From positions 1 through 64,000 of the forward strand of contig VBKI01000067.1 of the NCBI GenBank assembly GCA_005879535.1: a DNA stretch of 64,000 bases, read 5' to 3'. Below the pieces are notes generated by a model. That model saw only the letters and a program-made list of their open reading frames with translations. It was not told the origin of the DNA and did not search any database. Every line of letters starts with the position of its first letter. Within the stretch, counting starts at the first letter, position 1. This DNA comes from Deltaproteobacteria bacterium. Lineage in GTDB: Bacteria > Myxococcota > Myxococcia > Myxococcales > 40CM-4-68-19. This document shows positions 1-64,000 of this stretch, piece by piece. The position numbers were made by a program, and so were the translations under genes.

Positions 1-312
1 TTGCTTTTTCGGACCCGCCGTAGATGTGAACTGCACCTTCACCGCCTCCATGCGGCTTCCCTTCTTCTTCCCGTGAACCACGACGCGATCGGACGTCTTG
101 AGGTCGTCTGAGGTCGCCGGGGCACCGTCCTTCACGTACTCCGTCTCAGGCGTGAGGACGAATTTCTCCGAACCGTGACTGGTCTTCACCGTCAAATCCG
201 CACCGCTGACGGAGACGACGACGCCCCTCACGTCGTGCCCACCTTCGTGAGCTCCGGAAGCAAGCGGAATTGCCCATGCCGCGAAAGCGAATACCAACAA
301 GGTCGATTTCAT
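1..312 (-). CDS. Exported DUF5666-like small protein (3' end outside window)
   Basis: An open frame of 104 codons begins at ATG 312 and runs off the window at base 1, so the C-terminus is missing. The N-terminus is a clear signal peptide (MKSTLLVFAFAAWAIPLASG), followed by AHEGGHD and a compact beta-rich stretch reading VRGVVVSVSGADLTVKTSHG, then a Lys-rich tail. The pattern 'RGVVVSVSG..LTVKT' followed by 'DRVVVHGKKKG' resembles DUF5666/OB-like periplasmic domains; this is a motif judgement, not a search. It lies 15 bases downstream of the cytochrome c gene on the same strand and is probably the last member of the redox group here. No specific function can be given. Confidence 0.6.
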   Translation of the reverse strand, partial: MKSTLLVFAFAAWAIPLASGAHEGGHDVRGVVVSVSGADLTVKTSHGSEKFVLTPETEYVKDGAPATSDDLKTSDRVVVHGKKKGSRMEAVKVQFTSTAGPKKQ

Positions 313-327
313 GTCCCCGTCCTCCGC

Positions 328-933
328 TCAGCGATGTTCACGTCGCTGGTCCCGGGAAGGTGCGCTGCCCTTGAGAAATGCCTCGTCCTCCTGCATCTCG
401 CGCCACTCGTCTGGACTCCTCGGCCTTAGACGGTCCATTTCGAGTTTCTCGGCCGGTGTGAGGTGCGGGAGGTGACGGATGAACGCGACAAGGTGCCAGC
501 TCGCGCGACCGCTCTCCTCGCTGCCATCGCCCCAGCCGGGCATGCCGGTGAGGCGGATGCCGTTCTCGATGATGTAGAAGAGCTCGCCGTCGGTGAGTTG
601 CTGGGTGGGCGGCAGCCGCAGGTCGGGTACGCGCGGATACAGGTTGCGACCCATCCCGGTCTGACCATCGCCGTCGTTGCCGTGGCAGATCGCGCAATGA
701 TCGGCAAAGTGGGCGCGGCCGGCTGCGAGCACTTCCTTCGACGACGGCTCCGGATTGCGGAGTCGCCGGGACGCATCGGGGATGCCGAGGGGCAGCAGCC
801 GTCGAGCGATGACCGACTCCAGGTGCGTCGGTTCGACCTTTGCGCTGATGCCACCGCGAAAGAGCACCGCGGCGCCTGCAATCAGCACGCCGAGAACGAC
901 TGCGAGCAAGAGAGCCAGCGCGATGAAAAGCAT
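328..933 (-). CDS. Membrane-anchored monohaem cytochrome c
   Basis: The protein starts with one hydrophobic segment (MLFIALALLLAVVLGVLIAG) acting as signal anchor. A single haem-binding motif CAICH lies near residue 81 in a typical class I context (HFADHCAICHGNDGDG), and the distal Met is probably in TGMPGWGD about 60 residues later. It should be a periplasmic electron carrier attached to the inner membrane. ATG 933 was chosen; an in-frame GTG at 939 is equally possible. The gene is 20 bases downstream of a TlpA-type thioredoxin gene on the same strand, which fits a need for cysteine reduction before haem attachment. The redox partner is unknown. Confidence 0.8.
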   Translation of the reverse strand: MLFIALALLLAVVLGVLIAGAAVLFRGGISAKVEPTHLESVIARRLLPLGIPDASRRLRNPEPSSKEVLAAGRAHFADHCAICHGNDGDGQTGMGRNLYPRVPDLRLPPTQQLTDGELFYIIENGIRLTGMPGWGDGSEESGRASWHLVAFIRHLPHLTPAEKLEMDRLRPRSPDEWREMQEDEAFLKGSAPSRDQRREHR

Positions 934-953
934 TTTCACAGTCCATTCACTCG

Positions 954-1397
954 TCAATGAGGCAGCAGCCGCTCGACGCGGCGGCGTTCCTCGATGCTCG
1001 ACCAGTCGAGCTCGCCAACGTGACTGAAGGCTACGGCGCCGTCCGGGCCGATGAGGAAGCTCGTCGGCACTGTCTTGATTCCCCACGCGGCGGTCGCGCG
1101 GGAATCGCGGTCGAGCAGCAACGGAAAGCGCAGGCCGAGGTCCTCCGCGGCATCCTTTGCGGTGCGTACGCTGCCGCCCATCTGCACCGCCAGGACGACG
1201 AATGGCCTGCGCGCGAGCGCGACACGGAGCCGCTCGATGCTGGGCAACTCGTCGCGGCAAGGCTCGCACCAGGTCGCCCAGAAATTGAGCAAGATCACCT
1301 TCCCCCGATAATCGGAGAGCCGGTGCGTCGTACCGTTCGCATCGGTGAGCTCCAGCGGCGGCGACGCCGCGAGCAGCGCGGCGACGAGCAGCGCCAT
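954..1397 (-). CDS. TlpA/ResA-like thiol-disulfide oxidoreductase
   Basis: A 147-residue thioredoxin-fold protein of the TlpA/ResA/AhpC-TSA class. It has a hydrophobic N-terminal segment (ALLVAALLAAS), a strand KVILLNFWATWCEPCRDE with the active-site CxxC at C44/C47, and the cis-Pro loop TVPTSFLIGPDG. Family members reduce periplasmic disulfides, often apocytochrome c cysteines; here a cytochrome c gene follows directly, which supports that role. Its ATG overlaps the stop codon of the upstream transglutaminase-like gene by one base, so the two are translationally coupled. The substrate is inferred from context only. Confidence 0.85.
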   Translation of the reverse strand: MALLVAALLAASPPLELTDANGTTHRLSDYRGKVILLNFWATWCEPCRDELPSIERLRVALARRPFVVLAVQMGGSVRTAKDAAEDLGLRFPLLLDRDSRATAAWGIKTVPTSFLIGPDGAVAFSHVGELDWSSIEERRRVERLLPH

Positions 1398-2458
1398 CAA
1401 ACCGCGCGGGCCGTGATGGTGTACTTGAATCGATCGGGTTCGAGCTGATCGAGCCGCTCCCCGCCGGTCTCCCCGTTGGGATACATGAGGAATGGCAGCC
1501 GCGGGCCTTTGGAGTTGGGCAGCTCGATGTCGTGACCGGTGTTGTAGGCGAGCCAGTTCATCTCCCAGGATCCGAAGAGGCGTGTGCGCGCAGCCTGAAC
1601 CTTTTGGTCCTCGAGCGTGAGCTGTCCGGGCGGCTCCTCGAGGATCACCTTGCGCACGTCCGCCGGATCGACCGGGACCCAGCCGACGCCTTCGGCGAAG
1701 AACTCGGCGCGGCAGTGCTGGGCCTTGCTGATGACCGGCGTCGATGGGCCGAGGCTCTTGTAGCCCAATGCAGAGCTCGCGACGCGGATGCCGTAGACGT
1801 CGCGTGCCGGAACGCCCAGCGATCTGGCGAAGCCGACGAACAGGCCGTTGAGATCGGCGCACTTCCCGCCCAGGTTGCCACTCTCGAGCATCGCCTTGAT
1901 GTTGCCCGTACCGCATCCGCGCGTTTTCGGATCGCGCAGCGTGTTCTTCACGACCCATTCGTAGATCGCGCGTCCCTTCTCCAGGTCGGTGCGAGCGCCC
2001 TTTGCGACTTTCACGAGCGCCGTCTCGCGCATCAGGCCATCACACGGGATCATCTCGGTCGGAGCGGTATAGAGGGCGACCTCGGCGCTGTTGAGCTTGG
2101 CCGTGCGTGATCTCGACACGTCGACCGCGCGATCGCGGGTCGCGAAGCGGCTCGTCAGCTCGACGAACGGCGCCTCCTGTCCGGGGGACCACTCGGTGTA
2201 CAGCAACGGCACGCCGTACTTGCCGACGCGCATCGGCTGCATCCGATTTGCGTTGCCCGTCCAGGTGCTGTCCGCGGCCCGCTGCCAGTCGGTATCGCCA
2301 GTGAGCGGCATGGGCAGCCAGGCACGTGAGACGCCCTGTGGTCTGGAGATCTCCGCGCGGGTCGTGACTTCGAAGGTGCGCCAGCCCGACTCCGCACGCA
2401 GGCGACGCCAGGGAAGGGCCGCAAGGACCGCGGCACCGAGCAGTTCACGTCGCTTCAT
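1397..2458 (-). CDS. Exported transglutaminase-like cysteine protease-fold protein
   Basis: The start ATG 2458 gives MKRRELLGAAVLAALPWRRL, a short export signal with paired arginines that could be Tat-type. The body carries the transglutaminase-core triad: Cys in GGKCADLNGLFVGFARSLG near residue 200, His in KAQHCRAEFF, and Asp in WVPVDPADV. Such proteins act as periplasmic proteases or isopeptide-forming enzymes; the real substrate is unknown. It heads a tight minus-strand group with the TlpA-like protein and cytochrome c. Length (about 353 residues) is usual for the bacterial transglutaminase-like superfamily. Confidence 0.8.
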   Translation of the reverse strand: MKRRELLGAAVLAALPWRRLRAESGWRTFEVTTRAEISRPQGVSRAWLPMPLTGDTDWQRAADSTWTGNANRMQPMRVGKYGVPLLYTEWSPGQEAPFVELTSRFATRDRAVDVSRSRTAKLNSAEVALYTAPTEMIPCDGLMRETALVKVAKGARTDLEKGRAIYEWVVKNTLRDPKTRGCGTGNIKAMLESGNLGGKCADLNGLFVGFARSLGVPARDVYGIRVASSALGYKSLGPSTPVISKAQHCRAEFFAEGVGWVPVDPADVRKVILEEPPGQLTLEDQKVQAARTRLFGSWEMNWLAYNTGHDIELPNSKGPRLPFLMYPNGETGGERLDQLEPDRFKYTITARAV

Positions 2459-2567
2459 GGCGCGGGAAGCTAACGGAGGGCGTGTCAGGCCGCAAGGACC
2501 GGGCGCGCTCGCAAGAAGGCCCCGGCCAACGGCGCGCGCTGGACCGCGGTCGTCTCGCGCGGCTCGA

Positions 2568-3335
2568 TTAGTCTCGATCGTCGTGATCGCCGTCCCCATG
2601 CGGCTCCGCGATACCGTGGCCGCTTCGGATGAACTGGCCGTTCACGAAGATGTTGTCGACGACGGAGAGGCCAACACCCCGCGGGTCTTCGACGCTGGGA
2701 GCGTCGGTGCCCTCGTCGACGATCAGATCGATGCTCTCGATGTTGCTACCGGGCGGGATGGGCGGGAACGCCGTAGCCGCGCCGTTCGCAAAACGGACGC
2801 GCGTCCATTCGGTCGGATCCTGCGGCGCAGGTGTCGGGGTGCCGTTTGCGCACCCGCCGATGAAATGAAACGTGGGGTCGTTGTGGCCCTGGCGCGCCAC
2901 GACATTGAACCGCGGCGAGCCGGCGCCACAATGCGTGCCGTTGCGGTAGTCGAATCCCAGCACGAACGTGCCGTCGACGGCGACCCTGAGTCCCTTCGCG
3001 CCGCGAATCGTGGCGCCGGCGGAGGAGCAATCAGCCGTGGGACCGTTCTTGTTGAGAATGAGCCCGGAGTGCGGATCCCTTCTGGAGGCCGCGCCTTTGC
3101 TTGAGCCGGTGTCAAGAACGGTCGTATTCAACTGCTGGTCGTTCTTGTCCGGCAGGCCCATTCCGCGCAGCCAAGCCGAGGTGACGATGTTGCTGCCCGG
3201 CGGGTACCCGGGCCCGCAGTCTCCAGCGTCGCCGACGAAGACGAACGGCACTGCGCGGAGACCCTCTTCGTCGTCGCCACGAGCGCCGACGCCGATTGCA
3301 GCAATGCACGCAATGAGCGCGAGTCGATTGGACAT
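2568..3335 (-). CDS. Secreted protein of unknown function
   Basis: ATG 3335 is preceded by an excellent ribosome binding site, AAGGAGG at 3341-3347, so the longer reading (start 3365) is unlikely. The N-terminus MSNRLALIACIAAIGVGARG is a signal peptide. The mature part has paired cysteines (GDCGPGYPPG, PTADCSSAG, THCGAG, GGCANG) and beta-rich phrases such as FNVVARQGHNDPTFHFIGGC, suggesting a disulfide-stabilised extracellular beta domain. It ends in a polar Asp/His-rich tail (HGDGDHDDRD) that may bind metal. No family was recognised. It is monocistronic, 109 bases upstream of the transglutaminase gene. Confidence 0.65.
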   Translation of the reverse strand: MSNRLALIACIAAIGVGARGDDEEGLRAVPFVFVGDAGDCGPGYPPGSNIVTSAWLRGMGLPDKNDQQLNTTVLDTGSSKGAASRRDPHSGLILNKNGPTADCSSAGATIRGAKGLRVAVDGTFVLGFDYRNGTHCGAGSPRFNVVARQGHNDPTFHFIGGCANGTPTPAPQDPTEWTRVRFANGAATAFPPIPPGSNIESIDLIVDEGTDAPSVEDPRGVGLSVVDNIFVNGQFIRSGHGIAEPHGDGDHDDRD

Positions 3336-3909
3336 TGGAACCTCCTTGAGCGCGCTTAAACGCACGCTGAAAAAGAACAGTCAAGGCGCTCTGCGGCAAA
3401 GCGACGTCGAATATCAGTTCGTAACGAATGAGCGAATGGAGCTCCATTTTGACGTCATTCATCGGACGGGGCCCTCGTACGCCTGCCCGGCAGGTGAGCT
3501 ACCGCGGGAAATCTTCCAGCTCGCGAGGGCGGCTCCGCCGACGAGGTCGTGGGCGATGGTCGCATGTCTCTGCACGGCGCCTTTCGCAACCAGACGCCGA
3601 CATTGCAGACGATCGCTGGCCCGAGGTCAACGGGACGGGAATTCGGGGACACGATAGTGAATTCGAAGCGGAAATTCGTATTGTGTCCGCCGAATTTCGG
3701 CCCTAAGGCTCGAAGGGATTGAGGCAGTGGCCCGGTTGCGAGGGAGAACCCGAAATCGTCCCTCCGTGCGGGATGCACTAGGAAGGCGGCAGCGTCGCCC
3801 GGCGCTCAGAATGCGCGGCACCGCGACATCGACTGCGCCCTCGCGGCGACGAATCGGCCTAGCGCGAGGGGGCCGAACGGGTTCAACAGCGGCGAACGAG
3901 GCCCTCGGG
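3336..3909. other. Non-coding gap with a palindromic element
   Basis: About 570 bases separate two minus-strand secreted-protein genes. Apart from the ribosome binding site at 3341-3347 and the palindromic element at 3638-3700 I see no gene here. The short open frames do not show protein-like composition or a convincing start. Confidence 0.5.
3638..3700. repeat. REP/MITE-like imperfect palindrome
   Basis: The two halves are inverted copies: AATTCGGGGACACGATAG on the left pairs with the reverse complement of TATTGTGTCCGCCGAATT on the right, with GAATTC/GAAATTC near the centre. The core phrase TTCGGGGACAC.ATA.GAATT resembles the flanks of REP elements mobilised by REP-associated tyrosine transposases, as remembered from other genomes. 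No transposase gene is in the window. Local AT content is higher than in the flanks. Confidence 0.6.
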
Positions 3910-5916
3910 TCAGCGCGGCGACGACGCCGACGTGCCTGGGCGCGTGTTCTCCTGGAGGAACTTGAGGAGGCGGCCGTACATCCGCTCTCGCGCGCCGTCG
4001 TCGAAGAAGCCGTGGCCTTCCTTCGACTCGACCAGCCACTCCGGCGCGTTTCCGCGCGCCGTCAGTGCGTCGCGCAACGATTCGGCATGACGGATGGGGG
4101 CACGCTCGTCCTTGCTCCCGTGGATGAGGAAGACGCGGGCGGCGATCAGGTCCGCGTGCTTCACGGGCGAGGCCTTCGCCAGCGCCTCGCTGTCTTCGCC
4201 GACGACGGTGCGCACGTAGCCGCGACCGAGCCGTCGGAGGCTGATGTCGCCGATCCTGGTCAGCAGGTTGAGGTCATAGATCCCTGAATAGCCCGCGGCG
4301 CAGCGAAAGAGATCTGGAGCGAGGACGGAGCTCTGGATCGCCGCGTAGCCACCGAAGCTCGCGCCGTAGATGCAGATGCGCTTCGGGTCTCCGAACCCCT
4401 TGCGAACGGCGAATCGAGTCGCATCGATGATGTCCTGGACGACGCGATCGCCCCATTTGCGATACCCGGCCTCCTCGTAGGCGAGGCCGTACCCTCCCGA
4501 TCCGCGGTAGTTCACCTGAAGGACGGCAAAGCCCTCGTGCGCCAGGAGCTGCGCCTCGGGATCGAATCGCCACTGATTCCGGACGGAGTGCGGCCCCCCG
4601 TGCGGCAGCACTACCAGCGGCGGCGGCGTGCCGGGCTGCGCATTGGGGGGCATGGTGATGTATCCGTGGATGCGAAACCCGTCGCTTGCGGGAATGTGGA
4701 ACGCCGACATCTCGGCCATCGAATCGGGCTTCACCCAGGGCCGGACGTCCGCAATCGTCTCCGCGGTCATCGTTGCCACGTCGGCCAGGAGATAGCGTCC
4801 CGGGTCCCGGTCGCTGTATACGCGGACCAATGCCTTGCGGTCGTCGTCAGTGGTGCTGACGATCCGGACGTGCTCGTTCGGGTTCGTCACCAGCAGTCCT
4901 TGCAGGATGCGGCTGAGAGGATGAGGGGGGTCGAGATACTCGTACGTCGGTAGATCCGGCTCGTATTCCACGGCGACGATGCGCCCGTTCGAGTTGTCCT
5001 GGACCGCATCGGAGATGGGGGACGTCTCGCTCTTGCTCACGAGCTTGCGTTCGCCGGTGTCGATCGAGACCAGATAAAGAGCGAATCCTTCGGCGGCCGG
5101 CTCGCTCACATACAGCGCGCGCTCGCTCGCGACGAATCCGATGGGAGTGCTCTGGCTGGAGAGACCGCTGATCGACCGGAGCTCGCGCCAGCCCGCGCTG
5201 CCTTCGAAGTAGAAATACCTCGCGTTCGCGTTCTCGTCGATTGCGGCGGCGATGCGCAGTTCGCCGTTCTCGTCGGTGAGGAATTCTGCGTTGCGCAGCG
5301 GGCTGCGCGCGACGAACGTCTTCAGGCCCGTGTACACGTCGAGCTTGTGGACCTCGGGCACGCGGTCGCCGACGTCGTCCATGTAGGTCTGCTGGATGAG
5401 GATCTTGCGGGGATCCTTCCGCAGTGGGCCGATCACGAATCCCCAGGCCCTCTCGGTCGCTGCCTTGCGAATGTGCGAACCCACCTGCTGCTCGCCTGCG
5501 CGATAGCCGAAGATCACGCGCCCGCTCGTCCCTGTCGCGTCCACCGCGTAGATCTCACCGCGCGACACAGGGGCGGCGAGATAGCTTTCGTAATCCACCA
5601 TCTCGATCACGACCCGTTCGTCGTTCGCCCAATAGAAGTCGCCGATGGTGGACTCGCCCTCGGGCCTGAACAAGAAAGTGATCTGACGCGTGGCCAACCG
5701 GATGAATGAGAGGGTGCGCTTGCCGCCTTCCTCCGACAATGCAGCGACGAACGTACCCTTCGGAGACAGCTTGGCCGCGGTCACCATCGCGGGCCGCGTG
5801 AACACGGCGAGCCCGGTGGGGTCGGACTGGGGAACGAGGGGGGACGCGCTCGATTCGACGTGCTTGCACGATGCAGCCAGCGCGGCGAACACGATCAGGA
5901 TGGTGCGGACATGCAT
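3910..5916 (-). CDS. S9 family (prolyl oligopeptidase/DPP-like) serine peptidase, lipoprotein
   Basis: A 668-residue exported peptidase. The N-terminus MHVRTILIVFAALAASCKHV has a lipobox-like AASC, so it is probably anchored in a membrane facing the periplasm. Residues 50-370 form a beta-propeller-like region, and the C-terminal 260 residues are an alpha/beta-hydrolase domain. The nucleophile is in GASFGGY (Ser near 520), the acid in HGSKDERAP (near 600) and the His in EGHGFFDDG (near 636). Family members cleave short peptides, often after Pro or Ala. The gene stands alone with its own upstream region; nothing suggests regulation. Confidence 0.9.
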   Translation of the reverse strand: MHVRTILIVFAALAASCKHVESSASPLVPQSDPTGLAVFTRPAMVTAAKLSPKGTFVAALSEEGGKRTLSFIRLATRQITFLFRPEGESTIGDFYWANDERVVIEMVDYESYLAAPVSRGEIYAVDATGTSGRVIFGYRAGEQQVGSHIRKAATERAWGFVIGPLRKDPRKILIQQTYMDDVGDRVPEVHKLDVYTGLKTFVARSPLRNAEFLTDENGELRIAAAIDENANARYFYFEGSAGWRELRSISGLSSQSTPIGFVASERALYVSEPAAEGFALYLVSIDTGERKLVSKSETSPISDAVQDNSNGRIVAVEYEPDLPTYEYLDPPHPLSRILQGLLVTNPNEHVRIVSTTDDDRKALVRVYSDRDPGRYLLADVATMTAETIADVRPWVKPDSMAEMSAFHIPASDGFRIHGYITMPPNAQPGTPPPLVVLPHGGPHSVRNQWRFDPEAQLLAHEGFAVLQVNYRGSGGYGLAYEEAGYRKWGDRVVQDIIDATRFAVRKGFGDPKRICIYGASFGGYAAIQSSVLAPDLFRCAAGYSGIYDLNLLTRIGDISLRRLGRGYVRTVVGEDSEALAKASPVKHADLIAARVFLIHGSKDERAPIRHAESLRDALTARGNAPEWLVESKEGHGFFDDGARERMYGRLLKFLQENTRPGTSASSPR

Positions 5917-6207
5917 GGTGTCGAAGTCTCCTTCGTGAGGGGAAAAGAGCCAGCCACTTCGGCTGGGGTCGCGTCAACAGCCAGGATTCGAGCTCCTATG
6001 GCCCATTGGCATGTGCTGTGGAGCTGTTCGGCGTCTACCCGAGTGGTTCTACCAGGCAGGCTCGATGGCGTTTACCTCATGACCAAAGATCCGAAAGTAC
6101 TCGTCGAGAAGAGAGTGAATCACAATGGCCAGCGATTCGTGCTGTTCTGGGACGGATCAGTGAAGTCCTTCGATGATGTCCAGTTTGATAGATTGAAGAG
6201 AGATGGA

Positions 6208-7128
6208 TTATCGATGCGGCGCATCGCAAGCCGCCCACAAAGAATCCGAACCCCAAACGAGGGTGCAGTGGCGAAGCAGGTCAGCGCCGACGGCTCCCCG
6301 CCAGCAGAGGGATGAGTTCGGTGATACCAGGATTGGCAGCACGAACGAGGTCCCTGAAAACACGACGGGAACATCGTCGACCACAAGGATGGGTCCCTGC
6401 GAGGTCATCGCCGTCACTGTGTCGCGCTTGCCTCTCTTGTCGAGCATGGTGGACACGGCGGGATTGTTGCGCGTGAGCACCGTGTGCGATGCGCCGGTAT
6501 CGATCAACATGTCAGCCGCCACGCCATTGATGGCCGCGGTGACGATGCGGTGGTATTCTTGGAAAAGACCCTCATTCAGGCAGCGATGGAAGTCCAGTTG
6601 GCGCACTGGCGCAGAAGAACCTCGAGCAATCCGCTTCAAGGCCGCCTCTTCCGGCTCGTAGCGAAGCTCCTCGCGTCCTAGATCGATGATCAGCGCCCAC
6701 CCGGAGCGAACCAGATCTTGTGGCGCCAGGATTCCCTCAGTCCCCAACGAGGGATTGATGAAGAAATCGAGCGTGTCAGTGCTGGTTTCACCTGCGAACT
6801 GGATCGACACGTCGAAGACGCGCAGCAATCCGACCATGTTTCCGGTTGCATCCACGACCCGCTCCTCGGTATCGCGCGACTTCGCGATCAGGCCGTGCGT
6901 CTTGGCGAATCCCCATGGAAGCATGCTCCGAAATGATCCCGTATCCAGCAGGAGAGTGATGGGATGACCCGCCACCGTCGCGCGGACGAGCGGGCGGACA
7001 CCGCCTGCGCTGGAGCTCTCGACAACCAACGGCGTGAAATGCGCCGTCGGTGGCGGCCGATGAGCACAGGCAACCAGCGAGACAATCCATGCCCAGCCAA
7101 TCCACGGTACCAATCGCTTTCCAGCCAC
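6208..7128 (-). CDS. Aspartyl (retropepsin-like) protease with two DTG motifs, lipoprotein
   Basis: The 306-residue product starts with a lipoprotein signal (SLVACAH, Cys21). It then carries two separate catalytic-type loops, LLLDTGSFRSML (Asp62) and MLIDTGASHTVL (Asp210). Retropepsin-like proteins have one DTG and dimerise; two DTG loops in one chain suggest an intramolecular pseudo-dimer as in pepsin, but much shorter. The protein should act on periplasmic or outer-membrane substrates, which are unknown. No operon partner is visible; the next gene upstream is on the other strand beyond a degraded stretch. Confidence 0.75.
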   Translation of the reverse strand: MAGKRLVPWIGWAWIVSLVACAHRPPPTAHFTPLVVESSSAGGVRPLVRATVAGHPITLLLDTGSFRSMLPWGFAKTHGLIAKSRDTEERVVDATGNMVGLLRVFDVSIQFAGETSTDTLDFFINPSLGTEGILAPQDLVRSGWALIIDLGREELRYEPEEAALKRIARGSSAPVRQLDFHRCLNEGLFQEYHRIVTAAINGVAADMLIDTGASHTVLTRNNPAVSTMLDKRGKRDTVTAMTSQGPILVVDDVPVVFSGTSFVLPILVSPNSSLCWRGAVGADLLRHCTLVWGSDSLWAACDAPHR

Positions 7129-7159
7129 GATTCCCGTCCTGTTCCGGTTGGCGGCGAGG

Positions 7160-7210
7160 CTACACCCTTTTCAGCCCGCGATTGAAACCCTCGATGTAGC
7201 CGTTGTCCAT
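7160..7210 (-). mobile_element. Possible transposase C-terminal remnant
   Basis: Seventeen codons ending in a stop read MDNGYIEGFNRGLKRV. The phrase NGYIEGFN..LK resembles the conserved C-terminal DDE region of ISL3-like or IS3-like transposases (the catalytic Glu is in IEGFN). Nothing upstream continues the similarity and no terminal repeats are visible, so this is a scrap at best. Short length limits certainty. Confidence 0.35.
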
Positions 7211-7299
7211 CGACCGAGCCGCTGCTCGAGTGGCGCGGGCTGACGCCGGAGAACCCCGTCGGACGGCGATGACGCGCGGGTCGTGATAGGGTCCGCCGG

Positions 7300-7746
7300 A
7301 TGCGGAGGGTCCTGGCTGCCGTCGCTCTCTCGTTCGCGGCGACGGCTGCCACACCGCACGACGAGATCGCGTCGCTGTTGAACGAGTTTCTCACCAGAGT
7401 CGACGACATTGCGATGCACGAGCGTTTCTGGGCCGACGATCTCGTCTACGTCAGCGCCAAGGGCGAGGTACGCAGCAAGGCCAACATCCTCGAGTCGATG
7501 CGCGCTGGCGACACGCCCGGCGTTCGCGACAGGAAGCCCGGAGAGCCGAAGACGACGTACTCCGCACAAGAGGTGAAGGTCCGTCCGCTCTGTGCCGGCG
7601 TTGCCATGCTCAACATCCGCCTCGTCCAGCACGTCGGCGACAAGACGAACTACTTTCGTAACAGCGGCGCGTTCGTGAAGCGCGACGGCCGGTGGCAGGT
7701 CGTGAGCTGGCAGGCGACGCGTGAAGAACCGCCCTCGAGCCATTGA
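7300..7746 (+). CDS. Exported SnoaL/DUF4440-like (NTF2 fold) protein
   Basis: A 148-residue protein with an N-terminal signal (MRRVLAAVALSFAATAATPH) and an NTF2-like core. Features are an N-terminal helix (EIASLLNEFLTRVDD), the FWADDLVYVSAKGEV turn, and the closing strands RNSGAFVKRDGRWQVVSWQAT, which is the DUF4440/SnoaL pattern. Members bind small hydrophobic ligands or act as domains of unknown function; an enzymatic role cannot be assigned. It stands between a transposase scrap and a LuxR remnant, but itself looks intact. Confidence 0.75.
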   Translation: MRRVLAAVALSFAATAATPHDEIASLLNEFLTRVDDIAMHERFWADDLVYVSAKGEVRSKANILESMRAGDTPGVRDRKPGEPKTTYSAQEVKVRPLCAGVAMLNIRLVQHVGDKTNYFRNSGAFVKRDGRWQVVSWQATREEPPSSH

Positions 7747-7758
7747 CGCCAGCAGTGC

Positions 7759-7983
7759 TCAAAGCGGGCGCGACTCGAGTGCCTTGAGGACCGCGCGGGT
7801 GCGCTCGCGGAGGCCGAACTTGGCCAGGATGCTGGAGACGTGATTCTTGATCGAGCCTTCGGCCGTTTCGAGCGCGTGGGTCTCCTTCTTGCTGTATCCG
7901 CCTGCCATCAGACGCACGATTTCGGAATCCGGAAGACATCGGACACCCTGCTGCTGCAGGTCGACGAGCCCGACGCCCTCCAC
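7759..7983 (-). pseudogene. LuxR/NarL-type HTH remnant of a response regulator
   Basis: The frame encodes a recognisable C-terminal LuxR-type helix-turn-helix: IVRLMAGGYSKKETHAL, then AEGSIKNHVSSILAKFGLRE, then RTRAVLKAL. Compared with intact members it lacks the 'LTxRE' opening and has small deletions before the recognition helix, and the receiver domain is absent upstream. It is therefore most likely a non-functional leftover of a NarL/FixJ response regulator. No partner histidine kinase is in the neighbourhood. Confidence 0.65.
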
Positions 7984-8100
7984 CGTCGACTGGCAGACGC
8001 TGGGGCAAGAGTGAACTAGCGGTCCTTTGCGTCCGGACGTGCCTCCCGCAACCGCTCGCGCATGGCCATGGGATCCCGACCCACGCGCCCGGGGTGAATC

Positions 8101-9276
8101 ATGCGCATCGACTGCAGATGGATCGCGCTCCTCCTCTTGGCCGCCTGCGCCGGCATGCGGGATCCGGAGACCGGATCCAACGATTCCGGTTCCTCCGGTC
8201 TATTGACGATCACCGCGAGCGCCGACGAAGTCACCGTGGGTGACTCCCCGGTGACCCTGACGGCGGCGCCGGGCGAGGCGAGTTGGAGCCTGCTCGGGCC
8301 CGGTAAGCTGTCGGGGGTGACGGGACAGACGACGCAGTATCTGCCGCCCGACAGCCTCGACCTGACCGAGAGCGTGACCGTGACTGCGTCGCGCGGGAGC
8401 GACAAGGCGCGCGCCGTCCTGAAGGTACACCCTCGCCTCTCTTATCCCGTTGGACGCCGTCCGGTGGCGATCGGTTTCGACGGCGCCCGGCTCTGGGTCG
8501 CGGGCGCCTGGGACTTGGACGTCCTGATCCTCCGCCCGTCGGATGCGGCGCCGCTGGGTCGAGTCGTGGTCAATCACGGTGTCGGCGCGCTCGTATTCGA
8601 CGGGACGAACATGTGGACCATCAACCCCGGAGCCGATTCCGTCACGAAGCTCCGCGCCGCAGACGGCGCGAATCTGGGAACGTTCCCTGTCGGGAACCAG
8701 CCAATCGCCGGCGCCTTCGACGGAACGAATCTCTGGGTCACGAATCGCGGAGACCGGACGGTCACGAAGCTGCGAGCCTCGGACGGAGCCATCCTAGGCA
8801 CCTTCCCCGTCCCCGGGGGACCGGCGGGGATCGCGTTCGATGGAAAGAACCTCTGGGTCGCCAATCACGACCGGCCACCACCCGGGGGCGCCGGCGAGAC
8901 TGTCACTTGCGTGCGGCCCAGCGACGGAGCCAACCTGGGGAACGTCTACGTGGGGCCTGCGCCGTGGTTCGTGATCGCCGACGGCTCCGAGCTCTGGGTG
9001 ACGAGCCTTTACGCCGGCCTGGTCACGCAGCTCGACACCACCTCGGGCGGGCTCTTGCAGACCGGAAGGATCGGCAACGGCGCCAACGTCCAGGGCATGA
9101 CGGTCGCCCGCGGGTCCCTCTGGTTCGGCTTGGTGCCTGGCTCGGTCGTCAAGGTGAATCCGGCGAACCTGTCACAGCAGGCCTCCTTCACGATCAAAGG
9201 GCCGTCGGCGTTCGCTTTCGACGGCACGCGCCTGTGGATCGGGAGCCTGGACGGGAACTCGCTGACGCCGCTCTGA
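8101..9276 (+). CDS. Lipoprotein with YVTN/NHL-like beta-propeller repeats
   Basis: A 391-residue protein with a lipobox (LLLLAACAG) followed by a Ser/Gly-rich linker. Residues 35-100 look like a bacterial Ig-like domain (TITASADEVTVGDSPVTLTA). After that about six blades of roughly 43 residues repeat the consensus 'G.PVA.AFDGTNLWV.N...VTKLRASDGA.LGTF'. The blades form a propeller of the YVTN/NHL kind, normally used for protein or ligand binding at the cell surface. No catalytic residues are evident and no operon partner is present; the downstream neighbour is a trypsin remnant. Confidence 0.8.
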   Translation: MRIDCRWIALLLLAACAGMRDPETGSNDSGSSGLLTITASADEVTVGDSPVTLTAAPGEASWSLLGPGKLSGVTGQTTQYLPPDSLDLTESVTVTASRGSDKARAVLKVHPRLSYPVGRRPVAIGFDGARLWVAGAWDLDVLILRPSDAAPLGRVVVNHGVGALVFDGTNMWTINPGADSVTKLRAADGANLGTFPVGNQPIAGAFDGTNLWVTNRGDRTVTKLRASDGAILGTFPVPGGPAGIAFDGKNLWVANHDRPPPGGAGETVTCVRPSDGANLGNVYVGPAPWFVIADGSELWVTSLYAGLVTQLDTTSGGLLQTGRIGNGANVQGMTVARGSLWFGLVPGSVVKVNPANLSQQASFTIKGPSAFAFDGTRLWIGSLDGNSLTPL

Positions 9277-9324
9277 CCGGCTACTCGTCCTCGTCGTCTG
9301 TGAGCCGGGGCGCGTCGTCGTCGA

Positions 9325-9593
9325 TCGAGGCGGAAAAGATCCGGATGCTGGCCACGCCGCATCTGATCCAGATTGACACCGGATTCACCGGAGACTTCCC
9401 GCTGCTGCTCTCGAACAACGCGTCGACCGGCGGTACCTGCTTCGTTGACTCCGGCGGTCCGAATTACCTCGGGAGCAGCAACGTCATCGCTGTCACCTCG
9501 TTCGGGCTCAACGGGTCGCGCGGCGGCACCGGGGGAGTGTTCCGCCTCGACCGGCAGAACGTCCTCGATTTCGTGTCGCAGTATCTGAAATAA
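9325..9593 (+). pseudogene. C-terminal remnant of a trypsin-like (S1) serine protease
   Basis: This frame has no start of its own. It reads LPLLLSNNA-type text, then GGTCFVDSGGPNYLGSSN, then VTSFGLNGSRGGTGGVFRLD and LDFVSQYLK. The DSGGP loop is the S1 peptidase catalytic serine site, and the remainder matches the last third of the fold. The His and Asp of the triad and the N-terminal half are missing. The usual Cys after LNG is replaced by Ser-Arg. It is a degraded fragment just downstream of the beta-propeller lipoprotein. Confidence 0.65.
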
Positions 9594-9828
9594 ACGGAAC
9601 CGTCCAGCGCGATGGGCGCGGCGTCAAGCGGTGCCGCGCCATGCCTCGAGCTTCGGTAGCAGGCCGATCTGCCGAACCACACCTAGATAAGTGGCGTCCC
9701 CACGGAGATTCGAAATTCACCAGGCACTTCCACGGAACTCAGCGATGACACACGCGATTTGACCCCGTCGGGGGCAAAGGCGGGGGAACAAGGTTCCTTG
9801 CATCCTCCCGAGGGCAGCCGGCTGTCCA

Positions 9829-10091
9829 TCACGCGTTCGACTTCCGCTCAACGATGCGGACGTCCAGGTGTCCACCAAGCGCGCGCGACCTTCTCGAGAA
9901 AGTCCAGCCTCGGGACCACCTTGCCGCTCTCGAGCCGCGCGATGTTCGGTTGCTTTTCTCACGAAGTCCCTTCACCTTTCGTGCGAGCTGCAGCCGATCG
10001 AACTCAGCCGGAACTCGGGATCCTTCGCGCGCTGATCTCCGATGAACTCGTCGAGGCTGCGCCTGGTGTGAGGATTCTTCTTCTTTGCCAT
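9829..10091 (-). pseudogene. HigA-like XRE antitoxin remnant (multiple frameshifts)
   Basis: ATG 10091 opens with MAKKKNPHTRRSLDEFIGD and a first frame ends early. Similarity continues in a second frame (AEFDRLQLARKVKGLREK), then a third (QPNIARLESGKVVPRLDFLE), then back to the second (ALGGHLDVRIVERKSNA, stop 9829). Put together, these are the pieces of a HigA/XRE antitoxin. The first DNA-binding helix of the HTH is deleted. At least two frame changes plus this deletion make a functional product very unlikely. A possible toxin tail lies immediately upstream. Confidence 0.7.
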
Positions 10092-10109
10092 GTCGCCTCC
10101 GTTGGCCCC

Positions 10110-10175
10110 TCAGGGCCTCTTCCCCGTGACCTCTCGGAACCGCAGCTCGGCGGTCTCCACGTCTCCCTGCTTCCA
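10110..10175 (-). pseudogene. Possible HigB/RelE-type toxin C-terminal remnant
   Basis: On the same strand and directly upstream of the antitoxin remnant, a short frame reads GWKQGDVETAELRFREVTG and ends at a TGA (10110-10112). The 'G(D/E)xExAExR' pattern resembles the C-terminal tail of Gp49/HigB-family toxins, and the gene order toxin-antitoxin is the normal higBA order. The upstream part is replaced by plus-strand TPP-enzyme sequence, so the toxin is truncated. Confidence 0.35.
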
Positions 10176-10497
10176 GCCGGATGGCGATCTCATGTACGCG
10201 CCCGGCGTGCGGTGGACGGCGGCGCGGCACAAGATTCCGTTGCTCGCGGTGATGCACAACAACCGCGGCTACCACCAGGAAGTCATGCACGTGCAGCGCA
10301 TGTCGAACTTCCGCAATCGCGTCGTCAACACCGGCAAGGACATGGGCCCGGTCGGCACCGGCATCCACAATCCGGACATCGACTATCGCAAGCTCGCCGA
10401 GTCGATGGGCTGGTGGGCGAAAGGCCCGATCAAGAACCCGTCCGAGCTCGGTCCCGCGCTCAAGGAAGCGGTCGCGATGGCCCACGTACGTGAGGCA
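10171..10497 (+). pseudogene. Thiamine pyrophosphate enzyme C-terminal remnant
   Basis: The frame reads QPDGDLMYAPGVRWTAARHK, then IPLLAVMHNNRGYHQEVMHV, then GPVGTGIHNPDIDYRKLAES. This is the ThDP-binding C-terminal domain of acetolactate synthase/benzoylformate decarboxylase-like enzymes: GDG changed to DGDL, with NNRGY as the second part of the ThDP motif. The first two thirds of the enzyme are missing, and the end is fused out of frame to a cytochrome c piece. The substrate of the ancestor is unknown. Confidence 0.7.
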
Positions 10498-10732
10498 CGG
10501 CTGCTGGCAGTGCCATGGCTTCGACGGCCAGGGCAGCATCGCAGGTTCGAAGATTGCGCCGAATCCGCTGCCCTTCGAGGCGTTCTCCGACTTCGTGCGC
10601 ACCACCGGCGGCGCGATGCCGCCCTATCAAAAGGCGATCCTGTCGGACGAAGACCTCGCCGACATCTACGCCTATCTGCAGTCGGTGCCGAAGGCGCGGG
10701 ACCCGAAGACGATCCCACTGCTCAATCCGTAG
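10490..10732 (+). pseudogene. Cytochrome c fragment
   Basis: Eighty codons read HGCWQCHGFDGQGSIAGSKI, continue through PLPFEAFSDFVRTTGGAMPP, and end DLADIYAYLQSVPKARDPKT. The CWQCH haem-binding motif and the Met ligand in GGAMPPY are present, but there is no signal peptide, so export and haem attachment could not occur. It joins the TPP remnant after a deletion. TPP enzyme and cytochrome c genes are probably remains of one operon. An intact very small cytochrome is unlikely. Confidence 0.6.
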
Positions 10733-10862
10733 GCGCAAAGCGCTTTCGATAGCAGGCGGTAGACGTGGACGCGGCGCACCTTGCCGGCGCGAGCGTCGAG
10801 GCATGCCCGGCACCCGAGATGGACTCGTGAAGTTCGAATTGAGAAGCGCTCGCGTCCATCGC

Positions 10863-13800
10863 TCACATGGGTTTGTCGCCGGGAACCCCCCACTGCTGCA
10901 GCCGGACGACTCCGTTCGAGCTTTGCAAGATGTACCAGTTCCCCTCCTGCGGTCTCCACACGACCAAGTCTGTCCGGCCGTCACCGTCATGATCGCCCGG
11001 TACTGGCACATCGCCTGAGAGTCCCCATTGCTGGACGGGAGTCGCTCCGTTGGAGCTATTGATGATCCACCAGGTGCCATCCGACGGTCTCCAGATCGCA
11101 AAATCAGTTTTGCCGTCGCCGTCGTAGTCCCCAGGTACGGGGATGTCGCCACGCACACCCCACTGCTGCACGCGACCGCGCCCGGTCGAGCTGTCGATGA
11201 CCCACCAGGTCCCGTCCGACGGTCGCCAGATCGCAAAATCGGTCTTGCCGTCGCCGTCGTAGTCGCCCGGCACCGGAACGTCTCCTGGCACTCCCCACTG
11301 CTGCACGCGACCGCGGCCGCTCGAGCTATCGATCACCCACCAGTTCCCATCGGATGGACGCCAGATGGCGAAATCGGTCTTGCCATCCCCGTCGTAATCA
11401 CCCGGGACCGCGACATCGCCCGACAGGCCCCACTGCTGGACGCGACTCCTGCCGCTGGAGCTGTCGATGACCCACCACGTTCCGTCCGAAGGACGCCAGA
11501 TGGCGAAGTCCGTCCGGCCGTCGCCGTCGTAGTCGCCGGAAGCGGGGACGTCCCCCGAGAGGCCCCATTGCTGGACGCGTGGAGTCAACCTGGCACTGTC
11601 GAGGATCCACCAGGTGCCGTCGTTCGGTCGCCAGATCGCGAAGTCGCTCTCCCGGTGACCCTCGAAATCATTCGAGCTGACCTTGAGCGCGTTCCGGTGG
11701 ATGAAGGCGGCCGCGCGCGTGTTTGTCACGGGAATGTCGTCGGGGATCCCCCATTGCTGGATGCGCATGCCCGTGCCGCTGCCGATGATCCACCAATTGC
11801 CGTCGGTCGGCCTCCAGATCGCGACGTCGGTCCTGCCGTCGCCGTCGTAGTCACCAGGCACCGGAATGTCGCCTTCCACTCCCCACTGCTGGATCGTTTG
11901 CGCTCCGGTGGAACTGCTCAGGACGATCCAATTGCCGTCCGCCGGACGCCAGACCGCGAGGTCCGTCCTCCCGTCGCCGTCGTAGTCGCCGGGAACCGGC
12001 ACGTCACCCGGTATGCCGAGGCGCCGTACGTCTGTCGCCCCGGTCGAGCTATTCACGATCCAGAAATCCCCGGCACTCGGGCGCCAGATCGCGAAGTCCG
12101 TCTTGCCGTCGCCGTCATAGTCCCCGGGCACCGGGATGTCTCCGGGAAGCCCCCACTGCCGGACGGTGGCGATACGCGTAGCGTTGCTCATCACCCACCA
12201 TTCGCCGGTCGCGGGACGCCAGATGGCGAAATCGGTCCTCCCGTCGCCGTCGTAATCGCCCGGGACCGGTATGTCGCCCGGGACGCCCCACTGCACCACG
12301 TCCGAAAAGGGATACCCGATGCTGCTGGGGACGAAGTACCAGTTCCCCTCGGCAGGCCGCCACACCGCGAAATCCGTGATCCCGTCATTGTCGTAATCTC
12401 CGGGGACCGGTATGTCGCCGGGTAGACCCCACTGCTGCGTGAACGAGGCGCCGGTCGCGTTGTCCATGATCCACCAGGTCCCGTCCGTCGGTCGCCAGAT
12501 GGCGAAGTCGCTTCGCCCGTCCGCGTTGTAATCGCCCGATTTGACGATCGACGCAGCGGGATTTCGCACCAGGGACGGCGCGCCGATGCAAGCCGCTAGA
12601 TCGTCGCGCGCTGTCTCCAGGTTCGTGGTGTACGCCGTGGGCGCGGCGGGATCGGGATAGTTGCTGGCGTGGTAGGTGCTTCCGGAATTGCTGGCGTTCA
12701 TCGGGAAGACGCTTAGCGCGTTCCGCCGCGCGCGTGCAGGATCCTTCTGCGCGCACATCCGGAGGTATTCGTAGTCCTCGAGTCCCTCGCGAAGCATCTT
12801 AAGGCGATAGCTGGCGACGGGCTCATGCGAGCTGCCGCCGATCGTTGCGGGCGTGCCAGCGTATACGAACGTCCCGTCGCCGTTCCCCGTCGACCCCGAG
12901 AGGCCGCCGGTGTTCCACGCCGTGCCGATTAGTTGCGCGACATCGAAGTACATCATTCCTGAAGGAGCGTTGTCCGGATTGTAGATGAAGTGCATCCATG
13001 GTTCCGCCCGGTTCTGCACGCCGATTGCGTCGACGACGAAGCTGATCCAGTTGACATGGGTGGGATCGCCGCACCCGTTCGAAGTTGAGCAGCTCTGATA
13101 GCCCCAGCGATACCTGTTAGGTCGTCCTAGGAACGATCCATAGGTCGGCGCGAGGTTCCCGGTTTGCGGCTTGTCGAGCTGGTCCCAGAGTGGAATCAGG
13201 ATGTCGAGGAAGTTGCCGCCGCCATGCACTTGAACGAAGTTCGTGTAGTCCGAGAGCTGCGCGTTCGCGCTCGTGCGAAAGTTCGGGAAGGCGGCCTGGA
13301 TGATGTTCGCTCGCGCGGCGGTCATGTCCCAAGTCGTGAGCCTGCCGACCTGCGGCTCGTCCCCGGTGTAGTCGAACATGATCGGAAACCACGCTTGTCC
13401 CATCGCGTACTGCCCCCAGTTACGTGCCTTGTCGCGCTTGACGGAATCCGTGTCACGGGCGTTGAACCACGGGTAGATCAAGCTTGTGGCCCTGGCGCCG
13501 GCGAGCTGGCGCGCGTTGCCGTCCGTGCCGTTGATGAGACCTGCATAGTCGCGCGTGAAGCGCGCTTCGACGTTGGCGTAGTCGAGCGATCCGACGGTGT
13601 TGCTGTCGTCCGGCAGGCGGATCGTTATGCGATGGTCGAGCAGGAACCGACCATAGAAACGGCTCCAGAAGTGGAATGAATCCACCGTTGCGCACGAGGT
13701 GCCTCCGGCATGAGCGGCGCAGGTCGCGTCCACCGAAAAGCCGAAGAACGACGGCAAGGAGCTCGTCGAAGAAAGCCGGAACGGACGCACCGTGAGGCCG

Positions 13801-14438
13801 ATTGCGACCGAGCCGCTGAACGGCGTTCCATCCGGGAAGGATCCCGACACGTTCACCGACCCGCTGTAGTGCGCGGCGGCGGTCCCGTCCGGAACGTGCA
13901 CGTCTACGAGAACGACACGGTTCTCGTTCGCGGGTACCGCGAACGGGAAGGCGCTCCTGGTCTCCGTCGTGACTGCTTCCCGCCATCCGTTCGGTTGGCA
14001 TCCGGCGGTTCCGGCCGAGCAGGGCGAGGCCGTCGTTGTGGTTTCCTGAGCAGGGATGAGCGGGTCGGGGTAGGGAATTGGATTCGTCGCGCTCGCTCCG
14101 ACGGCGCCCTCGTTGTTCGTCGGGGCAGTGAGGTTGACGAGCTCCTCGCGATATAGCCGAATCGAATCGGCGGGGATTGTGGATGTCGTTCCGTCGCGGG
14201 TCAGCACGGGTTTATCGACCCTCAATCCCACGAGCCCGGTCGCACCACCGGAAACGACGACCTGGAGCGCCTCGAACTCGTTCTGCGCGGCCTTGAGCTG
14301 CGCGCAGCTCGTCACCGCCGGCGGCGCAGCCCTGGGCAACACCTTGAGTGAAGAGCACACAACGGTCACGGACGCGCCGCGAGCCGCACCGGCTGCGAAA
14401 GCCGCCAGAGCAATTGCCAACACGCACTTGTTCGTCAT
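10863..14438 (-). CDS. Giant secreted protein: DUF4091-like domain plus 12 FG-GAP/VCBS-type repeats
   Basis: A 1191-residue exported protein with signal peptide MTNKCVLAIALAAFAAGAARG. Residues 25-600 hold a domain ending in YRLKMLREGLEDYEYLRMC near 540, the typical C-terminal motif of DUF4091 proteins, which look like glycoside-hydrolase barrels. Residues 630-1190 hold twelve units of about 47 residues with consensus GDIPVPGDYDGDGKTDFAIW. Each unit contains the Ca-binding loop DxDxDGxxD, as in FG-GAP/VCBS repeats. The seventh unit lacks the loop (GDIPVPGDYDGDG is replaced by DDIPVTNTRAAAF) and has about 17 extra residues. It is likely a cell-surface carbohydrate- or matrix-binding protein; the substrate is unknown. 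Confidence 0.85.
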   Translation of the reverse strand: MTNKCVLAIALAAFAAGAARGASVTVVCSSLKVLPRAAPPAVTSCAQLKAAQNEFEALQVVVSGGATGLVGLRVDKPVLTRDGTTSTIPADSIRLYREELVNLTAPTNNEGAVGASATNPIPYPDPLIPAQETTTTASPCSAGTAGCQPNGWREAVTTETRSAFPFAVPANENRVVLVDVHVPDGTAAAHYSGSVNVSGSFPDGTPFSGSVAIGLTVRPFRLSSTSSLPSFFGFSVDATCAAHAGGTSCATVDSFHFWSRFYGRFLLDHRITIRLPDDSNTVGSLDYANVEARFTRDYAGLINGTDGNARQLAGARATSLIYPWFNARDTDSVKRDKARNWGQYAMGQAWFPIMFDYTGDEPQVGRLTTWDMTAARANIIQAAFPNFRTSANAQLSDYTNFVQVHGGGNFLDILIPLWDQLDKPQTGNLAPTYGSFLGRPNRYRWGYQSCSTSNGCGDPTHVNWISFVVDAIGVQNRAEPWMHFIYNPDNAPSGMMYFDVAQLIGTAWNTGGLSGSTGNGDGTFVYAGTPATIGGSSHEPVASYRLKMLREGLEDYEYLRMCAQKDPARARRNALSVFPMNASNSGSTYHASNYPDPAAPTAYTTNLETARDDLAACIGAPSLVRNPAASIVKSGDYNADGRSDFAIWRPTDGTWWIMDNATGASFTQQWGLPGDIPVPGDYDNDGITDFAVWRPAEGNWYFVPSSIGYPFSDVVQWGVPGDIPVPGDYDGDGRTDFAIWRPATGEWWVMSNATRIATVRQWGLPGDIPVPGDYDGDGKTDFAIWRPSAGDFWIVNSSTGATDVRRLGIPGDVPVPGDYDGDGRTDLAVWRPADGNWIVLSSSTGAQTIQQWGVEGDIPVPGDYDGDGRTDVAIWRPTDGNWWIIGSGTGMRIQQWGIPDDIPVTNTRAAAFIHRNALKVSSNDFEGHRESDFAIWRPNDGTWWILDSARLTPRVQQWGLSGDVPASGDYDGDGRTDFAIWRPSDGTWWVIDSSSGRSRVQQWGLSGDVAVPGDYDGDGKTDFAIWRPSDGNWWVIDSSSGRGRVQQWGVPGDVPVPGDYDGDGKTDFAIWRPSDGTWWVIDSSTGRGRVQQWGVRGDIPVPGDYDGDGKTDFAIWRPSDGTWWIINSSNGATPVQQWGLSGDVPVPGDHDGDGRTDLVVWRPQEGNWYILQSSNGVVRLQQWGVPGDKPM
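10878..12545 (-). repeat. In-gene tandem repeat array (about 141-bp units, 12 copies)
   Basis: The C-terminal half of the giant secreted protein gene is a tandem array whose units are close to 141 bases and very similar at DNA level, for example the recurring stretch GTCGCCGTCGTAGTC on the plus strand. Such near-identical units favour slippage and unequal recombination, and can cause assembly collapse. The four units nearest the 3' end are the most alike. Confidence 0.85.
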
Positions 14439-14715
14439 TGATCCCCTCCCGGTGAAGGCGAGGGGTGCAGTACCGCGAGCAAGCGAGCCCTCGCGCAGGA
14501 GGAGTCGTCATGCTGACCGGTACTCGACGTTCAAACACTGCGCGTGTGCGGACGTGAACGGCGAGACGCGATTGAATCAATTCGCAGTCGGCGCCTGCAA
14601 AAGTGCGCGATCTACGCCATCGTCAGATTGTGCGCGCGGCGTGCCATCGCCGCGGTGTTCGTTACCGGAACGGCGCGTCGGGACTTCGTGCACGCACGTG
14701 TGACGCGAGACGTGC

Positions 14716-14847
14716 CTACCGCTGCGGCGTCGACATGCCCCACCGCACCACGGTGTGCCGCTCGATCCAGCGGAACAGAAGGTTCTCGACCACGAGGTCG
14801 ATCAGCACCACCGTCACGAGGCCAGCGAAGACCAGCTCCGTGTTCAT
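14716..14847 (-). pseudogene. ABC transporter permease C-terminal remnant (NitT/TauT-like)
   Basis: The frame reads MNTELVFAGLVTVVLIDLVV, then ENLLFRWIERHTVVRWG, and ends at a TAG (14716-14718). This is the last transmembrane helix and C-terminal tail pattern of nitrate/taurine-type ABC permeases (FAGL...L.....RW.ER....W). The preceding 200 or so residues are missing: just upstream the sequence becomes that of a plus-strand integrase fragment. No ATPase or binding protein of this type is nearby. Confidence 0.55.
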
Positions 14848-15409
14848 CTCAGAAGCGGTTCCCGCCGTGCTCGCGTTCGTGTTGCTCGCTGGCGAGGCGG
14901 GGCTTCGGCGAGACGAGATCATCGCATTCGATCTGACCGATGCCGACTTCAGGCGCGGCCAACTCACTATCGCCCGATCCGACTGGTGCGGCCAGATTGG
15001 TACGACCAAGGGAGGCAAGACGCGACGGGTCCCGATGACCACGCGTCTCACTGCGGCCCTGCAGGCGATCAGGCACCTTCGAGGGCCGAGGATGCTCTAC
15101 CACCGCAACGCGGGGCCGGTGAGCGAGAACGCCCTGCGGAACTGGATGGAACGCGCGGAGCGAGCCGGTGGCCTTGCCGTGACCGGCCACATCCACCAGC
15201 TGCGACACACCTTCTGCTCGCATCTCGCGATGCGTGGAGCCCCGGCGAAAGCGACTCAAGAGTTGGCCGGCCATGCGGACCTCTCGACCACGATGCGCTA
15301 CATGCACTTGTCGCCAGCGTCGCTCAACCAGGCGATCCGGTTGCTCGAGCAGCGCGGTCCGATCGGGGGCAACAGCGGGACAACCAAGGCTGAAGAGAAA
15401 CAGAACTGA
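14848..15409 (+). pseudogene. Tyrosine recombinase (XerC/D-type) catalytic-domain remnant
   Basis: Only the catalytic domain is present. It has the first Arg in GLRRDEIIAFD, the Lys in TKGGKTRRVPM, the H-x-L-R box QLRHTFCSHLAMRGAPA, the second His region TQELAGHADLSTTMRYMHLS, and the nucleophile Tyr in MRYMH. All active-site residues look intact, but the N-terminal core-binding domain and start are absent; an unrelated ABC permease tail in the opposite orientation occupies that place. It is most likely the leftover of an integrated element or integron-type integrase. Confidence 0.7.
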
Positions 15410-15460
15410 AGGCCTGGGCCTCTAGACGATGGGGACGTCGAGCGCGCCCGTTTAGCACAA

Positions 15461-16456
15461 CTACTGACCGCTGTGCACAGCTCCGAGCTGCACCACTTCG
15501 AACGCGCTCGCGGGGACCGTCTTCAGCTGATCGAGATCGGTGATCGACCAGCGTGAATCCTGAGCGCCAGCCACCGACCAGAACTGGCCACCTGCGCTGT
15601 CCGTGACGAACATGCCGTACCTCTGCAGGGCGCGAAGGATCACCAGCGAGGCTCCGTTGAATCGGGAAAGATCGAAATCCGCCCGCAGCCGGGCGCGCAG
15701 GCCCATCGGCGGCGCGTAAGTCGCGTTGGTGCTGCCCGACGAGTGCGTTGCCGGCGCGACGTACGCGTGCGCGGTTCCGCCCGCGATGAACGCGAGCGCG
15801 TGCCGGATCTCGCCTTGATCGACCGCCTCGTCGTAGCGCGCCAGCCCGGGAAGAATGGGCAGGCCGGCAGCGGTCGCCGACGTCCATCCGTCGGGTCGCG
15901 GTGCGCCCGAAGCCAGATCGAAGATCGCGCCAGAGTCGGCGTGGAATCCGGAACCGGAAGCGTAGGTGTTGTACGTCTCGTAGATCCTGCACTCGTCGCG
16001 GACGAGGACGGTCGCGTGTCGATCCTCGTTCGCCTGGATGGGAAGGTCTCGCGGAAACGGATAAGGACCAGGCTCGCTCTGCGACGCATAGAGGAACGAC
16101 ATCGGCACACGCGCCTGATCCGCGGGGACGACGACGAACGGCTGGCCATACTGCCCGCCGAAGTCGGGCTGCAGATACAGCGAAGAGGCGCCCATGAACG
16201 CAAGGTAGTCGGCGGAGTGCGAATCGACCGGCTCTGATGACACGTCGCGGTTCCACGCGTTGTCGGGAGGAAACACCGGGCAACCCGCGAGCGTCGGACC
16301 GCGAGACACCACGCCAGCGTCCGCCTGCGGGACGCCGCCGTCCTCTGGCGGGACCACGGAAGCGTCGGGAGACGCGACGGAACCGGCGTCACCGGGCGAG
16401 CGAGCCATAGGCCCCCCGCACGCGGAGAGGGCGAGCAGAGCCCAACCAATGCGCAT
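15461..16456 (-). CDS. Lipoprotein of unknown function
   Basis: A 331-residue protein with a lipobox (ALLALSACGG) followed by a Pro/Asp/Ala-rich linker, then a large globular region starting GCPVFPPDNAWNRDVSSEPV. Recognisable phrases are GQPFVVVPADQARVPMSFLY, GSGFHADSGAIFDLAS and HAYVAPATHSSG. A conserved 'FPxDNxWN.D.S' opening occurs in uncharacterised secreted proteins of several high-GC phyla. No catalytic motif is evident. It is on the same strand as, and 31 bases downstream of, the ADOP permease, so it may be co-transcribed with it. Confidence 0.7.
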   Translation of the reverse strand: MRIGWALLALSACGGPMARSPGDAGSVASPDASVVPPEDGGVPQADAGVVSRGPTLAGCPVFPPDNAWNRDVSSEPVDSHSADYLAFMGASSLYLQPDFGGQYGQPFVVVPADQARVPMSFLYASQSEPGPYPFPRDLPIQANEDRHATVLVRDECRIYETYNTYASGSGFHADSGAIFDLASGAPRPDGWTSATAAGLPILPGLARYDEAVDQGEIRHALAFIAGGTAHAYVAPATHSSGSTNATYAPPMGLRARLRADFDLSRFNGASLVILRALQRYGMFVTDSAGGQFWSVAGAQDSRWSITDLDQLKTVPASAFEVVQLGAVHSGQ

Positions 16457-16487
16457 CTACAAATTCAAATATCGGCCGACGTCGATT

Positions 16488-18860
16488 TCAACCCGTTCGC
16501 AGGGCGTGCATGGGATCGACGGCGCCTGCTCGCCTGGCCGCGATCCAGCTCGCCACGAACGCCACGGCGATGAGCAGCGACGGAGCGGCGATGAAGCTCG
16601 TGGCGTCCGTCGCAACGAGACCAGGCACGATCGCCGGCAACGCCCGCGCAGCTCCCACGGAGAGCACCGCTCCAACGGCGAGGCCTCCCAGCGAGAGTCG
16701 CAGCCCCTCACCGATCACCATGCGCACCACGCGACCCGCGGTCGCTCCGAGCGCGAGCCGGACTCCGATTTCGCGGCGCCGCTGCATCACCGACCATGCC
16801 AGCAGTCCGTACAGACCGGTCGCCGCCAGCAACAGTGCCGCTCCGGCAAACAACGCCATCACCAGCGTCTGGAACCGCCGTGGCGCCAGGGCTGCGCCCA
16901 CGACTTCGTCGAAGGGACGCACGTCAGCGGCGACGTTCGCGTCCACCTCCCGGATGGCTTCGCGCAAGGCGGAAGCCGCAAGCCCCGGCGCACGCAGGGC
17001 GACGAACGATCGCGACGTGAAGTAGGGGACGGCGTCCGGCGCAAGCTGCGCCACAGGCATGTACAACGTCGGCAGCGGCTCCTCGTCGAGGGCGAAATGG
17101 CGGACTTCGCCCACCACACCGACGATCTCCACGTCGCGGCCGTCGTCGAATACGAGGTGCGTACCGAGCGGGTCCAAGCCGCCGAGGTACTTGCGGACCA
17201 GCGCCGCGTCGGCGATGGCCACCTTCCGTCCCCGCGCGTCGTCTCCGGAATCGAAGTGGCGCCCCGAGAGCAGGGGAATCCCGAGCGCTGCGATCCAGCC
17301 CGGCGAAGACCAGCGCGTCTGCGCCGCGGGAGCCTCGGCGGCGGTCAGGGGCGGCCGGCCGACGACGGCGAAGTCGGCTCGCACATTGAGGCCCGTCAGC
17401 GGCAGCACCTGGCCGATTCCGGCGCCTCGGGCACCTGGAAGCGTTTCGAGGCGGGACAGGAGGCGCTCCGCGAAGCGCTGTACGTCGGCCGCGCTCGCGT
17501 ATCCCTCCCGAGGCAGCGAGATGCGCGCCGTGAGGACGCCCTCGGGACGGAAGCCAGGCTCGGCACCCTGCAAGCGGACGAAGCCGCGACCGAGAAGTGC
17601 TGCCACGGTCAGCAGCAGTCCGGTGAGGGCGACCTCGACGAGCACCGCTGCTCGCCGTGCACGCGCGGCGGTGTGCGACCCGATCCCTTCGGCGAGAGCC
17701 TCGCGGGCGTCGCCCCGACCTGCCTGAAGCGCGGGCGCAAGCGCTGCGGCCAGCGCCACCAGCACGGAGACCAGGAGCGCGCCGGCAGCCACCCAGGGAT
17801 CGACTCCAGCATGCGAAGCGCGCGGCAGGTCGCGCGGCCCTAGCTGGACGAGCACGGCGATGAGCCACCGCGCGAGGCCGATGCCGAGAATGCCACCGGC
17901 CGCGGCGACCAATGCAGTCTCGACCAACACCTCGCTGGCGAGCTGCAGCGGCCGTGCCCCCAGCGCCGCACGCACGGCAAACTCCTCGCGGCGGGAAGCG
18001 CCCCGCGCCAGCAACAGTCCGGCGAGATTCGCGCAGCCGGCCAACACCAGGAGCCCCACGCCGCCCGCGAGCAACCACAGTGGACGCCGCACGGCGCCCA
18101 CGAGCTCGTCGACGAAGGCGTACGCGCGAGGTGGCGCCGTCTTCACCGCCTCGGCGTACTCCGCCTTGAGGCGCTGTTGCGTAGCCTTCAGCTCCGCCTG
18201 GAGGGACACCCGGGTGGCGGCGGGCCGAAGGCGTCCGAACGCGCGAATGAAGTTGTTTCCGCGCTGCGCGCGGCGCGGGTCACTGCGCAGATCGAAGGGG
18301 ACCCACACCTGGGCGTCGAAGTTCGGCAAGACCCACTGAGGCGGCAGCACGCCGACGATCTCGTAGGGATCGCCGTTGAGCGTCAGCGTTTGTCCGACTG
18401 CGCGCGGGTCCGCGCCAAACCGGCGCCTCCAGAGATCGTGGGAGAGGACCACCACCCTGCGCTGCTCGTCGGCGGAATCGAAGGCGCGCCCAGCCACGGG
18501 GGTGAAGCCGAGGACGGTCATCCCGTTCGCGGACATTCTCGCTCCCTGCACGCGCTCCGGCTCTCCCCTTCCTGAGAGCGTCGTGTCCCATTGGGCGCAC
18601 GCGACGAGATCCGCTCCCCGGGTGGCGGCGACGTGGTCCAGGAACTCCGGGACGGAGAAGAACGCCTTGTCGCGGTCGACGCGGCTCGCCCAGATCCAGA
18701 CCAGCTGGTCTGCATCGCGAAAGGGCAGCGGCCGCAGCACGACAGCCTCGAGCAGTCCGCCAATCGAGGCAGCGGCGCCGATCGACATCGCCAGGAGCGC
18801 CATCGCCGTTGCGCTGAACGCCGGCGCGGCACGGAGCCGGCGTACCGCCTGCCGCAGCAT
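16488..18860 (-). CDS. ADOP-family (MacB/FtsX-like) ABC transporter permease
   Basis: A 790-residue permease of the acidobacterial duplicated orphan permease type. It has two FtsX-like halves, each preceded by a large MacB-like periplasmic domain. Transmembrane segments lie at the N-terminus (LLAMSIGAAASIGGL), in the middle (GVGLLVLAGCANLAGLLLAR, then LVSVLVALAAALAPALQAGR), and near the C-terminus (LFAGAALLLAATGLYGLLAW, then MQRRREIGVRLALGATAG). The ATPase partner is not in this window, as is usual for orphan members. A perfect palindrome four bases upstream of the ATG is a likely operator. The role is probably lipoprotein or drug-related transport or signalling, not proven. Confidence 0.85.
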   Translation of the reverse strand: MLRQAVRRLRAAPAFSATAMALLAMSIGAAASIGGLLEAVVLRPLPFRDADQLVWIWASRVDRDKAFFSVPEFLDHVAATRGADLVACAQWDTTLSGRGEPERVQGARMSANGMTVLGFTPVAGRAFDSADEQRRVVVLSHDLWRRRFGADPRAVGQTLTLNGDPYEIVGVLPPQWVLPNFDAQVWVPFDLRSDPRRAQRGNNFIRAFGRLRPAATRVSLQAELKATQQRLKAEYAEAVKTAPPRAYAFVDELVGAVRRPLWLLAGGVGLLVLAGCANLAGLLLARGASRREEFAVRAALGARPLQLASEVLVETALVAAAGGILGIGLARWLIAVLVQLGPRDLPRASHAGVDPWVAAGALLVSVLVALAAALAPALQAGRGDAREALAEGIGSHTAARARRAAVLVEVALTGLLLTVAALLGRGFVRLQGAEPGFRPEGVLTARISLPREGYASAADVQRFAERLLSRLETLPGARGAGIGQVLPLTGLNVRADFAVVGRPPLTAAEAPAAQTRWSSPGWIAALGIPLLSGRHFDSGDDARGRKVAIADAALVRKYLGGLDPLGTHLVFDDGRDVEIVGVVGEVRHFALDEEPLPTLYMPVAQLAPDAVPYFTSRSFVALRAPGLAASALREAIREVDANVAADVRPFDEVVGAALAPRRFQTLVMALFAGAALLLAATGLYGLLAWSVMQRRREIGVRLALGATAGRVVRMVIGEGLRLSLGGLAVGAVLSVGAARALPAIVPGLVATDATSFIAAPSLLIAVAFVASWIAARRAGAVDPMHALRTG

Positions 18861-18864
18861 GAAG

Positions 18865-18890
18865 CTACTGTATCATGGGTGATACAGTAG
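18865..18890. promoter_or_regulatory. Perfect 11-bp inverted repeat, likely repressor operator (PadR-like)
   Basis: CTACTGTATCA (18865-18875), four-base spacer, TGATACAGTAG (18880-18890): a perfect palindrome in the 35-base gap between tatC (stop 18896) and the ADOP permease start (18860). The TGTATC...GATACA core is like operators of PadR regulators, which are known to accompany ADOP permeases. The palindrome covers the ribosome-binding zone and an alternative ATG, so binding or hairpin formation could block the permease's translation or transcription. Confidence 0.6.
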
Positions 18891-18895
18891 AATCA

Positions 18896-19690
18896 TCACG
18901 CGGTGAGACGCGCCGTCTCGTCCTTCTTCCCGAAGATCCGCGCCCCGAGCACCCCGAGCTCGTAGCAGATCATCATCGGGAGGGCCATCAGCGCCAGGTT
19001 GAACGGATCGCCCGTGGGCGTGACGAAGGCGGCGATGATCACGTTCAGGATGATCGCGTGCCGCCGGTACTTGCTGAGGAACTTGTAGTCCACCACGCCC
19101 ATCATCGCGAGGAGCGTGAGGATCATCGGGAGCTCGAAGATGATGCCGAAGGCGAGCACCAGGAGCATCACCAGACCGAGCTGCTGGTCCATCATCAGCA
19201 CCGGCGTGATGTTCGGACCCGTGTTCTTGATCAGGAAATCGAACGTCGGCGGCAGAATGACCACGTAGCAGAAGACGGCGCCACCCAGGAAGAAGAGGGT
19301 CGCTGCGACCACGAACGGGACGATCTTGCGCCGCTCGCGGCGGTATAGGCCCGGGGCGACGAACAACCAGATCTGCCAGAAGATGAAGGGCGAGGCGACG
19401 AACAGTCCGGCATACAGGCCGACCTTCAGGTAGATGAGAAAAGGCTCTATGGAGGACGCGAAGTGCAGCGCCTTCTCTCCCTCGGGGAGCGCCGCGAAGA
19501 CCGGCAGCATGAGGAAGTGGAAGATCTGCTGCGACCAGTAGTACGAAGCGGCGAAGCCGAGCAGCAGCCAGATCAGCGCCCACTTGAGCCGCTTGCGCAG
19601 CTCCATGAGGTGATCGCGCAGCGAGAGCTGAACGTCGTCTTCCGGTCCTGCGCTGGCGGCTGCGGGCTTGGGCAGCAGTGCCGGGCTCAC
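18896..19690 (-). CDS. tatC: Sec-independent (Tat) translocase subunit TatC
   Basis: A 264-residue polytopic protein. The N-terminal motif LRDHLMELRKRLKWALIWLL is the TatC family signature (HLxELRxR), and the Glu of SSIEPFLIYLKVGLYAGLF is the conserved second-loop region. It has the six expected transmembrane helices and the FxxELPxxLxxL pattern (GIIFELPMILTLLAMMGVV). TatC recognises twin-arginine signal peptides and nucleates the TatA pore. Its start overlaps the end of the tatB-like gene by four bases (ATGA), confirming an operon. Confidence 0.95.
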   Translation of the reverse strand: MSPALLPKPAAASAGPEDDVQLSLRDHLMELRKRLKWALIWLLLGFAASYYWSQQIFHFLMLPVFAALPEGEKALHFASSIEPFLIYLKVGLYAGLFVASPFIFWQIWLFVAPGLYRRERRKIVPFVVAATLFFLGGAVFCYVVILPPTFDFLIKNTGPNITPVLMMDQQLGLVMLLVLAFGIIFELPMILTLLAMMGVVDYKFLSKYRRHAIILNVIIAAFVTPTGDPFNLALMALPMMICYELGVLGARIFGKKDETARLTA

Positions 19691-20106
19691 GCCTTGGGCT
19701 CCGGTGCGGGAGCCGGCGGCGGCGATTCCGGTTGCCGCGGCACGGCGCCCTCGGGAGCGACGAGCTTGAGCTGCGATTCCGCTGCGGCACGACGCGCGGC
19801 GGCGCGAGCGGCGCCCGGGTCATCCGCGGGATTCGTCGGAGCGGCAGGCAGCTCCGCCGGCTTCGCGCCTTCTTCCGCTTTCGGCGCATCGGGCACCGGC
19901 GCGATCATCTTCTGCGGCTGCTGGTCGAGATCGATCCGCGCGATCTCGGACTCGAACTGTCCCTTGATGTCGTCCGTCGCCTTGCGCAGCTCGCGGAGGC
20001 CTTTGCCCAGCGACCGCGCGAGCGACGGCAGTTGATCCGGCCCCAGCAGCAGAAGCGCAAGGGCGAGGATGATGATGACCTCGGTCATCGAGAGGCCGCC
20101 GAGCAT
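19687..20106 (-). CDS. tatB: Tat translocase subunit TatB/TatA-like
   Basis: A 139-residue protein starting MLGGLSMTEVIIILALALLL, then the LLGPDQLPSLARSLGKGL hinge (Pro after GP is typical) and an amphipathic helix LRELRKATDDIKGQFESEIA. It ends in a disordered Ala/Pro-rich tail. Length and the negatively charged helix point to TatB rather than the shorter TatA, although the two are hard to tell apart. It works with TatC, whose gene it overlaps by four bases. It follows the PBP1A gene on the same strand after 67 bases. Confidence 0.85.
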   Translation of the reverse strand: MLGGLSMTEVIIILALALLLLGPDQLPSLARSLGKGLRELRKATDDIKGQFESEIARIDLDQQPQKMIAPVPDAPKAEEGAKPAELPAAPTNPADDPGAARAAARRAAAESQLKLVAPEGAVPRQPESPPPAPAPEPKA

Positions 20107-20173
20107 GGGCCCTTTCTAACACCTCGCGCGCGCCACTGCGCGCGTTCGAGACGTAAGCCGGGGGCTTAAAACC

Positions 20174-22708
20174 CTAGAGGCCGCCTTTCAGCATCTGGTC
20201 CGCCGCCTGCGCCGCGTTGGGCGCCTGCTGCGGCTGCTGCGGCTGGCCGGGCGCAGTCGCGATTGCTCCGCTCTCATCCGGTGGCTCGCTCCCTTTCAGA
20301 TACGCCTCCAGCACCGGTTGCCGTGTGTCCGCGGTCGCGCGCTTTCCCGTGTCGCCGTCGATGTTCACCCAGACGATCTTCTCGTTCGGCGTCTCGAAAT
20401 CGCCCTGGGGGACGCCCTTGAGCGCCTTCGTCATGTAGTCGAGCCAGATCGGCAACGCGTAGTGACCGCCGGTGGCGTACTTGTCCATCGGCGTTTCGTA
20501 GGTGTCGTAGCCCACCCAGACGCCGGTCACGAGGTCCCGCGTGTATCCGAGGAACCAGGCATCGAACAGGTCGTTGGTCGTACCCGTCTTGCCGGCCACG
20601 GGCTTTGCGAGCGCCGCCGCGCGGCCGCCGGTACCGGGCGGCTTGCATACTTCGGTCATCAACTGCTGCATGAGGAAGGCCGTCTCCGGCGCCATCACCT
20701 GGTCCGGCACCTCGAACAGCTTCGCGTAGCCGGCGGCGACGCGGTCGTCGAGCTCCGTCCACGGATCGTAGAACGAGCTGTGGTCCTCGAGGATGCGGCC
20801 GTCGCGATCGAGCACGCGGCGCAGGTAGATCATCTTCGCCTTCTTCCCCATCCGGTTCAGCGTGGCAAAGACTCCGGTGAGCTCGGACGGATACACGCAC
20901 GAGGACCCCAGCGCCATCGAGAGGTCCTCGTTGATCTTGGTGCTGAGGCCCAGCTTGTGCCCCCAGGCCGCTGCGGCCTTGACGCCTACCGCCTGCAGCG
21001 TGCGGATGGCCGGTGTGTTCATCGAATGGATCAGTGCCTGCCTCACCGGCACCTCGCCCTTGAATTCCTCCTCGTAGTTCTGCGGCTTCCAGCGGCGCCC
21101 GGTGGAGTCGTCGTCGGTGACGATGGGTGCATCGAGGAGGATGGTCGAAGCGGTGAACCCCTGCTGCTCGATGGCCGCGCTGTAGATCACCGGCTTGAAG
21201 GCAGACCCTGGCTGGCGGCAGGCCTGGAAGGCACGGTTGAACTCGCTCTTCTCGAAGTCGTAGCCCCCGATCATCGCCACCACGTACCCGCTGTTCGGGT
21301 CGGTGCTGATCAAGGCGCCCTGGAGCTTGGGGTCCTGCTCCAGCGCCCACACGCCTTTCGTCTCCGTGGCGCGCACCAACACCACGTCGCCGGAGGAGAG
21401 CACCGGGCGCAGCGTAGTGATCTTCGTGTACTCGGAATTCAACTCCGGATTCGGCTTGCGCGCCCAGGCCGCCTGCTCCAGCGGAATCACGCCCTCCTCG
21501 GCGCCGATGCGGACCTTGACGGACTCTTTCTCCACCGAGGTGACGAGCGCCGCGATGACTTCGTCGCGCTTTCCGTCGCCTTCGAGGAACGCCTGCTCCT
21601 TCTTGCTGAAGTCGTCCCAGTCCTTCTTCTTCAGCTGCATCAGCGGCCCGCGGAAACCCTGCCGCTTGTCCGCCTCGATCACTCCCTTGATCGTCGCCGC
21701 CACCGCGTCGTGCTCGCGCTCGAGGTCGACGGTCGCATAGACCTTGAGACCTTCGTCGAGCAGGCGGTCGTTGCCGTACCGGGCCACCAGATCGCGGCGG
21801 ATGTGCTCGGTGACGTACGGCGCGGTCTCGCGGAAGATGTCCTGCACCGGGTACACCTGGATGGGAGCGTCCTCCGCTTCCTTCCGCTCCTGCGCGGTGA
21901 TCATCCCCTCTTCGAACATCCGCCGCAGCACGTACATCCTGCGCGCCTTCGAGCGCTCCGGATGCGCGAACGGCGAGTACTTGCTCGGCGCCTGCGGCAG
22001 CCCGGCGATCAGCGAAATCTCCGGCAGCGACAGCTCCCAGACGTTCTTGCGGAAGTAGTTCTCCGCCGCGGCCTGCACTCCGTAGCTGTGGTGACCGAAG
22101 TACACCTCGTTCAGGTACAGCCAGAGGATGTGCTCCTTGTCGAAGTTGTTCTCCAGCCGCCGGGTGAGGATGAACTCGCGCGCCTTGCGCCGGACGCCTG
22201 GCCAGCCGGAACGGATGCGGACGCTCTCCTCGCCCTCGACGGAGGCCATGATCGCCTTGGCCGTCTGCTGCGAGAGCGTCGAGCCGCCGACGGTCCGGGC
22301 GTGGCGCACGTACGTCTGGTAGATGCCTCGCATCAGCCCGGTGAAGCTGACACCGCCGTGCTCGAAGAAGTCCTTGTCCTCGCTGGCGATGACCGCCTGC
22401 TTGAGGCGCTTGGGAATCCGGTCGTAGGGAACCACTACCCGGCGCTCGTTGTAGAACTCGCCGATCATCTGCTCGTCGCCGCTCCAGATGGTGGTGACGA
22501 TTGGCGGGCGGTAATGGCGTGCCCACTCGATGGAAGGCAGCCCCCGCGCCAGCCAGATGTAGAGCCCGAGAAGGGCCATGCCGGCCAGGCCGGCGAGGAT
22601 CCCCAGCGGAATGGCGATCAGGACCCACAGCTTCTTGCGACCGGGACCGCGATCGGCGACCAGGCGGTCGTAGATGCGGCGGCGAAGAGGGGACGGTTCG
22701 TTGAGCAT
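20174..22708 (-). CDS. mrcA: Bifunctional penicillin-binding protein 1A (transglycosylase/transpeptidase)
   Basis: An 844-residue class A PBP. It has a short cytoplasmic start, one transmembrane anchor (IAIPLGILAGLAGMALLGLY), and a glycosyltransferase domain with IASEDKDFFEHGGVSFTGLM and GGSTLSQQTAKAI. A transpeptidase domain follows with the SxxK site RQPGSAFKPVIYSA, SMN, and KTGTTNDLFDAWF. It polymerises lipid II and cross-links peptidoglycan at the outer face of the inner membrane. The C-terminal Gln/Pro-rich tail (PGQPQQPQQAPN) is low complexity. It stands upstream of tatB in the same orientation. Confidence 0.95.
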   Translation of the reverse strand: MLNEPSPLRRRIYDRLVADRGPGRKKLWVLIAIPLGILAGLAGMALLGLYIWLARGLPSIEWARHYRPPIVTTIWSGDEQMIGEFYNERRVVVPYDRIPKRLKQAVIASEDKDFFEHGGVSFTGLMRGIYQTYVRHARTVGGSTLSQQTAKAIMASVEGEESVRIRSGWPGVRRKAREFILTRRLENNFDKEHILWLYLNEVYFGHHSYGVQAAAENYFRKNVWELSLPEISLIAGLPQAPSKYSPFAHPERSKARRMYVLRRMFEEGMITAQERKEAEDAPIQVYPVQDIFRETAPYVTEHIRRDLVARYGNDRLLDEGLKVYATVDLEREHDAVAATIKGVIEADKRQGFRGPLMQLKKKDWDDFSKKEQAFLEGDGKRDEVIAALVTSVEKESVKVRIGAEEGVIPLEQAAWARKPNPELNSEYTKITTLRPVLSSGDVVLVRATETKGVWALEQDPKLQGALISTDPNSGYVVAMIGGYDFEKSEFNRAFQACRQPGSAFKPVIYSAAIEQQGFTASTILLDAPIVTDDDSTGRRWKPQNYEEEFKGEVPVRQALIHSMNTPAIRTLQAVGVKAAAAWGHKLGLSTKINEDLSMALGSSCVYPSELTGVFATLNRMGKKAKMIYLRRVLDRDGRILEDHSSFYDPWTELDDRVAAGYAKLFEVPDQVMAPETAFLMQQLMTEVCKPPGTGGRAAALAKPVAGKTGTTNDLFDAWFLGYTRDLVTGVWVGYDTYETPMDKYATGGHYALPIWLDYMTKALKGVPQGDFETPNEKIVWVNIDGDTGKRATADTRQPVLEAYLKGSEPPDESGAIATAPGQPQQPQQAPNAAQAADQMLKGGL

Positions 22709-22746
22709 CGGTCGGTCCTACGGCGGAACATCAGAACCGGGGCGGT

Positions 22747-23757
22747 TCATCCTGGCAAGTTGCTGTCGGGCGTTCGCTTGCTGAATCCGACGACGGAAGC
22801 GTGTGTTTTCCATTGGATTTGGGCGCGGGGCAGACTTTCGGCCAGATCCTGGGGCAGCGGCGACTCGAACACCAGCCGCTTTTTCGTCACCGGGTGCGCC
22901 AGCGCCAGTCGGGTACTGTGGAGAAACATGCGCCGCAGTCCCCACTGCCGCTGCGCGATCCGGTTGAAGGGGAAATCGCCGTATTTCGTGTCGCCCACCA
23001 CCGGGTGGCCGATGGCCTCCAGATGACGCCGGATCTGGTGGGTGCGTCCCGTCTCGATGGTGAGCTCGAGCAAGGTCGCTTCCGCGCCGCCGGCGAGCTT
23101 CTTCCAGCGCGTCAGCGCCGACTGGAGATTGACGCCGCGCTGCTGCTTCGAGGCGTACGTCTGCTGGTGCTCGGCAAGACGCAGATCGATGCTCCCTTCC
23201 TGCCGCTGGAAGCGCCCTTTCGCGAGCGCCAGATAGGTCTTGTCCGCCTCACCCGCCGTGAACATCTCCGTCATCCGCACCATCGCTTGCCGCGTCTTCG
23301 CCACCACCACCACGCCGCTCGTCTCGCGGTCGAGGCGATGCGCGGGGCTCGGCTTGAACTCGCCCTCCGGCGTGACCCGCCCCTGCCGCGCGAGATAGGC
23401 CCGGACCTGGTCGACGAGCGTCTCGCCCGTGATGCCGGATCCCGCATGGATGGCGAGGCCCGCGGGCTTGTCGACAGCCAGGATGTGCTCGTCCTCGTAG
23501 AGCACCTTGAAGTCCTGCCCGACCGCCTCGATGGGTCGCGCCGGAGGTGGCTCCGTCGGCTTGAGCACGTGGACGGTGATCTCGTCGCCCGGCTTGAGCA
23601 GCTGCGCGATGGCCGCCCGAGCGCCGTTCACGCGCACCTTCTTCGTCCGCACCAGCTTGTACAGATGGCTGAGCGGCAGGTTCTCGAGACGCTTGCGGAG
23701 GAACTTGTCCAGCCTCTGGCCGGCGGCGTCCGCGCTGACCTTGAAGTCCACCTTCAT
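22747..23757 (-). CDS. rluC: RluA/RluC-type 23S rRNA pseudouridine synthase
   Basis: A 336-residue enzyme: an S4-like RNA-binding domain at the start (VSADAAGQRLDKFLRKRLEN), then the RluA catalytic domain with AVDKPAGLAIHAG and the signature HRLDRETSGVVVVAKT, whose Asp is the catalytic residue. Closing motifs are ETGRTHQIRRHLEAIGHPVV and FLHSTRLALAHP. RluC modifies three uridines in 23S rRNA; the exact member (RluC or RluD) is inferred from length and the S4 domain. It overlaps the upstream lipoprotein gene by four bases. Confidence 0.85.
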   Translation of the reverse strand: MKVDFKVSADAAGQRLDKFLRKRLENLPLSHLYKLVRTKKVRVNGARAAIAQLLKPGDEITVHVLKPTEPPPARPIEAVGQDFKVLYEDEHILAVDKPAGLAIHAGSGITGETLVDQVRAYLARQGRVTPEGEFKPSPAHRLDRETSGVVVVAKTRQAMVRMTEMFTAGEADKTYLALAKGRFQRQEGSIDLRLAEHQQTYASKQQRGVNLQSALTRWKKLAGGAEATLLELTIETGRTHQIRRHLEAIGHPVVGDTKYGDFPFNRIAQRQWGLRRMFLHSTRLALAHPVTKKRLVFESPLPQDLAESLPRAQIQWKTHASVVGFSKRTPDSNLPG

Positions 23758-24179
23758 TTCGGCTGGCTCTCGGAGAAGCGGGACACCCTCCAGGTGCCAT
23801 CCTGCTGGCGCGACAGCGTCACCGTGGCGCCGCGCTGCAGGGTGCCGCCGCCCTGCGGCCGGATGTCCAGCTCGTAATTGGCGACGCGCTCGGCGTCGTC
23901 GCCGGTCAGGGCCTTGCGCGAGTAATAGACGCGCACCGGCCGCAGCTGCATCCCGGGGTTGCCCAGACGCGCTTCGCGCGTGAGCTTCAGCTCGTCTTTC
24001 AGTCGGAGTGACGCGACGCCGGTGGTGAGCGGGAGGGCTCCGTCCTGATCAGATTCGACGTAGTAGCGGTCGACGAACTTGTCCGCGACGGAGGCCGGGT
24101 CCTTCATTCCGCCGCAGCCGAGGAGCACCAGCGAAAGAACGAAGGGTCCGCCGTGCAAGCACTTGCGGCGCATCGGCAT
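23754..24179 (-). CDS. Small lipoprotein of unknown function
   Basis: A 141-residue protein with a lipobox (LSLVLLGCGG), then a helical start (ADKFVDRYYVESDQDGALP) and a beta-rich end. Phrases such as NYELDIRPQGGGTLQRGATV and DGTWRVSRFSESQ suggest an NTF2-like or similar fold. Initiation could also be at the ATG two codons in (MRRKCL). Its stop overlaps the start of the pseudouridine synthase by four bases, which suggests co-transcription. No function assigned. Confidence 0.6.
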   Translation of the reverse strand: MPMRRKCLHGGPFVLSLVLLGCGGMKDPASVADKFVDRYYVESDQDGALPLTTGVASLRLKDELKLTREARLGNPGMQLRPVRVYYSRKALTGDDAERVANYELDIRPQGGGTLQRGATVTLSRQQDGTWRVSRFSESQPK

Positions 24180-24209
24180 TCGATCTTATCAGCGAGCGCA
24201 GGAGGCAGC

Positions 24210-24764
24210 TTGGCAAAGATCTACACCCGGCGCGGCGATGACGGATCGACGGGCCTCTTCGGAGGACCTCGGGTCCGCAAGGACGACCTGCGCGTTGCCG
24301 CGTACGGCGACGTCGACGAGCTCAACTCCGCGCTCGGCGTCGCGCGAGAGGAAGTGCCGGAAGGCGACCTGCGCGCGCTGATCGACTCCTTCCAGAGCGA
24401 GCTGTTTACGCTGGGGGCCCAGCTCGCCACGCCCGACACCGAGGCCGCGCCGAAGGAAATCCCGCGGATCACCGCGCAGAACGTCGCGCGGCTCGAGTCC
24501 GAGATCGATCGGCTGACCGAAGAGCTTCCTCCGATGAAGACCTTCATCCTCCCCGGTGGCTCGCGCCCCGGCGCTGTGCTCCACCTGTGTCGAACGATCT
24601 GCCGCCGCGGGGAACGAAAGGTGGTCGAGCTCGCCGAGTCCGGTCCCGTCCCGCCGGAGGCACTCGCCTATCTGAACCGGCTCTCCGACCTGCTGTTCGT
24701 GATGGCCCGCGCCGCCAACCTGCGCGCGGGGGGGCGCGAGATCCCCTGGGTCCCCACGAGATGA
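24210..24764 (+). CDS. pduO: Cob(I)alamin adenosyltransferase, PduO type
   Basis: A 184-residue protein: KIYTRRGDDGSTGLFGG is the PduO N-terminal signature (T-x-x-GDxGxT). It continues with VAAYGDVDELNSALGVARE and FILPGGSRPGAVLHLCRTIC, then RRGERKVVELAESG, with the conserved Arg and Glu of the ATP site. It transfers the adenosyl group from ATP to cob(I)alamin. TTG 24210 is chosen because GGAGG at 24201-24205 sits at a good distance; the longer upstream reading overlaps another gene. It overlaps the Rieske gene by four bases. Confidence 0.9.
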   Translation: MAKIYTRRGDDGSTGLFGGPRVRKDDLRVAAYGDVDELNSALGVAREEVPEGDLRALIDSFQSELFTLGAQLATPDTEAAPKEIPRITAQNVARLESEIDRLTEELPPMKTFILPGGSRPGAVLHLCRTICRRGERKVVELAESGPVPPEALAYLNRLSDLLFVMARAANLRAGGREIPWVPTR

Positions 24765-25090
24765 AGCTGTTCGAGCTCGCCGAGCTGCGCAGGCGCGGAT
24801 CGGTTCGTTTCTCTCTCGGCCTGGGGCGCGAAGGATTCGCGGTGCTGGACGCGACGGGAACGGTCCGCGCCTACCTCAACATCTGTCCCCATCGCGCCCA
24901 GCCGGTCGACGTCGGCGATGGCCGTCTCTGGCTTGATTCGGGAGAGATCGAATGCCAGGCGCACGGCGCGCGTTTCGATCCGTCGACCGGCGCGTGTCTC
25001 GGTGGACCCTGCGCGGGCCAAGGACTCACGGCACTGACGATAGAGCAACGAGAGGGAGCCGCTTGGACGTGCGCTACGGTCGCCACTTAG
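24761..25090 (+). CDS. Rieske 2Fe-2S ferredoxin-like protein
   Basis: A 109-residue single-domain protein with ICPHRAQPVDVG and EIECQAHGARFDPSTGACLG: the Cys-x-His and Cys-x-x-His cluster ligands (C42/H44, C65/H68) are complete. A further Cys pair (ACLGGPC) follows. It has no signal peptide, so it should be a cytosolic electron carrier or a standalone subunit of a larger oxygenase. The start codon overlaps the adenosyltransferase stop (ATGA). The downstream membrane protein gene overlaps the end of this gene. Confidence 0.9.
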   Translation: MKLFELAELRRRGSVRFSLGLGREGFAVLDATGTVRAYLNICPHRAQPVDVGDGRLWLDSGEIECQAHGARFDPSTGACLGGPCAGQGLTALTIEQREGAAWTCATVAT

Positions 25091-25860
25091 TGTTCGCAGG
25101 TGTCGTCCGCCCCGACCGAACTGTTCTCGTCATCGTTGCCGCCGCGGTCTGGTTGGGTTGCTCTCGACTGGCGTCCAAGGAGGAAGAGCGGACGGGACGC
25201 GAGTTCCTCGCACACGTCGCGCGGGGTGAGCCGATTCCACCGGCGAGAACAGACGCCTCGTTGCGAACCCCGGAAGCCTCGGCCCGGCTGGCCGTTCTGC
25301 AAGATCAACTGCATGGAGTAGACGCAGCATCGGCAGAACGCGTCGGGGTGGGTTCAATGCACGGGCCCGACGATCGCACGCTGGTTTTCTTCGACTTTGC
25401 CGTGACGGGAAGAGATGGGCCCGCATTGGTACGAGTGACGCTCTTGAGAGGCGCAACACCGATTCTGGTCGGCCTTCATGTCCGCGGCCTGACCACCGGC
25501 GGCAGAGCTCCACCGATGACACGTCGCGGAGTTGGAGCCGTCCTGGTCTTGACCAGCCTTATCCTCGCGCCGATGGTTACGCTCATCGCGCTGGTGCGGC
25601 TGTGGCGGGCGCCACGGAGCCGTAAATGGCCTTGGGCATTGTTCATCCTGCTGGGGATCGGGAAGCTGATGGTCAACTGGAACACGGGACAGATCGCGGT
25701 CCAGCTCCTCGCGATCCAATTGTTCAGCGGATCCGTGTTCCAGATGCTGACCGGCGACTGGATACTCGCGGTTTCTCTTCCGCTCGGAGCGATGATCTAT
25801 CTGCTCAGGCCGGAGTTGCTGCCTGCACCCCCGCCTCTCAACCTGCCACCGGATTCTTGA
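25063..25860 (+). CDS. Membrane protein of unknown function
   Basis: The product has one N-terminal transmembrane segment (TVLVIVAAAVWLGCS) and a soluble region of about 130 residues with a DUF-like look (TGREFLAHVARGEPIP). Four C-terminal hydrophobic segments follow (GAVLVLTSLILAPMVTLIAL; PWALFILLGIGKLMV; IAVQLLAIQLFSGS; ILAVSLPLGAMIYLL). The start is uncertain: TTG 25063 overlaps the Rieske frame, while GTG 25090 overlaps only the Rieske stop. No family was recognised. It may be co-transcribed with the Rieske gene. Confidence 0.6.
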   Translation: MDVRYGRHLVFAGVVRPDRTVLVIVAAAVWLGCSRLASKEEERTGREFLAHVARGEPIPPARTDASLRTPEASARLAVLQDQLHGVDAASAERVGVGSMHGPDDRTLVFFDFAVTGRDGPALVRVTLLRGATPILVGLHVRGLTTGGRAPPMTRRGVGAVLVLTSLILAPMVTLIALVRLWRAPRSRKWPWALFILLGIGKLMVNWNTGQIAVQLLAIQLFSGSVFQMLTGDWILAVSLPLGAMIYLLRPELLPAPPPLNLPPDS

Positions 25861-25869
25861 GCGCCTTCG

Positions 25870-26877
25870 CTACTTGAGACGCTTCAGCACCGCCGAGGTG
25901 AACATCCGCGTCGTTGCCGAGCCGCCCAGGTCTGGGGTGGCCGCCTCCTTCGAGGAGATCGCTTCCCGGACCGCCGTCACCAGCCGATCCGCCGCGGTGC
26001 GCTCGCCGATGTGCTCGAGGAGCATCACGCCTGCCAGCATCACCGCCGTCGGATTGGAGATGCCCTTGCCGGCGATGTCCGGCGCGGTCCCGTGCACCGC
26101 CTCGAAGATGGCCGCGTCCTTGCCGATGTTCGCGCCCGCGGTGAGGCCCAGACCCCCGATCAGGCCGCTGGTCAGGTCGCTCAGGATGTCGCCGAACAGG
26201 TTGGTGGTGACGAGCACGTCGAACTGGTTCGGATTCTTGACCAGCTGCATGGCGCAGTTGTCGACGATCATTTCCTTGAACTCGACGTCCGGGTGCTTCG
26301 CCGCCAGCCCCCGGCCCGTCTCGAGGAACAGGCCGCTCGTGCACTTGAGGATGTTCGCCTTGTGCACCAGCGTCAGCCGCCGGCGCTTGTTCTGCTTCAC
26401 GTAGTTGAAGGCGTACTCGATGATCCGCTCGCTCCCCTTGCGGGTGATGATCGAGATGCTCTCGGCGGCCGTGCGCTCGTCGTCGATGTAGTGCTCGACG
26501 CCGGAATAGAGGCCCTGCGTGTTCTCGCGGATCACCACCAGATCGACGCCGCTGTATCGCGTCTCGACGCCGGCGAAGCTCCGTGCCGGTCGCACGTTCG
26601 CGTAGAGATCGAACTCCTTGCGCAGCGCGACGTTCGCGCTGCGATAGCCCTCGCCGATGGGCGTGGCCAGCGGCCCCTTGAGCGCGAGCTTGTTGCGCCG
26701 GATGGACTGGAGCGTCTCCGCAGGAATCGGAGTCCCATGGGTGGGCACCGCGCTGGCGCCCGCCGCCGCCCGCTCCCACTCGACCTTGCATCCGGCGGCC
26801 TCGATCACCTCGACGGCGGCGTTGACGACCTCCGGACCGATGCCGTCGCCGGGGATGAGCGTGACTCGAATCGACAT
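25870..26877 (-). CDS. NAD-type isocitrate dehydrogenase family enzyme
   Basis: A 335-residue beta-decarboxylating dehydrogenase beginning RVTLIPGDGIGPEVVNAAVE. The substrate loop VVIRENTQGLYSGVEHYID, with Ser/Glu typical of isocitrate rather than isopropylmalate (which has a RELTGG motif), the metal site LFGDILSDLTSGLIGGLGL, and the cofactor loop EAVHGTAPDIAGKGISNPT are all present. It should oxidise isocitrate (or possibly homoisocitrate) to 2-oxoglutarate, or a close analogue, in the TCA cycle. It is convergent with the membrane protein gene and isolated from other metabolic genes. Confidence 0.85.
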   Translation of the reverse strand: MSIRVTLIPGDGIGPEVVNAAVEVIEAAGCKVEWERAAAGASAVPTHGTPIPAETLQSIRRNKLALKGPLATPIGEGYRSANVALRKEFDLYANVRPARSFAGVETRYSGVDLVVIRENTQGLYSGVEHYIDDERTAAESISIITRKGSERIIEYAFNYVKQNKRRRLTLVHKANILKCTSGLFLETGRGLAAKHPDVEFKEMIVDNCAMQLVKNPNQFDVLVTTNLFGDILSDLTSGLIGGLGLTAGANIGKDAAIFEAVHGTAPDIAGKGISNPTAVMLAGVMLLEHIGERTAADRLVTAVREAISSKEAATPDLGGSATTRMFTSAVLKRLK

Positions 26878-26919
26878 GGGCGGCGAGCTTAGTAGCCTGT
26901 TGCCTTGTCCGCGGCAACC

Positions 26920-27363
26920 TCACGGTCCCGGCGCGCGGCAGACGGCCACTGCGAGAAGAATCATTTCCAGAACGAGCAGCGCCGAGCTGACGCCGTGCAG
27001 CGCGGCGAAACGTCCGGAAGCGGTCGTACCCGCCTCGCGCATTGCCTGGATCGACGGGGTCACGAGCAGCGAAGATGCGGCCGCGCAGACCCCCGCGAGC
27101 AGCGGCGCGATGGCGCTCCGCGGGCGCGAGAGGACGAGCGCGCAGACCACCGCCACGGCGGTGAGCGCGAGGGTCGCAGCGTCGAGACGCGCCAGCATGC
27201 TTCCCACCAGATCGGCGGCGAGCTGCCGGCGCGGATGGTCGCGGGGCAGCGCGGCGACGTCTCGCGGGAAGACCACCTGGGCTGCCACCGCGGCGAAGAA
27301 GAGCTGCGCGCCGACGAGGCCGCCGCAGCAAAATCGGTAGAGGAAACGCGCCATCTCGCCCAT
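26920..27363 (-). CDS. DUF4149-like integral membrane protein
   Basis: A 147-residue protein with four predicted helices: GLVGAQLFFAAVAAQVVFPR, then ALTAVAVVCALVLS, then AIAPLLAGVCAAASSLLVT, then ALLVLEMILLAVAVCRA. The arrangement and the N-terminal RFLYRFCCGGLVGAQLFFA pattern fit DUF4149 (TMEM205-like) proteins of unknown role. ATG 27363 or the ATG three codons further (27354) can be the start. It is divergent from the O-methyltransferase, whose ATG is only 22 bases away, so the two share a promoter region. Confidence 0.75.
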   Translation of the reverse strand: MGEMARFLYRFCCGGLVGAQLFFAAVAAQVVFPRDVAALPRDHPRRQLAADLVGSMLARLDAATLALTAVAVVCALVLSRPRSAIAPLLAGVCAAASSLLVTPSIQAMREAGTTASGRFAALHGVSSALLVLEMILLAVAVCRAPGP

Positions 27364-27384
27364 TTGCGCTACGTTACTGCCCGG

Positions 27385-28029
27385 ATGCAAGGCGACATGG
27401 ACATCGTCGATCCGCTGATCGACGACTACCTGACGCGTCTCGCCGGATCGCCCGATCCGGTGGAGGCCGAGATGCGCCGGTACGCCGACGAGCGCGACGG
27501 GTTTCCCATCGTCGGCCAGACGGTGGGAACCTTGCTCGCGCAATACGCGTTGGTGGCCAAAGCGCGGCGGATCTTCGAGGTAGGCAGCGGATTCGGATAC
27601 TCGGCGTTCTGGTTCGCGCGCGTGCTCGAGCCTGGAAGCACGGTGACGCTCACCGACTTCGACCGCGAGAACCTGGACCGTGCCCGCGCATGGCTCGCCA
27701 AGGCCGGCCTGCTCGACCGCTGCCGTTTCGAGCCCGCGGGCGACGGCCTGGAGGCGCTGGCCCGCTGCGAGGCCGGGCTCGACGCGGTCTTCCTCGACGG
27801 AGAGAAGGCGGAGTATCCGAAAGCGCTTGCCATCGCGCTTCCGAAGCTGCGCGCCGGTGGCCTCGTCCTCGCCAACAGCGTGCTCTGGGGCGGCGCCGTG
27901 GCCCGCGGCGAAAGCGATGCGGCGACCGCCGGGCTGCGCGAATACACTCGGCTGATCTTCGGGAGCGAAGGCATCGTCTCGACCATCGTACCGATCCGGG
28001 ACGGCCTCGCCATCACGTGGAAGAGGTAG
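27385..28029 (+). CDS. SAM-dependent O-methyltransferase (class I, catechol-OMT-like)
   Basis: A 214-residue methyltransferase of the O-methyltransferase family 3 (caffeoyl-CoA/catechol type). It shows an N-terminal helix (DPLIDDYLTRLAGSPDPVEA), the SAM-binding loop IFEVGSGFGYSAFWFARVL, the acidic strand end VTLTDFDRENLDRARAWLAK, and the metal/substrate motif LDAVFLDGEKAEYPKALAIA. The acceptor is unknown. The start ATG 27385 sits close to the divergent DUF4149 gene. queG follows after three bases, suggesting co-transcription. Confidence 0.85.
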   Translation: MQGDMDIVDPLIDDYLTRLAGSPDPVEAEMRRYADERDGFPIVGQTVGTLLAQYALVAKARRIFEVGSGFGYSAFWFARVLEPGSTVTLTDFDRENLDRARAWLAKAGLLDRCRFEPAGDGLEALARCEAGLDAVFLDGEKAEYPKALAIALPKLRAGGLVLANSVLWGGAVARGESDAATAGLREYTRLIFGSEGIVSTIVPIRDGLAITWKR

Positions 28030-28032
28030 CCG

Positions 28033-29070
28033 GTGGACGTCACCGCCGCGCAGGTGAAAACGCGCGCCAGCGAGCTGGGGTTCGACCTCTGCGGGATCGC
28101 GCGTGCCCATCCGCTGCCGCCAGAGCGGCTCGACCACTGGCTCGAGCGCGGCTGGGACGCGGGGCTCGAATACGTGCGCGCCCGGCGCCTGGAGCGCCTC
28201 GATCCGTCGCGGCTCGTCGCCGGCGCCCGCAGCGTGGTGGTGGTTGCCTCCTCGTACGGGCCTGCGCCGCAGGACCCGGAGCCGGGTGCCGGAGAGCTGA
28301 CCATCGCGCGCTACGCCCGCGGCCGCGACTACCACAACGTCGTCCTCAAGCCGGTGCGCAAGCTGGCCTCATGGCTGCGCGATCATGGCGCGTCCGTCTA
28401 CGCGGAAGTCGACGCCGGCGCCGTGATGGAGAAGGCCTGGGCGCAGGAAGCCGGAATCGGATGGATCGGCAAGAACGGCTGCCTCATCCACGAGCGATTC
28501 GGATCCTGGCTGCTGCTCGGCGCCCTGATCATCGATGCGGAGCTGGAAGCCGACGTTCCGCATCCCGATCGCTGCGGCGACTGCGCGCTGTGCCTGCCTG
28601 CGTGTCCGACCGAGGCCATCCGCGAGCCTCGCTACGTCGATTCCGTGCGCTGCATCGCGTACCACACCATCGAGCACCGCGGCGCGATTCCGGAGGACGT
28701 TGCGCGCCGTGCGGGAAGGCGTCTGTTCGGGTGCGACGCCTGCCAGGACGTCTGCCCGTGGAACCGCCGCGCCGCGCCGGCGACCCTGGTGCAGCTTCGT
28801 CCGCACATCGCGTCGCTCCGCGTCGACGACGTGCTCTCGCTGACGCACGCACAAGCCCGGCAGAGGTTCGAAGGAACTCCTCTCTTGCGCGCGGGCCGCG
28901 ATGGCCTGGTCCGGACGGCATTGGCCGTCGCGGAGGTATCAGCGGCGCGCGCGCAGGCATTTGCCACGGATGCCGCGCCGGGCGTGCGCGCGCAGGCAGC
29001 TCAGCTTCAGCGTCCCGCCAGGGTGAGCACGGCGCCGTTCACGGCGCCCGCTTCCGGAGAGACGAGATAG
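28033..29070 (+). CDS. queG: Epoxyqueuosine reductase
   Basis: A 345-residue cobalamin- and 4Fe-4S-dependent enzyme performing the last step of queuosine synthesis in tRNA. It starts at GTG 28033. The N-terminal domain holds the cobalamin-binding part (VDAGAVMEKAWAQEAGIGWI, then GKNGCLIHERFGSWLLLG). Two ferredoxin clusters follow: CGDCALCLPACPTEAI and CDACQDVCPWN. C-terminal HEAT-like residues are present. Length is within the family range. Its last 64 bases overlap the 3' end of the SDR gene on the other strand. Confidence 0.95.
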   Translation: MDVTAAQVKTRASELGFDLCGIARAHPLPPERLDHWLERGWDAGLEYVRARRLERLDPSRLVAGARSVVVVASSYGPAPQDPEPGAGELTIARYARGRDYHNVVLKPVRKLASWLRDHGASVYAEVDAGAVMEKAWAQEAGIGWIGKNGCLIHERFGSWLLLGALIIDAELEADVPHPDRCGDCALCLPACPTEAIREPRYVDSVRCIAYHTIEHRGAIPEDVARRAGRRLFGCDACQDVCPWNRRAAPATLVQLRPHIASLRVDDVLSLTHAQARQRFEGTPLLRAGRDGLVRTALAVAEVSAARAQAFATDAAPGVRAQAAQLQRPARVSTAPFTAPASGETR

Positions 29071-29630
29071 AAGATCGCTTCGGCGACGTCCTCCAGCGGC
29101 ACCTGCCCGGCGAGGTTGCCATTCGCCGCTGTGCGCAAGGTGCCGGGGGCGACGCAGTTCGCGCGCACGCCAGAACCCTCGTCCGCGATGCTCCTGGTGA
29201 GCGCGATGACCGCCGCCTTCGACGCGTTGTACGCGGCCGCGCCGGCCATGCCCTGGAAGGTTGCCGCGGTGAGCGCCGCGACGTTGACGATGCGGCCCTC
29301 GCCGCGCATCCGGCGCAGCGCCGCGCGGCAGCAGAGGAACGCCGAGCGCAGATTGATCTCCAGCATCCTCTCGAGAACGTCCACCGAGGTCTGCGCCACC
29401 GTGGCGCCGGCCCAGCCGCCCGCGCAATGGACCGACGCCCAGAGCGGGCCATGGCCCTCGACCGCGTTGTCGTAGGCGCTCTCGACCTGCGCCTCGTCGG
29501 CGAGGTCCGCCTCCTTCCGCGTGAGCGCGACGACGGCGGCTCGCGCGCGCTGCAGCCGGGCGACGACCGCGGCGCCGAGATTTCCCGATGCTCCGGTGAC
29601 GACCACACACCGTCTCTCGATGGTTGACAT
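29007..29630 (-). CDS. Short-chain dehydrogenase/reductase
   Basis: A 207-residue SDR: cofactor motif VVVTGASGNLGAAVVARLQR, the NADP-specificity strand (VALTRKEADLADE), VHCAGGW in place of NNAG, the catalytic Ser-Tyr-Lys region VNVAALTAATFQG and AAAYNASKAAVIALTRSIAD, and VAPGTLRT. The usual catalytic Ser before the Tyr is not clearly placed (the motif reads VNVAALTAATFQG), so activity is uncertain but likely. It is convergent with queG and overlaps it by 64 bases; it is divergent from the EamA gene. Confidence 0.85.
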   Translation of the reverse strand: MSTIERRCVVVTGASGNLGAAVVARLQRARAAVVALTRKEADLADEAQVESAYDNAVEGHGPLWASVHCAGGWAGATVAQTSVDVLERMLEINLRSAFLCCRAALRRMRGEGRIVNVAALTAATFQGMAGAAAYNASKAAVIALTRSIADEGSGVRANCVAPGTLRTAANGNLAGQVPLEDVAEAIFYLVSPEAGAVNGAVLTLAGR

Positions 29631-29662
29631 GGCAGCGCAATCTACGCAGAACGGTTCCGCCG

Positions 29663-30616
29663 ATGCACGCCCGCGCCCGCCCGTCCGCCGTGCTGCTCTA
29701 CGGCGCGTTGGTGGCGCACACGCTGGTTTCGGCGGGGACCTATCTGTTCGCCAAGCGCGCGCTGATGGAGATCCCAGCGCTCCCGCTCGGGCTGCTCCGC
29801 TTCGCAGGGGCCGCGTTGCTGCTCCTGATCCTGCTCCGCCGGGCGCGGCCGGCGGGCGAGCGGTTTCCCCCGCGACGCGAGTGGAAGAAACTGCTCTTCC
29901 TTGCCGCTGTCGCGGTGCCCGTCAACCAGATCCTCTTCCTCTATGGGCTGCAGCTCTCCAGCGCGGCGCACGCCGCGCTCCTGTATACGCTGACACCGCT
30001 CTTCGTCCTGCTGCTCGCGCAGGCACTGCTCGGCGAATTTCCCGGCTGGCGGGCCGCACTGGGAACCGCGCTGGCGCTGGGTGGAACGATCTACGTCCTG
30101 CTCCAGCGAGGAGCGGGCACATCCCGCGAACCGCTGGGCGGGGATCTGCTCCTGCTCATCGCCGTCGTCGCCTGGGCGGTCTACACGGCCGAAGGACGCG
30201 AGGTGGTGGGAAGGCTGGGCGCATTTCCCACCATCGCCTGGACGGTCATCGCCGGAACGGTTCTCTATCTCCCGCTCGGATTGGGCGCGCTCTTGAGCCC
30301 GTCCTACCGGGCGGACATCGCGCACGCCTCGCGGGAGGCGTGGTGGGGCATCGCCTATCTGATCGTGATGACGAGCGTCGTCGCGTACCTGCTCTGGTAC
30401 TGGGCGCTCGCCCATCTCGCCGCGGCCCGTGTCGCCATCTTCACCAACCTGCAGCCGCTGGCTACGGCGTTGCTGGCACAGGTCCTTTTCGGCGAGCGCG
30501 TGACCGCGGGATTCTACGTCGCGGCGGCGGTGGTGATGGGCGGCGTGCTGCTGGCGCAATGGCGTGCGACGGACGCGGCGGAAGAGGCACTGCTGGAATC
30601 GCCGGCGAAGAGCTGA
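29663..30616 (+). CDS. EamA/DMT-family drug or metabolite exporter
   Basis: A 317-residue protein of two EamA repeats and ten hydrophobic helices. It opens MHARARPSAVLLYGALVAHT, with the typical HTLVSAGTYLFAKRAL. The first repeat ends with SSAAHAALLYTLTPLFVLLL and the second with LAAARVAIFTNLQPLATALL, which is the conserved EamA 'A......TPL....L' pattern. It probably exports an amino acid or other small metabolite, unspecified. The upstream start at 29624 overlaps the divergent SDR gene, so 29663 was preferred. Confidence 0.85.
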   Translation: MHARARPSAVLLYGALVAHTLVSAGTYLFAKRALMEIPALPLGLLRFAGAALLLLILLRRARPAGERFPPRREWKKLLFLAAVAVPVNQILFLYGLQLSSAAHAALLYTLTPLFVLLLAQALLGEFPGWRAALGTALALGGTIYVLLQRGAGTSREPLGGDLLLLIAVVAWAVYTAEGREVVGRLGAFPTIAWTVIAGTVLYLPLGLGALLSPSYRADIAHASREAWWGIAYLIVMTSVVAYLLWYWALAHLAAARVAIFTNLQPLATALLAQVLFGERVTAGFYVAAAVVMGGVLLAQWRATDAAEEALLESPAKS

Positions 30617-30619
30617 CGC

Positions 30620-31663
30620 TTACCGCGAGCGGCGCATCGCCGCGATGTAGAACCCGTCGCTGCCGTGACGGTGCGGCAGCAGCTGCACTTCCGCGCCGGC
30701 GCCGAGACCTGTCGCCTCTGGCAAGACCTGGGTCGGCTCGAATTCCGGATGTGCAGAGAGGAATGACGCGCGCACCTCCTCGTTCTCGCCCCGGTTGATC
30801 GAGCAGGTGGCGTACACCAGCCGGCCCTTGTTGTGCATCTCGGAAGCGAGGGCGAGCGCCTTCCCGCCGGCGCCTGCGCAGGCGTCGACCACCACCTGGC
30901 CGGGCCGGGCCTCGCAGGCAAGCGCGACCAACTGGCTCCCTTCGTCCTGCACCTCGAAGAGGCCCGCCTTGAACGCGCGCAGCGCGAAGACGTTGGTGCG
31001 TCCCGTGAACGTGACGCCCCAAGGCGAGAACCGGGTCGGCTCGACCCGCGATCCTTCGGTGCGGAGGATCGCGAGCAGCTCATCGCGTGAGCTCTTCAGG
31101 AGATTCGCGCGCACCGTCAGCGGAGCGCGCTGGTTCAGCGCTGCGGCGAGCGCGCGAGTCTCCGCGGCGCCGAGCTGCTCGCTCCACAATTTCGCCAGCC
31201 ACCGCGGGAGCGAAGTCTCGGCCGCAAGCGCGTCGAGAGGATCTTCGGGAACGCCGAGCGGCTCCGGTCCAGCCACGAGCTCGAGCGCCCACTGCCACGG
31301 CCCGACCTCCGGGCCCGCGAGACCTGCGGCGCTGGCGGCCGATTGCCGCTCGCCCGCGATCAGGTATGCCGCGTAGCGGAGCAGGTGCTGCGTCGGAGTC
31401 GCCAGCTTTTCCAGCGCCAGCTTGCGGGTGCCGAGCGCGCGCTGCAGAAGGTGGTCGACGCGCCCCTGCAGTCGCAGCAGCCCGTACACCGCATCGGAGA
31501 CGGCGCGCCGCTCCACGCTGCGAAGCTGCTTCTCGCGCCGGAGCACGCGCTGCAGCGCCTGGTCCGCGCGCGCTCCCTCCCGGCGGACTTGCTCGTAGAT
31601 CTCCAGTACGGCCATGCGGACCAGCTGCGTTCTCACGGCGCCGCTTCTCGGACGCTGACGCAC
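30620..31663 (-). CDS. rsmB: RsmB-like (NOL1/NOP2/Sun) rRNA methyltransferase with internal deletion
   Basis: The N-terminal NusB-like domain (MAVLEIYEQVRREGARADQA) and the C-terminal SAM-dependent methyltransferase part (VDACAGAGGKALALASEM, motif I) are clear. RsmB methylates C967 of 16S rRNA using two cysteines, one in a DAPCSG motif and one in a TCS motif. Here motif I (GGKALALASEMHNKGR) is followed immediately by LVYATCSINRGENEE, so the intervening 70-90 residues, including DAPCSG and the acidic SAM residue, are missing while the frame is kept. Protein length is 347 against about 430 normally. Function is probably lost or altered; it may be a deletion, or an assembly error. Confidence 0.7.
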   Translation of the reverse strand: MRQRPRSGAVRTQLVRMAVLEIYEQVRREGARADQALQRVLRREKQLRSVERRAVSDAVYGLLRLQGRVDHLLQRALGTRKLALEKLATPTQHLLRYAAYLIAGERQSAASAAGLAGPEVGPWQWALELVAGPEPLGVPEDPLDALAAETSLPRWLAKLWSEQLGAAETRALAAALNQRAPLTVRANLLKSSRDELLAILRTEGSRVEPTRFSPWGVTFTGRTNVFALRAFKAGLFEVQDEGSQLVALACEARPGQVVVDACAGAGGKALALASEMHNKGRLVYATCSINRGENEEVRASFLSAHPEFEPTQVLPEATGLGAGAEVQLLPHRHGSDGFYIAAMRRSR

Positions 31664-31748
31664 ATGGTGTCAACCGTGAATTCCGCCCCTGGTCGGAGCG
31701 ACCTCCGACGGAATCGTGCCGGGAGCGTCGCCGTTACTAAATGACTGC

Positions 31749-32996
31749 GTGCACCTCCTCGCAGCTCTCGCCGTGGCCGCGCTACCCACGGTGCTCACCA
31801 TCGACGACGCGGTGCGGATCTTTCGCGAGCGCGGCTTCGACCTGCTCATCGCCGACGCGCAGATCGCCGCCGCCGAAGGCGACGCGACCGTCGCCGCCGC
31901 GATCGCCAATCCACAACTCGGCGCCACGGTGGGAAGGTCGTTCGACTACGACGCCCGCGCCTGTCCCGGTTGTTCGGCGACGGCGTGGTCGGTGGCGCTC
32001 ACCGATCCGTCGGCGCTTTCCGATCTGATCACGGGCAAGCGCGGGTTGCGCACCGACGTTGCCCGGTCCGCTGTGACTGCGGCACGGCGTTCACGCGACG
32101 ACGCGCTCCGCACCCTGTCGCTGCAGGTGCGCCAGGCCTTCCTCGATGCGGTGCTGCAGCAGGCGCAGCTCGGCCTCGCCCGCGAGCTTGCGGAGTCGAC
32201 CGAGCGCACCCGTGCTCTCGACCAGCGCCGCCTGGAATCCGGCGCCGTCTCCGAGGCGGAGCTGGCGCGGGCGGAGGTGGCGGCGCTGCAGGCCCAGCAA
32301 GGCGTGGACCTGGGCGAACAGGCCCTGATCGCAGCGCGGCTCCAGCTCGCGTTCCTTCTCGGCGTGCGCGAGGCCGCGCCCGACTTCGCCGTCGATTCGA
32401 CGCTTTTCGAACGCGCCTTGCCGGAGACCGACCTGTCCGTGGAGGCGCTCTCGGCTGAGGCGCTCGAGGAGCGGCCCGACCTGCTCGGCGATTCCGCGCA
32501 GGAAGCCCGGGCCGAGGCGGCCCTCGCGCTCGCGCGCCGGCAGCGCATCCCTGACGTGGCGCTCTCCGCCCAGTACGCCCAGGAGGGCTCGGGCCAGAAC
32601 GCGCTGCAGCCACCGACGCTGACGTTCGGCGTGCAGCTTCCGCTGCCGATCTTCTACCGGCAGCGCGGCGAAATCGCGCGCGCCGAGGCGGACCTGCGTG
32701 CCCAGCGCGTCGCCCGGGAGAAGCTGCGGGCGCAGGTGCTCTCCGACGTGCGGCAGGCGACCGCCGCCGTCGACGCGAATCGCCGGCTCGTGCAGCGGTT
32801 ACGGACGCGAATGCTCGGCCGGGCCAGGCGGGTCCGTGACCTCGTGCAGGTCCAGTACGAGAAGGGCGCGGCGTCGCTCCTCGAGCTGCTCGACGCCCAG
32901 CGGACCTGGGCACTGACGTATGCCGAATACCTCAAGGACGTCCACGACTTCTGGCTGTCGCTGTTCCGGCTGGACGCCGTGGTGGGACGCCGATGA
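31749..32996 (+). CDS. TolC-family outer membrane efflux protein (CusC/CzcC type)
   Basis: A protein of about 415 residues with a signal peptide (HLLAALAVAALPTV) and long heptad-rich helices. Examples are QVRQAFLDAVLQQAQLGLAR, GAVSEAELARAEVAALQAQQ, and REKLRAQVLSDVRQATAAVD, the classical TolC pattern of two similar halves. It forms the outer-membrane channel for the RND pump encoded downstream, whose adaptor gene overlaps it by four bases. GTG 31749 is taken as start because it gives a clean signal peptide; a GTG at 31716 is also in frame. Confidence 0.85.
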   Translation: MHLLAALAVAALPTVLTIDDAVRIFRERGFDLLIADAQIAAAEGDATVAAAIANPQLGATVGRSFDYDARACPGCSATAWSVALTDPSALSDLITGKRGLRTDVARSAVTAARRSRDDALRTLSLQVRQAFLDAVLQQAQLGLARELAESTERTRALDQRRLESGAVSEAELARAEVAALQAQQGVDLGEQALIAARLQLAFLLGVREAAPDFAVDSTLFERALPETDLSVEALSAEALEERPDLLGDSAQEARAEAALALARRQRIPDVALSAQYAQEGSGQNALQPPTLTFGVQLPLPIFYRQRGEIARAEADLRAQRVAREKLRAQVLSDVRQATAAVDANRRLVQRLRTRMLGRARRVRDLVQVQYEKGAASLLELLDAQRTWALTYAEYLKDVHDFWLSLFRLDAVVGRR

Positions 32997-34105
32997 AGCG
33001 CGCGCTCCCCCTCCTGCTCCTGCTCTGCTGCGCCCGGCGCGAGGAGCACGAGACCCCGCGGCCCGCCGCCGGAGAAGTGTGGCTCTCGCGCGAGCAGCTC
33101 GACTCGGAGCAGATGCGGATTGGCGTGGTGGGCGAGCAGCCGGTGGCGACGACGCTGGAGGCTCCCGGCCGCATCGCCTTCGACGACCTGCGCGTCGCGC
33201 ACGTGTTCGCGCCGGTGTCCGGACGGATCGTGAAGATCGATGCCGCGGCGGGACAGCACGTGCGCAAGGGCGACGCGCTGCTGGAGATCGAATCGCCGGA
33301 CGTCGGCGCTGCATTCGCCGACGTGGGCAAGGCCGAAGCAGATCTCGCCGCGAGCGAGCGCGAGCTGAAGCGGCAGCAGGAGCTCGTCGAAGCCCACGCC
33401 GCCGCGCAGCGCGAGCTGGATCAGGCCCGGAACGCCTACGAGCGGGCACGGGCCGAGCTGGCCCGGGCACGGCGGCGGGCGGAGCTGTTCCGGGTGCGCG
33501 GCATCGATCGCGTCACGCAACGCTTCTCGCTCCGCTCGCCCATCGACGGCGAGGTGATCGCGCGCACGGCCAACCCCGGCACCGATGTCCAGGGCCAGCT
33601 CTCCGGAGGGACCGCGCCCGAGCTGTTCACGGTCGGTTCGCTCGAGACTATCTGGGTCTACGCCGACGTCTACGAGGCTGACCTTGCGCGCGTGAAGCCC
33701 GGCGCTGTCGTGCAGGTGAAAGTGATCGCGTATCCCGACCGCAGCTTTCCCGGACGCATCGAATGGATGTCGTCGGTGCTCGATCCCGTCACCCGGACGG
33801 CGCGCCTGCGCTGCCCGCTGGCAAATCCCGATCGCGCGCTCCTCCCCGAAATGTACGCGACCGTCTCCATCGCCACGCCGCCTCGCAAGGCTCTGGTGGT
33901 GCCGCGCAGCGCCGTCCTGCACGTCGGCGACGAGAGGATCGTTTTCGTCCAGAGCGGCACCACCGAGAATGGGCTGCTCCGGTTCCAGCGCCGCCGGGTG
34001 GTCCTCGAAGAGAGCGAAGGCGATCCGGTCCCGGTCAGCTCGGGGCTGCAGGTGGGCGACGCGGTGGTCGTCTCGGGCGCGCTGCTCCTGAGCGGGATGC
34101 TCTGA
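32993..34105 (+). CDS. RND efflux periplasmic adaptor (CusB/CzcB type)
   Basis: A 370-residue membrane fusion protein with a hydrophobic lipoprotein-like start (LPLLLLLCCARREEHE). Its lipoyl-like half (VFAPVSGRIVKIDAAAGQHV, then RKGDALLEIESPDVGAAFAD), a coiled-coil hairpin (VGKADEADLAASERELKRQ-like) and the second lipoyl part (FSLRSPIDGEVIARTANPGT) are in order. The C-terminal beta barrel contains YPDRSFPGRIEWMSSVLDP. It links the TolC protein to the RND pump. Its stop overlaps the pump start by one base. Confidence 0.85.
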   Translation: MKRALPLLLLLCCARREEHETPRPAAGEVWLSREQLDSEQMRIGVVGEQPVATTLEAPGRIAFDDLRVAHVFAPVSGRIVKIDAAAGQHVRKGDALLEIESPDVGAAFADVGKAEADLAASERELKRQQELVEAHAAAQRELDQARNAYERARAELARARRRAELFRVRGIDRVTQRFSLRSPIDGEVIARTANPGTDVQGQLSGGTAPELFTVGSLETIWVYADVYEADLARVKPGAVVQVKVIAYPDRSFPGRIEWMSSVLDPVTRTARLRCPLANPDRALLPEMYATVSIATPPRKALVVPRSAVLHVGDERIVFVQSGTTENGLLRFQRRRVVLEESEGDPVPVSSGLQVGDAVVVSGALLLSGML

Positions 34106-37100
34106 TGCGCTGGCTGGTGGAGAAGGCGCTGGCGGCGCCGTTCATGGTCGTCGCCTGCGCCGCCGGCCTGCTAGGCGTCGGGATCTGGTCTTACACGCGG
34201 ATGGACATTGAAGCCTATCCGAACCCGGTGGCCCCGATGATCGAGGTGATCACGCAACCGGCCGGATGGAGTGCGGAGGAGGTGGAGCGCTACGTGACCA
34301 TCCCGCTGGAGAACGGCCTCGCCGGGATGATCGACCTCGAGCACATCCGATCCCAGTCGCTTTTCGGGCTCTCGGACGTGAAGTGCTACTTCGATTGGAC
34401 GCCGGACTACCAGGTGGCCCAGCAGCGGGTCATCAACCGCCTCCAATTCATCCAGCTACCGCCCGGCATCCAGCCGCAGCTCTCCCCCTGGAGCGCGATC
34501 GGCGAAATCTACCGGTACACGCTGAAGGGACGAGGTTACTCGCTGGCGGAGCTGAAGACCGCGCAGGACTTCATCCTCGAACGGCAGTTCCGCCAGGTGC
34601 CCGGCGTGGTCGACGTGGTCGGGTTCGGTGGCGAGACAAAGGAATTCCACGTCGACGTCGATCCGTACCGGCTCAGGGGTCACGCGCTCACCCTCGGCCA
34701 GCTCACGCAGGCGCTTGCCAACGCCAACCAGAACGTGGGCGGGCAGCGGCTCTCCCTGGGAGAGCAGTCCTTCAACGTGCGCGGCCTTGGCCTCATCCGC
34801 TCGCTCGACGACATCGGGCAAATCGTGCTCGCGCAGCCGAAAGCCGGCACCCCGGTGCGCGTCCGCGACATCGCGCAAGTCCGCGTAGGCGCCGCGCCGC
34901 GGCTCGGCATCGTCGGCAAGGATCTCGAGTCCGACGTGGTGCAGGGGATCGTCCTGATGCGCTACGGCGGATCGTCCCTGGAGACCCTGAAGGGCGTGCA
35001 CGAACGCGTGGATCTCGTTCGCAAGAACCACGTGCTTCCCGTCGGGATGGAAATCGAGCCGTACTACGACCGCGCGAAGCTGGTGAAGCTGACCACCGGC
35101 ACCGTGCTCGAGAATCTCCTCGTCGGCATGGTCCTCGTCACCGTGGTCCTCTGGGTGTTCCTCGGACAGGCGCGCGCGGCCGCCGTCGCCGCCGTCAACA
35201 TCCCCCTCGCGCTGATGGCGGCCTTCTGCGGGATGGTATTCACCGGCACGCCAGCGAACCTCATCTCGCTCGGCGCGGTCGACTTCGGCATCATCATCGA
35301 GCCTACCGTGGTGATGGTGGAGAACGTCTATCGCCACCTCGGGGCGCGGGGACGGGGAACCGTGCGGCAGCGGATCGCCGAGGCGGCGGGCGAGATCGGC
35401 GGCCCGATGATCTTCTCCACGCTGATCATCACGCTCGCCTTCGTCCCGCTCTTCACCCTCACCGGTGTCGCCGGCGTGATCTTCTCGCCGATGGCACACA
35501 CGTACGCGTTCGCCATCGGCGGCGCGGTCGTGCTCTCGGTCGCGCTGACGCCGGTCCTCGCCGCCTGGGCGCTGCGCGTAGACACGAGGAGCGAGCATCG
35601 CGAAGGCCACGAGGAGCCGCACGGTCACGACAACCGCTTCCTTCGCTGGGTGGACCGCGTCTACCGGCCGCTCTTCGAGCTCGCACTGAAACGGCGCCGG
35701 CTGGCGATCGCTCTCGCGCTCGCGCCGGTCCTCGCCGCAGCGGCCCTGCTCGCCGCCACCGGTACCGAGTTCATGCCCAAGCTCGAAGAGGGCAACTTCT
35801 GGATCCGCGCGACCCTTCCCACCAGCATCTCGCTGGACACCAGCGAGAAGCACGTCGGCCGCATGCGCCGCATCCTGCTCGGCTGCGAGGACGAAGGCTG
35901 CAGCCGCCGCCGGAACCCGGAGATTCGAACCGTCGTGTCTCAGCTCGGCCGCCCCGACGACGGTACCGACCCGTCCGGCTTCTACAACATCGAGATGTTC
36001 GCGCCGCTGATCCCCCAGCAGGAATGGCGACGCGGCATCACCAAGGGGAAGCTGACGCAGCAACTCTCGCGCGAGCTGCGCGAGGCCTTCCCCGGCGTCG
36101 ACTTCAACTTCTCGCAGGCCATCGCCGACAACGTGGAGGAGGCGATGAGCGGCGTGAAGGGTGAAAACACCGTCAAGGTGATCGGCCCGGATCTGAAGGT
36201 GAACGAGCAGAGGGCGGCGGAGATCGTCTCCATCCTCCAGCAAGTGCGCGGCGTGGAGGACCTCGGCATGTTCCGCTCGCTCGGACAGCCCGACGTCAAG
36301 ATCGCTCCCGATCGGGAGCGGTGCGGGCGATATGGCCTGAACGTTGGCGACGTCGCCGCGGTGGTCCAGGCCGCCATCGGAGGCCAGGCCGTGACCCAGG
36401 TCTACGAAGGCGAAAAGAAGTTCGACCTGGTGGTCCGCTGGGCAGAGCCATATCGCAAGGATCTCCGGGCCATCCGGCAAATCCTGGTCTCCGCACCTGA
36501 CGGAGCGCAGATCCCGCTCGGCCAGCTCGCGAAGATCAGCGAAGAAGACGGCCCCTCGGTGATCTACCGCGAGGACAACCGTCGCTACGCGCCGGTGAAG
36601 TTCTCCGTCCGCGGGCGCGATCTGGGATCGACCATCGCCGAAGCGCGGGAGCGCGTGGAGTCCGGGGTCAAGCTGCCGTACGACACGTATCTGGAGTGGG
36701 CGGGCGAGGCGGACCAGATGCGCGAGGCCGCAGCGCGCCTGAAGATCATCATTCCCCTGACGCTTCTCCTCATCGCCTTCCTCGTCTACTCGGCGGTGGG
36801 CGGAGTGCTCGACATGCTGATCGTGCTGCTTTCGATCCCGGTCGCCTGCAGCGGCGGAGTGATCGCGCTGTTCCTCACCGGCACGCACCTTTCGGTCTCG
36901 GCCGCAATGGGATTCATCTCCATCTTCGGCATCGCGGTGCAGGACGCGATCATCGTCGTGACCTACGCGAAGAAGATGTGGAACGAAGGACATCCGCTCG
37001 AGGAGGGCGCGCGGCTCGCCGCGGAGCGCGGCCTCCGCCCGGCGCTGATGACGGCGTCGGTGGCGCTGACCGGTCTCTTGCCCGCCGCGCTGTCCCGCGG

Positions 37101-37254
37101 CATTGGGAGCGAGACGCAGAAGCCGCTCGCCATCGCCGTGATCGGAGGGATGCTGGTCCTCGCCATCCTGCCTCGCCTGCTGCTCCCCTCGCTGCTCACC
37201 CTGGCGCACGCGCGGCGCGCCATTCCTGCCCGCGCCGCCGCACCGCAGTGGTAA
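34105..37254 (+). CDS. HAE/CzcA-CusA-type RND efflux transporter
   Basis: A 1049-residue RND pump with two sets of six transmembrane helices separated by large periplasmic loops. It starts MRWLVEKALAAPFMVVACAA and shows the usual GWSAEEVERYVTIPLENGLA, PGIQPQLSPWSAIGEIYRYT, and C-terminal FISIFGIAVQDAIIVVTYAK motifs. The proton-relay sequence in TM4 is DFGIIIEPTVVMVEN: D393, E399, E406. In CzcA the second position is Asp (D408); here it is Glu. Exported cargo cannot be deduced; heavy-metal ions are typical. Complete operon: TolC, adaptor, pump, with overlapping or adjacent genes. Confidence 0.9.
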   Translation: MRWLVEKALAAPFMVVACAAGLLGVGIWSYTRMDIEAYPNPVAPMIEVITQPAGWSAEEVERYVTIPLENGLAGMIDLEHIRSQSLFGLSDVKCYFDWTPDYQVAQQRVINRLQFIQLPPGIQPQLSPWSAIGEIYRYTLKGRGYSLAELKTAQDFILERQFRQVPGVVDVVGFGGETKEFHVDVDPYRLRGHALTLGQLTQALANANQNVGGQRLSLGEQSFNVRGLGLIRSLDDIGQIVLAQPKAGTPVRVRDIAQVRVGAAPRLGIVGKDLESDVVQGIVLMRYGGSSLETLKGVHERVDLVRKNHVLPVGMEIEPYYDRAKLVKLTTGTVLENLLVGMVLVTVVLWVFLGQARAAAVAAVNIPLALMAAFCGMVFTGTPANLISLGAVDFGIIIEPTVVMVENVYRHLGARGRGTVRQRIAEAAGEIGGPMIFSTLIITLAFVPLFTLTGVAGVIFSPMAHTYAFAIGGAVVLSVALTPVLAAWALRVDTRSEHREGHEEPHGHDNRFLRWVDRVYRPLFELALKRRRLAIALALAPVLAAAALLAATGTEFMPKLEEGNFWIRATLPTSISLDTSEKHVGRMRRILLGCEDEGCSRRRNPEIRTVVSQLGRPDDGTDPSGFYNIEMFAPLIPQQEWRRGITKGKLTQQLSRELREAFPGVDFNFSQAIADNVEEAMSGVKGENTVKVIGPDLKVNEQRAAEIVSILQQVRGVEDLGMFRSLGQPDVKIAPDRERCGRYGLNVGDVAAVVQAAIGGQAVTQVYEGEKKFDLVVRWAEPYRKDLRAIRQILVSAPDGAQIPLGQLAKISEEDGPSVIYREDNRRYAPVKFSVRGRDLGSTIAEARERVESGVKLPYDTYLEWAGEADQMREAAARLKIIIPLTLLLIAFLVYSAVGGVLDMLIVLLSIPVACSGGVIALFLTGTHLSVSAAMGFISIFGIAVQDAIIVVTYAKKMWNEGHPLEEGARLAAERGLRPALMTASVALTGLLPAALSRGIGSETQKPLAIAVIGGMLVLAILPRLLLPSLLTLAHARRAIPARAAAPQW

Positions 37255-37284
37255 GCTCGCGCCCTTCGACAGGAGCGCCGCGCA

Positions 37285-37731
37285 ATGGCCCAGGCCAGCA
37301 GATCCGTCACCATCGACGTGCCGCCGGAGAAGCTGTTCGACGTGATCGTCGATTACGAGAGGTACCCGGAATTCTTGCCGGAGGTGAAGAGTGCGAAAGT
37401 GGAAGGGGGACAGGGGGCCATCAAGGAAGTCTCCTACCGGGTCGACATCAAGGCGAAGGTGATCAGCTACACGCTCAAGCACATCGCCGAGCGCCCGAAC
37501 AAGCTTTCGTGGACGATGGTCAAGGGCGAGATGATGAAGGGGAATGACGGGGCCTGGACGCTGAGGCCGGGAGCGCGGCCGGGAACGACGGATGCGACCT
37601 ATAGCATCGACCTCAAGCTCTCCTCGCTGGTCCCGGGCTTCATCGAGAAGGCTCTGGCCGAGCAGTCGCTGCCGGGTCTCCTGGCCAACTTCAAGGCGCG
37701 CGCCGAAAAGCTGCACTCCGGCAAGGCATAG
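37285..37731 (+). CDS. SRPBCC/START-like (polyketide cyclase family) protein
   Basis: A 148-residue protein of the Bet v1-like START superfamily, similar to the RatA/COQ10 group: VTIDVPPEKLFDVIVDYERY, then PEFLPEVKSAKVEGGQG, and the C-terminal helix SLVPGFIEKALAEQSLPGLL, then ANFKARAEKL. The hydrophobic cavity binds lipids or quinones; a coenzyme Q-binding or membrane-lipid role is inferred from the family. It lies 30 bases after the RND pump gene, so it may be the last gene of that operon, although the function looks unrelated. Confidence 0.8.
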   Translation: MAQASRSVTIDVPPEKLFDVIVDYERYPEFLPEVKSAKVEGGQGAIKEVSYRVDIKAKVISYTLKHIAERPNKLSWTMVKGEMMKGNDGAWTLRPGARPGTTDATYSIDLKLSSLVPGFIEKALAEQSLPGLLANFKARAEKLHSGKA

Positions 37732-37737
37732 CTACTC

Positions 37738-37868
37738 CCAAGGCAGCGCGCGGACCGCCGCGGCGCTGCGGGACAGCCGGCGCGACCCCGCGCCGGGCTA
37801 GTTCCAAGGCAGCGCGCGGACCGCCGCGGCGCTGCGGGACAGCCGGCGCGACCCCCACCGGGCTAGTT
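37738..37868. repeat. Tandem duplication, two units of about 65 bp
   Basis: Copy 1 spans 37738-37803 and copy 2 spans 37804-37868. They are almost identical, differing mainly in GCG versus A near the end of each unit. Both begin CCAAGGCAGCGCGCGGACCG and end CCGGGCTAGTT. The unit is GC-rich and can fold locally. It fills the gap between the convergent SRPBCC and GST genes, so it may serve as a transcription-stop region. Confidence 0.85.
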
Positions 37869-37871
37869 CAC

Positions 37872-38462
37872 CTATTCCATTGCGAACCAGGCCGGCTGCT
37901 GGCGCACCCGCTGCAGCCAGGCGCTGACCGACGGGAATTGCGCCAGCTCATGGCCGGCGTCGGGAGCCAGGTGCGTGTACGCGAAGAGCGCGACGTCGGC
38001 GACCGAGTATTCGTCGCCCACGAACCAGGGTCGCTGGGCAAGATGCCGCTCGAGCACCTTCAGCGCCGACACTGCCCGGGGCTTGTAGTGCTCGAACAGC
38101 GAGGCGTGCTGCTCGATGCCAAACTTCTTCCAGACTCGCGGCAGTCCGATGGCCAGCTCCACCTGGTTCTGCTCGAAGAACATCCATTGCTGGACCAAGG
38201 CCTGCGACTTCGCGTCGGTGGGAAGCAGCTTCGAGCCGCGCGCCAGATAGAGGAGGATGGCGTTCGATTCCCCGAGGGCGAATCCGTCATCGACGATGAA
38301 CGGCACACGCCCGAACGGGTTCACCTTGCGGTACTCGGGCGTCCGCACCGCGCCGCCGACGAGGTCCAGGCGGACCACCTCGTGCGGGATCGAGAGCTGC
38401 TTCAGCAGCAGTCGGACCTTGTAGGTGTTTCCCGAGACGGGCGCGTCATAAAAGATGAGCAT
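37872..38462 (-). CDS. Glutathione S-transferase family protein
   Basis: A 196-residue GST. The N-terminal thioredoxin fold carries FYDAPVSGNTYKVRLLLKQL, then NPFGRVPFIVDDGFALGESN (cis-Pro VPF and the E-S glutathione-binding pair), and AILLYLARGSKLLPTDAKSQ. The C-terminal helical domain has the N-capping motif YSVADVALFAYTHLAPDAGH (S-x-A-D). The short start at ATG 38462 fits better than the 38543 extension. The substrate is unknown. It is convergent with the SRPBCC gene over the duplicated element and divergent from the RNase HII gene. Confidence 0.9.
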   Translation of the reverse strand: MLIFYDAPVSGNTYKVRLLLKQLSIPHEVVRLDLVGGAVRTPEYRKVNPFGRVPFIVDDGFALGESNAILLYLARGSKLLPTDAKSQALVQQWMFFEQNQVELAIGLPRVWKKFGIEQHASLFEHYKPRAVSALKVLERHLAQRPWFVGDEYSVADVALFAYTHLAPDAGHELAQFPSVSAWLQRVRQQPAWFAME

Positions 38463-38521
38463 GCGGCGAAACCTACACCTTGCGCGGGCCGGCTGCGCGG
38501 CTCTACCCTGCCGGCGTGCGA

Positions 38522-39367
38522 ATGGAGGATCTCCGCAGGACACCGGTTCCAGAGCTGCAGCGCCTCTACGTCGACGAACGCCGCGATCTTCCCTGCGGCG
38601 GGCTCACGGCCCTGAAGGCGGACCCGCGTGCGGGAGCGAGGGCAGTCGCCGAGAAGATTGAGCGCCGCAACCACCAGGCGCAGGCCGAGGGCCGGAGACT
38701 CTGGCGCCTCTGCGCGTTCGAGCTTCCCCTCTGGGACCAGGGCATCACGCTGGTCGGCGGCTGCGACGAGGTGGGAATGGCGCCGCTGGCAGGACCGGTC
38801 ATCGCCGCGGCCGTCATCCTCCGCCCCGGCGCGCGGATCAAGGGCGTCAACGATTCCAAGCAGCTCACGCCGGAAGAGCGCGTCGAGCTCGAGCCGGAGA
38901 TCCGCGCGCAGGCCGTCGCGGTGGGGATCGGCCGCGCCGAGGTGCATGAGATCGATACCATCAACATCTACCGGGCCGGCCTCCTGGCGCTGAAGCGCGC
39001 CGTGCTCGCGCTCGATCCGCAGCCGCAGCACCTGCTCATCGACGCCCGCAAGCTCGACGGCCTGACGATGCCGCAGCAACCGATCATCAAGGGCGACGCG
39101 AAGAGCATCACCATCGGCGCCGCCAGCATCGTCGCCAAGGTCCACCGCGACCGCCTGATGGCGCAGCTCGACGGCGAGTACCCGGGATATGGGTTCGCCG
39201 ACCACAAAGGATATCCGACCCCGGAGCACCTCGACGCATTGGAGCGCCTTGGTGCGTGCGCGCTGCATCGGCGAAGCTTCGCTCCGGTCGCGAAGAAGCT
39301 CGGCCTGATCCCCGAGCAGCAGGATCTCTTCGCACCGCCGAAGAAGCGCGCCGGCGAAGCGCGCTGA
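38522..39367 (+). CDS. rnhB: Ribonuclease HII with N-terminal extension and altered GRG loop
   Basis: A 281-residue enzyme. The first 70 residues are a helical extension (EDLRRTPVPELQRLYVDERR) seen in the long type of RNase HII. The catalytic domain has VGGCDEVGMAPLAGPVIAAA (D82, E83), HLLIDARKLDG and FADHKGYPTPEHLDAL: the D-E-D-D metal ligands are intact. The usual Gly-Arg-Gly after DEV, which recognises the RNA-DNA junction, is Gly-Met-Ala (85-87). It removes ribonucleotides from DNA hybrids. The next gene follows after 12 bases. Confidence 0.85.
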   Translation: MEDLRRTPVPELQRLYVDERRDLPCGGLTALKADPRAGARAVAEKIERRNHQAQAEGRRLWRLCAFELPLWDQGITLVGGCDEVGMAPLAGPVIAAAVILRPGARIKGVNDSKQLTPEERVELEPEIRAQAVAVGIGRAEVHEIDTINIYRAGLLALKRAVLALDPQPQHLLIDARKLDGLTMPQQPIIKGDAKSITIGAASIVAKVHRDRLMAQLDGEYPGYGFADHKGYPTPEHLDALERLGACALHRRSFAPVAKKLGLIPEQQDLFAPPKKRAGEAR

Positions 39368-39379
39368 GGGGAACGGACA

Positions 39380-40177
39380 ATGGAGCTGCTCCAGGCGCCC
39401 GAAGGCGATGTCGTCGCGACCCACCCAGCCACGCTCTTCGCCCGGATTCTTGCCGTCCTGATGATGATGGTTCCGGGCGCCGCGCTGATCGCGGTGGGAG
39501 CGCAGCTCTCCCCCGCCGACGCCACCAAGCAGATGCCGCTCTTTGCTGGCGGCGGCGCGCTGCTCGCGCTCGGGATCCTCGCCATCGTCCAGCAGAACCG
39601 CAGCAAGGTGGTGGTGCGCACCGACGGGATCGAGCGCTGGGGATTGCGGGGAAAGCTCTGGGCGCTGCGCTGGCCCGAGATGGCGGAGCTGCGGTACCGG
39701 GCGGTGAAGATGCGCCTGTACCACGTCATTCCGGTGGGCACGAACATCTACCTGACGCTCACCGACCCGCAGGGACGCAAGCGCCGGCTCCCGAGCAACA
39801 TGAAGGGAATGGACGTGCTCGCCGAGCGCGTCGCGGACCAGCAGACGGCGGCGCGGTTCGCCGAGGCGCGCGCCGCCATCGACCGGGGCGAGGAAGTGCG
39901 CTTCGGCAAGGCGCTCGTCCTCGACCGGGAGAAGGTCTCGGTCCGCAAGCTGTTCGGCGGGTACAAGTCGTGCGCGCTGCCGGAAATCGAGAAGGTCGTG
40001 GTCGAGGCCGGCGTCCTGCGCATCCGGCAGCGCGGGAAGTTCCTCGCGTTCGGCGGAGGCAGCGTGGGCGCGATTCCCAACGTGTTCCTCTTCCTGCGGC
40101 TGCTCGACGCCCTCGTGGCGCGGCCGACGGCGATCCCCCAGGATCGCGAGTTCTCGGCCCTGGCCAGCGTTGGCTGA
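39380..40177 (+). CDS. DUF6585-like membrane protein
   Basis: A 265-residue protein with two N-terminal hydrophobic segments (FARILAVLMMMVPGAALIAV, then MPLFAGGGALLALGILAIVQ). Two PH-like beta repeats follow: VVVRTDGIERWGLRGKLWAL, then RWPEMAELRYRAVKM, and VSVRKLFGGYKSCALPEIEK with VVVEAGVLRIRQRGKFLAFG. This arrangement resembles DUF6585 and bPH2 membrane proteins of unknown role. It overlaps the start of the YhbY gene by eight bases, and the two genes are probably co-expressed. Confidence 0.65.
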   Translation: MELLQAPEGDVVATHPATLFARILAVLMMMVPGAALIAVGAQLSPADATKQMPLFAGGGALLALGILAIVQQNRSKVVVRTDGIERWGLRGKLWALRWPEMAELRYRAVKMRLYHVIPVGTNIYLTLTDPQGRKRRLPSNMKGMDVLAERVADQQTAARFAEARAAIDRGEEVRFGKALVLDREKVSVRKLFGGYKSCALPEIEKVVVEAGVLRIRQRGKFLAFGGGSVGAIPNVFLFLRLLDALVARPTAIPQDREFSALASVG

Positions 40178-40472
40178 CGCGCTCACCGGCAGGCAGCGGC
40201 GCCATCTGCGCGCGCTGGGGCACCACCTCCAGCCGGTGGTGCAGGTCGGGCACGAAGGAATCACCGAAGCAGTGGTGCGAGAGACGCATCAGCAGCTCGA
40301 GACGCACGAGCTGATCAAGGTGCGCATCGGCGAGAGCTCCCCACAGGATCGGCACGAGGGGGCGGAGCGGCTGGCGGAGAAGACCGGCGCGCAGGTGGCG
40401 CAGGTCCTCGGGCGCACGGCGCTGCTCTACCGGGCACGCAAGGAAGAGCCGGAGATCGTGTTGCCGAAGTAA
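40170..40472 (+). CDS. yhbY: YhbY-like CRM-domain RNA-binding protein
   Basis: A 100-residue single CRM domain: LTGRQRRHLRALGHHLQPVV, then QVGHEGITEAVVRETHQQLE, then THELIKVRIGE, and ALLYRARKEEP. The GxxG-like loop and the LIKVRI strand are the typical CRM features. YhbY binds pre-50S ribosomal particles. The start is TTG 40170, overlapping the previous gene by eight bases; this matches the reading frame and the conserved first Leu. No other ribosome-related gene is adjacent. Confidence 0.9.
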   Translation: MADALTGRQRRHLRALGHHLQPVVQVGHEGITEAVVRETHQQLETHELIKVRIGESSPQDRHEGAERLAEKTGAQVAQVLGRTALLYRARKEEPEIVLPK

Positions 40473-40479
40473 CCGAGGC

Positions 40480-42516
40480 TCAGCCCTTTGTGCCCATCAG
40501 GCGCAGCTCGCGCTGCGCCTCCACGTGCTTCTCGTCGATCTCGACCACGCGCGAGTAGCACTTCTTCGCCAGCCTGGCGTCGCCGACGACCTTCGCCATG
40601 TGGCCCAGATAGAGGTGTGCCGGCAGGCAGCGTTCCACCATCTTCGTCGCCTTGCGGCAGTCCGCCGCGCACTCCTCGTACGACTGCTTGCGGTCCTTGG
40701 AGAAAAGGAACTTCGCGTACCCGCGCAAGGCGAAGAATTCCGCTTCCTCGGGGTTCATCTCGATGGCCTGCTCCAGCAGCTCGAGTCCCTCCTGATACTT
40801 GCGCGCCTTGATCAGGATCTCCGCGCGCTGGAAGTTTTCCTCGGCGGCGAAGATGCGGCTGACGTCGACGTTCTCCGCCTTTCCGTCCAGCTCTCCCTCG
40901 TATTCCTTGCGCCGCTTCTCGTCCCCGATCACCTGGGCCGCTTCATTGACGCGCGCGAAGAGACGCTCTTTCATTTCCTTCAGCTCCGCTTGGTCCGGGT
41001 TCGTCACCGTGTCGGGGTGGAGCTCCTTGGCGAGCACGAAGAAGTTCCGCTTCGTTTCCGCCGGCGTCGTGGACTTGCGCTCCAGGCCCAGCGCTTCGAA
41101 GTGGTTCAGCTGCGAGAGGCGTTCCCAGAGTGCGGAGAGCCGCTGCAGCATCGCTTCCGGCGGCTCGTTCGCCGGGCCCTGAGCAAACGTGGGTGGCGGA
41201 CGCGAGACGGCGGGAGCGGCGGGCTTCGCCGGGGTTGGCGGCGACACGGCTTTCATCACTGGCGGCGCTGCGGGTCTCGGCGCCGCCCGCGGCGGCTGCC
41301 GATTGATCTTCGGCGCTGGCGGCGGGGGCGCTGCGGCAGCCTTCGCGGGTTGGGGCGGCGGGGGAATGACGGGCTCGGCGGGCGGAACAGCCTTCGCAGC
41401 CGGCGGAGGTGCTTCAGCCTCATCGGCAACCTCCGCGAACGCGAGGTGGCCGAGCTCCGTCAACAGATAGAGCAGCCGCAGGCTCATGCCAGCGTCGTGG
41501 GCCTGCAGCACCTCTTCCCCGGTCTTCGTCCCGTCGATGGCTGCGTAGATGCGCGTTTCCTGCGCATTGAGTCCCAGCTCCTCGACCTTGCCGACGCCGA
41601 GGCCTCCGGAGCGGACGACCGGCCGCGTGAGGCGCTTGCCGAGTCGCGCGCGCAGGAGGGGTACCTCGAGCCGGCGGACGGAATCCATCAGCAGCCCCCA
41701 GCGCGAGCCGAGCGGGAACGATCCCGCAGGCGGAGCTGCTTCCTTGTGGAACGTGAACGCCCCACGCCAGCAGGAGAATGCCCGATCGAGCAGGAATGCG
41801 CCATGCTCGCCGAGCAGCCGGTGCGCGTCCGCCGCCGGGATGAGCTGCAGCTGGAAGAGCACCGCCACGACGTCCTGGCCGCTTTTGGCTGCCTGCTCTT
41901 CCGCCGCGCGAACCTTTTCCGCCCCAAGCACGCCCTTCATCTGCAGGAAGCGAAGAAGGCCGAGTTCCGGATCGTCGGAGGCGACGTGCTCCGGTGTCCC
42001 GCGGCGGAACACGATCTGGAGCTTCTTGCCGTCCTCCAGGTCGAAGCGAAAACCGCCGGACGCGGCGCTGAGCGCCGTCAGCGCATACAGGCGGACGGGC
42101 GAGACGCGCGCGAGATCGCCGGAGTCCGGAACCTCCAGCGTCTCCGGCGCCTTGAACATCACCGGCGTCTTTCTCGGCGGCGGGGCCGGAGGTTCGGCGG
42201 GTGCCTTCGGCGCCAACGCCGACGCGGCGGGCGCGACCTCGCGCGCCTCCGCCGCCTCGCCGATGCCGAACGCCTCGGCCATCGCCCTGCTGATCCGCGG
42301 ACCCGCGGGAGGCAGCGCCGCGGTGCGCTCGAGCTTGCGCGCCGGGGTGAGAAGGTTGCGGAGCTCGGGAAAGTCCGCTCCCGGCAGCCATTCCTTGCCG
42401 TCGATCGACGCCTCGCAATTCTCGGTGAGCTGGCCGCGCAGCCGCTCGAGAGCCGAGATGGTGAATGGTCCCCAGATCCGGCCGTGCTCCGTGCGCACCC
42501 AGTAGTTGCGATCCAC
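40480..42516 (-). CDS. GYF/DUF4388/J-domain/TPR fusion protein
   Basis: A 678-residue cytosolic protein. Residues 1-50 look like a GYF_2 domain (YWVRTEHGRIWGPFTISALE). Residues 140-360 are a DUF4388-like region (VSPVRLYALTALSAASGGFR). A long Pro/Ala linker then leads to a J domain (HFEALGLERKSTTPAETKRN, then FFVLAKELHPDTVTNPDQAE, with the HPD motif) near residue 500. TPR repeats end the protein (LELLEQAIEMNPEEAEFFAL). Such fusions are typical of Myxococcota; they may act as regulatory scaffolds with DnaK. The client is unknown. Confidence 0.8.
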   Translation of the reverse strand: MDRNYWVRTEHGRIWGPFTISALERLRGQLTENCEASIDGKEWLPGADFPELRNLLTPARKLERTAALPPAGPRISRAMAEAFGIGEAAEAREVAPAASALAPKAPAEPPAPPPRKTPVMFKAPETLEVPDSGDLARVSPVRLYALTALSAASGGFRFDLEDGKKLQIVFRRGTPEHVASDDPELGLLRFLQMKGVLGAEKVRAAEEQAAKSGQDVVAVLFQLQLIPAADAHRLLGEHGAFLLDRAFSCWRGAFTFHKEAAPPAGSFPLGSRWGLLMDSVRRLEVPLLRARLGKRLTRPVVRSGGLGVGKVEELGLNAQETRIYAAIDGTKTGEEVLQAHDAGMSLRLLYLLTELGHLAFAEVADEAEAPPPAAKAVPPAEPVIPPPPQPAKAAAAPPPPAPKINRQPPRAAPRPAAPPVMKAVSPPTPAKPAAPAVSRPPPTFAQGPANEPPEAMLQRLSALWERLSQLNHFEALGLERKSTTPAETKRNFFVLAKELHPDTVTNPDQAELKEMKERLFARVNEAAQVIGDEKRRKEYEGELDGKAENVDVSRIFAAEENFQRAEILIKARKYQEGLELLEQAIEMNPEEAEFFALRGYAKFLFSKDRKQSYEECAADCRKATKMVERCLPAHLYLGHMAKVVGDARLAKKCYSRVVEIDEKHVEAQRELRLMGTKG

Positions 42517-42570
42517 CGGCCGATTTTACCATCGGCGTGATAGCGTCCGCGCCCGCAGCGGTCCCCACCC

Positions 42571-43134
42571 ATGCGCACACGAAGAGCGGCACGGCCCAAC
42601 GCGACGCTCCTCTGCCGGCGCATCGTGGCGGACATGGCGAGGAAGCTGCCGGAGCTGTCGCACATCCAGGTCGCGCGCATCCTGTTCGTCGCCGGCGAGG
42701 CGCGGCGCACGTCGCGGGCGACCATCAAGCCGCTGCTCGGCGCCCGGGTGTCGCTCAAGGGGAAGCGCGCGCTCTACTGCATCACCCTGCGACCGAAGTT
42801 CTTCCGCGCCAGTACTCCCGAGCAGCGGGTGGAAACGCTGCTCCACGAGCTGCTCCATGTCTCCGCCGAGTTCGACGGCCGGCTGCATGCGGGTCGCCGG
42901 CATGCGGTGCTGCCGGGCACCAGGTTCCGGTCCCTGCTCCGGCCGCTGCTGCGCAGGTATCTTGCCGATGCGGACGCGGACCTGCTTTCCGGCCTCGGTC
43001 ATCACGGCGACGTCGTGGCGCGCCAATGGCTCGAGCGGCCGACCGGCAAGTCGAGCCGCCGCCAGCCCTATACCGAGAAAGACCTCTTCTTCGGGCCGGT
43101 GCAGATGATCACCCGCCGCCACCTGCACTCCTGA
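42571..43134 (+). CDS. SprT-like/putative zinc metallopeptidase-fold protein
   Basis: A 187-residue basic protein with a HELLH motif (H92-E93-x-x-H96) in VETLLHELLHVSAEFDGRLH. Downstream His residues (AGRRHAVLPG) may provide a third ligand. The N-terminus is a predicted helical wing (VADMARKLPELSHIQVARIL) and the C-terminus has conserved basic residues (EKDLFFGPVQMITRRHLHS). It looks like a minimal SprT-like or gluzincin domain of unknown substrate. It is divergent from the J-domain gene. Confidence 0.7.
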   Translation: MRTRRAARPNATLLCRRIVADMARKLPELSHIQVARILFVAGEARRTSRATIKPLLGARVSLKGKRALYCITLRPKFFRASTPEQRVETLLHELLHVSAEFDGRLHAGRRHAVLPGTRFRSLLRPLLRRYLADADADLLSGLGHHGDVVARQWLERPTGKSSRRQPYTEKDLFFGPVQMITRRHLHS

Positions 43135-43175
43135 GAACTTGAAATTGCTGCGGCGTCCTGCGACTTTCCGCGGCC

Positions 43176-44204
43176 ATGAAGATCGCGGTCCTGACCGGCG
43201 GTGGAGACTGCCCGGGTCTCAATGCGGTGATTCGTGCGGTGGTCCGGCGCGGAGAGCAGCACGGCCTCGAGGTGATGGGCGTCCGGGAGGGCTGGCGCGG
43301 TCTGATGGACCCGCCCCTGCACTTCCGTCTCACCCGCGAAGCGACCAGCGGCATCCTCCATCTCGGCGGCACCATCCTCGGCACCAGCCGGACCAACCCG
43401 TTCAAGAAGCCGGGCGGCGCGGACATGGTGATCCGCAACCTCGGCTCGCTGAACGTGGGCGCGGTGGTGGCCATCGGCGGCGAGGACACCCTCGGCGTGG
43501 CCACCAAGCTGCACCAGATGGGAGTCAACCTGGTGGGTGTGCCGAAGACCATCGACAACGATCTCTCCGGCACCGATCTCACCTTCGGCTTCGACACGGC
43601 GGTGCAGATCGCCACCGAGGCTATCGACCGGCTGCACTCCACCGCCGAGTCGCACAACCGGGTGATCGTCTGCGAGGTCATGGGCCGGCATGCAGGCTGG
43701 ATCGCGACCCACTCCGGCATCGCCGGCGGCGCGGACGTGATCCTGATCCCCGAGAAGCCGATCGAGATCGATCGCGTCTGCGAGCACATCATGCGGCGCC
43801 ATCGCTCGCGCGGGGTGAACTTCTCCATCGTAGTGGTGGCGGAGGGCGCGAAGCTGGGTGGCGGCGAGAGCAAGGTCACCGAGAAGCTCGATGAGTTCGG
43901 CCACGTCCGCCTCGGAGGCATCGGGCAGCACATCGCCGAGCTGATCGAGAAGAAGACCGGCTACGAGACGCGCGCCACTGTCCTCGGCCACATCCAGCGC
44001 GGGGGGACGCCGACGGCGTTCGATCGCGTGCTGGGCACCCGCTTTGGCGTCCACGCCGCCGACATGGTCGCGAGGAAGGAATGGGGGAAGATGGCGGCGC
44101 TGCGCGGGAACCTCATCGCGAGCGTGCCTCTCGCCGAAGCGACCGCGAAGCTGAAGACCGTCGACGACGCATTCTTCGCGGTCGCCGAAGTCTTCTTCGG
44201 GTGA
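43176..44204 (+). CDS. pfkA: 6-phosphofructokinase, residues suggest PPi dependence
   Basis: A 342-residue phosphofructokinase of group III type. It opens with KIAVLTGGGDCPGLNAVIRA, and the catalytic loop PKTIDNDLSGTDLTFGFDTA is in place. Substrate motifs are MGRHAGWIA and TVLGHIQRGGTPTAFDRVLG. Residue 104 is Asp (GGED) and residue 124 is Lys (PKTIDND), exactly the pair that marks PPi-dependent enzymes; ATP-dependent E. coli PFK has Gly at both. The reaction phosphorylates fructose 6-phosphate in glycolysis. It is convergent with a hydrolase gene (6-base gap). Confidence 0.9.
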   Translation: MKIAVLTGGGDCPGLNAVIRAVVRRGEQHGLEVMGVREGWRGLMDPPLHFRLTREATSGILHLGGTILGTSRTNPFKKPGGADMVIRNLGSLNVGAVVAIGGEDTLGVATKLHQMGVNLVGVPKTIDNDLSGTDLTFGFDTAVQIATEAIDRLHSTAESHNRVIVCEVMGRHAGWIATHSGIAGGADVILIPEKPIEIDRVCEHIMRRHRSRGVNFSIVVVAEGAKLGGGESKVTEKLDEFGHVRLGGIGQHIAELIEKKTGYETRATVLGHIQRGGTPTAFDRVLGTRFGVHAADMVARKEWGKMAALRGNLIASVPLAEATAKLKTVDDAFFAVAEVFFG

Positions 44205-44210
44205 GCACGA

Positions 44211-45218
44211 TCAGCGCGCGCGAATGAACGCGAGGATCTCCTCCGCGGCAGCCGCGGCGTACTCTCCTCGACCCATGTTCCGGAACGCGGTCTTCTCGTC
44301 CGGATGCTGCGTCAACCCGTGGTCGGCGCGCGGCACCACCAGCAGGCGCGCCGCCGGTCCGACCAGACGCACAATCTGCTCCTGGTCCTCCCGGTCCATG
44401 ATCCAGTCGTAATCGCCCCAGACCACCAGCGTGGGCGCGCGGACCTTGCCCCACGCGGCCGCCAGATCCAGCTCCTGGAGCTGGTGATAGAAGCGCGCGG
44501 GCCGTCCATACTGCGAGTCCGGTTCGTCGTACCAGATCCCCTTGAGGTGAGGCCGCCGCTCGGCGACCTGCGCCGGCGTGAGGCGGTCGAAAAGATACGC
44601 GGCGTGGAGCTCGGCCAAGGGCTTGAGCAGGGCCGCCACCTTCGCCGGGTCGGTTCCGGAAAGCACGATTCGGCGCCGCTCCAGATCGATCATGTGCTCG
44701 AACCAGGTCTTCGACCATCCGCCCACGGACACGTACGCTGCGACGGGCGCGTCGCCGGCCACCAGCGGCGCGAATCCGCCGCCGTTGCTGATCCCGAGGA
44801 GCACGACGCGCGCGGGATCGACGCGCGGGTGCTTTTGGAAGGCGGCGAACGCGCGGCGGTAGCCCTCCAGCTCGGTCGCGAAGTCGGTCTTCGCGCAGTC
44901 GCCTTCGCTGTCGCCGGCTCCGGGCTTGTCGACGCGGAAGACCAGGCCGCCCGACTTGCGCACCACGTCCTGGATCAGCCGGTTCACGCCGCGCGGCGTC
45001 CCGGTCAGCTCCACCGAATCGCAGCTCAACCAGCCGACCACGAACACCGACAGCAGCCGTCCTGCTCCAGGCGGAGCGGTCGTGAAGGTCCGCAGCCGTC
45101 GCCCGCCCGGACCTTCCACCGTGCCGGCGACGGTTTCGATTCCGGGATGCTGCTCCAGCGGTTTCGTTCGCGGCAGCTCCCCGGCGGCAGCGACGGCCAG
45201 GATGAGAAACGCCGTCAT
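44211..45218 (-). CDS. Exported alpha/beta-hydrolase
   Basis: A 335-residue hydrolase with an N-terminal signal (MTAFLILAVAAAGELPRTKP). The nucleophile elbow is VVLLGISNGGGFAPLVAGDA, the acid is in VVWGDYDWIMDREDQEQ, and the catalytic His is in VVPRADHGLTQHPD, completing a Ser-Asp-His triad. The oxyanion segment is VGWLSCDSVELTG. Substrate unknown. The gene starts within the end of the upstream MerR-like gene (4-base overlap), so the regulator probably controls this gene. Confidence 0.8.
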   Translation of the reverse strand: MTAFLILAVAAAGELPRTKPLEQHPGIETVAGTVEGPGGRRLRTFTTAPPGAGRLLSVFVVGWLSCDSVELTGTPRGVNRLIQDVVRKSGGLVFRVDKPGAGDSEGDCAKTDFATELEGYRRAFAAFQKHPRVDPARVVLLGISNGGGFAPLVAGDAPVAAYVSVGGWSKTWFEHMIDLERRRIVLSGTDPAKVAALLKPLAELHAAYLFDRLTPAQVAERRPHLKGIWYDEPDSQYGRPARFYHQLQELDLAAAWGKVRAPTLVVWGDYDWIMDREDQEQIVRLVGPAARLLVVPRADHGLTQHPDEKTAFRNMGRGEYAAAAAEEILAFIRAR

Positions 45219-46036
45219 CGCGCTTCCTCCGCGGGCACCTGCAGCTCCGTGACGAACTGTGCGGAGACGGTCGCGACCCTTCGCGCCGGCAGCCGGTATC
45301 CGCGCTGGTCGGCGCCGAAGCGGTGGTAGACCTCGCGCCAGGGGCCGCTGACCCGCAGCCCGCTCCGCTCCAGCCAGCGAATCATCCGCGGGCGCAGCGA
45401 CTTCGTCTGCGCGTAACTGCCCGAGTACGTGACCGAGCCTGCCAGCGGCGCGCCCGCGACGGTCCGGACCCCTGGCAACGCGCAAGCCGAGCGCACCGGG
45501 ACGCACGCCTCCACGTCGAGAGGCGCATGGAAGATGAGAAACGGGCTCGAATCGACGCGATGCCGGGACGCGCGCGCTTCCGCCTCCTCGAAGAGGGCAG
45601 CCATGGGCTCGCCCTCGGAGCGGACGCGGGACCGCAAGGCGAGCACGCGCACGTCGGGAATGCGGCGCACGCGCACGCTCAGCCCGGCCGCGCCGGGATC
45701 GCCGGCGATGGCGGCTCGAAGCGCTTCCAGACGGCGCAACCGGGCAGTCTGCGTTTCCAGCTCCGCCGCCAGCCGCGCTCGCTGCTCGCCCAGACGGCGG
45801 ACGAGCGCGGCCGTATCGGTGGCGCTGGCGAGCAGCGCGCGGACGTCCGCGAGCGGGAAGCCGAGATCGCGGAGCGCCAGAACGCGATCCAGCGCGGCGA
45901 GCTGATCGAACCTGTACGAGCGGTAGCCCGTGGCCGGATCCACCTGAGCCGGCGCGAGCAGGCCTTTTGCTTCGTAATGGCGCAGCGCTCGCACCGTCAC
46001 GCCGCCCAGCCGCGCGAAGTCGCCGATCCGCAGCAT
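45215..46036 (-). CDS. MerR-family regulator with GyrI-like effector domain (BmrR-like)
   Basis: A 273-residue regulator: N-terminal MerR helix-turn-helix and wing (LRIGDFARLGGVTVRALRHY, then EAKGLLAPAQVDPATGYRSY), a coiled-coil dimerisation helix (ALVRRLGEQRARLAAELETQ), and a C-terminal GyrI-like ligand-binding domain (VRRIPDVRVLALRSRVRSEG). The pattern is that of BmrR-like multidrug sensors that bend DNA between -35 and -10. It overlaps the hydrolase gene by four bases and likely controls that operon. Confidence 0.85.
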   Translation of the reverse strand: MLRIGDFARLGGVTVRALRHYEAKGLLAPAQVDPATGYRSYRFDQLAALDRVLALRDLGFPLADVRALLASATDTAALVRRLGEQRARLAAELETQTARLRRLEALRAAIAGDPGAAGLSVRVRRIPDVRVLALRSRVRSEGEPMAALFEEAEARASRHRVDSSPFLIFHAPLDVEACVPVRSACALPGVRTVAGAPLAGSVTYSGSYAQTKSLRPRMIRWLERSGLRVSGPWREVYHRFGADQRGYRLPARRVATVSAQFVTELQVPAEEAR

Positions 46037-46069
46037 GGGAGGGGTGTAGGGTCTTCCGCAGCGGGAGAG

Positions 46070-46669
46070 TCAAGGGCGACGCTTCGCAAGCTCCGTGCGT
46101 ATGGCAGCCAGCTCTTCGCGGAGCTCGGTGATTTCCACAGCCTGCACCTGGAGGGCGGCCACCGCCATGGTGGTATAGGCGTACAGGTCCACGTGATCGC
46201 CGTCGACGCAGGCCAGGGACTCGTGGCCGTCGATCATGAATCCGAGGCGCTTGCGCTGGTCGCCCGAGCGGTATCGGAAATCGGCCAGTGGGAGATTGAG
46301 CAAGTCCCTGGCGAAGCCGCGCAGCTCCTCGGGCGCGAGATAATGGACGTCCTTCTTGAATCGCATCCGCGATACCGGGCAACCGCCGTACTGCTCCCTT
46401 GGATCGCTGGTGCTGCAGCGCAGATATACGCTGCAGCCCTCGTGCGGATCGCATTGGTCGCCGACGGAAGAGCAGGCCGACCCGACCAGTTGTGACGAAC
46501 ACGCCTGGAGGCCCGAATCGGGCACGCTGGCATCCGCGCCGGGGCATGCTGGAGCACCGCACGTGCGCCACCACAGCGCCACCGCGCCATCGGAGCCCCC
46601 GCCGCCGAGCGCACGTCCGCCACAAGCGAGACAGCAGGCCACGACAATGATCAGCGATCTCCGCATCAT
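46070..46669 (-). CDS. Lipoprotein with endosialidase-chaperone (S74-like) domain
   Basis: A 199-residue protein with a lipobox (VVACCLACGG) and a disulfide-rich linker. The C-terminal half, RMRFKKDVHYLAPEELRGFA, then LLNLPLADFRYRSGDQRKRL and GFMIDGHESLACVDGDHVDL, follows the S74 intramolecular chaperone pattern of phage tail proteins: 'DV.Y....' opening, a paired R, and a terminal coiled coil (EITELREELAAIRTEL). In phage this domain is auto-cleaved. Here it is fused to a short lipoprotein. ATG 46669 is preceded by GAGGAGA. Confidence 0.65.
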   Translation of the reverse strand: MMRRSLIIVVACCLACGGRALGGGGSDGAVALWWRTCGAPACPGADASVPDSGLQACSSQLVGSACSSVGDQCDPHEGCSVYLRCSTSDPREQYGGCPVSRMRFKKDVHYLAPEELRGFARDLLNLPLADFRYRSGDQRKRLGFMIDGHESLACVDGDHVDLYAYTTMAVAALQVQAVEITELREELAAIRTELAKRRP

Positions 46670-46709
46670 GTCTCCTCGCACAATCACTCGCCGCTGCTAG
46701 ACTGCGCAC

Positions 46710-47270
46710 GTGCCCGAGTCGCGCCGACGTCTGTTGAAAAGGAGTGTTGTCGGGGCGACTCTGCTGGCCATCGCCGGCTCCGTCCCGCTCGCGCTGCGCA
46801 GGACGAGGCTCCGGGAACTGCCGGCGCAGCGGCCTCTTCGGTTCTTCACGCCGGCGGAATACTCGATCTGGGCGGCTGTCGCGGACCGCGTGCTGGCGGA
46901 GGAGAAACCGTCGGGAGGGCCGACCCCCGCGCAGATCGACGTCGCCGCGCGCGCCGACGCGTTCCTCGCGCCGCTTCCCGAGAACGACCGCAAGGACCTG
47001 AAGCAGCTGCTCGCGCTCTTCGACAATGCGCTCTTCAGCGCGCTCCAGGGCGGACCCCCCCGGCCCTTCACGACCATGTCACCCGAGCAGCAGGACGCCC
47101 ATCTGCGCCGCTGGCAGACGTCGCGGCTCGCGCTGCAACGGACCGGGTACCAGGCGATGAAGCGGCTCTGCTGCGCGCTGTTCTTCTCGGCGCCCGAGAC
47201 CTACGCCAGCGTGGGATACCCGGGCCCGCCGTACGAGCTGGTGAAGTCCGTGTCCGGGGCGCGCCAGTGA
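46710..47270 (+). CDS. GMC dehydrogenase small subunit (gluconate 2-dehydrogenase subunit 3-like)
   Basis: A 186-residue exported protein with a twin-arginine-like signal (RRRLLKRSVVGATLLAIAGS). The middle has the subunit 3 pattern RFFTPAEYSIWAAVADRVLA, and the C-terminus LCCALFFSAPETYASVGYPG and PPYELVK. In gluconate 2-dehydrogenase this small subunit accompanies the FAD-containing subunit and is exported with it via Tat. It overlaps the GMC oxidoreductase by four bases (GTGA). It starts at GTG 46710. The Tat system is encoded elsewhere in this window. Confidence 0.75.
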   Translation: MPESRRRLLKRSVVGATLLAIAGSVPLALRRTRLRELPAQRPLRFFTPAEYSIWAAVADRVLAEEKPSGGPTPAQIDVAARADAFLAPLPENDRKDLKQLLALFDNALFSALQGGPPRPFTTMSPEQQDAHLRRWQTSRLALQRTGYQAMKRLCCALFFSAPETYASVGYPGPPYELVKSVSGARQ

Positions 47271-48787
47271 TCCGGACGAACAGCGACAAGGACGTGGTGT
47301 TGAAGCCCGACGTCTGCGTCGTCGGGAGCGGTCCGGGCGGCGCGATGGTCGCGTCCCGTCTCTCGCGCGCCGGCGCGAAGGTGGTGGTCCTCGAGGAAGG
47401 CGGCTACCACACCAAGGCGGACTTCGACATGCAGGAGGCGACGGCATACCCGCGCCTCTACCAGGACCGCGGCAACCGGGCGACGGCCGACCTCGCCATC
47501 CAGGTGCTGCAGGGGCGCGCCGTTGGCGGCGGTACCGTCGTGAACTGGACGACGAGCTACCGCACGCCCGATCACGTTCTCGAGCACTGGCGCCGCAGCG
47601 AGGGGCTCGCGCTCACTTCGCAGATGCTTCGCCCGCACTTCGAGGAGGTGGAGCGCCGGCTCGGGATCGAGAAGGTCGATCCGGAGGACACCAATCCGAA
47701 CAACCGCGCCATCTACGACGGCTGCCACAAGCTGGGATGGCAGGTCGACACCACGAGTCGCAATGTGCGGCAATGCCTGCGCACGGGATATTGCGGCATG
47801 GGCTGTCCCGTGGACGCGAAGCAGACGGCAACGCTGACGTATCTGGCCGATGCCGTGGCGGCCGGCACCGACGTCTACGCGAACTGCCGGGTGGAAAAGA
47901 TCGAGTGGCAGGGAAGGCGCGCGACTGGCGTCGTGGGCGCATTCCTCGCTCCAGGCACGCAGCAGGCGACGGGACGCACCGCCCGCGTCGAGGCGCGCGT
48001 AGTGGTGGTCTCCGGCGGGGCAATCAACTCGCCGGTCATCCTGCTTCGCTCCGGGCTCGAGCAAGGTCCGGTGGGCAGGAAGACGTGGCTGCATCCGGTG
48101 GTCGCCATGGGCGCCTTCTATGACCAGCGGATCGAGGGCTTCTACGGTGCGCCGCAGAGTGTGGCTTCGCATCACTTCGCCCATCGCAACGAAGGCGCCG
48201 GGTTCTTCATCGAGGCGGCCCCCGTGCACCCGATGCTGTCGTCCATCGCGATGCCGGGCTTCGGCGCCCTGCTTCGCTCGAACATGGCAATGCTGCCCCA
48301 CGTCTGCGCGACGATCGCTTTGATGATCGACGGCTTCCACCCCGAGGAGAACGGCGGCACCGTCACCGTGCGCGACGGCGGGGGACCGAAGCTCGACTAT
48401 CCGTTCACGGAACGGATGTACGAGTGCTTCCGCGCCGCGATGAAGGCCGTCGCCCGCATCCACATGGCCAACGGCGCCCGGGAGATCGTCAGCTTCCATT
48501 CCGAGCCCGTCCGCATCGTGAACGAGAAGGACCTCGCCCGCCTCGACGCTGCGCCGCTCGGACCCAACCGGCTGGCTGTCTTCACCGCGCACCAGATGGG
48601 TGGATGCCGGATGGGCGCGGACGCGTCGCGGTCGGTCGTCAACCCCCAGCTCCGCCATCACGTCGTCGAAAACCTCTTCGTGATCGACGGCAGCGTCTTT
48701 CCCACCTCGCTGGGCGTCAACCCGATGGAATCGATCTACGCCGTCGCCTCCTGGGCGTCCGACCACGTGCGCGCGGCCGCTGGATGA
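47267..48787 (+). CDS. GMC-family FAD oxidoreductase
   Basis: A 506-residue flavoenzyme. Its FAD-binding motif is DVCVVGSGPGGAMVASRLSR. The middle shows the GMC signature QVLQGRAVGGGTVVNWTTSY, CGMGCPVDAKQTATLTYLAD and VVVSGGAINSPVILLRSGLE. The C-terminal His/Asn region is HQMGGCRMGADASRSVVNPQ, then VFPTSLGVNPMESIYAVASW. There is no own signal peptide, so it probably rides with the small subunit. It oxidises an alcohol or sugar, unidentified. It overlaps the next gene by four bases (ATGA). Confidence 0.9.
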   Translation: MIRTNSDKDVVLKPDVCVVGSGPGGAMVASRLSRAGAKVVVLEEGGYHTKADFDMQEATAYPRLYQDRGNRATADLAIQVLQGRAVGGGTVVNWTTSYRTPDHVLEHWRRSEGLALTSQMLRPHFEEVERRLGIEKVDPEDTNPNNRAIYDGCHKLGWQVDTTSRNVRQCLRTGYCGMGCPVDAKQTATLTYLADAVAAGTDVYANCRVEKIEWQGRRATGVVGAFLAPGTQQATGRTARVEARVVVVSGGAINSPVILLRSGLEQGPVGRKTWLHPVVAMGAFYDQRIEGFYGAPQSVASHHFAHRNEGAGFFIEAAPVHPMLSSIAMPGFGALLRSNMAMLPHVCATIALMIDGFHPEENGGTVTVRDGGGPKLDYPFTERMYECFRAAMKAVARIHMANGAREIVSFHSEPVRIVNEKDLARLDAAPLGPNRLAVFTAHQMGGCRMGADASRSVVNPQLRHHVVENLFVIDGSVFPTSLGVNPMESIYAVASWASDHVRAAAG

Positions 48788-49713
48788 GCGGGGCCGAGCT
48801 CGACGAGCGCTCCGTTCCCGCCGATGCACTGGTGGAGCGGCTGGACAAGGCCGTCGCGAAGCTCTTCGGCGTCTCCAGAGGCCGCGCGATGGAGTGGATC
48901 GCCGAAGGCCGCGTGCGCATCGACGGCCGGCGCGCGCCCAAGGGCGCTCCGGTGCAGCCCGGCGCTCGCATCTGCGTCGAGCGGCCGCCCCCGGACCAGC
49001 CGGCGCCGGAACCGCTGCTCCCGATCCGCATCGTGCACGCCGATGCGCATCTGATCGTCGCCGACAAGCCCGCGGGAATGCCGTCGCATCCGCTGAAGCC
49101 GGGAGAGCGCGGCACGGCGGCGAACGCGCTGGTCGGCCGGTTCCCGGAGCTGGCGCAGGTGGGACCCGCCGCGCGCGAAGGCGGCCTCGTCCACCGGCTC
49201 GACGCCGACACTTCCGGCCTCCTCCTCGCTGCCCGTACCGAGGCGGCGCACGCGATGCTGCGCGCCCAGTTCACCGCCCGCAGCGTCGAGAAGGGCTATC
49301 TGGCGCTGGTGACAGGCGAGATCCACGCGGGCGGCGAGATCGCGCTCCCGCTGCTGCACGACCCGCGCGATCCGAGGAAGATGCAGGCCGCGAGCGATGC
49401 GCAATTCGCCGAAGAGCACGGAGCGCGCGCGGCCGTGACCCGCTTCGCGCCCGTCGAGCGCAGGGGCGGGTTCACCCTCCTGGAAGTGGAGATTCCCACC
49501 GGCGTGATGCACCAGATCCGCGCGCATCTGGCGTTCATCGGCCACCCGCTGGCGGGCGATGCGCTGTACGGCGGCCCGGACCTGCCCGGCCTCTCGCGGC
49601 ACTTCCTGCACGCCTCGCGCCTGGCGTTCGCGCATCCCGACGGATCGCGGGTGCGGTACGAGACCGAGTTGCCGCCCGATCTGGTCTCGCCGCTGCGAGA
49701 CCTAGAAAGATAG
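48784..49713 (+). CDS. RluA-family pseudouridine synthase (second copy)
   Basis: A 309-residue pseudouridine synthase. A short S4-like start (LDKAVAKLFGVSRGRAMEWI, then AEGRVRIDGRRAPKG), then HLIVADKPAGMPSHPLKPGE, the signature VHRLDADTSGLLLAARTEAA, and the C-terminal HQIRAHLAFIGHPLAGDALY. It is more divergent than the RluC-like gene at 22.7 kb and may act on another rRNA or tRNA position. It is linked to the GMC operon by ATGA overlap, and its 3' end overlaps the TonB receptor gene by 12 bases. Confidence 0.85.
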   Translation: MSGAELDERSVPADALVERLDKAVAKLFGVSRGRAMEWIAEGRVRIDGRRAPKGAPVQPGARICVERPPPDQPAPEPLLPIRIVHADAHLIVADKPAGMPSHPLKPGERGTAANALVGRFPELAQVGPAAREGGLVHRLDADTSGLLLAARTEAAHAMLRAQFTARSVEKGYLALVTGEIHAGGEIALPLLHDPRDPRKMQAASDAQFAEEHGARAAVTRFAPVERRGGFTLLEVEIPTGVMHQIRAHLAFIGHPLAGDALYGGPDLPGLSRHFLHASRLAFAHPDGSRVRYETELPPDLVSPLRDLER

Positions 49714-51558
49714 GCGCGCGCCGAAGCGGATCGCGAGCGGCGGCGTGCCGCCGGCCTGCCGGTCGAGAAGGTTCAGCGCGTCGAGCGTCACCGTGAGCAG
49801 ATAAGGGCTGGTCAGCGCGCGGACGATACCCACGCGGACGTCGACCGTCGTCTGCCAGGGAGACCCTTCGATGGCGCGGAAGCTCGAGCCGAACGTCGCC
49901 GTGGTCTTCGGATCCCACTCGTACGCGTAGGCCGCGTCCAACTTGAGCACGTTCGGCGTATCCGCGGCGATGTTCCTCCCGGGACCGCGCAGCGAGGACA
50001 GCGTGTAGCTCGCCTGCAGCAGCGAGTTTGCCGAGAACGGCTTGGCCAGAGAGAGCGTGGCTGCGTCGTACGAATCGCGCCCATCGAGCGCATCGCGAAA
50101 ATCCTTGTGGATGTAATCGAGGCTTGCCACCACGTCGCGCCAGATCTGCGACTGGACGCCGGCGGCGAGCTGGTGCTCGCGCGTTCGCCGCTGCGAGATC
50201 AACGCTGGCGACTCGAAGAAGCGGCCGACGAAGGCGTAGGCGCGCGAGACGCCCCGTCCGCTGAAGTCCCAGGCGATCCCGGCGCGGGGCAGGACGTCGG
50301 TGCTTTCCGCGAGCCCGTCCCGCTCGAGGCGCACGCCGGCCTCGACGAAGATGTCGTGCACGGGGCTCCAGGTGTCCTGGGCGAAGGCCCCGCCGTACCA
50401 GCGGCTCGCGGTGGCGGTCGAATCGCGCACGCCTTCCGCGCCCCAGGCGATGCGGTGTCGTCCGAGCAGCTCGCCGAGATGGGCCACCTGCACCCGCGCC
50501 TGGACCGAATCCGCGTCGGAGCCCTGGCGGTGCCAGCCCGCCACCGCTTCGACTTCCGCGGTGCGGTCGAGAACGTCGCCGAGATACCGAACGGAGAAGT
50601 CGTCGGAGACCGCGGCCATCGCCAACAGTTGGTCCGGTGCGGGCCGCCAGGTGAGCTTGCCGATGTACTGGTAGTCGGTCTGCACCTCGGAACGGCTCGC
50701 CATCAGCACCGGAGCGAATCCGCCGTAGAACCAGAGCACGTCGCGCTCGATAGGGCCGCCCAGCTCGGCTCCGCCGGCGAGATCGTAGCGAAGGCTCTTC
50801 CGCGGCAGCTCGATCGGCATCCAGTCGAGAAAGGCGGACCCATGCAGATCGTTGCCGCCGGATCGCGTGACCGCCTGGATGACGCCGCCCGCCACGCGTC
50901 CGTAGGCGGCTCCAAGGCCCGAGCTTTCGACAGTGACCTCGTCGATGAAATGCTGCAGCAGGCGTCGCCCCTGGGCATTCGTGGCCGGGTCGGTCACGTC
51001 CACGCCGTCGATCCGGTATCGCGTTCCGGTCGCCGGCGACCCGAAGATCTGCAGCCCGGCCAGCTGCGGGACGATGCCGGGAGCGCTCGCGGCCGCGCTC
51101 TCGAAGCTGCGCTCGTCCCGGCCATAGGGAACCAGGTCCATGCGATCGCGCGAAACGACCGCTCCCGCCTGTGCGCTGCTGGCTTGAACGACGGGCACCT
51201 GCATTCCCAGTCGCACCGGCGCGGTGACGGCGGTTTCCGGGTCGATGGAGAGGTCGATGCGAACCGACCGCCCCGCATGCACGGCGAGCCGCTCCTGGGT
51301 GAACGACTGGTGCGCTTCGGCACGGACGTTCAGCGTGTATTGCCCGGGCGGAAGGAGTCCGATCTCGAACTCACCCTCGTTGTCGGTCTGTGCGATTTCC
51401 TCACCTGGCAGCGATGGGGAAGTCGCGACGATCACCGCGCCCATCACCCGGCGCGAAGTCTGCGAATCGACGATGCGACCGGAGATCGAACCGGTGGTCT
51501 GCGCCGCCGCCGCGGACGCCGCCACCAGTAGCGAGATGGCGATGCGGGCGCGAAGCAT
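49702..51558 (-). CDS. TonB-dependent outer membrane receptor with carboxypeptidase-like N-domain
   Basis: A 618-residue protein. A signal (RIAISLLVAASAAAAQ) is followed by a CarboxypepD_reg domain (ISGRIVDSQTSRRVMGAVIV, then ATSPSLPGEEIAQTDNEGEF). The plug domain ends with YRIDGVDVTDPATNAQGRRL and RVAGGVIQAVTRSGGNDLHG, then the beta barrel ends in FGARLSF with terminal Phe. It is shorter than most of this type (usually 800-1000). The substrate is unknown. It is divergent from exbB-exbD-exbD, which should energise it; no TonB gene is seen here. Confidence 0.8.
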   Translation of the reverse strand: MLRARIAISLLVAASAAAAQTTGSISGRIVDSQTSRRVMGAVIVATSPSLPGEEIAQTDNEGEFEIGLLPPGQYTLNVRAEAHQSFTQERLAVHAGRSVRIDLSIDPETAVTAPVRLGMQVPVVQASSAQAGAVVSRDRMDLVPYGRDERSFESAAASAPGIVPQLAGLQIFGSPATGTRYRIDGVDVTDPATNAQGRRLLQHFIDEVTVESSGLGAAYGRVAGGVIQAVTRSGGNDLHGSAFLDWMPIELPRKSLRYDLAGGAELGGPIERDVLWFYGGFAPVLMASRSEVQTDYQYIGKLTWRPAPDQLLAMAAVSDDFSVRYLGDVLDRTAEVEAVAGWHRQGSDADSVQARVQVAHLGELLGRHRIAWGAEGVRDSTATASRWYGGAFAQDTWSPVHDIFVEAGVRLERDGLAESTDVLPRAGIAWDFSGRGVSRAYAFVGRFFESPALISQRRTREHQLAAGVQSQIWRDVVASLDYIHKDFRDALDGRDSYDAATLSLAKPFSANSLLQASYTLSSLRGPGRNIAADTPNVLKLDAAYAYEWDPKTTATFGSSFRAIEGSPWQTTVDVRVGIVRALTSPYLLTVTLDALNLLDRQAGGTPPLAIRFGARLSF

Positions 51559-51773
51559 GCGGGACGCCGGCAGATCACCCGATGTGGTGCGGCCAGTCAA
51601 GCGGCCGGTATGCGCCTGCGAGCGCCCGCTGGACGACAGGTACAGGCGCGCGCCGCCCGCTCGCGTTGACAGCGAGGGTCCGCCTGTGTAGGTTCTGCCG
51701 CCTTTTCCGCCCGCCTCGGCATTTTCGGGAAGACAAAGATTTCGGGAAGCGATTCCGGAGGACGTCACCCGCC

Positions 51774-52526
51774 ATGGATTTCAGTCTCGTTGGGATGTGG
51801 AAGTCGATGGGTCTCCCCGCCCGTCTGGTGGTCATCACCCTCGCGATCATGTCGGTCTATTCGTTGAGCGTGATGGCTGAGCGCCTCTTCAGCTTCTCGC
51901 GCGCGAAGGATCAGAGCCGCAAATATGCGGAGAAGCTGCGCGACCTGCTGCCGGGTCATCAGATGATCGAGGCCGCGCAGATGGCCACCACGATGAGGTA
52001 CGGCCATATTCCGCGCGTGCTCGGGGCGGGAATCTCCGAGTACAACCGCGGGCGCGACGCGCTGCGGAGCGCAGGCCCACACGACGTCGGCAACTTCGAC
52101 CTCGTCGAGGCGATCAACCGGTCCATCGATCGCGCCACCCTGCGCGTGACCGCCGATCTGCGCCGCGGTCTCTCCGGACTCGCGACGGTCGCCTCGTCCG
52201 CGCCGTTCGTCGGGCTGCTCGGAACGGTCCTCGGCATCATCACCGCCTTCCAGCTGATGGCGACCTCCGGCTCGGGCGGTCTCGCGTCGGTATCGGCGGG
52301 TATTTCCGAGGCGCTGATCACCACCGCGTTCGGCCTCCTCGTCGCGATTCCCGCCCTCATGATGTACAACTACCTCACCAACCGCGTCGAGGAGATGAGC
52401 GTCGACATCGCCGACGCCAGCAACGAGCTGGTGGACTTCTTCCTCAAGGAAGGGCGTTTCGACGAGCCTCTGACGAGCCCGGGCACCAAGCCGGGAGCGG
52501 CGACGGGCGCGGCGGCCAAGGCGTAA
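51774..52526 (+). CDS. exbB: MotA/TolQ/ExbB proton channel family protein
   Basis: A 250-residue protein with three hydrophobic helices: LVVITLAIMSVYSLSVMAER, then SSAPFVGLLGTVLGIITAFQ, then ALITTAFGLLVAIPALMMYN. The motif FVGLLGTVLGIITAF is the strong ExbB/TolQ signature. A C-terminal Gly/Pro/Ala tail completes the chain. With ExbD it forms the proton channel driving TonB or Tol machinery. ATG 51774; exbD follows after three bases. The upstream 215-base gap to the divergent TonB receptor may hold shared promoters. Confidence 0.9.
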   Translation: MDFSLVGMWKSMGLPARLVVITLAIMSVYSLSVMAERLFSFSRAKDQSRKYAEKLRDLLPGHQMIEAAQMATTMRYGHIPRVLGAGISEYNRGRDALRSAGPHDVGNFDLVEAINRSIDRATLRVTADLRRGLSGLATVASSAPFVGLLGTVLGIITAFQLMATSGSGGLASVSAGISEALITTAFGLLVAIPALMMYNYLTNRVEEMSVDIADASNELVDFFLKEGRFDEPLTSPGTKPGAATGAAAKA

Positions 52527-52529
52527 GCC

Positions 52530-52943
52530 ATGGGATTCGACGCCACCAAGAGCGGCGTCCGCTCGGACATCAACATCACGCCGCTGGTCGACGTGGTGCT
52601 GGTGCTCCTGATCATCTTCATGGTGATCACGCCCATGCTCCAGCGCGGGAAGAGCGTGGAGCTGCCCAAGGCAAAGCACGCGGTGACGGGACAGGGCGCG
52701 GAGCCGGCGTTCATCAGCGTCACCAAGACGGGTGAGGTCTTCGTCGAGCAGGACAAGACGCCCGCTACGCAGGAGCAGGTCGTCGCCGCCATGCGCGAGG
52801 CAGCCGAGGCGGGCAAGCGGGTGATGATCAAGGCCGACACCGACGCCGATTACGGCAAGGTGCGGCCGGTGCTGGACTGGGCGTCCAAGGCGAAGCTCAA
52901 GGGCGTCTCGCTTGCAGCCGAAGAGCTGAAGGGAGCGAAGTAG
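52530..52943 (+). CDS. exbD: ExbD/TolR-family biopolymer transport protein
   Basis: A 137-residue protein with a single N-terminal helix carrying the key Asp: SDINITPLVDVVLVLLIIFM, then VITPMLQRGKSVELPKAKHA. The periplasmic part has the ExbD pattern (VFVEQDKTPATQEQVVAAMR). The Asp in DVVLVLL is the proton-accepting residue. It forms a channel with the upstream ExbB-like protein. The next exbD-like gene starts three bases later. Confidence 0.9.
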   Translation: MGFDATKSGVRSDINITPLVDVVLVLLIIFMVITPMLQRGKSVELPKAKHAVTGQGAEPAFISVTKTGEVFVEQDKTPATQEQVVAAMREAAEAGKRVMIKADTDADYGKVRPVLDWASKAKLKGVSLAAEELKGAK

Positions 52944-52945
52944 CC

Positions 52946-53491
<546 letters not shown>

Positions 53492-53551
53492 GGCCCGAGG
53501 TGCTTGGCTGTAGGTTTCGCTCTGCACGGCAACAAGGTAGTCTTAGGTCGG

Positions 53552-54325
53552 ATGTCTTCCCCCCTCCTGGACATCTCTCGTCTCGTGCTGCGCTTCGGCG
53601 GCGTCACCGCTCTTTCCGACGTCAGCTTTTCGGTCGCCGACGGCGCGCTGAGCGCGATCATCGGACCGAACGGAGCCGGCAAGACCAGCTTGCTCAACTG
53701 CATCAGCGGCGTGTACCGGCCGCAGCAGGGCCGCGTCGTCTTCGACGGCAACGACGTCACCCGAATGGGTCCGGCGACGCGGACGCGGCTGGGAATCGCG
53801 CGCACCTTCCAGAACATCGCCTTGTTCCGCGGAATGACCGTGCTCGACAACCTCCTCATCGGCCGCCACGTGCACCAGAAGACCGGCACGGTGACGGGCG
53901 GGGTGTACTGGGGACGGGGGCAGAAGGAGGAGATCCGCGAGCGCGAGCGGGTCGAGGAGATCATCGACTTCCTCGAGATCCAGCCGTACCGCAAGCAGGT
54001 GGTTCATACGCTCGCCTATGGGCTCCAGAAGCGCGTCGAGCTCGGCCGCGCCCTCGCCCTCGATCCCCGCCTGCTGCTGCTCGACGAGCCCATGGCGGGG
54101 ATGAATGCCGAGGAAAAAGAGGACATGGCCCGCTACATCCTCGACATCAACGAGGAGCGCGGCACCACGGTCGTGATGATCGAGCACGACATGGGCGTGG
54201 TCATGGATCTGTCGCACCGCGTGGTCGTCCTCAACTTCGGGCAGAAGATCGCCGACGGCGTGCCGGACGAGGTGCAGCACAACTCCGAAGTACAGGCTGC
54301 TTACCTGGGCGGACAGGCCGCATGA
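53552..54325 (+). CDS. livG: Branched-chain amino-acid-type ABC transporter ATPase (LivG)
   Basis: A 257-residue ATPase with Walker A IIGPNGAGKTSLLNCISGVY and Walker B ALDPRLLLLDEPMAGMNAEE. The signature region is QVVHTLAYGLQKRVELGRAL, a divergent form of the usual ABC signature, and the H-loop is VVMIEHDMGVVMDLSHRVVV. LivG has a characteristic long insert before the signature (GVYWGRGQKEEIRERERVEE). It energises import of branched-chain or related substrates with LivF and LivHM. ATG 53552; the stop overlaps the acyl-CoA ligase start by four bases. Confidence 0.9.
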   Translation: MSSPLLDISRLVLRFGGVTALSDVSFSVADGALSAIIGPNGAGKTSLLNCISGVYRPQQGRVVFDGNDVTRMGPATRTRLGIARTFQNIALFRGMTVLDNLLIGRHVHQKTGTVTGGVYWGRGQKEEIRERERVEEIIDFLEIQPYRKQVVHTLAYGLQKRVELGRALALDPRLLLLDEPMAGMNAEEKEDMARYILDINEERGTTVVMIEHDMGVVMDLSHRVVVLNFGQKIADGVPDEVQHNSEVQAAYLGGQAA

Positions 54326-56220
54326 CCGCCGGCGATACGTTCCCCAAGCTTCTCTTGCAGAATGCGGAGCGGCTCGGCGAACGCGCCGCACTGCGGGAGA
54401 AGGACCTCGGCATCTGGCGGGAGACGAGCTGGCGCCGCTATGGCGAGCGCGTGCGCGATTTTTCGCTGGGCCTGCTTTTGCTGGGGCTCGAGCGCGGCGG
54501 CAAAGTGGCGATCGTCGGGGACAACCGCCCGGAATGGGTGATCGCCGAGCTCGCTGCGCAGGCGGTGGGCGGCGCCTCCGTCGGGATCTACCAGGACTCG
54601 ACGCTGACGGAAGTCGCGTTCGTCATCGATCACTGCGACGCGAAATTCGTCGTCGCCGAGGACCAGGAGCAGGTCGACAAGATCCTGGGGATGATCGACC
54701 AGCTCCCCAAGGTCACGCAAGTGATCTACGCCGACCCGCGCGGGCTGCGCCGGTACAAGCACGAGAAGCTGCTTTCGTTCGAGGACGTGGAGCGCCGCGG
54801 CCGCGAGCTGCACGCGAAAGATCCGGAGCTGTTCACCCGCAACGTCGGGAAAGGCCAGGGCGGCGACCTGGCGATGATCTGCTACACCTCCGGCACGACA
54901 GGGTCTCCGAAGGGCGCAATGCTCACCTTCGCGAACCTGCTCAACATGGCGATGAGCCTGCACGAGGTGGATCCCCGCCGGCAGAGCGACGAGTTCGTCT
55001 CCTTCCTGCCGCTGGCCTGGATCGGCGAGCAGATGATGTCCGTCGCCACCGCGCTCGCCATCGGGTTCACCATCAACTTTCCCGAGGAGCCGGAGACGGC
55101 GCTGCACGACATCCGCGAGATCGGTCCGAACGTCATGTTCGCGCCGCCGCGCATCTGGGAAGGCCTCAACTCCACCGTCCAGGTGAAGATCATGGACACC
55201 ACGCCGCTCAAGCGTTTCCTCTACGAGCGGCTGATGCCCGTCGGTTACAAGATCGCCGACCTGCGCCTGGAGAAGGGCGGGGTACCGCCCTTGTGGCGCA
55301 TTCTCTATTTCTTCGCCGACTGGCTGCTTTTCCGCCCGCTCAAGGATCGGCTCGGCCTCTCCAATCTGCGCAGCGGCACTACCGGCGGCGCCGCTCTCGG
55401 TCCCGACGTGTTCCGCTTCTTCCACGCCATGGGCGTGCGCCTGAAGCAAATCTACGGGCAGACGGAGATCAGCGGCATCTCCTGCATCCACCGCGACGAC
55501 CGCATCCGCTTCCACACCGTGGGCGAACCCATTCCCGGAACGCAGGTGCGGATCAGCGAGCGCGGAGAGATCCTCTCGCGGAGCCCGGCCGTGTTCCTCG
55601 GCTACTACAAGAACGACGACGCCACCCGCGCGGCGCTGACGGACGGCTGGCTCCACTCCGGCGACGCCGGCTACCTCGAGGACGGCCAGCTCGTGGTCAT
55701 CGACCGCCTCAAGGACGTGCTGCGACTCGCCGACGGAACGCAGTTCTCGCCGCAATTCATCGAGAACCGGCTCAAGTTCTCGCCCTACGTCAAGGAAGCC
55801 GTGGTGATCGGGCAGGACCGCCCGTACCTCGCGGCGCTGGTCTGCATCGATCAGGCGATCGTCGGCAAGTGGGCCGAGAAGGAAAAGATCTCCTACACGA
55901 CGTACACCGATCTCTCCGCGAAGCCGCGCGTCTACGATCTGCTGCAGAAGGAGATCGACAAGGTCAACCAGACGCTTCCCGCCGCCGCGAAGATCCGCAA
56001 GTTCGTCCTGCTCTACAAGGAGCTGGATGCGGACGACGAGGAGCTGACCCGCACCCGCAAGGTGCGCCGCTCCTTCGTCGAGGAGCGGTACAAGTCGATC
56101 ATCTCCGCGCTCTACGGCGACGAGCGCAAGATCGCCGTCGACACCACCATCCGCTACCAGGACGGGCGCACCGCGCGCATCCAGGCGAACCTCGCCGTCC
56201 GCGAGATGGGAGCCGCCTGA
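54322..56220 (+). CDS. AMP-forming long-chain acyl-CoA synthetase-like enzyme
   Basis: A 632-residue ANL-superfamily ligase. The P-loop MICYTSGTTGSPKGAMLTFA, the A5 motif QIYGQTEISGISCIHRDDRI, and the A7/A8 region DGWLHSGDAGYLEDGQLVVI, then DRLKDVLRLADGTQFSP are present. It converts a carboxylic acid to its acyl-CoA via acyl-AMP. Within the liv operon it sits between livG and livH; the next ORF start overlaps its stop by one base. The acid is unknown; the context suggests coupling of uptake to CoA activation. Confidence 0.85.
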   Translation: MTAGDTFPKLLLQNAERLGERAALREKDLGIWRETSWRRYGERVRDFSLGLLLLGLERGGKVAIVGDNRPEWVIAELAAQAVGGASVGIYQDSTLTEVAFVIDHCDAKFVVAEDQEQVDKILGMIDQLPKVTQVIYADPRGLRRYKHEKLLSFEDVERRGRELHAKDPELFTRNVGKGQGGDLAMICYTSGTTGSPKGAMLTFANLLNMAMSLHEVDPRRQSDEFVSFLPLAWIGEQMMSVATALAIGFTINFPEEPETALHDIREIGPNVMFAPPRIWEGLNSTVQVKIMDTTPLKRFLYERLMPVGYKIADLRLEKGGVPPLWRILYFFADWLLFRPLKDRLGLSNLRSGTTGGAALGPDVFRFFHAMGVRLKQIYGQTEISGISCIHRDDRIRFHTVGEPIPGTQVRISERGEILSRSPAVFLGYYKNDDATRAALTDGWLHSGDAGYLEDGQLVVIDRLKDVLRLADGTQFSPQFIENRLKFSPYVKEAVVIGQDRPYLAALVCIDQAIVGKWAEKEKISYTTYTDLSAKPRVYDLLQKEIDKVNQTLPAAAKIRKFVLLYKELDADDEELTRTRKVRRSFVEERYKSIISALYGDERKIAVDTTIRYQDGRTARIQANLAVREMGAA

Positions 56221-57107
56221 TGGAATTTCTCCTCCAGCTGGTGATCAACGGCCTGGTGGTGGGCTGCATCTATTCGCTGGTCGCCCTCGGATTCGTCATC
56301 ATCTACAAGTCGAGCGGCATCCTGAACTTCGCCCAGGGCGAGTTTCTCCTGCTCGGCGCCTACGTCTTCCTGGCCATCGTCGCACAGGCGAACGTCCCCG
56401 TGATCCCCGCGCTGCTCTTGACCTTCGCCTTCGCCACCCTGCTCGGGCTAGCCCTGGAGAGGGTAGTGCTGCGCCCGCTCATCGGCGAGCCGATCATCTC
56501 CGTCATCATGGTGACGCTGGGACTTTCCAGCATCCTGCGCGCCATCGTGCAGGGAATCTGGGGGACCGACACGCGGCCGATGCACGAGGTCTTCTCGCTG
56601 GAGCCGATCCAGATCGGCCCCTTGCCGGTGGCGAGGGGGTATCTGTACAGCGCGGCCTCGGTCGCGGTCCTCCTCGTCGCCCTCACGCTGTTCTTCAAAT
56701 ACGCCCGCCCCGGCATCGCCATGCGCGCCACCGCCGCCTCGCAGCAAGTGGCGCTCTCCATGGGCATCTCCGTCCGGCGCATCTTCGCGCTCTCCTGGAG
56801 CATTGCTGCCGTCGTCTCCGCCTTCGGCGGGGTGCTGCTCGCCACCATGCGCGGCGGCGTGGACGGGTCGCTCGCCATCCTCGGGCTCAAGGTCCTCCCA
56901 GTAGTGATCGTCGGGGGCCTCGACAGCGTGGGCGGGGCCATCCTCGGCGGCCTCCTCGTCGGCGTCCTGGAGAACCTCGCCGGCGGCTATCTCGATCCCG
57001 TCTTCGGCGGAGGCGTCAAGGAGGTTGCGCCATTCGTCGCCCTCGTGCTGATCCTCATGATCCGGCCCTACGGCCTCTTCGGAAAAGTCCGCATCGAACG
57101 GGTCTGA
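56220..57107 (+). CDS. livH: Branched-chain amino-acid-type ABC permease LivH
   Basis: A 295-residue permease of eight predicted helices. It starts FLLQLVINGLVVGCIYSLVA, then LGFVIIYKSSGILNFAQGEF, the LivH N-terminal pattern (ALG...YK.SG..NFA.GE). The EAA-like loop reads IAMRATAASQQVALSMGISV, then RRIFALSWSIAAVVSAFGGV. It is the inner-membrane half of the import channel with LivM. It starts at ATG 56220, overlapping the ligase stop by one base; livM starts four bases after its stop. Confidence 0.9.
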   Translation: MEFLLQLVINGLVVGCIYSLVALGFVIIYKSSGILNFAQGEFLLLGAYVFLAIVAQANVPVIPALLLTFAFATLLGLALERVVLRPLIGEPIISVIMVTLGLSSILRAIVQGIWGTDTRPMHEVFSLEPIQIGPLPVARGYLYSAASVAVLLVALTLFFKYARPGIAMRATAASQQVALSMGISVRRIFALSWSIAAVVSAFGGVLLATMRGGVDGSLAILGLKVLPVVIVGGLDSVGGAILGGLLVGVLENLAGGYLDPVFGGGVKEVAPFVALVLILMIRPYGLFGKVRIERV

Positions 57108-57111
57108 CCCC

Positions 57112-58152
57112 ATGCTCTGCGGCGAATTCCACACCACCTACGCGAGCGACATGGGGATCTTCGAGACCCGCCGTGCCCGCTGGGTGCTGATCGCGTTCAT
57201 GGTCGCGCTGTTCTCCATCCCCTTCGTCGCCGGGTCGTACTGGCTGGACGTGGCGAACCGCGCAGCAATCGCCGTGATCGCGGCGACGGGACTGAACATC
57301 CTCACCGGCTTCACCGGCCAGATCTCGCTGGGCAACGCGGCGTTCCTGGCCGTCGGCGCTTACACGACCGCCTTCCTCTCCTCGCACGGAATGCCGTTCC
57401 TCGTCGCCTGTCCGGCTTCCGGGATCGCGACGGCCCTGGCCGGCATGGTGTTCGGCATCCCCTCGCTGCGGCTCAAGGGACTGTACCTGGCGATGGCCAC
57501 GCTGGCCGCCCACTTCATCGTCGAATTCACCGCGTCGCACTGGGAAGCCGTCACCGGCGGAGTCGCCGGCATCAGCACCGCCTCCCCACGGATCTTCGGC
57601 TACGACTTCTCCGACGACCGGCGGCTCTTCTTCCTCATCGTGCCCGCCTGCATCCTCCACCTGTACTTCGCGAAGAACCTCTTCCGCACGCGGGTGGGCA
57701 AGGCATTCGTGGCGATCCGCGATCAGGACATCTCCGCCGAGGTGATGGGCGTGGACGTCTTCCGCTACAAGCTGCTCTCCTTCGCCGTCAGCTCGTTCTA
57801 CGTCGGCGTGGCGGGCTCGCTGCTCGCGTACCAGGCGCGCATCATCAGCCCGGAAAACTTTCCGCTCAGCGTCGCCATCGACCACCTGGGGATGATCATC
57901 ATCGGCGGCCTGGGCAGCGTGGTCGGCTCCATCCTCGGGGCGGTCTTCCTCACGCTGCTTCCCGAGGTGCTTCGCCTGACGACCAGCGCGCTCTCCGGGA
58001 GCTTCCCCCATCTCGTGCAACTCTTCACGCCGCTCAAGCTGGCCGTCTTCGGCCTCACCATCGTGCTCTTCCTGGTCTTCGAGCCCGACGGCCTGGCCGA
58101 TCTCTGGCGGCGCATCCGCAACTGGTTCCGGTTGTATCCGTTCTCGTACTGA
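57112..58152 (+). CDS. livM: Branched-chain amino-acid-type ABC permease LivM
   Basis: A 346-residue permease with about ten helices. Key pattern: AAIAVIAATGLNILTGFTGQ, then ISLGNAAFLAVGAYTTAFLS (N-I-L-x-G-x-T-G-x-x-S-L-G is the LivM signature) and FVAIRDQDISAEVMGVDVFR, then YKLLSFAVSSFYVGVAGSLL (EAA-type loop). It forms the channel with LivH. The first 18 residues (LCGEFHTTYASDM...) may be too long; an in-frame ATG at MGIFETR is an alternative. The binding-protein gene follows 14 bases later. Confidence 0.9.
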   Translation: MLCGEFHTTYASDMGIFETRRARWVLIAFMVALFSIPFVAGSYWLDVANRAAIAVIAATGLNILTGFTGQISLGNAAFLAVGAYTTAFLSSHGMPFLVACPASGIATALAGMVFGIPSLRLKGLYLAMATLAAHFIVEFTASHWEAVTGGVAGISTASPRIFGYDFSDDRRLFFLIVPACILHLYFAKNLFRTRVGKAFVAIRDQDISAEVMGVDVFRYKLLSFAVSSFYVGVAGSLLAYQARIISPENFPLSVAIDHLGMIIIGGLGSVVGSILGAVFLTLLPEVLRLTTSALSGSFPHLVQLFTPLKLAVFGLTIVLFLVFEPDGLADLWRRIRNWFRLYPFSY

Positions 58153-58166
58153 AGGAGGAAAACGAC

Positions 58167-59302
58167 ATGAAGCTGATTCGATCGGCGCTGCTCATCCTCT
58201 GCGTGGCGGCTTCTGTGCAGGCTCAGCAGGAGATCAAGGTCGGCGGCATCTTCGACCTCACGGGAATCACCTCCGACGTGGGCAAACCCTACGCGCAGGG
58301 GGTTCGTGACGGGGTGGCCTGGACGAACGAGAACGGCGGGATCAACGGCAAGAAGATCCGGCTGGTCGACGTCGACTACGGCTACAAGATCCCCGAGGCG
58401 GTCGCCGCGTACAAGCGGATGACGGGTGACGAGAAGGTCATCATGATCAACGGCTGGGGGACCGGGGATACCGAAGGGCTGAAGGCCCAGGTGAACCAGG
58501 ACAAGATCCCCTACGTCTCCGCGTGTACAACTTCTTCGTCGGCCCCAGCTACTCCGACGGGCTCCGCGCCTGGCTCAAGTGGGTGAAGGAGGACTGGAAG
58601 GAGAAGCGCAACCCGAAGGTCGCGTTCTTCTACGGTGACAACCCGTACGGCAAGAGCCCCATCGAGGCGGGACGCCGCTTCTGCAAGGAGAACGGAATCG
58701 ACCTGGTGGACGAGGAGATCGTTCCCGGCGCGTTCCAGGACGCGACCAGCCAGCTGCTCAACATGAAGCAAAGGGGCGCCGACTACGCCTACATCAACGT
58801 CACGACGACCGGCGTCTCCACCATCCTGCGCGATGCGAAGAAGCTGGGGCTGGCGACCAAGTTCGGATCGAATCCCTACGGGTTCGGTGAGGCGCTGCCC
58901 CAGGTCGCCAAGGAGGCGGCCGAAGGCGTCACCGGCATCATGGTCGACGTGCCCTTCGGCGAGAACGTCCCCGGAATGAAGCGGCTCACCGACTTCCACA
59001 AGAAGAACCACCCGGACGACACGCACGACACCTTCTACGTGCGCGGCTGGACCTACGTGATGGTCTGGACCGAGGCGCTGAAGCGCGCGGACAAATCCGG
59101 CAAGCTCACCGGCGAGGGCGTGAAGGCCGCGCTGGAGACGCTGAAGGACTACGATCTCGGCGGGCTCACGGCTCCGGTGACATACACCTCATCCGATCAC
59201 CGGCCGACCACCACGGTGAGGATCTACCAGATCAAGAGCGGGAAGCTGACCAAGGCGAAGGAGTACGAGATGGAGCGCAAGCAGGAGTGGCTCGGCTTGT
59301 AA
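58167..59302 (+). pseudogene. livJ: Periplasmic substrate-binding protein (LivJ-like), frameshifted
   Basis: Two frames together make one ABC substrate-binding protein. Frame 1 starts at ATG 58167 with ribosome binding site AAGGAGG (about 58152-58158), signal peptide MKLIRSALLILCVAASVQAQ, and IKVGGIFDLTGITSDVGKPY. Frame 2, from about 58523, reads YNFFVGPSYSDGLRAWLKWV and continues to the stop at 59302. The join at 58521-58523 lacks roughly a dozen residues (after PYVSA) and shifts the frame, so the product as read is truncated at about 140 residues. Either a real inactivating deletion or a sequencing error. Confidence 0.75.
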
Positions 59303-59306
59303 GCCC

Positions 59307-60113
59307 ATGACCGCCGCGGTCCCCATGCTCCGGCTCGCGAACGTCGAGGTCGTCTACGACGACGTGATCCTCGTGCTCAAGGGCCTTTCGCTGGAGGTGC
59401 CACAGGGGCAGATCGTCGCCCTGCTCGGGTCCAACGGCGCGGGCAAGAGCACCACGCTCAAGGCCATCTCCGGTTTGCTGCGCGCCGAGGAAGGCGAGGT
59501 CACCGACGGCGCCATCGAGCTGGAGGGCGAGCGCATCGACGAGCTCGAGCCGGAGCAGATCGTGCGGCGGGGAATCTTCCAGGTGATGGAGGGGCGCCGC
59601 GTGTTCGAGGACCTGACCGTGGACGAGAACCTCACCATGGGCGGGTACACGCGGCGCGATCTCGCGGGACTGAAACGGGACCGCGACCTCTGTTTCGACT
59701 ACTTCCCGCGCCTGCGCGAGCGCCGCAAACAGATCGCCGGGTACCTCTCCGGCGGCGAGCAGCAGATGCTGGCGATCAGCCGCGCGCTGATGGCGCGGCC
59801 GCGGCTGATCCTGCTGGACGAGCCGTCGCTCGGACTCGCGCCGCTGCTGGTACAGGAGATCTTCCGCATCATCGGGAAGATCAACCAGGAGGAGAAGACC
59901 ACCATGCTGCTGGTGGAGCAGAACGCCAACGTGGCGCTCTCCATCGCGTACTTCGGCTACATCATGGAGACCGGCCGGATCGTGCTGGACGGCGAGCCGG
60001 AGAAGCTGAAGAGCAACGAGGACGTCCGCGAGTTCTACCTGGGCGGCGGAGAGGCGAAGAAGAGCTACAAGGCGGTGAAGTCCTACCGGCGCCGCAAGCG
60101 GTGGCTGTCGTGA
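59307..60113 (+). CDS. livF: Branched-chain amino-acid-type ABC transporter ATPase (LivF)
   Basis: A 268-residue ATPase. Walker A is VALLGSNGAGKSTTLKAISG, the LivF-type Q loop is GIFQVMEGRRVFEDLTVDEN, the signature is IAGYLSGGEQQMLAISRALM, Walker B is ARPRLILLDEPSLGLAPLLV, and the switch region is LLVEQNANVALSIAYFGYIM. A basic tail of about 18 residues (KSYKAVKSYRRRKRWLS) extends the usual C-terminus. It works with LivG and LivHM. The downstream ligase start (GTG) overlaps its stop by four bases. Confidence 0.9.
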   Translation: MTAAVPMLRLANVEVVYDDVILVLKGLSLEVPQGQIVALLGSNGAGKSTTLKAISGLLRAEEGEVTDGAIELEGERIDELEPEQIVRRGIFQVMEGRRVFEDLTVDENLTMGGYTRRDLAGLKRDRDLCFDYFPRLRERRKQIAGYLSGGEQQMLAISRALMARPRLILLDEPSLGLAPLLVQEIFRIIGKINQEEKTTMLLVEQNANVALSIAYFGYIMETGRIVLDGEPEKLKSNEDVREFYLGGGEAKKSYKAVKSYRRRKRWLS

Positions 60114-61327
60114 GACCCGGGCGCATCCTCGATCCTGCCCTGGAGCAGGAGACGGCGGCGGATCGCGAGCGGCGGCTGGGGCGCAGGCTGCGCGAGACGG
60201 TGGCGCATGCCCGCGCCAAATCGGCTTACTTCGGTCGGGTCCTGCCGCCGGCCGTCGACCGGCTCGAGCAGATCCCCATCACCCGGAAGGACGACCTCCC
60301 AGCGCTGCAGGCCAGCGAACCGCCATTCGGCGGCCTGGTCGCGGTGGACCCCGGCCGGTTGCAGCGGATCTTCGCCTCGCCCGGCCCGATCCTCGATCCG
60401 CAGGGTGAAGGAGAGGACTTCTGGAGGTTCCGCATCGCATTCGCGGCGGCGGGCTTCCGCGCCGGAGACATCGTGATGAACTCCAGCGCGTATCACCTGA
60501 CGCCGCTCGGGTTCATGCTCGACAACGGCGCCCGCGCCCTCGGTTGCGTCGTCATCCCCGCCGGGACCGGCCAGACCGACCTCCAGGTCCGGGTCGCGTG
60601 CGCCGTGCGAGCCAAGGGTTACGCGGGCACACCGAGCTTTCTCTATACGCTCCTCAAGCGGGGAAGAGAGCTGGGAACGCCGCTCCCGCTGGAGGTGGCC
60701 TGGGTGATCGGCGAGATGTTCCCGGATTCGCTGCGCAGCGATCTGCGCGACGAGTTCCACCTCGACGTCCTGCAGGGCTACGGGACCGCCGATCTGGGAC
60801 TGCTCGCTTACGAGTGCGCCGAGAAGGGCGGCATGCATCTGCACCCTGAGTGCATCCTCGAGGTCCTGGACCTGGAGACGGGCGCGCAGGCGGCGCCGGG
60901 ACAGCCGGGACAGATCGTCGCCACCATCTTCGACCCCGCGTACCCGCTGCTGCGCTTTGCCACCGGCGACATCGGCGCGATGGCGTCTCCTTCGAAGTGC
61001 GCGTGCGGGCGCACCGCGCCGAAGCTCGCGGGCCTCCTCGGCCGCATGGGCGACGCGGTCAAGGTCAAAGGGATGTTCATCCGCGGCGCCGAGATCGAGA
61101 AAGCGCTCAAGGCGTTCCCGGCGGTCGCACGCTTCCAGGCGGTGGTGACGCGCGACCACCATCAGGATCACCTCGAGTACGTGCTGGAGGTGGCTCCCGG
61201 AGCGGCCGTGGACGTCGCGCTGGTGGCTGAGGCGTTGCGCGATGCCGTCAAGGTGCGCGGAGAGGTACGCACCGGACCGGTGCCGGAGAACGCCAGGCGG
61301 ATCGACGACCGGCGCGTCTGGAAATGA
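60110..61327 (+). CDS. Phenylacetate-CoA ligase-like AMP-forming enzyme
   Basis: A 405-residue ANL enzyme of the PaaK group. It opens with LEQIPITRKDDLPALQASEP, and has DIVMNSSAYHLTPLGFMLDN, then ARALGCVVIPAGTGQTDLQV, a PaaK-type middle, and the C-terminal KVKGMFIRGAEIEKALKAFP. A Tyr-Gly-Thr (LQGYGTADLGLLAYECAEKG) substitutes for the A5 motif. It likely ligates CoA to an aromatic or aliphatic acid. It starts at GTG 60110 with GTGA overlap; its stop overlaps the hydrolase start (ATGA). Confidence 0.8.
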   Translation: MRPGRILDPALEQETAADRERRLGRRLRETVAHARAKSAYFGRVLPPAVDRLEQIPITRKDDLPALQASEPPFGGLVAVDPGRLQRIFASPGPILDPQGEGEDFWRFRIAFAAAGFRAGDIVMNSSAYHLTPLGFMLDNGARALGCVVIPAGTGQTDLQVRVACAVRAKGYAGTPSFLYTLLKRGRELGTPLPLEVAWVIGEMFPDSLRSDLRDEFHLDVLQGYGTADLGLLAYECAEKGGMHLHPECILEVLDLETGAQAAPGQPGQIVATIFDPAYPLLRFATGDIGAMASPSKCACGRTAPKLAGLLGRMGDAVKVKGMFIRGAEIEKALKAFPAVARFQAVVTRDHHQDHLEYVLEVAPGAAVDVALVAEALRDAVKVRGEVRTGPVPENARRIDDRRVWK

Positions 61328-62055
61328 ACCGGCTCGCTCTCGACGATACCGGCAAGGGCCCGCCGGTGTTGCTGGTGCACGGATTTCCCACCTCGCGGCG
61401 CCTATGGCTTGGCGTGACTCCGCGGTTGGTGCAAGCCGGCCTGCGGGTGATCGCCGTGGATCTCGCCGGATACGGCGACTCCCCCGGAGCGCCGGATGTC
61501 GGGATGGAGAACCAGGCGGGATGGCTGCTGGAGCTGCTCGACGAGCGCGATCTGCGACAGGTGACCCTGATCGCGCACGACGTGGGGACGGCGGCCGCGC
61601 AGATCCTCACCGTCCGTGCGCCGGACCGCGTGCGCGAGCTCGTCCTGATGGACGGAGTGTACGAGACGGAGTGGGCCATGGGAGCCGTGGAGAGCATCCG
61701 ATCGTGGAATCCCGACGAGGCGGCGCGGCTCCAGCCCGTGCTCGCGCGGCGGCTGCGATCGATTCGCGCTCTGCTCGACGCCTACGCCGGGGACGAGGGT
61801 GGCAGGCGGCTGATCCATGCTGCCCGGTGTCTGCAACCGCGGCAGACGGAGGGAATGACAGCGCGGCTGCGCGCCACGGGAGCTCGCGTCCGGCTGATCT
61901 GGGGGGCCGACGACGCCTACCTTCCCGTGGAGACGGTGGCGCGTCCTCTCGCCGCCGCCTTGGCAGCGCCGCTCGCCATCGTGCCGGGCGGACACTTCCT
62001 GCCTCTGGACAATCCTGCGGGAGTCGCTCGGGAATTGCTCGAAGGTACAGGCTAA
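61324..62055 (+). CDS. Alpha/beta-hydrolase of haloalkane dehalogenase/epoxide hydrolase type
   Basis: A 243-residue hydrolase. The oxyanion site is HGFPTSRRLW, and the nucleophile motif is TLIAHDVGTAAAQ: Asp86 after His85, the H-D-x-G form of epoxide hydrolases and dehalogenases, not a Ser elbow. The acid region is LIWGADDAYLPVETVARPL and the catalytic His is in VPGGHFLPLDNPAGVA. It sits last in the liv-ligase operon (ATGA overlap) and may process a precursor of the transported acid. It is convergent with pcnB, overlapping by four bases. Confidence 0.8.
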   Translation: MNRLALDDTGKGPPVLLVHGFPTSRRLWLGVTPRLVQAGLRVIAVDLAGYGDSPGAPDVGMENQAGWLLELLDERDLRQVTLIAHDVGTAAAQILTVRAPDRVRELVLMDGVYETEWAMGAVESIRSWNPDEAARLQPVLARRLRSIRALLDAYAGDEGGRRLIHAARCLQPRQTEGMTARLRATGARVRLIWGADDAYLPVETVARPLAAALAAPLAIVPGGHFLPLDNPAGVARELLEGTG

Positions 62056-63635
62056 AGCGCTTTGCCGTGCCCGCGGCCTCGCCGCCGCCGGCCGCCGCGG
62101 CTCCTGCGCTTCCTCGGGCCGCCGGCCTCCGCGCGCTCTTCGTCGGGGCGCACCTCCGACAGGTCCTGGCCGGCGAAGACGTGCTGCCACTTGGCGAGCT
62201 GATCGTGACCCTGCCCCGTGGCGGCGACGGACAGCTCGAAGACCGCCAGCGCCTCCGGGAAATAGCTCTGTCGTGCGAACGCCTGCGGCGACGATCGCCG
62301 CCGCCGTCGCTCTCCGGAGAGGATGGGTTGGGCGAGCAGGATCATCCGCGCCCGCTCCGCGATCCTCCGCGGCAACCGGGCCGTGCGCACCATCTCCGAG
62401 AGCACGATGTCTGGCGCCACCACGTCCTGCGGCAGGCTCCACGGCTGCACGTCGCTACCCGCCACGAACGCCGGATGCCCGCCAAGGCGCTCGTCGTGCA
62501 GCTCGGCCGCCTCGCGCAGGGCGCCTTCCGGCAGCGGCGCCTGTGCCGGGTCCTCGGCCTCGAGCTCCTCGGCTGAGGCCTCCAACTCGCTCAACTCCTT
62601 CTCCAGCTCGTCGTCCGCCTTTTCCGCGGCCGCGGGCCGGCCCGTCTGCGATGCCTTCGGACCACGGCGGCCGGAATCCCGCGGCAACGGCGCGAGCAAC
62701 GTCGCGAGCAGCACCGCGTCGGAGGGAATCTCGCCCACCCGCACGTGCCCGTCGAGCGCGTCGAGAGCGCGCAGGTGCCGCTCCGCCTCCTCCTCGCCGC
62801 GTCGTTCGAGGTACGCGGCCACCGGCGGCAACAGGATCCTCAGTGCGCCCACCTCGCGGAGCAGCTCGAAGGAGCGCCGCGAAGTGCCCGAGCGCAGCAA
62901 CTTCAGGACCTCTTCGAGGACGCGAGGCGGCGCACAGCGGGGGATCTCGTGGACGTGCGCCCTCATCGCCGTTCGCGTGTCGCGCTCGAGGTCGAAGGCG
63001 CACTTGGCGCAGAATCGGATGGCGCGCAGGATCCGCACCGGGTCCTCGCGCATCCGCACGTCGGGGTTGCCGATGGTGCGGATGAGCCGCGCGCGCAGAT
63101 CGTCCTTCCCGCCCACGTAATCGATGACGCGCCCTTCGTCGACGTCGTAGAACAGCCCGTTGATGGTGAAGTCGCGGCGGCGGGCGTCCTCCTCGTCGCT
63201 TCCGAAGACGTTGTCGTGCCGGATGAGCAGGTCCTGCGGAAGGTCCTGCAGCTCGTCGAGCGGATTGGCGCGGAAGGTGGAGACCTCGATGATCTTGCCT
63301 CCGCGGAAGAAGACGTGCGCAAGCCGGAACCGCCGGCCGATCAGCCGCGAGTTGCGGAACGTCTCCTTGACCTGGTTGGGGTGCGCGCTGGTCGCGACGT
63401 CGAAGTCCTTGGGACGGATTCCCAGCAGCAGGTCGCGCACGCATCCACCGACCAGAAAGGCCTGGTGGCCGGCGCGGCGCAGCCGCCGGACGACCTTCAC
63501 GGCGTCCGGATCGAGGAGCTCCTCGGGGATTTCGGGCGGCGCCTTGGCGCTTGGCGAGACGCTATGCGCTTCTGTCGACAATCGCAGCGTACCTAGACTG
63601 AACGGCCGGCGCGGGTCAATGGCGGCGAGGACCAA
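62052..63635 (-). CDS. pcnB: Poly(A) polymerase I-like nucleotidyltransferase
   Basis: A 527-residue enzyme. The nucleotidyltransferase domain has AFLVGGCVRDLLLGIRPKDF, then DVATSAHPNQVKETFRNSRL, with DFD metal ligands. Further motifs are RRDFTINGLFYDVDEGRVID and EDPVRILRAIRFCAKCAFDL. A Glu/Lys-rich middle and a basic C-terminal tail (KRRSRGGRRRRGRGHGKAL) resemble PcnB rather than a CCA-adding enzyme. It adds poly(A) to RNA 3' ends and promotes RNA decay. The start is TTG 63635 or a later codon. Confidence 0.9.
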   Translation of the reverse strand: MVLAAIDPRRPFSLGTLRLSTEAHSVSPSAKAPPEIPEELLDPDAVKVVRRLRRAGHQAFLVGGCVRDLLLGIRPKDFDVATSAHPNQVKETFRNSRLIGRRFRLAHVFFRGGKIIEVSTFRANPLDELQDLPQDLLIRHDNVFGSDEEDARRRDFTINGLFYDVDEGRVIDYVGGKDDLRARLIRTIGNPDVRMREDPVRILRAIRFCAKCAFDLERDTRTAMRAHVHEIPRCAPPRVLEEVLKLLRSGTSRRSFELLREVGALRILLPPVAAYLERRGEEEAERHLRALDALDGHVRVGEIPSDAVLLATLLAPLPRDSGRRGPKASQTGRPAAAEKADDELEKELSELEASAEELEAEDPAQAPLPEGALREAAELHDERLGGHPAFVAGSDVQPWSLPQDVVAPDIVLSEMVRTARLPRRIAERARMILLAQPILSGERRRRRSSPQAFARQSYFPEALAVFELSVAATGQGHDQLAKWQHVFAGQDLSEVRPDEERAEAGGPRKRRSRGGRRRRGRGHGKAL

Positions 63636-63648
63636 GCGCCTGCTTGCG

Positions 63649-63987
63649 TCATCCGGGCGGCCACCCCATCCGCCGGCCTCCGAAGACGTGGAGATGGACG
63701 TGGAAGACGACCTGGTTGGCGTCGCGGCCGGTGTTGATGACGGCGCGCCAACCCGTCTTGTCCAGGCCCTGTTCGCGGGCGACCTTCGACGCCAGGGCGA
63801 AGACCGGGCCCATGGCGCTTCCGTCGCCGATCTCGTCGAGCGAGGCGATGTGCTGCTTGGGGATCACCAGGATGTGCACCGGCATCTCCGCCTTGATGTC
63901 GGGAAACGCGATGGCACCTTCGTTCTCGCCGAGCTTCTTTGCCGGGATCTTCCCTGCCACGATCTTGCAGAAGACGCACTCGTCCAT
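63649..63987 (-). CDS. HIT-family (HINT-like) nucleotide hydrolase
   Basis: A 112-residue HIT protein with the N-terminal zinc-type motif ECVFCKIVAGKIPAKKLGEN and the histidine triad HVHLHVFGGRRMGWPPG near the end. The HINT-like group hydrolyses nucleoside phosphoramidates and related compounds. ATG 63987 is taken as the start; a GTG two codons upstream is in frame. It lies 13 bases upstream of pcnB on the same strand; the two may be co-expressed. Confidence 0.95.
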   Translation of the reverse strand: MDECVFCKIVAGKIPAKKLGENEGAIAFPDIKAEMPVHILVIPKQHIASLDEIGDGSAMGPVFALASKVAREQGLDKTGWRAVINTGRDANQVVFHVHLHVFGGRRMGWPPG

Positions 63988-64000
63988 GGACACCTCAGAA

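Follow-up and report, generated by a model that had tools for sequence, protein, structure and literature searches.

Islander-type islands lie in tRNA or tmRNA genes, and the T loop is one of the three crossover subsites reported for them (PMC4383910, in the parts of that account available to us). Set against the same parts of PMC4383910, the locus described here, from a Deltaproteobacteria bacterium (GCA_005879535.1, contig VBKI01000067.1; a draft of 118 contigs and 5.16 Mb), resembles these islands in its tyrosine integrase, its tRNA target, its length of more than 2 kb and the tRNA 3' fragment that marks its far end, displaced to the downstream side but still on the same strand. It differs in that the regenerated tRNA is broken and the integrase truncated, so that it departs from the Islander rule by which one end keeps a complete tRNA. 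The partial tRNA genes of van der Gulik et al. 2023 (PMC9897764, as far as the consulted sections go) are likewise partial copies made by an integrating element; there, however, one complete copy stands beside the element, whereas here fragments occupy both ends. As in tRNA integration hotspots (e.g. PMC4891358), one tRNA gene serves different elements, although here in decayed form and in an uncultured lineage represented by MAGs. Elements of this kind are already known; what is unusual is that the regenerated tRNA is itself broken and that the draft assembly holds no intact tRNA-Glu(UUC).

In the window, by which we mean the whole stretch of 64,000 nucleotides analysed, we read positions 9692 to 15436 as a decayed tyrosine-integrase genomic island in a tRNA-Glu(UUC) gene, with a probability of roughly 0.85. 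A preliminary description had seen at 7.16–10.73 kb a gene graveyard of seven unrelated remnants with two intact genes between them, perhaps a former genomic island or plasmid integration site. That cluster of broken genes is debris within and beside old mobile DNA at the tRNA-Glu gene: the HigBA, TPP-enzyme and cytochrome c remnants (9.7–10.75 kb) lie inside the island, and those at 7.2–9.6 kb lie outside it, in the same variable zone left of the tRNA. A vague graveyard becomes a mapped attachment site, in which the decay of a tRNA island is seen in an uncultured lineage. The features are as follows.

7163–7210, minus strand: claimed transposase scrap of 15 residues, identity not confirmed
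7210–7272, plus: short stretch that probably encodes the C-terminus of an M3-family peptidase, a tentative assignment (92% identity to G002:C57 over 37 columns)
7300–7746, plus: open DUF4440 gene (Pfam E 1.3e-9)
7759–7983, minus: LuxR-family regulator, C-terminal HTH only (Pfam GerE E 2.5e-5)
8101–9276, plus: beta-propeller-like protein, an open reading frame of 391 aa
9279–9593, plus: trypsin-like protease, C-terminus, a weak assignment (E 0.002 to Pfam Trypsin, profile positions 173–210 of 220)
9616–9674, no strand: 59-bp repeat, second copy at C92:15933–15991 (92% identity)
9692–9714, minus: displaced tRNA-Glu(UUC) 3' fragment, nt 54–76, the distal attachment site (22/23 matches)
9715–9838, no strand: distal end sequence of the element, apparently shortened by deletions (matches to G004:C616)
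9832–10091, minus: remains of a HigA-type antitoxin gene, with a deletion inside it and changes of frame (from reading frames and a G015 homologue)
about 10110–10165, minus: HigB-type partner, C-terminal end of about 18 residues (by position and likeness by eye)
10167–10480, plus: TPP-dependent enzyme gene, 3' part (TPP_enzyme_C E 1.2e-10; 95–97% DNA identity to G010:C82)
10482–10732, plus: cytochrome c gene, 3' part (Pfam E 9e-11; 97% to G010:C82:6230–6499)
10863–14438, minus: open gene for an FG-GAP repeat protein of 1191 aa (Pfam FG-GAP_3 E 7.3e-34)
14719–14850, minus: coding scrap, by eye like the end of a permease, a family name that we assume (75% DNA identity to G010:C158 over 99 bp; no Pfam or NCBIfam match)
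14849–15409, plus: tyrosine integrase, 5'-truncated, catalytic domain only (Phage_integrase E 1.4e-24)
15413–15436, minus: 5' fragment of the target tRNA-Glu(UUC), nt 1–24 (23/24 matches)
15461–16456, minus: backbone gene, in relatives a neighbour of tRNA-Glu(UUC) (beside tRNA-Glu in G002:C39 and truncated tRNA-Glu in G004:C314)

The two tRNA-Glu fragments that bound the island, at 9692 and 15436, share a strand and follow one another as expected after integration, the displaced 3' fragment lying downstream of the 5' part, the correct side and strand for a tRNA-integrated island. A 24-bp pattern for the 3' fragment, allowing up to 3 mismatches, occurs once in the window and in 0 of 100 shuffles. 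Across 12 genomes there are four tRNA-Glu 3' fragments, one here and three in G004, of the same genus; all four start at nt 54, as expected of a recombination core. The tRNA fragments, their shared core and the integrase remnant are evident from the sequence itself. The 5' fragment lacks the anticodon arm and the 3' half, and because no complete regenerated tRNA stands at this end of the island, where nt 1–24 are all that is left, we class the element as a decayed remnant rather than as an intact island. ARAGORN reported no tRNA gene in the window, and an Rfam search of positions 1–20000 gave no match at the gathering threshold.

The integrase remnant shares 90% DNA identity with G004:C130:3127–3665, where some 30 bp separate the end of the integrase from a complete tRNA-Glu(UUC). 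Of 146 related integrase loci, 80 were retained; in 45 of these a tRNA or tmRNA gene lies no more than 500 bp from the integrase 3' end, each time on the opposite strand. To the right of the tRNA the backbone is collinear in two relatives, in G002 from 15413 onwards except for 16488–18860, and in G001 from 18921. To the left, the 8 flanks compared (1.8 to 17.4 kb, four of them under 4 kb) showed neither a common gene order nor an empty site. The synteny break is therefore seen at 15.4 kb, and not at 7.1 or 10.8 kb, where it had been proposed to look for one; together with the attachment fragments and the integrase remnant it bears out the suspicion of a former island, although over a different extent, since the bounds at 9692 and 15436 take in no more than the right third of the span first proposed. 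The other option raised, a plasmid integration site, has so far gained no support of its own. A DNA search of 39 relatives and of the genome itself, scoring at most 7 candidate places per genome, recovered no relative with the same order of intact genes and, except for the TPP–cytochrome pair in G010, none in which two different remnants adjoin; this search would overlook an arrangement that has diverged further. The GC content is not unusual, a point against the island reading.

Across species, the integrase, distal-end and TPP/cytochrome pieces are 90–97% identical, versus 67–84% for backbone genes. Positions 9691–9757 are 97% identical to G004:C616:1936–2002 (67 bp), and that contig has the same distal-end sequence after the same tRNA core, beside another integrase. 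Two short pieces, 9755–9792 (84%) and 9792–9838 (87%), match other parts of G004:C616, about 70 and about 950 bp further on; these two values count against the island reading. The HigA remnant has an open homologue in G015 (E 5.9e-9), an HTH_3 protein adjoining a Gp49 (HigB-type) protein, and HigB is proposed from its place beside HigA and a by-eye likeness to that neighbour. We rejected the idea that HigA is the antitoxin of G004:C616, as it is not homologous to the HigA-like gene there, and in this the two elements differ. A near-full-length copy of the TPP enzyme (E ≤ 1e-60) was found only in G010 among the 39 relatives, and that copy too has lost 98 bp close to its end; relative to G010, 148 bp are missing at the TPP/cytochrome junction. 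In a plasmid collection the TPP enzyme matched 290 records, all below 60% identity, and so no plasmid donor is present in that collection. The FG-GAP protein, lying within the island bounds, would be cargo.

The following course of events would account for this arrangement: (i) a tyrosine integrase would have inserted the element at a core starting in the T loop, nt 54–76; (ii) the insertion would have left the tRNA 3' fragment at the far end (9692–9714) and the integrase gene beside the regenerated tRNA (15.4 kb); (iii) a deletion would have removed the N-terminal half of the integrase; (iv) the HigBA pair would have been broken, and the TPP-enzyme/cytochrome c cargo shortened by deletion; and (v) a deletion running from the integrase end into the tRNA would have spared only nt 1–24. 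That the losses were deletions, and that they came in this order, is what we infer. Since its integrase is truncated, the island is probably no longer mobile by itself.

The remnants at 7.2–9.6 kb are probably the debris of other insertions and deletions; their position is all that ties them to islands, since no empty site was found, four of the eight left flanks are under 4 kb and no second attachment fragment turned up in the window left of 9.69 kb. Alternatively, and compatibly with the decayed island, 7.16–9.69 kb may belong to a tandem array at this tRNA, as its second and older island. We regard this as possible, though the less expected outcome: in G004 the tRNA core recurs on three contigs (C616, C13, C130) together with integrases or what is left of them, and two of these contigs, C616 and C130, share an identical 118-bp end, as adjacent contigs would, but the shared end is part of a transposase gene and might equally be a plain repeat, and left of 9.69 kb the window holds no further tRNA fragment and no significant integrase match.

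As to the seven remnants first listed, LuxR, TPP enzyme, cytochrome c and HigA are firm, trypsin is weak (18.4 bits against a Pfam cut-off of 20.6), HigB stands by position and eye, and the transposase scrap is not confirmed, with no Pfam match and a best plasmid tblastn match of E 3; an ISL3 transposase as its source is not supported either, there being no PF01610 match in this genome. The LuxR remnant is 80% identical in DNA to G010:C264 over 90 bp. Both intervening genes are indeed open. The DUF4440 gene is 82% identical in DNA to G003:C305 over 7362–7728, and its start (7283–7346) is common to two other places of the genome, C92 and C16 (92–94%); in G003 a similar leader (77%) begins the adjoining upstream ORF. 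The 391-aa protein has no Pfam match and a weak one to the NCBIfam beta-propeller TIGR03866 (E 1.3e-4, far under its cut-off). For the probable peptidase end, the matching frame in G002:C57 is a 732-aa Peptidase_M3 protein (E 5.4e-111), while 7210–7272 alone gave no Pfam match and part of it also matches a different gene, G001:C19 (91% over 32 bp). This end, the 59-bp repeat and the tRNA-Glu 3' fragment are additions inside the originally described span; outside it the additions are the 14719–14850 scrap, the truncated integrase and the 5' fragment of the tRNA.

The draft assembly contains no intact tRNA-Glu(UUC), though the genes use GAA codons. One tentative reading, which we hold to be rather improbable, is that in this genus the role of tRNA-Glu(UUC) is no longer filled at the native locus and has passed to a copy carried by mobile DNA: beside the backbone neighbour the tRNA is broken in two species (nt 1–24 in the window and only nt 1–42 in G004:C314), and in G004 the one complete UUC gene recovered has an integrase on one side and, on the other, sequence that does not match the native flank. 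If so, host survival would depend on a mobile element with the only GAA-reading tRNA, and the element would have turned essential by taking over a translation gene.

The same missing tRNA would fit an artefact of assembly or binning, in which a chimeric contig joins pieces of several strains at a repeat and the broken tRNA and mosaic junctions exist in no cell. The genome is a draft, and the matched G005 and G006 contigs stop inside the gene adjoining this tRNA, as might be expected where assembly is difficult. We nevertheless think this unlikely: G004 independently has a truncated tRNA-Glu by the same backbone gene, the contig runs on for 81 kb beyond, and several remnants have frame changes and internal deletions, unlike a few chimeric joins. 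Scattered decay of ordinary pseudogenes, with no mobile element and neighbours that merely lost pieces, would suit the LuxR and probable M3 peptidase remnants, which belong to ordinary chromosomal families, but is very improbable given the tyrosine-integrase remnant, the TPP/cytochrome cargo present in 1 of 39 relatives at 95–97% identity, and the tRNA fragment at 9692–9714 with a nt-54 core like three others, which speaks against it for the right part; at 7.2–9.6 kb such decay may still apply.

Nine truncated protein-gene remnants between 7.2 and 15.4 kb (probable M3 peptidase, LuxR, trypsin, an end in the 59-bp repeat, HigB, TPP enzyme, cytochrome c, the 14.7-kb scrap and the integrase), four of them weak or tentative, have by our reading lost the 5' part of the gene but not the 3' part. 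This had raised the idea that 5' fragments are selected against or that mRNA ends are captured. A wider test of low power, comparing 1.29 Mb of the 5.16-Mb genome with 1118 reference proteins, showed no such bias, and we rejected the idea: of 73 non-genic match clusters, 20 were internal, 11 C-terminal, 9 N-terminal and 33, probably genes missed by the simple caller, covered most of the query. Control alignments to called genes also leaned to the C-terminal side (368 versus 160).

The preliminary description had claimed seven gene remnants at 7160-10732, possibly marking a former genomic island or plasmid integration site. The right part of this region, together with the synteny break at 15.4 kb, is explained by a decayed island in a tRNA-Glu(UUC) gene; the left part is probably debris within the same variable zone, and perhaps derives from an older island. 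Islands integrated in tRNA genes are of a well-known kind (PMC4383910 and PMC9897764), and the sole unusual feature here is the doubly broken tRNA. Literature searches showed no clear precedent for a target tRNA that is disrupted or displaced, a weak sign of novelty.

When the region was searched as DNA in 40 genomes (the source and 39 relatives, with up to seven candidate places scored per genome), the matches were dispersed over different contigs. Window positions 9691-9757 are 97% identical to a stretch of contig C616 of G004, a genome of the same genus, that starts about 55 bp past an integrase gene. Another contig of G004, C130, carries an intact tRNA-Glu (anticodon TTC) about 30 bp from the end of an integrase, itself 90% identical to the remnant at window 14861-15399. 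Queried against 12 genomes of the family, this tRNA has three matches in the source genome: an isoacceptor on contig C70 (anticodon CTC, 74% to the query) and two window fragments:

9692-9714: tRNA-Glu nt 54-76, 22 of 23 positions matching in the alignment to the tRNA
15413-15436: tRNA-Glu nt 1-24, 23 of 24 positions matching in the alignment to the tRNA

Nucleotide 54 is also the start point of three tRNA-Glu fragments in G004, and the 24-bp pattern, allowing up to three mismatches, has a single occurrence in the window and none in 100 shuffles. Locus L046 (G004:C13) holds two tRNA-Glu cores (2923-2946 and 7423-7451), each adjoining an integrase 3' remnant; this is another decayed array within the same genus.

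To the right of the tRNA, positions 15413-16370 and 18896-24992 have the same order in G002:C39, and 18921-24990 has its match in G001:C122; in both, tRNA-Glu lies at the same end as here. In G005, 22 bp separate the match to 15594-16546 from that to 18896-19839, which leaves no room for the gene at 16488-18860; this 790-aa ORF, an ABC-type permease by eye, is probably a separate insertion. On the left, eight flanks (G002, G001, G007, G009, G011, G008 and two of G004; 1.8 to 17.4 kb, four under 4 kb) were compared mutually and with the window; no common gene order was found among these nine, and none of them yielded a definable empty site. An integrase adjoins the tRNA in G009, G008, G004:C130 and the window; integrase aside, the flanks share three weak protein matches of about 32% identity (G001-window, G007-window and G007-G002). 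A homologue of the 1191-aa FG-GAP protein (10863-14438), with 32% identity, also lies on the left side of tRNA-Glu in G001, in opposite orientation.

The integrase remnant retains its catalytic domain and lacks the first ~220 of 405 residues. Relatives are encoded at 146 loci, of which the best 80 were retained; some genomes contribute several loci, so these are not independent. At 45 of the 80, a gene for tRNA or tmRNA lies no more than 500 bp beyond the 3' end of the integrase match, on the opposite strand in all 45: by manual count, tmRNA in 19 and tRNA-Glu(TTC) in six, three of which are the G004, G008 and G009 loci already used here. At seven of the remaining 35 the DNA on that side is shorter than 500 bp, and the others have no tRNA or tmRNA gene there.

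The better-preserved island pieces exceed the backbone in cross-species identity: (i) the 67-bp distal end is 97% and the integrase 90% identical to G004; (ii) the TPP enzyme/cytochrome c pair is 95-97% identical to G010, of another genus; (iii) for comparison, the gene beside the tRNA is 81% identical to G004 and 67% to G010. Two other distal pieces are less similar (38 columns at 84%, 47 at 87%). The TPP enzyme is found in one of 39 relatives at E <= 1e-60, and the TPP/cytochrome c copies differ by gaps, 98 bp being absent in G010 and 148 bp in the window. After the pair in G010 (locus L023, contig C82, 6561-6591) lie 31 bp with 97% identity to the 3' end of the source genome's tRNA-Met, possibly the attachment fragment of another island; since a tRNA-Met 3' end trails the pair there, the pair may travel with such elements.

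The source assembly comprises 5.16 Mb in 118 contigs, the window being the first 64 kb of the 96.8-kb C67. Among its 50 tRNA-model matches, all within stretches scanned with ARAGORN, we found no tRNA-Glu other than CTC. In seven genes of the window, 36 of the 148 Glu codons are GAA, which anticodon CTC should not read; the cell must therefore have another copy, which is probably unassembled. The tRNA list also lacks Ile(GAT) and Ala(TGC), whose usual home is the rRNA operons, and the end of contig C77 cuts a tRNA (tRNA-Cys by eye). Seven of the 12 genomes searched have intact TTC copies (G001, G002, G004, G007, G008, G009 and G011); none was found in the source genome, G003, G005, G006 or G010, four of these five being less complete drafts. 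In G004 the tRNA adjoining the backbone gene ends at nt 42, and the intact tRNA-Glu of C130 has the integrase on one side and, on the other, 1.27 kb of available sequence that does not match the native flank. This may be a state related to the window's broken tRNA, a lead rather than proof because G004 has 5% contamination.

Tested singly, the seven claimed remnants fared unevenly: LuxR, TPP enzyme and cytochrome c score above the Pfam threshold and HigA has a homologue with an open frame in G015, trypsin is weakly supported, HigB is based on ~18 residues and its position, and the transposase scrap found no support. Two features had been missed:

7210-7272: probable C-terminus of an M3 peptidase (92% over 37 columns, with a competing 32-bp match to a different gene)
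9616-9674: 59-bp repeat

Over 64 bp (7283-7346), the start and signal-peptide region of the DUF4440 gene matches C92:104-167 and C16:8249-8312 at 92-94% identity, and these leader copies are joined to other sequence. In G003 a similar leader (77%) begins the ORF that precedes DUF4440. The window gene has the appearance of a natural leader swap through deletion. The GC minimum of the window profile (0.589) lies at 6001-7000, around the aspartyl-protease gene (6208-7128).

Follow-up and report, generated by a model that had tools for sequence, protein, structure and literature searches.

An RsmB-like gene that lacks its catalytic block

Why does an RsmB-like gene with an otherwise sound reading frame lack precisely the segment that carries its catalytic residues, and did this loss take place in the organism or in its assembly? 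The gene lies in the window, by which we mean the whole 64,000-nucleotide stretch of DNA analysed here (genome G000, from a soil bacterium resembling myxobacteria). The initial annotation had proposed that the DAPCSG catalytic region was lost in a clean in-frame manner while the rest of the frame stayed intact, and the open reading frame bears this out. Its translation of 347 residues contains no internal stop, and motif I (VVDACAGAGGK...NKGR) runs straight into LVYATCS of motif VI (Table 1). Motif IV (DAPCSG) with its conserved cysteine is present in all orthologues and absent here. The acidic SAM residue at the end of β2 is missing as well, with the orthologues' ACDRD segment falling in the gap. 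The gene retains the ferredoxin-like part (PF22458) found in the RsmB/RsmF/NOP2 m5C methyltransferases, and its motif VI cysteine (C287, in YATCS) is invariant in a 26-row alignment. Judged by their translations, the neighbouring genes are an EamA-type transporter gene (29624–30616), arranged tail to tail with the RsmB-like gene, and a TolC-like gene (from 31716), arranged head to head with it.

Table 1. Features of the RsmB-like gene, in window coordinates.
Feature	Position	Strand	Details
RsmB-like paralogue, internally deleted	30620..31663	-	ORF, 347 aa, GTG start
NusB-like N-terminal helical part	31358..31618	-	Pfam PF01029, 21.3 bits against a cut-off of 23.1; all-helical in the model, high confidence
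RsmF/B ferredoxin-like domain PF22458, intact	30989..31207	-	59 bits, cut-off 27
Motif I VVDACAGAGGK (SAM loop), sequence kept	30860..30892	-	Strand no longer predicted there
Deletion junction, 12-bp GGCCGGCTGGTG (G-R-L-V), fused copy of two near-repeats	30815..30826	-	297 bp missing relative to orthologues
Motif VI LVYATCS with second conserved Cys, kept	30800..30820	-	Alignment with orthologues

The genus and family yielded 10 orthologues, all of the long form, with a block of about 95–101 residues between NKGR and LVYATCS. None of them has the same short form, and a search of 194 other genomes of the phylum gave no match to the junction-spanning pattern. The nearest orthologue is a 448-codon frame in G005 (L006 = L035; MNFJ01000006.1, MAG Deltaproteobacteria bacterium 13_1_40CM_4_68_19). 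Relative to this reference, the loss amounts to 297 bp, or 99 residues, which exceeds the 70–90 residues (200–270 bases) originally estimated. The missing block comprises β2 to β4, the acidic SAM residue and DAPCSG with its cysteine.

The gene is a paralogue of RsmB

Against the RsmB model TIGR00563 (cut-off 269.05), the window copy scored 141 bits and its intact G005 orthologue (L006) 235.7, compared with 343.3 for L001, a gene on G000 contig C34. A second RsmB model, NF011494 (cut-off 319), gave 281.1 for the intact orthologue and 384.8 for L001. The identification of the window gene as RsmB was rejected, since even the intact orthologue remains below every RsmB model cut-off and L001 passes both. 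L001 is the canonical RsmB of this genome and is intact, with DACAAPGGK, DAPCSG and the motif VI cysteine. The search for a second rsmB, which had been recommended at the outset, also located L002 on contig C3, another RsmB/F-like gene with all motifs present. Because L001 and L002 are intact and the window gene fails the RsmB models, the window gene represents a third, RsmB-like paralogue. It is not the RsmB of the genome. No second copy of the window gene was found in G000, where the other RsmB-type matches are about 34% identical or less.

The paralogue resembles RsmB, the 16S rRNA m5C967 methyltransferase, in its layout of a putative NusB-like part, a ferredoxin-like part and an RsmB/F methyltransferase domain and in motifs I and VI, but the window copy has neither motif IV nor the SAM acid. 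Its closest kin are the members of a Myxococcales RsmB/NOP-family paralogue with DACAGAGGK (L006–L015, L035–L049). Within this family, identity is 68–88% over the retained part, and the neighbours are conserved, with the EamA gene on one side. The 99-residue gap occurs only in the window copy, whereas the copy in G006 has a different gap of 42 residues. A literature search found no paper specific to this RsmB-like paralogue. Annotating the window gene as RsmB would wrongly imply the loss of a conserved rRNA modification. With the canonical RsmB and a further RsmB/F-like enzyme both intact in G000, m5C967 would be expected to be unaffected. The m5C967 assay once suggested as a probe would not report on the deletion, as the gene concerned is not RsmB.

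A short direct repeat at the borders of the missing block

The window DNA aligns to G005 in two BLAST segments that share exactly 12 bases at the junction (30815–30826; GGCCGGCTGGTG on the coding strand). This matches the earlier prediction of a GGCCGGCTGGT-like direct repeat near 30811–30826. In the nearest orthologues, the two border 12-mers are identical at 10 of 12 bases (L006, G005) and at 11 of 12 (L014, G006). They rank with the best-matched repeats of the gene; only 10 of the 470,070 pairs of 12-mers lying 60–600 bp apart in L014 are equally good. Both border repeats are read as G-R-L-V in one and the same frame, so that a deletion between them is automatically in frame. An in-frame outcome imposed in this way provides no evidence for a kept function.

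We conclude that a non-essential RNA methyltransferase paralogue of the RsmB/NOP type has probably lost its function through a recent, repeat-mediated deletion. Two near-identical 12-base stretches, one where the motif I helix ends and the other where the motif VI strand starts, would have recombined or slipped, and one repeat copy would have been lost together with the 285 bases in between. The product would keep the NusB-like and ferredoxin-like RNA-binding parts and, lacking Rossmann strands β2–β4 together with the SAM acid and the cysteine of motif IV, should not methylate. In E. coli, deletions between short direct repeats can arise independently of RecA (PMC5426353). The window case is similar to bacterial direct-repeat deletions in that a short direct repeat is found at both borders and one copy remains, but it comes from one assembly only, in which slippage is the presumed process. 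Two marks of a recent pseudogene are present, namely long relatives and a short repeat at the borders. Such an event is largely ordinary in kind, and the true RsmB gene is intact elsewhere in the genome. If real, the deletion would show that this lineage can do without one of its conserved paralogues of RsmB type. It would also show that the in-frame G-R-L-V codons of motifs I and VI amount to an inherent repeat that is prone to deletion in GC-rich genomes.

Predicted structure and activity of the short form

AlphaFold places strands at residues 257–260, 281–286, 307–311, 327–333, 375–385 and onwards in the intact orthologue (pLDDT 93, pTM 0.89). Of these, the deletion removes strands two to four, and both the acidic SAM residue and the cysteine of motif IV go with them. 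For the short form, the model lacks β1, and its confidence falls to 66–75 around residues 261–280 near the junction, compared with 93–97 over this region in the intact orthologue. The N-terminal part (250 residues) is unchanged and modelled with high confidence. RsmB/NOP-family methyltransferases employ a two-cysteine mechanism, which makes catalysis by the short form very unlikely.

Selection on the retained codons

The dN/dS of the window copy relative to G005 and to G006 is about 0.12 (283 shared codons), similar to values between the relatives. No excess of private substitutions was seen: of 173 positions that are otherwise invariant, two carry a private change. From these comparisons, the retained codons appear to be under normal purifying selection. 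No acceleration indicative of relaxed selection after the event was measured, and none would be expected if the event were very recent. The lack of decay beside the deletion signifies that the deletion is young relative to the split of the species, or is not real, or that the short protein is still used.

The last of these options would have the short protein kept as a catalytically dead RNA-binding factor consisting of the NusB-like and ferredoxin-like parts. This would agree with the open frame, the low dN/dS over the retained codons and the confident model of the N-terminal 250 residues, and the loss of motif I in G006 would be a parallel case. However, the low dN/dS spans the whole divergence from active-looking relatives and shows no post-deletion selection, three strands are gone from the Rossmann part, the repeats impose the in-frame state, and no relative has the short form. 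We regard such a role as improbable. A wider version would make the truncated protein a working RNA-binding relative of RsmB that has no catalytic activity, and would see motif loss as recurrent in the genus, with one species lacking the motif IV block and another lacking motif I; it appears more improbable still. The initial annotation had left the choice between a newly inactivated gene and a non-catalytic role; new inactivation is the best reading, given the long relatives, and the in-frame state lends no support to the role.

Genuine deletion or assembly misjoin

Recent loss of function ranks as the most likely explanation and a local misassembly as the second most likely. In the latter case, two contig ends or reads with some 12 bases in common would have been merged over a coverage gap or a strain variant, and the organism would have a full-length gene. 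G000 includes contigs as small as 253 bp (253–508 bp), which suggests a short-read assembly, and the remainder of the window gene shows no decay. Furthermore, G006, a related metagenome bin, has two clean in-frame deletions within 2.5 kb, which could be a product of assembly behaviour instead of two independent losses. Against a misjoin stands the length of the overlap, as the k-mer sizes usual in assembly are far above 12 bases. In addition, nothing comparable was found on the G000 side: across about 109 kb of G000–G005 alignment and a sample of 88 orthologous ORF pairs (31,326 aa), the window deletion is the only clean in-frame deletion there. A single such event therefore speaks against a generally error-ridden G000 assembly. 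The literature on assembly deletions at short overlaps offered nothing useful. Taken together, we consider a misjoin possible but rather unlikely.

Some points count against the preferred reading of a recent loss of function. It relies on a single assembly, and the lack of decay also fits an artefact. Moreover, purifying selection has maintained the orthologue throughout the genus and family, so that its loss is not obviously harmless.

Length differences at other sites

The orthologue in G006, another member of the genus (L014/L167, G006:C533:2594–3811), has an independent 126-bp in-frame deletion, which removes motif I and has almost no border repeat. The EamA gene adjoining it (L167 about 3827–4324, C533) has a 489-bp in-frame deletion with an overlap of about 14 bases at an L-P-L-G-L repeat; the EamA gene is intact in the window. 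The window has about 800 bp at positions 25013–25860, in place of which G005 and G006 each have about 45 bp. At a lipoprotein-like gene on G000 contig C10 (L160 10607–12197), G000 has stretches of 805 and 335 bp that are cleanly missing in G005. A further clean difference of 534 bp, present in G000 relative to G005, lies on G000 contig C60 (L232 3665–4197) and encodes 178 aa in frame within an ORF.
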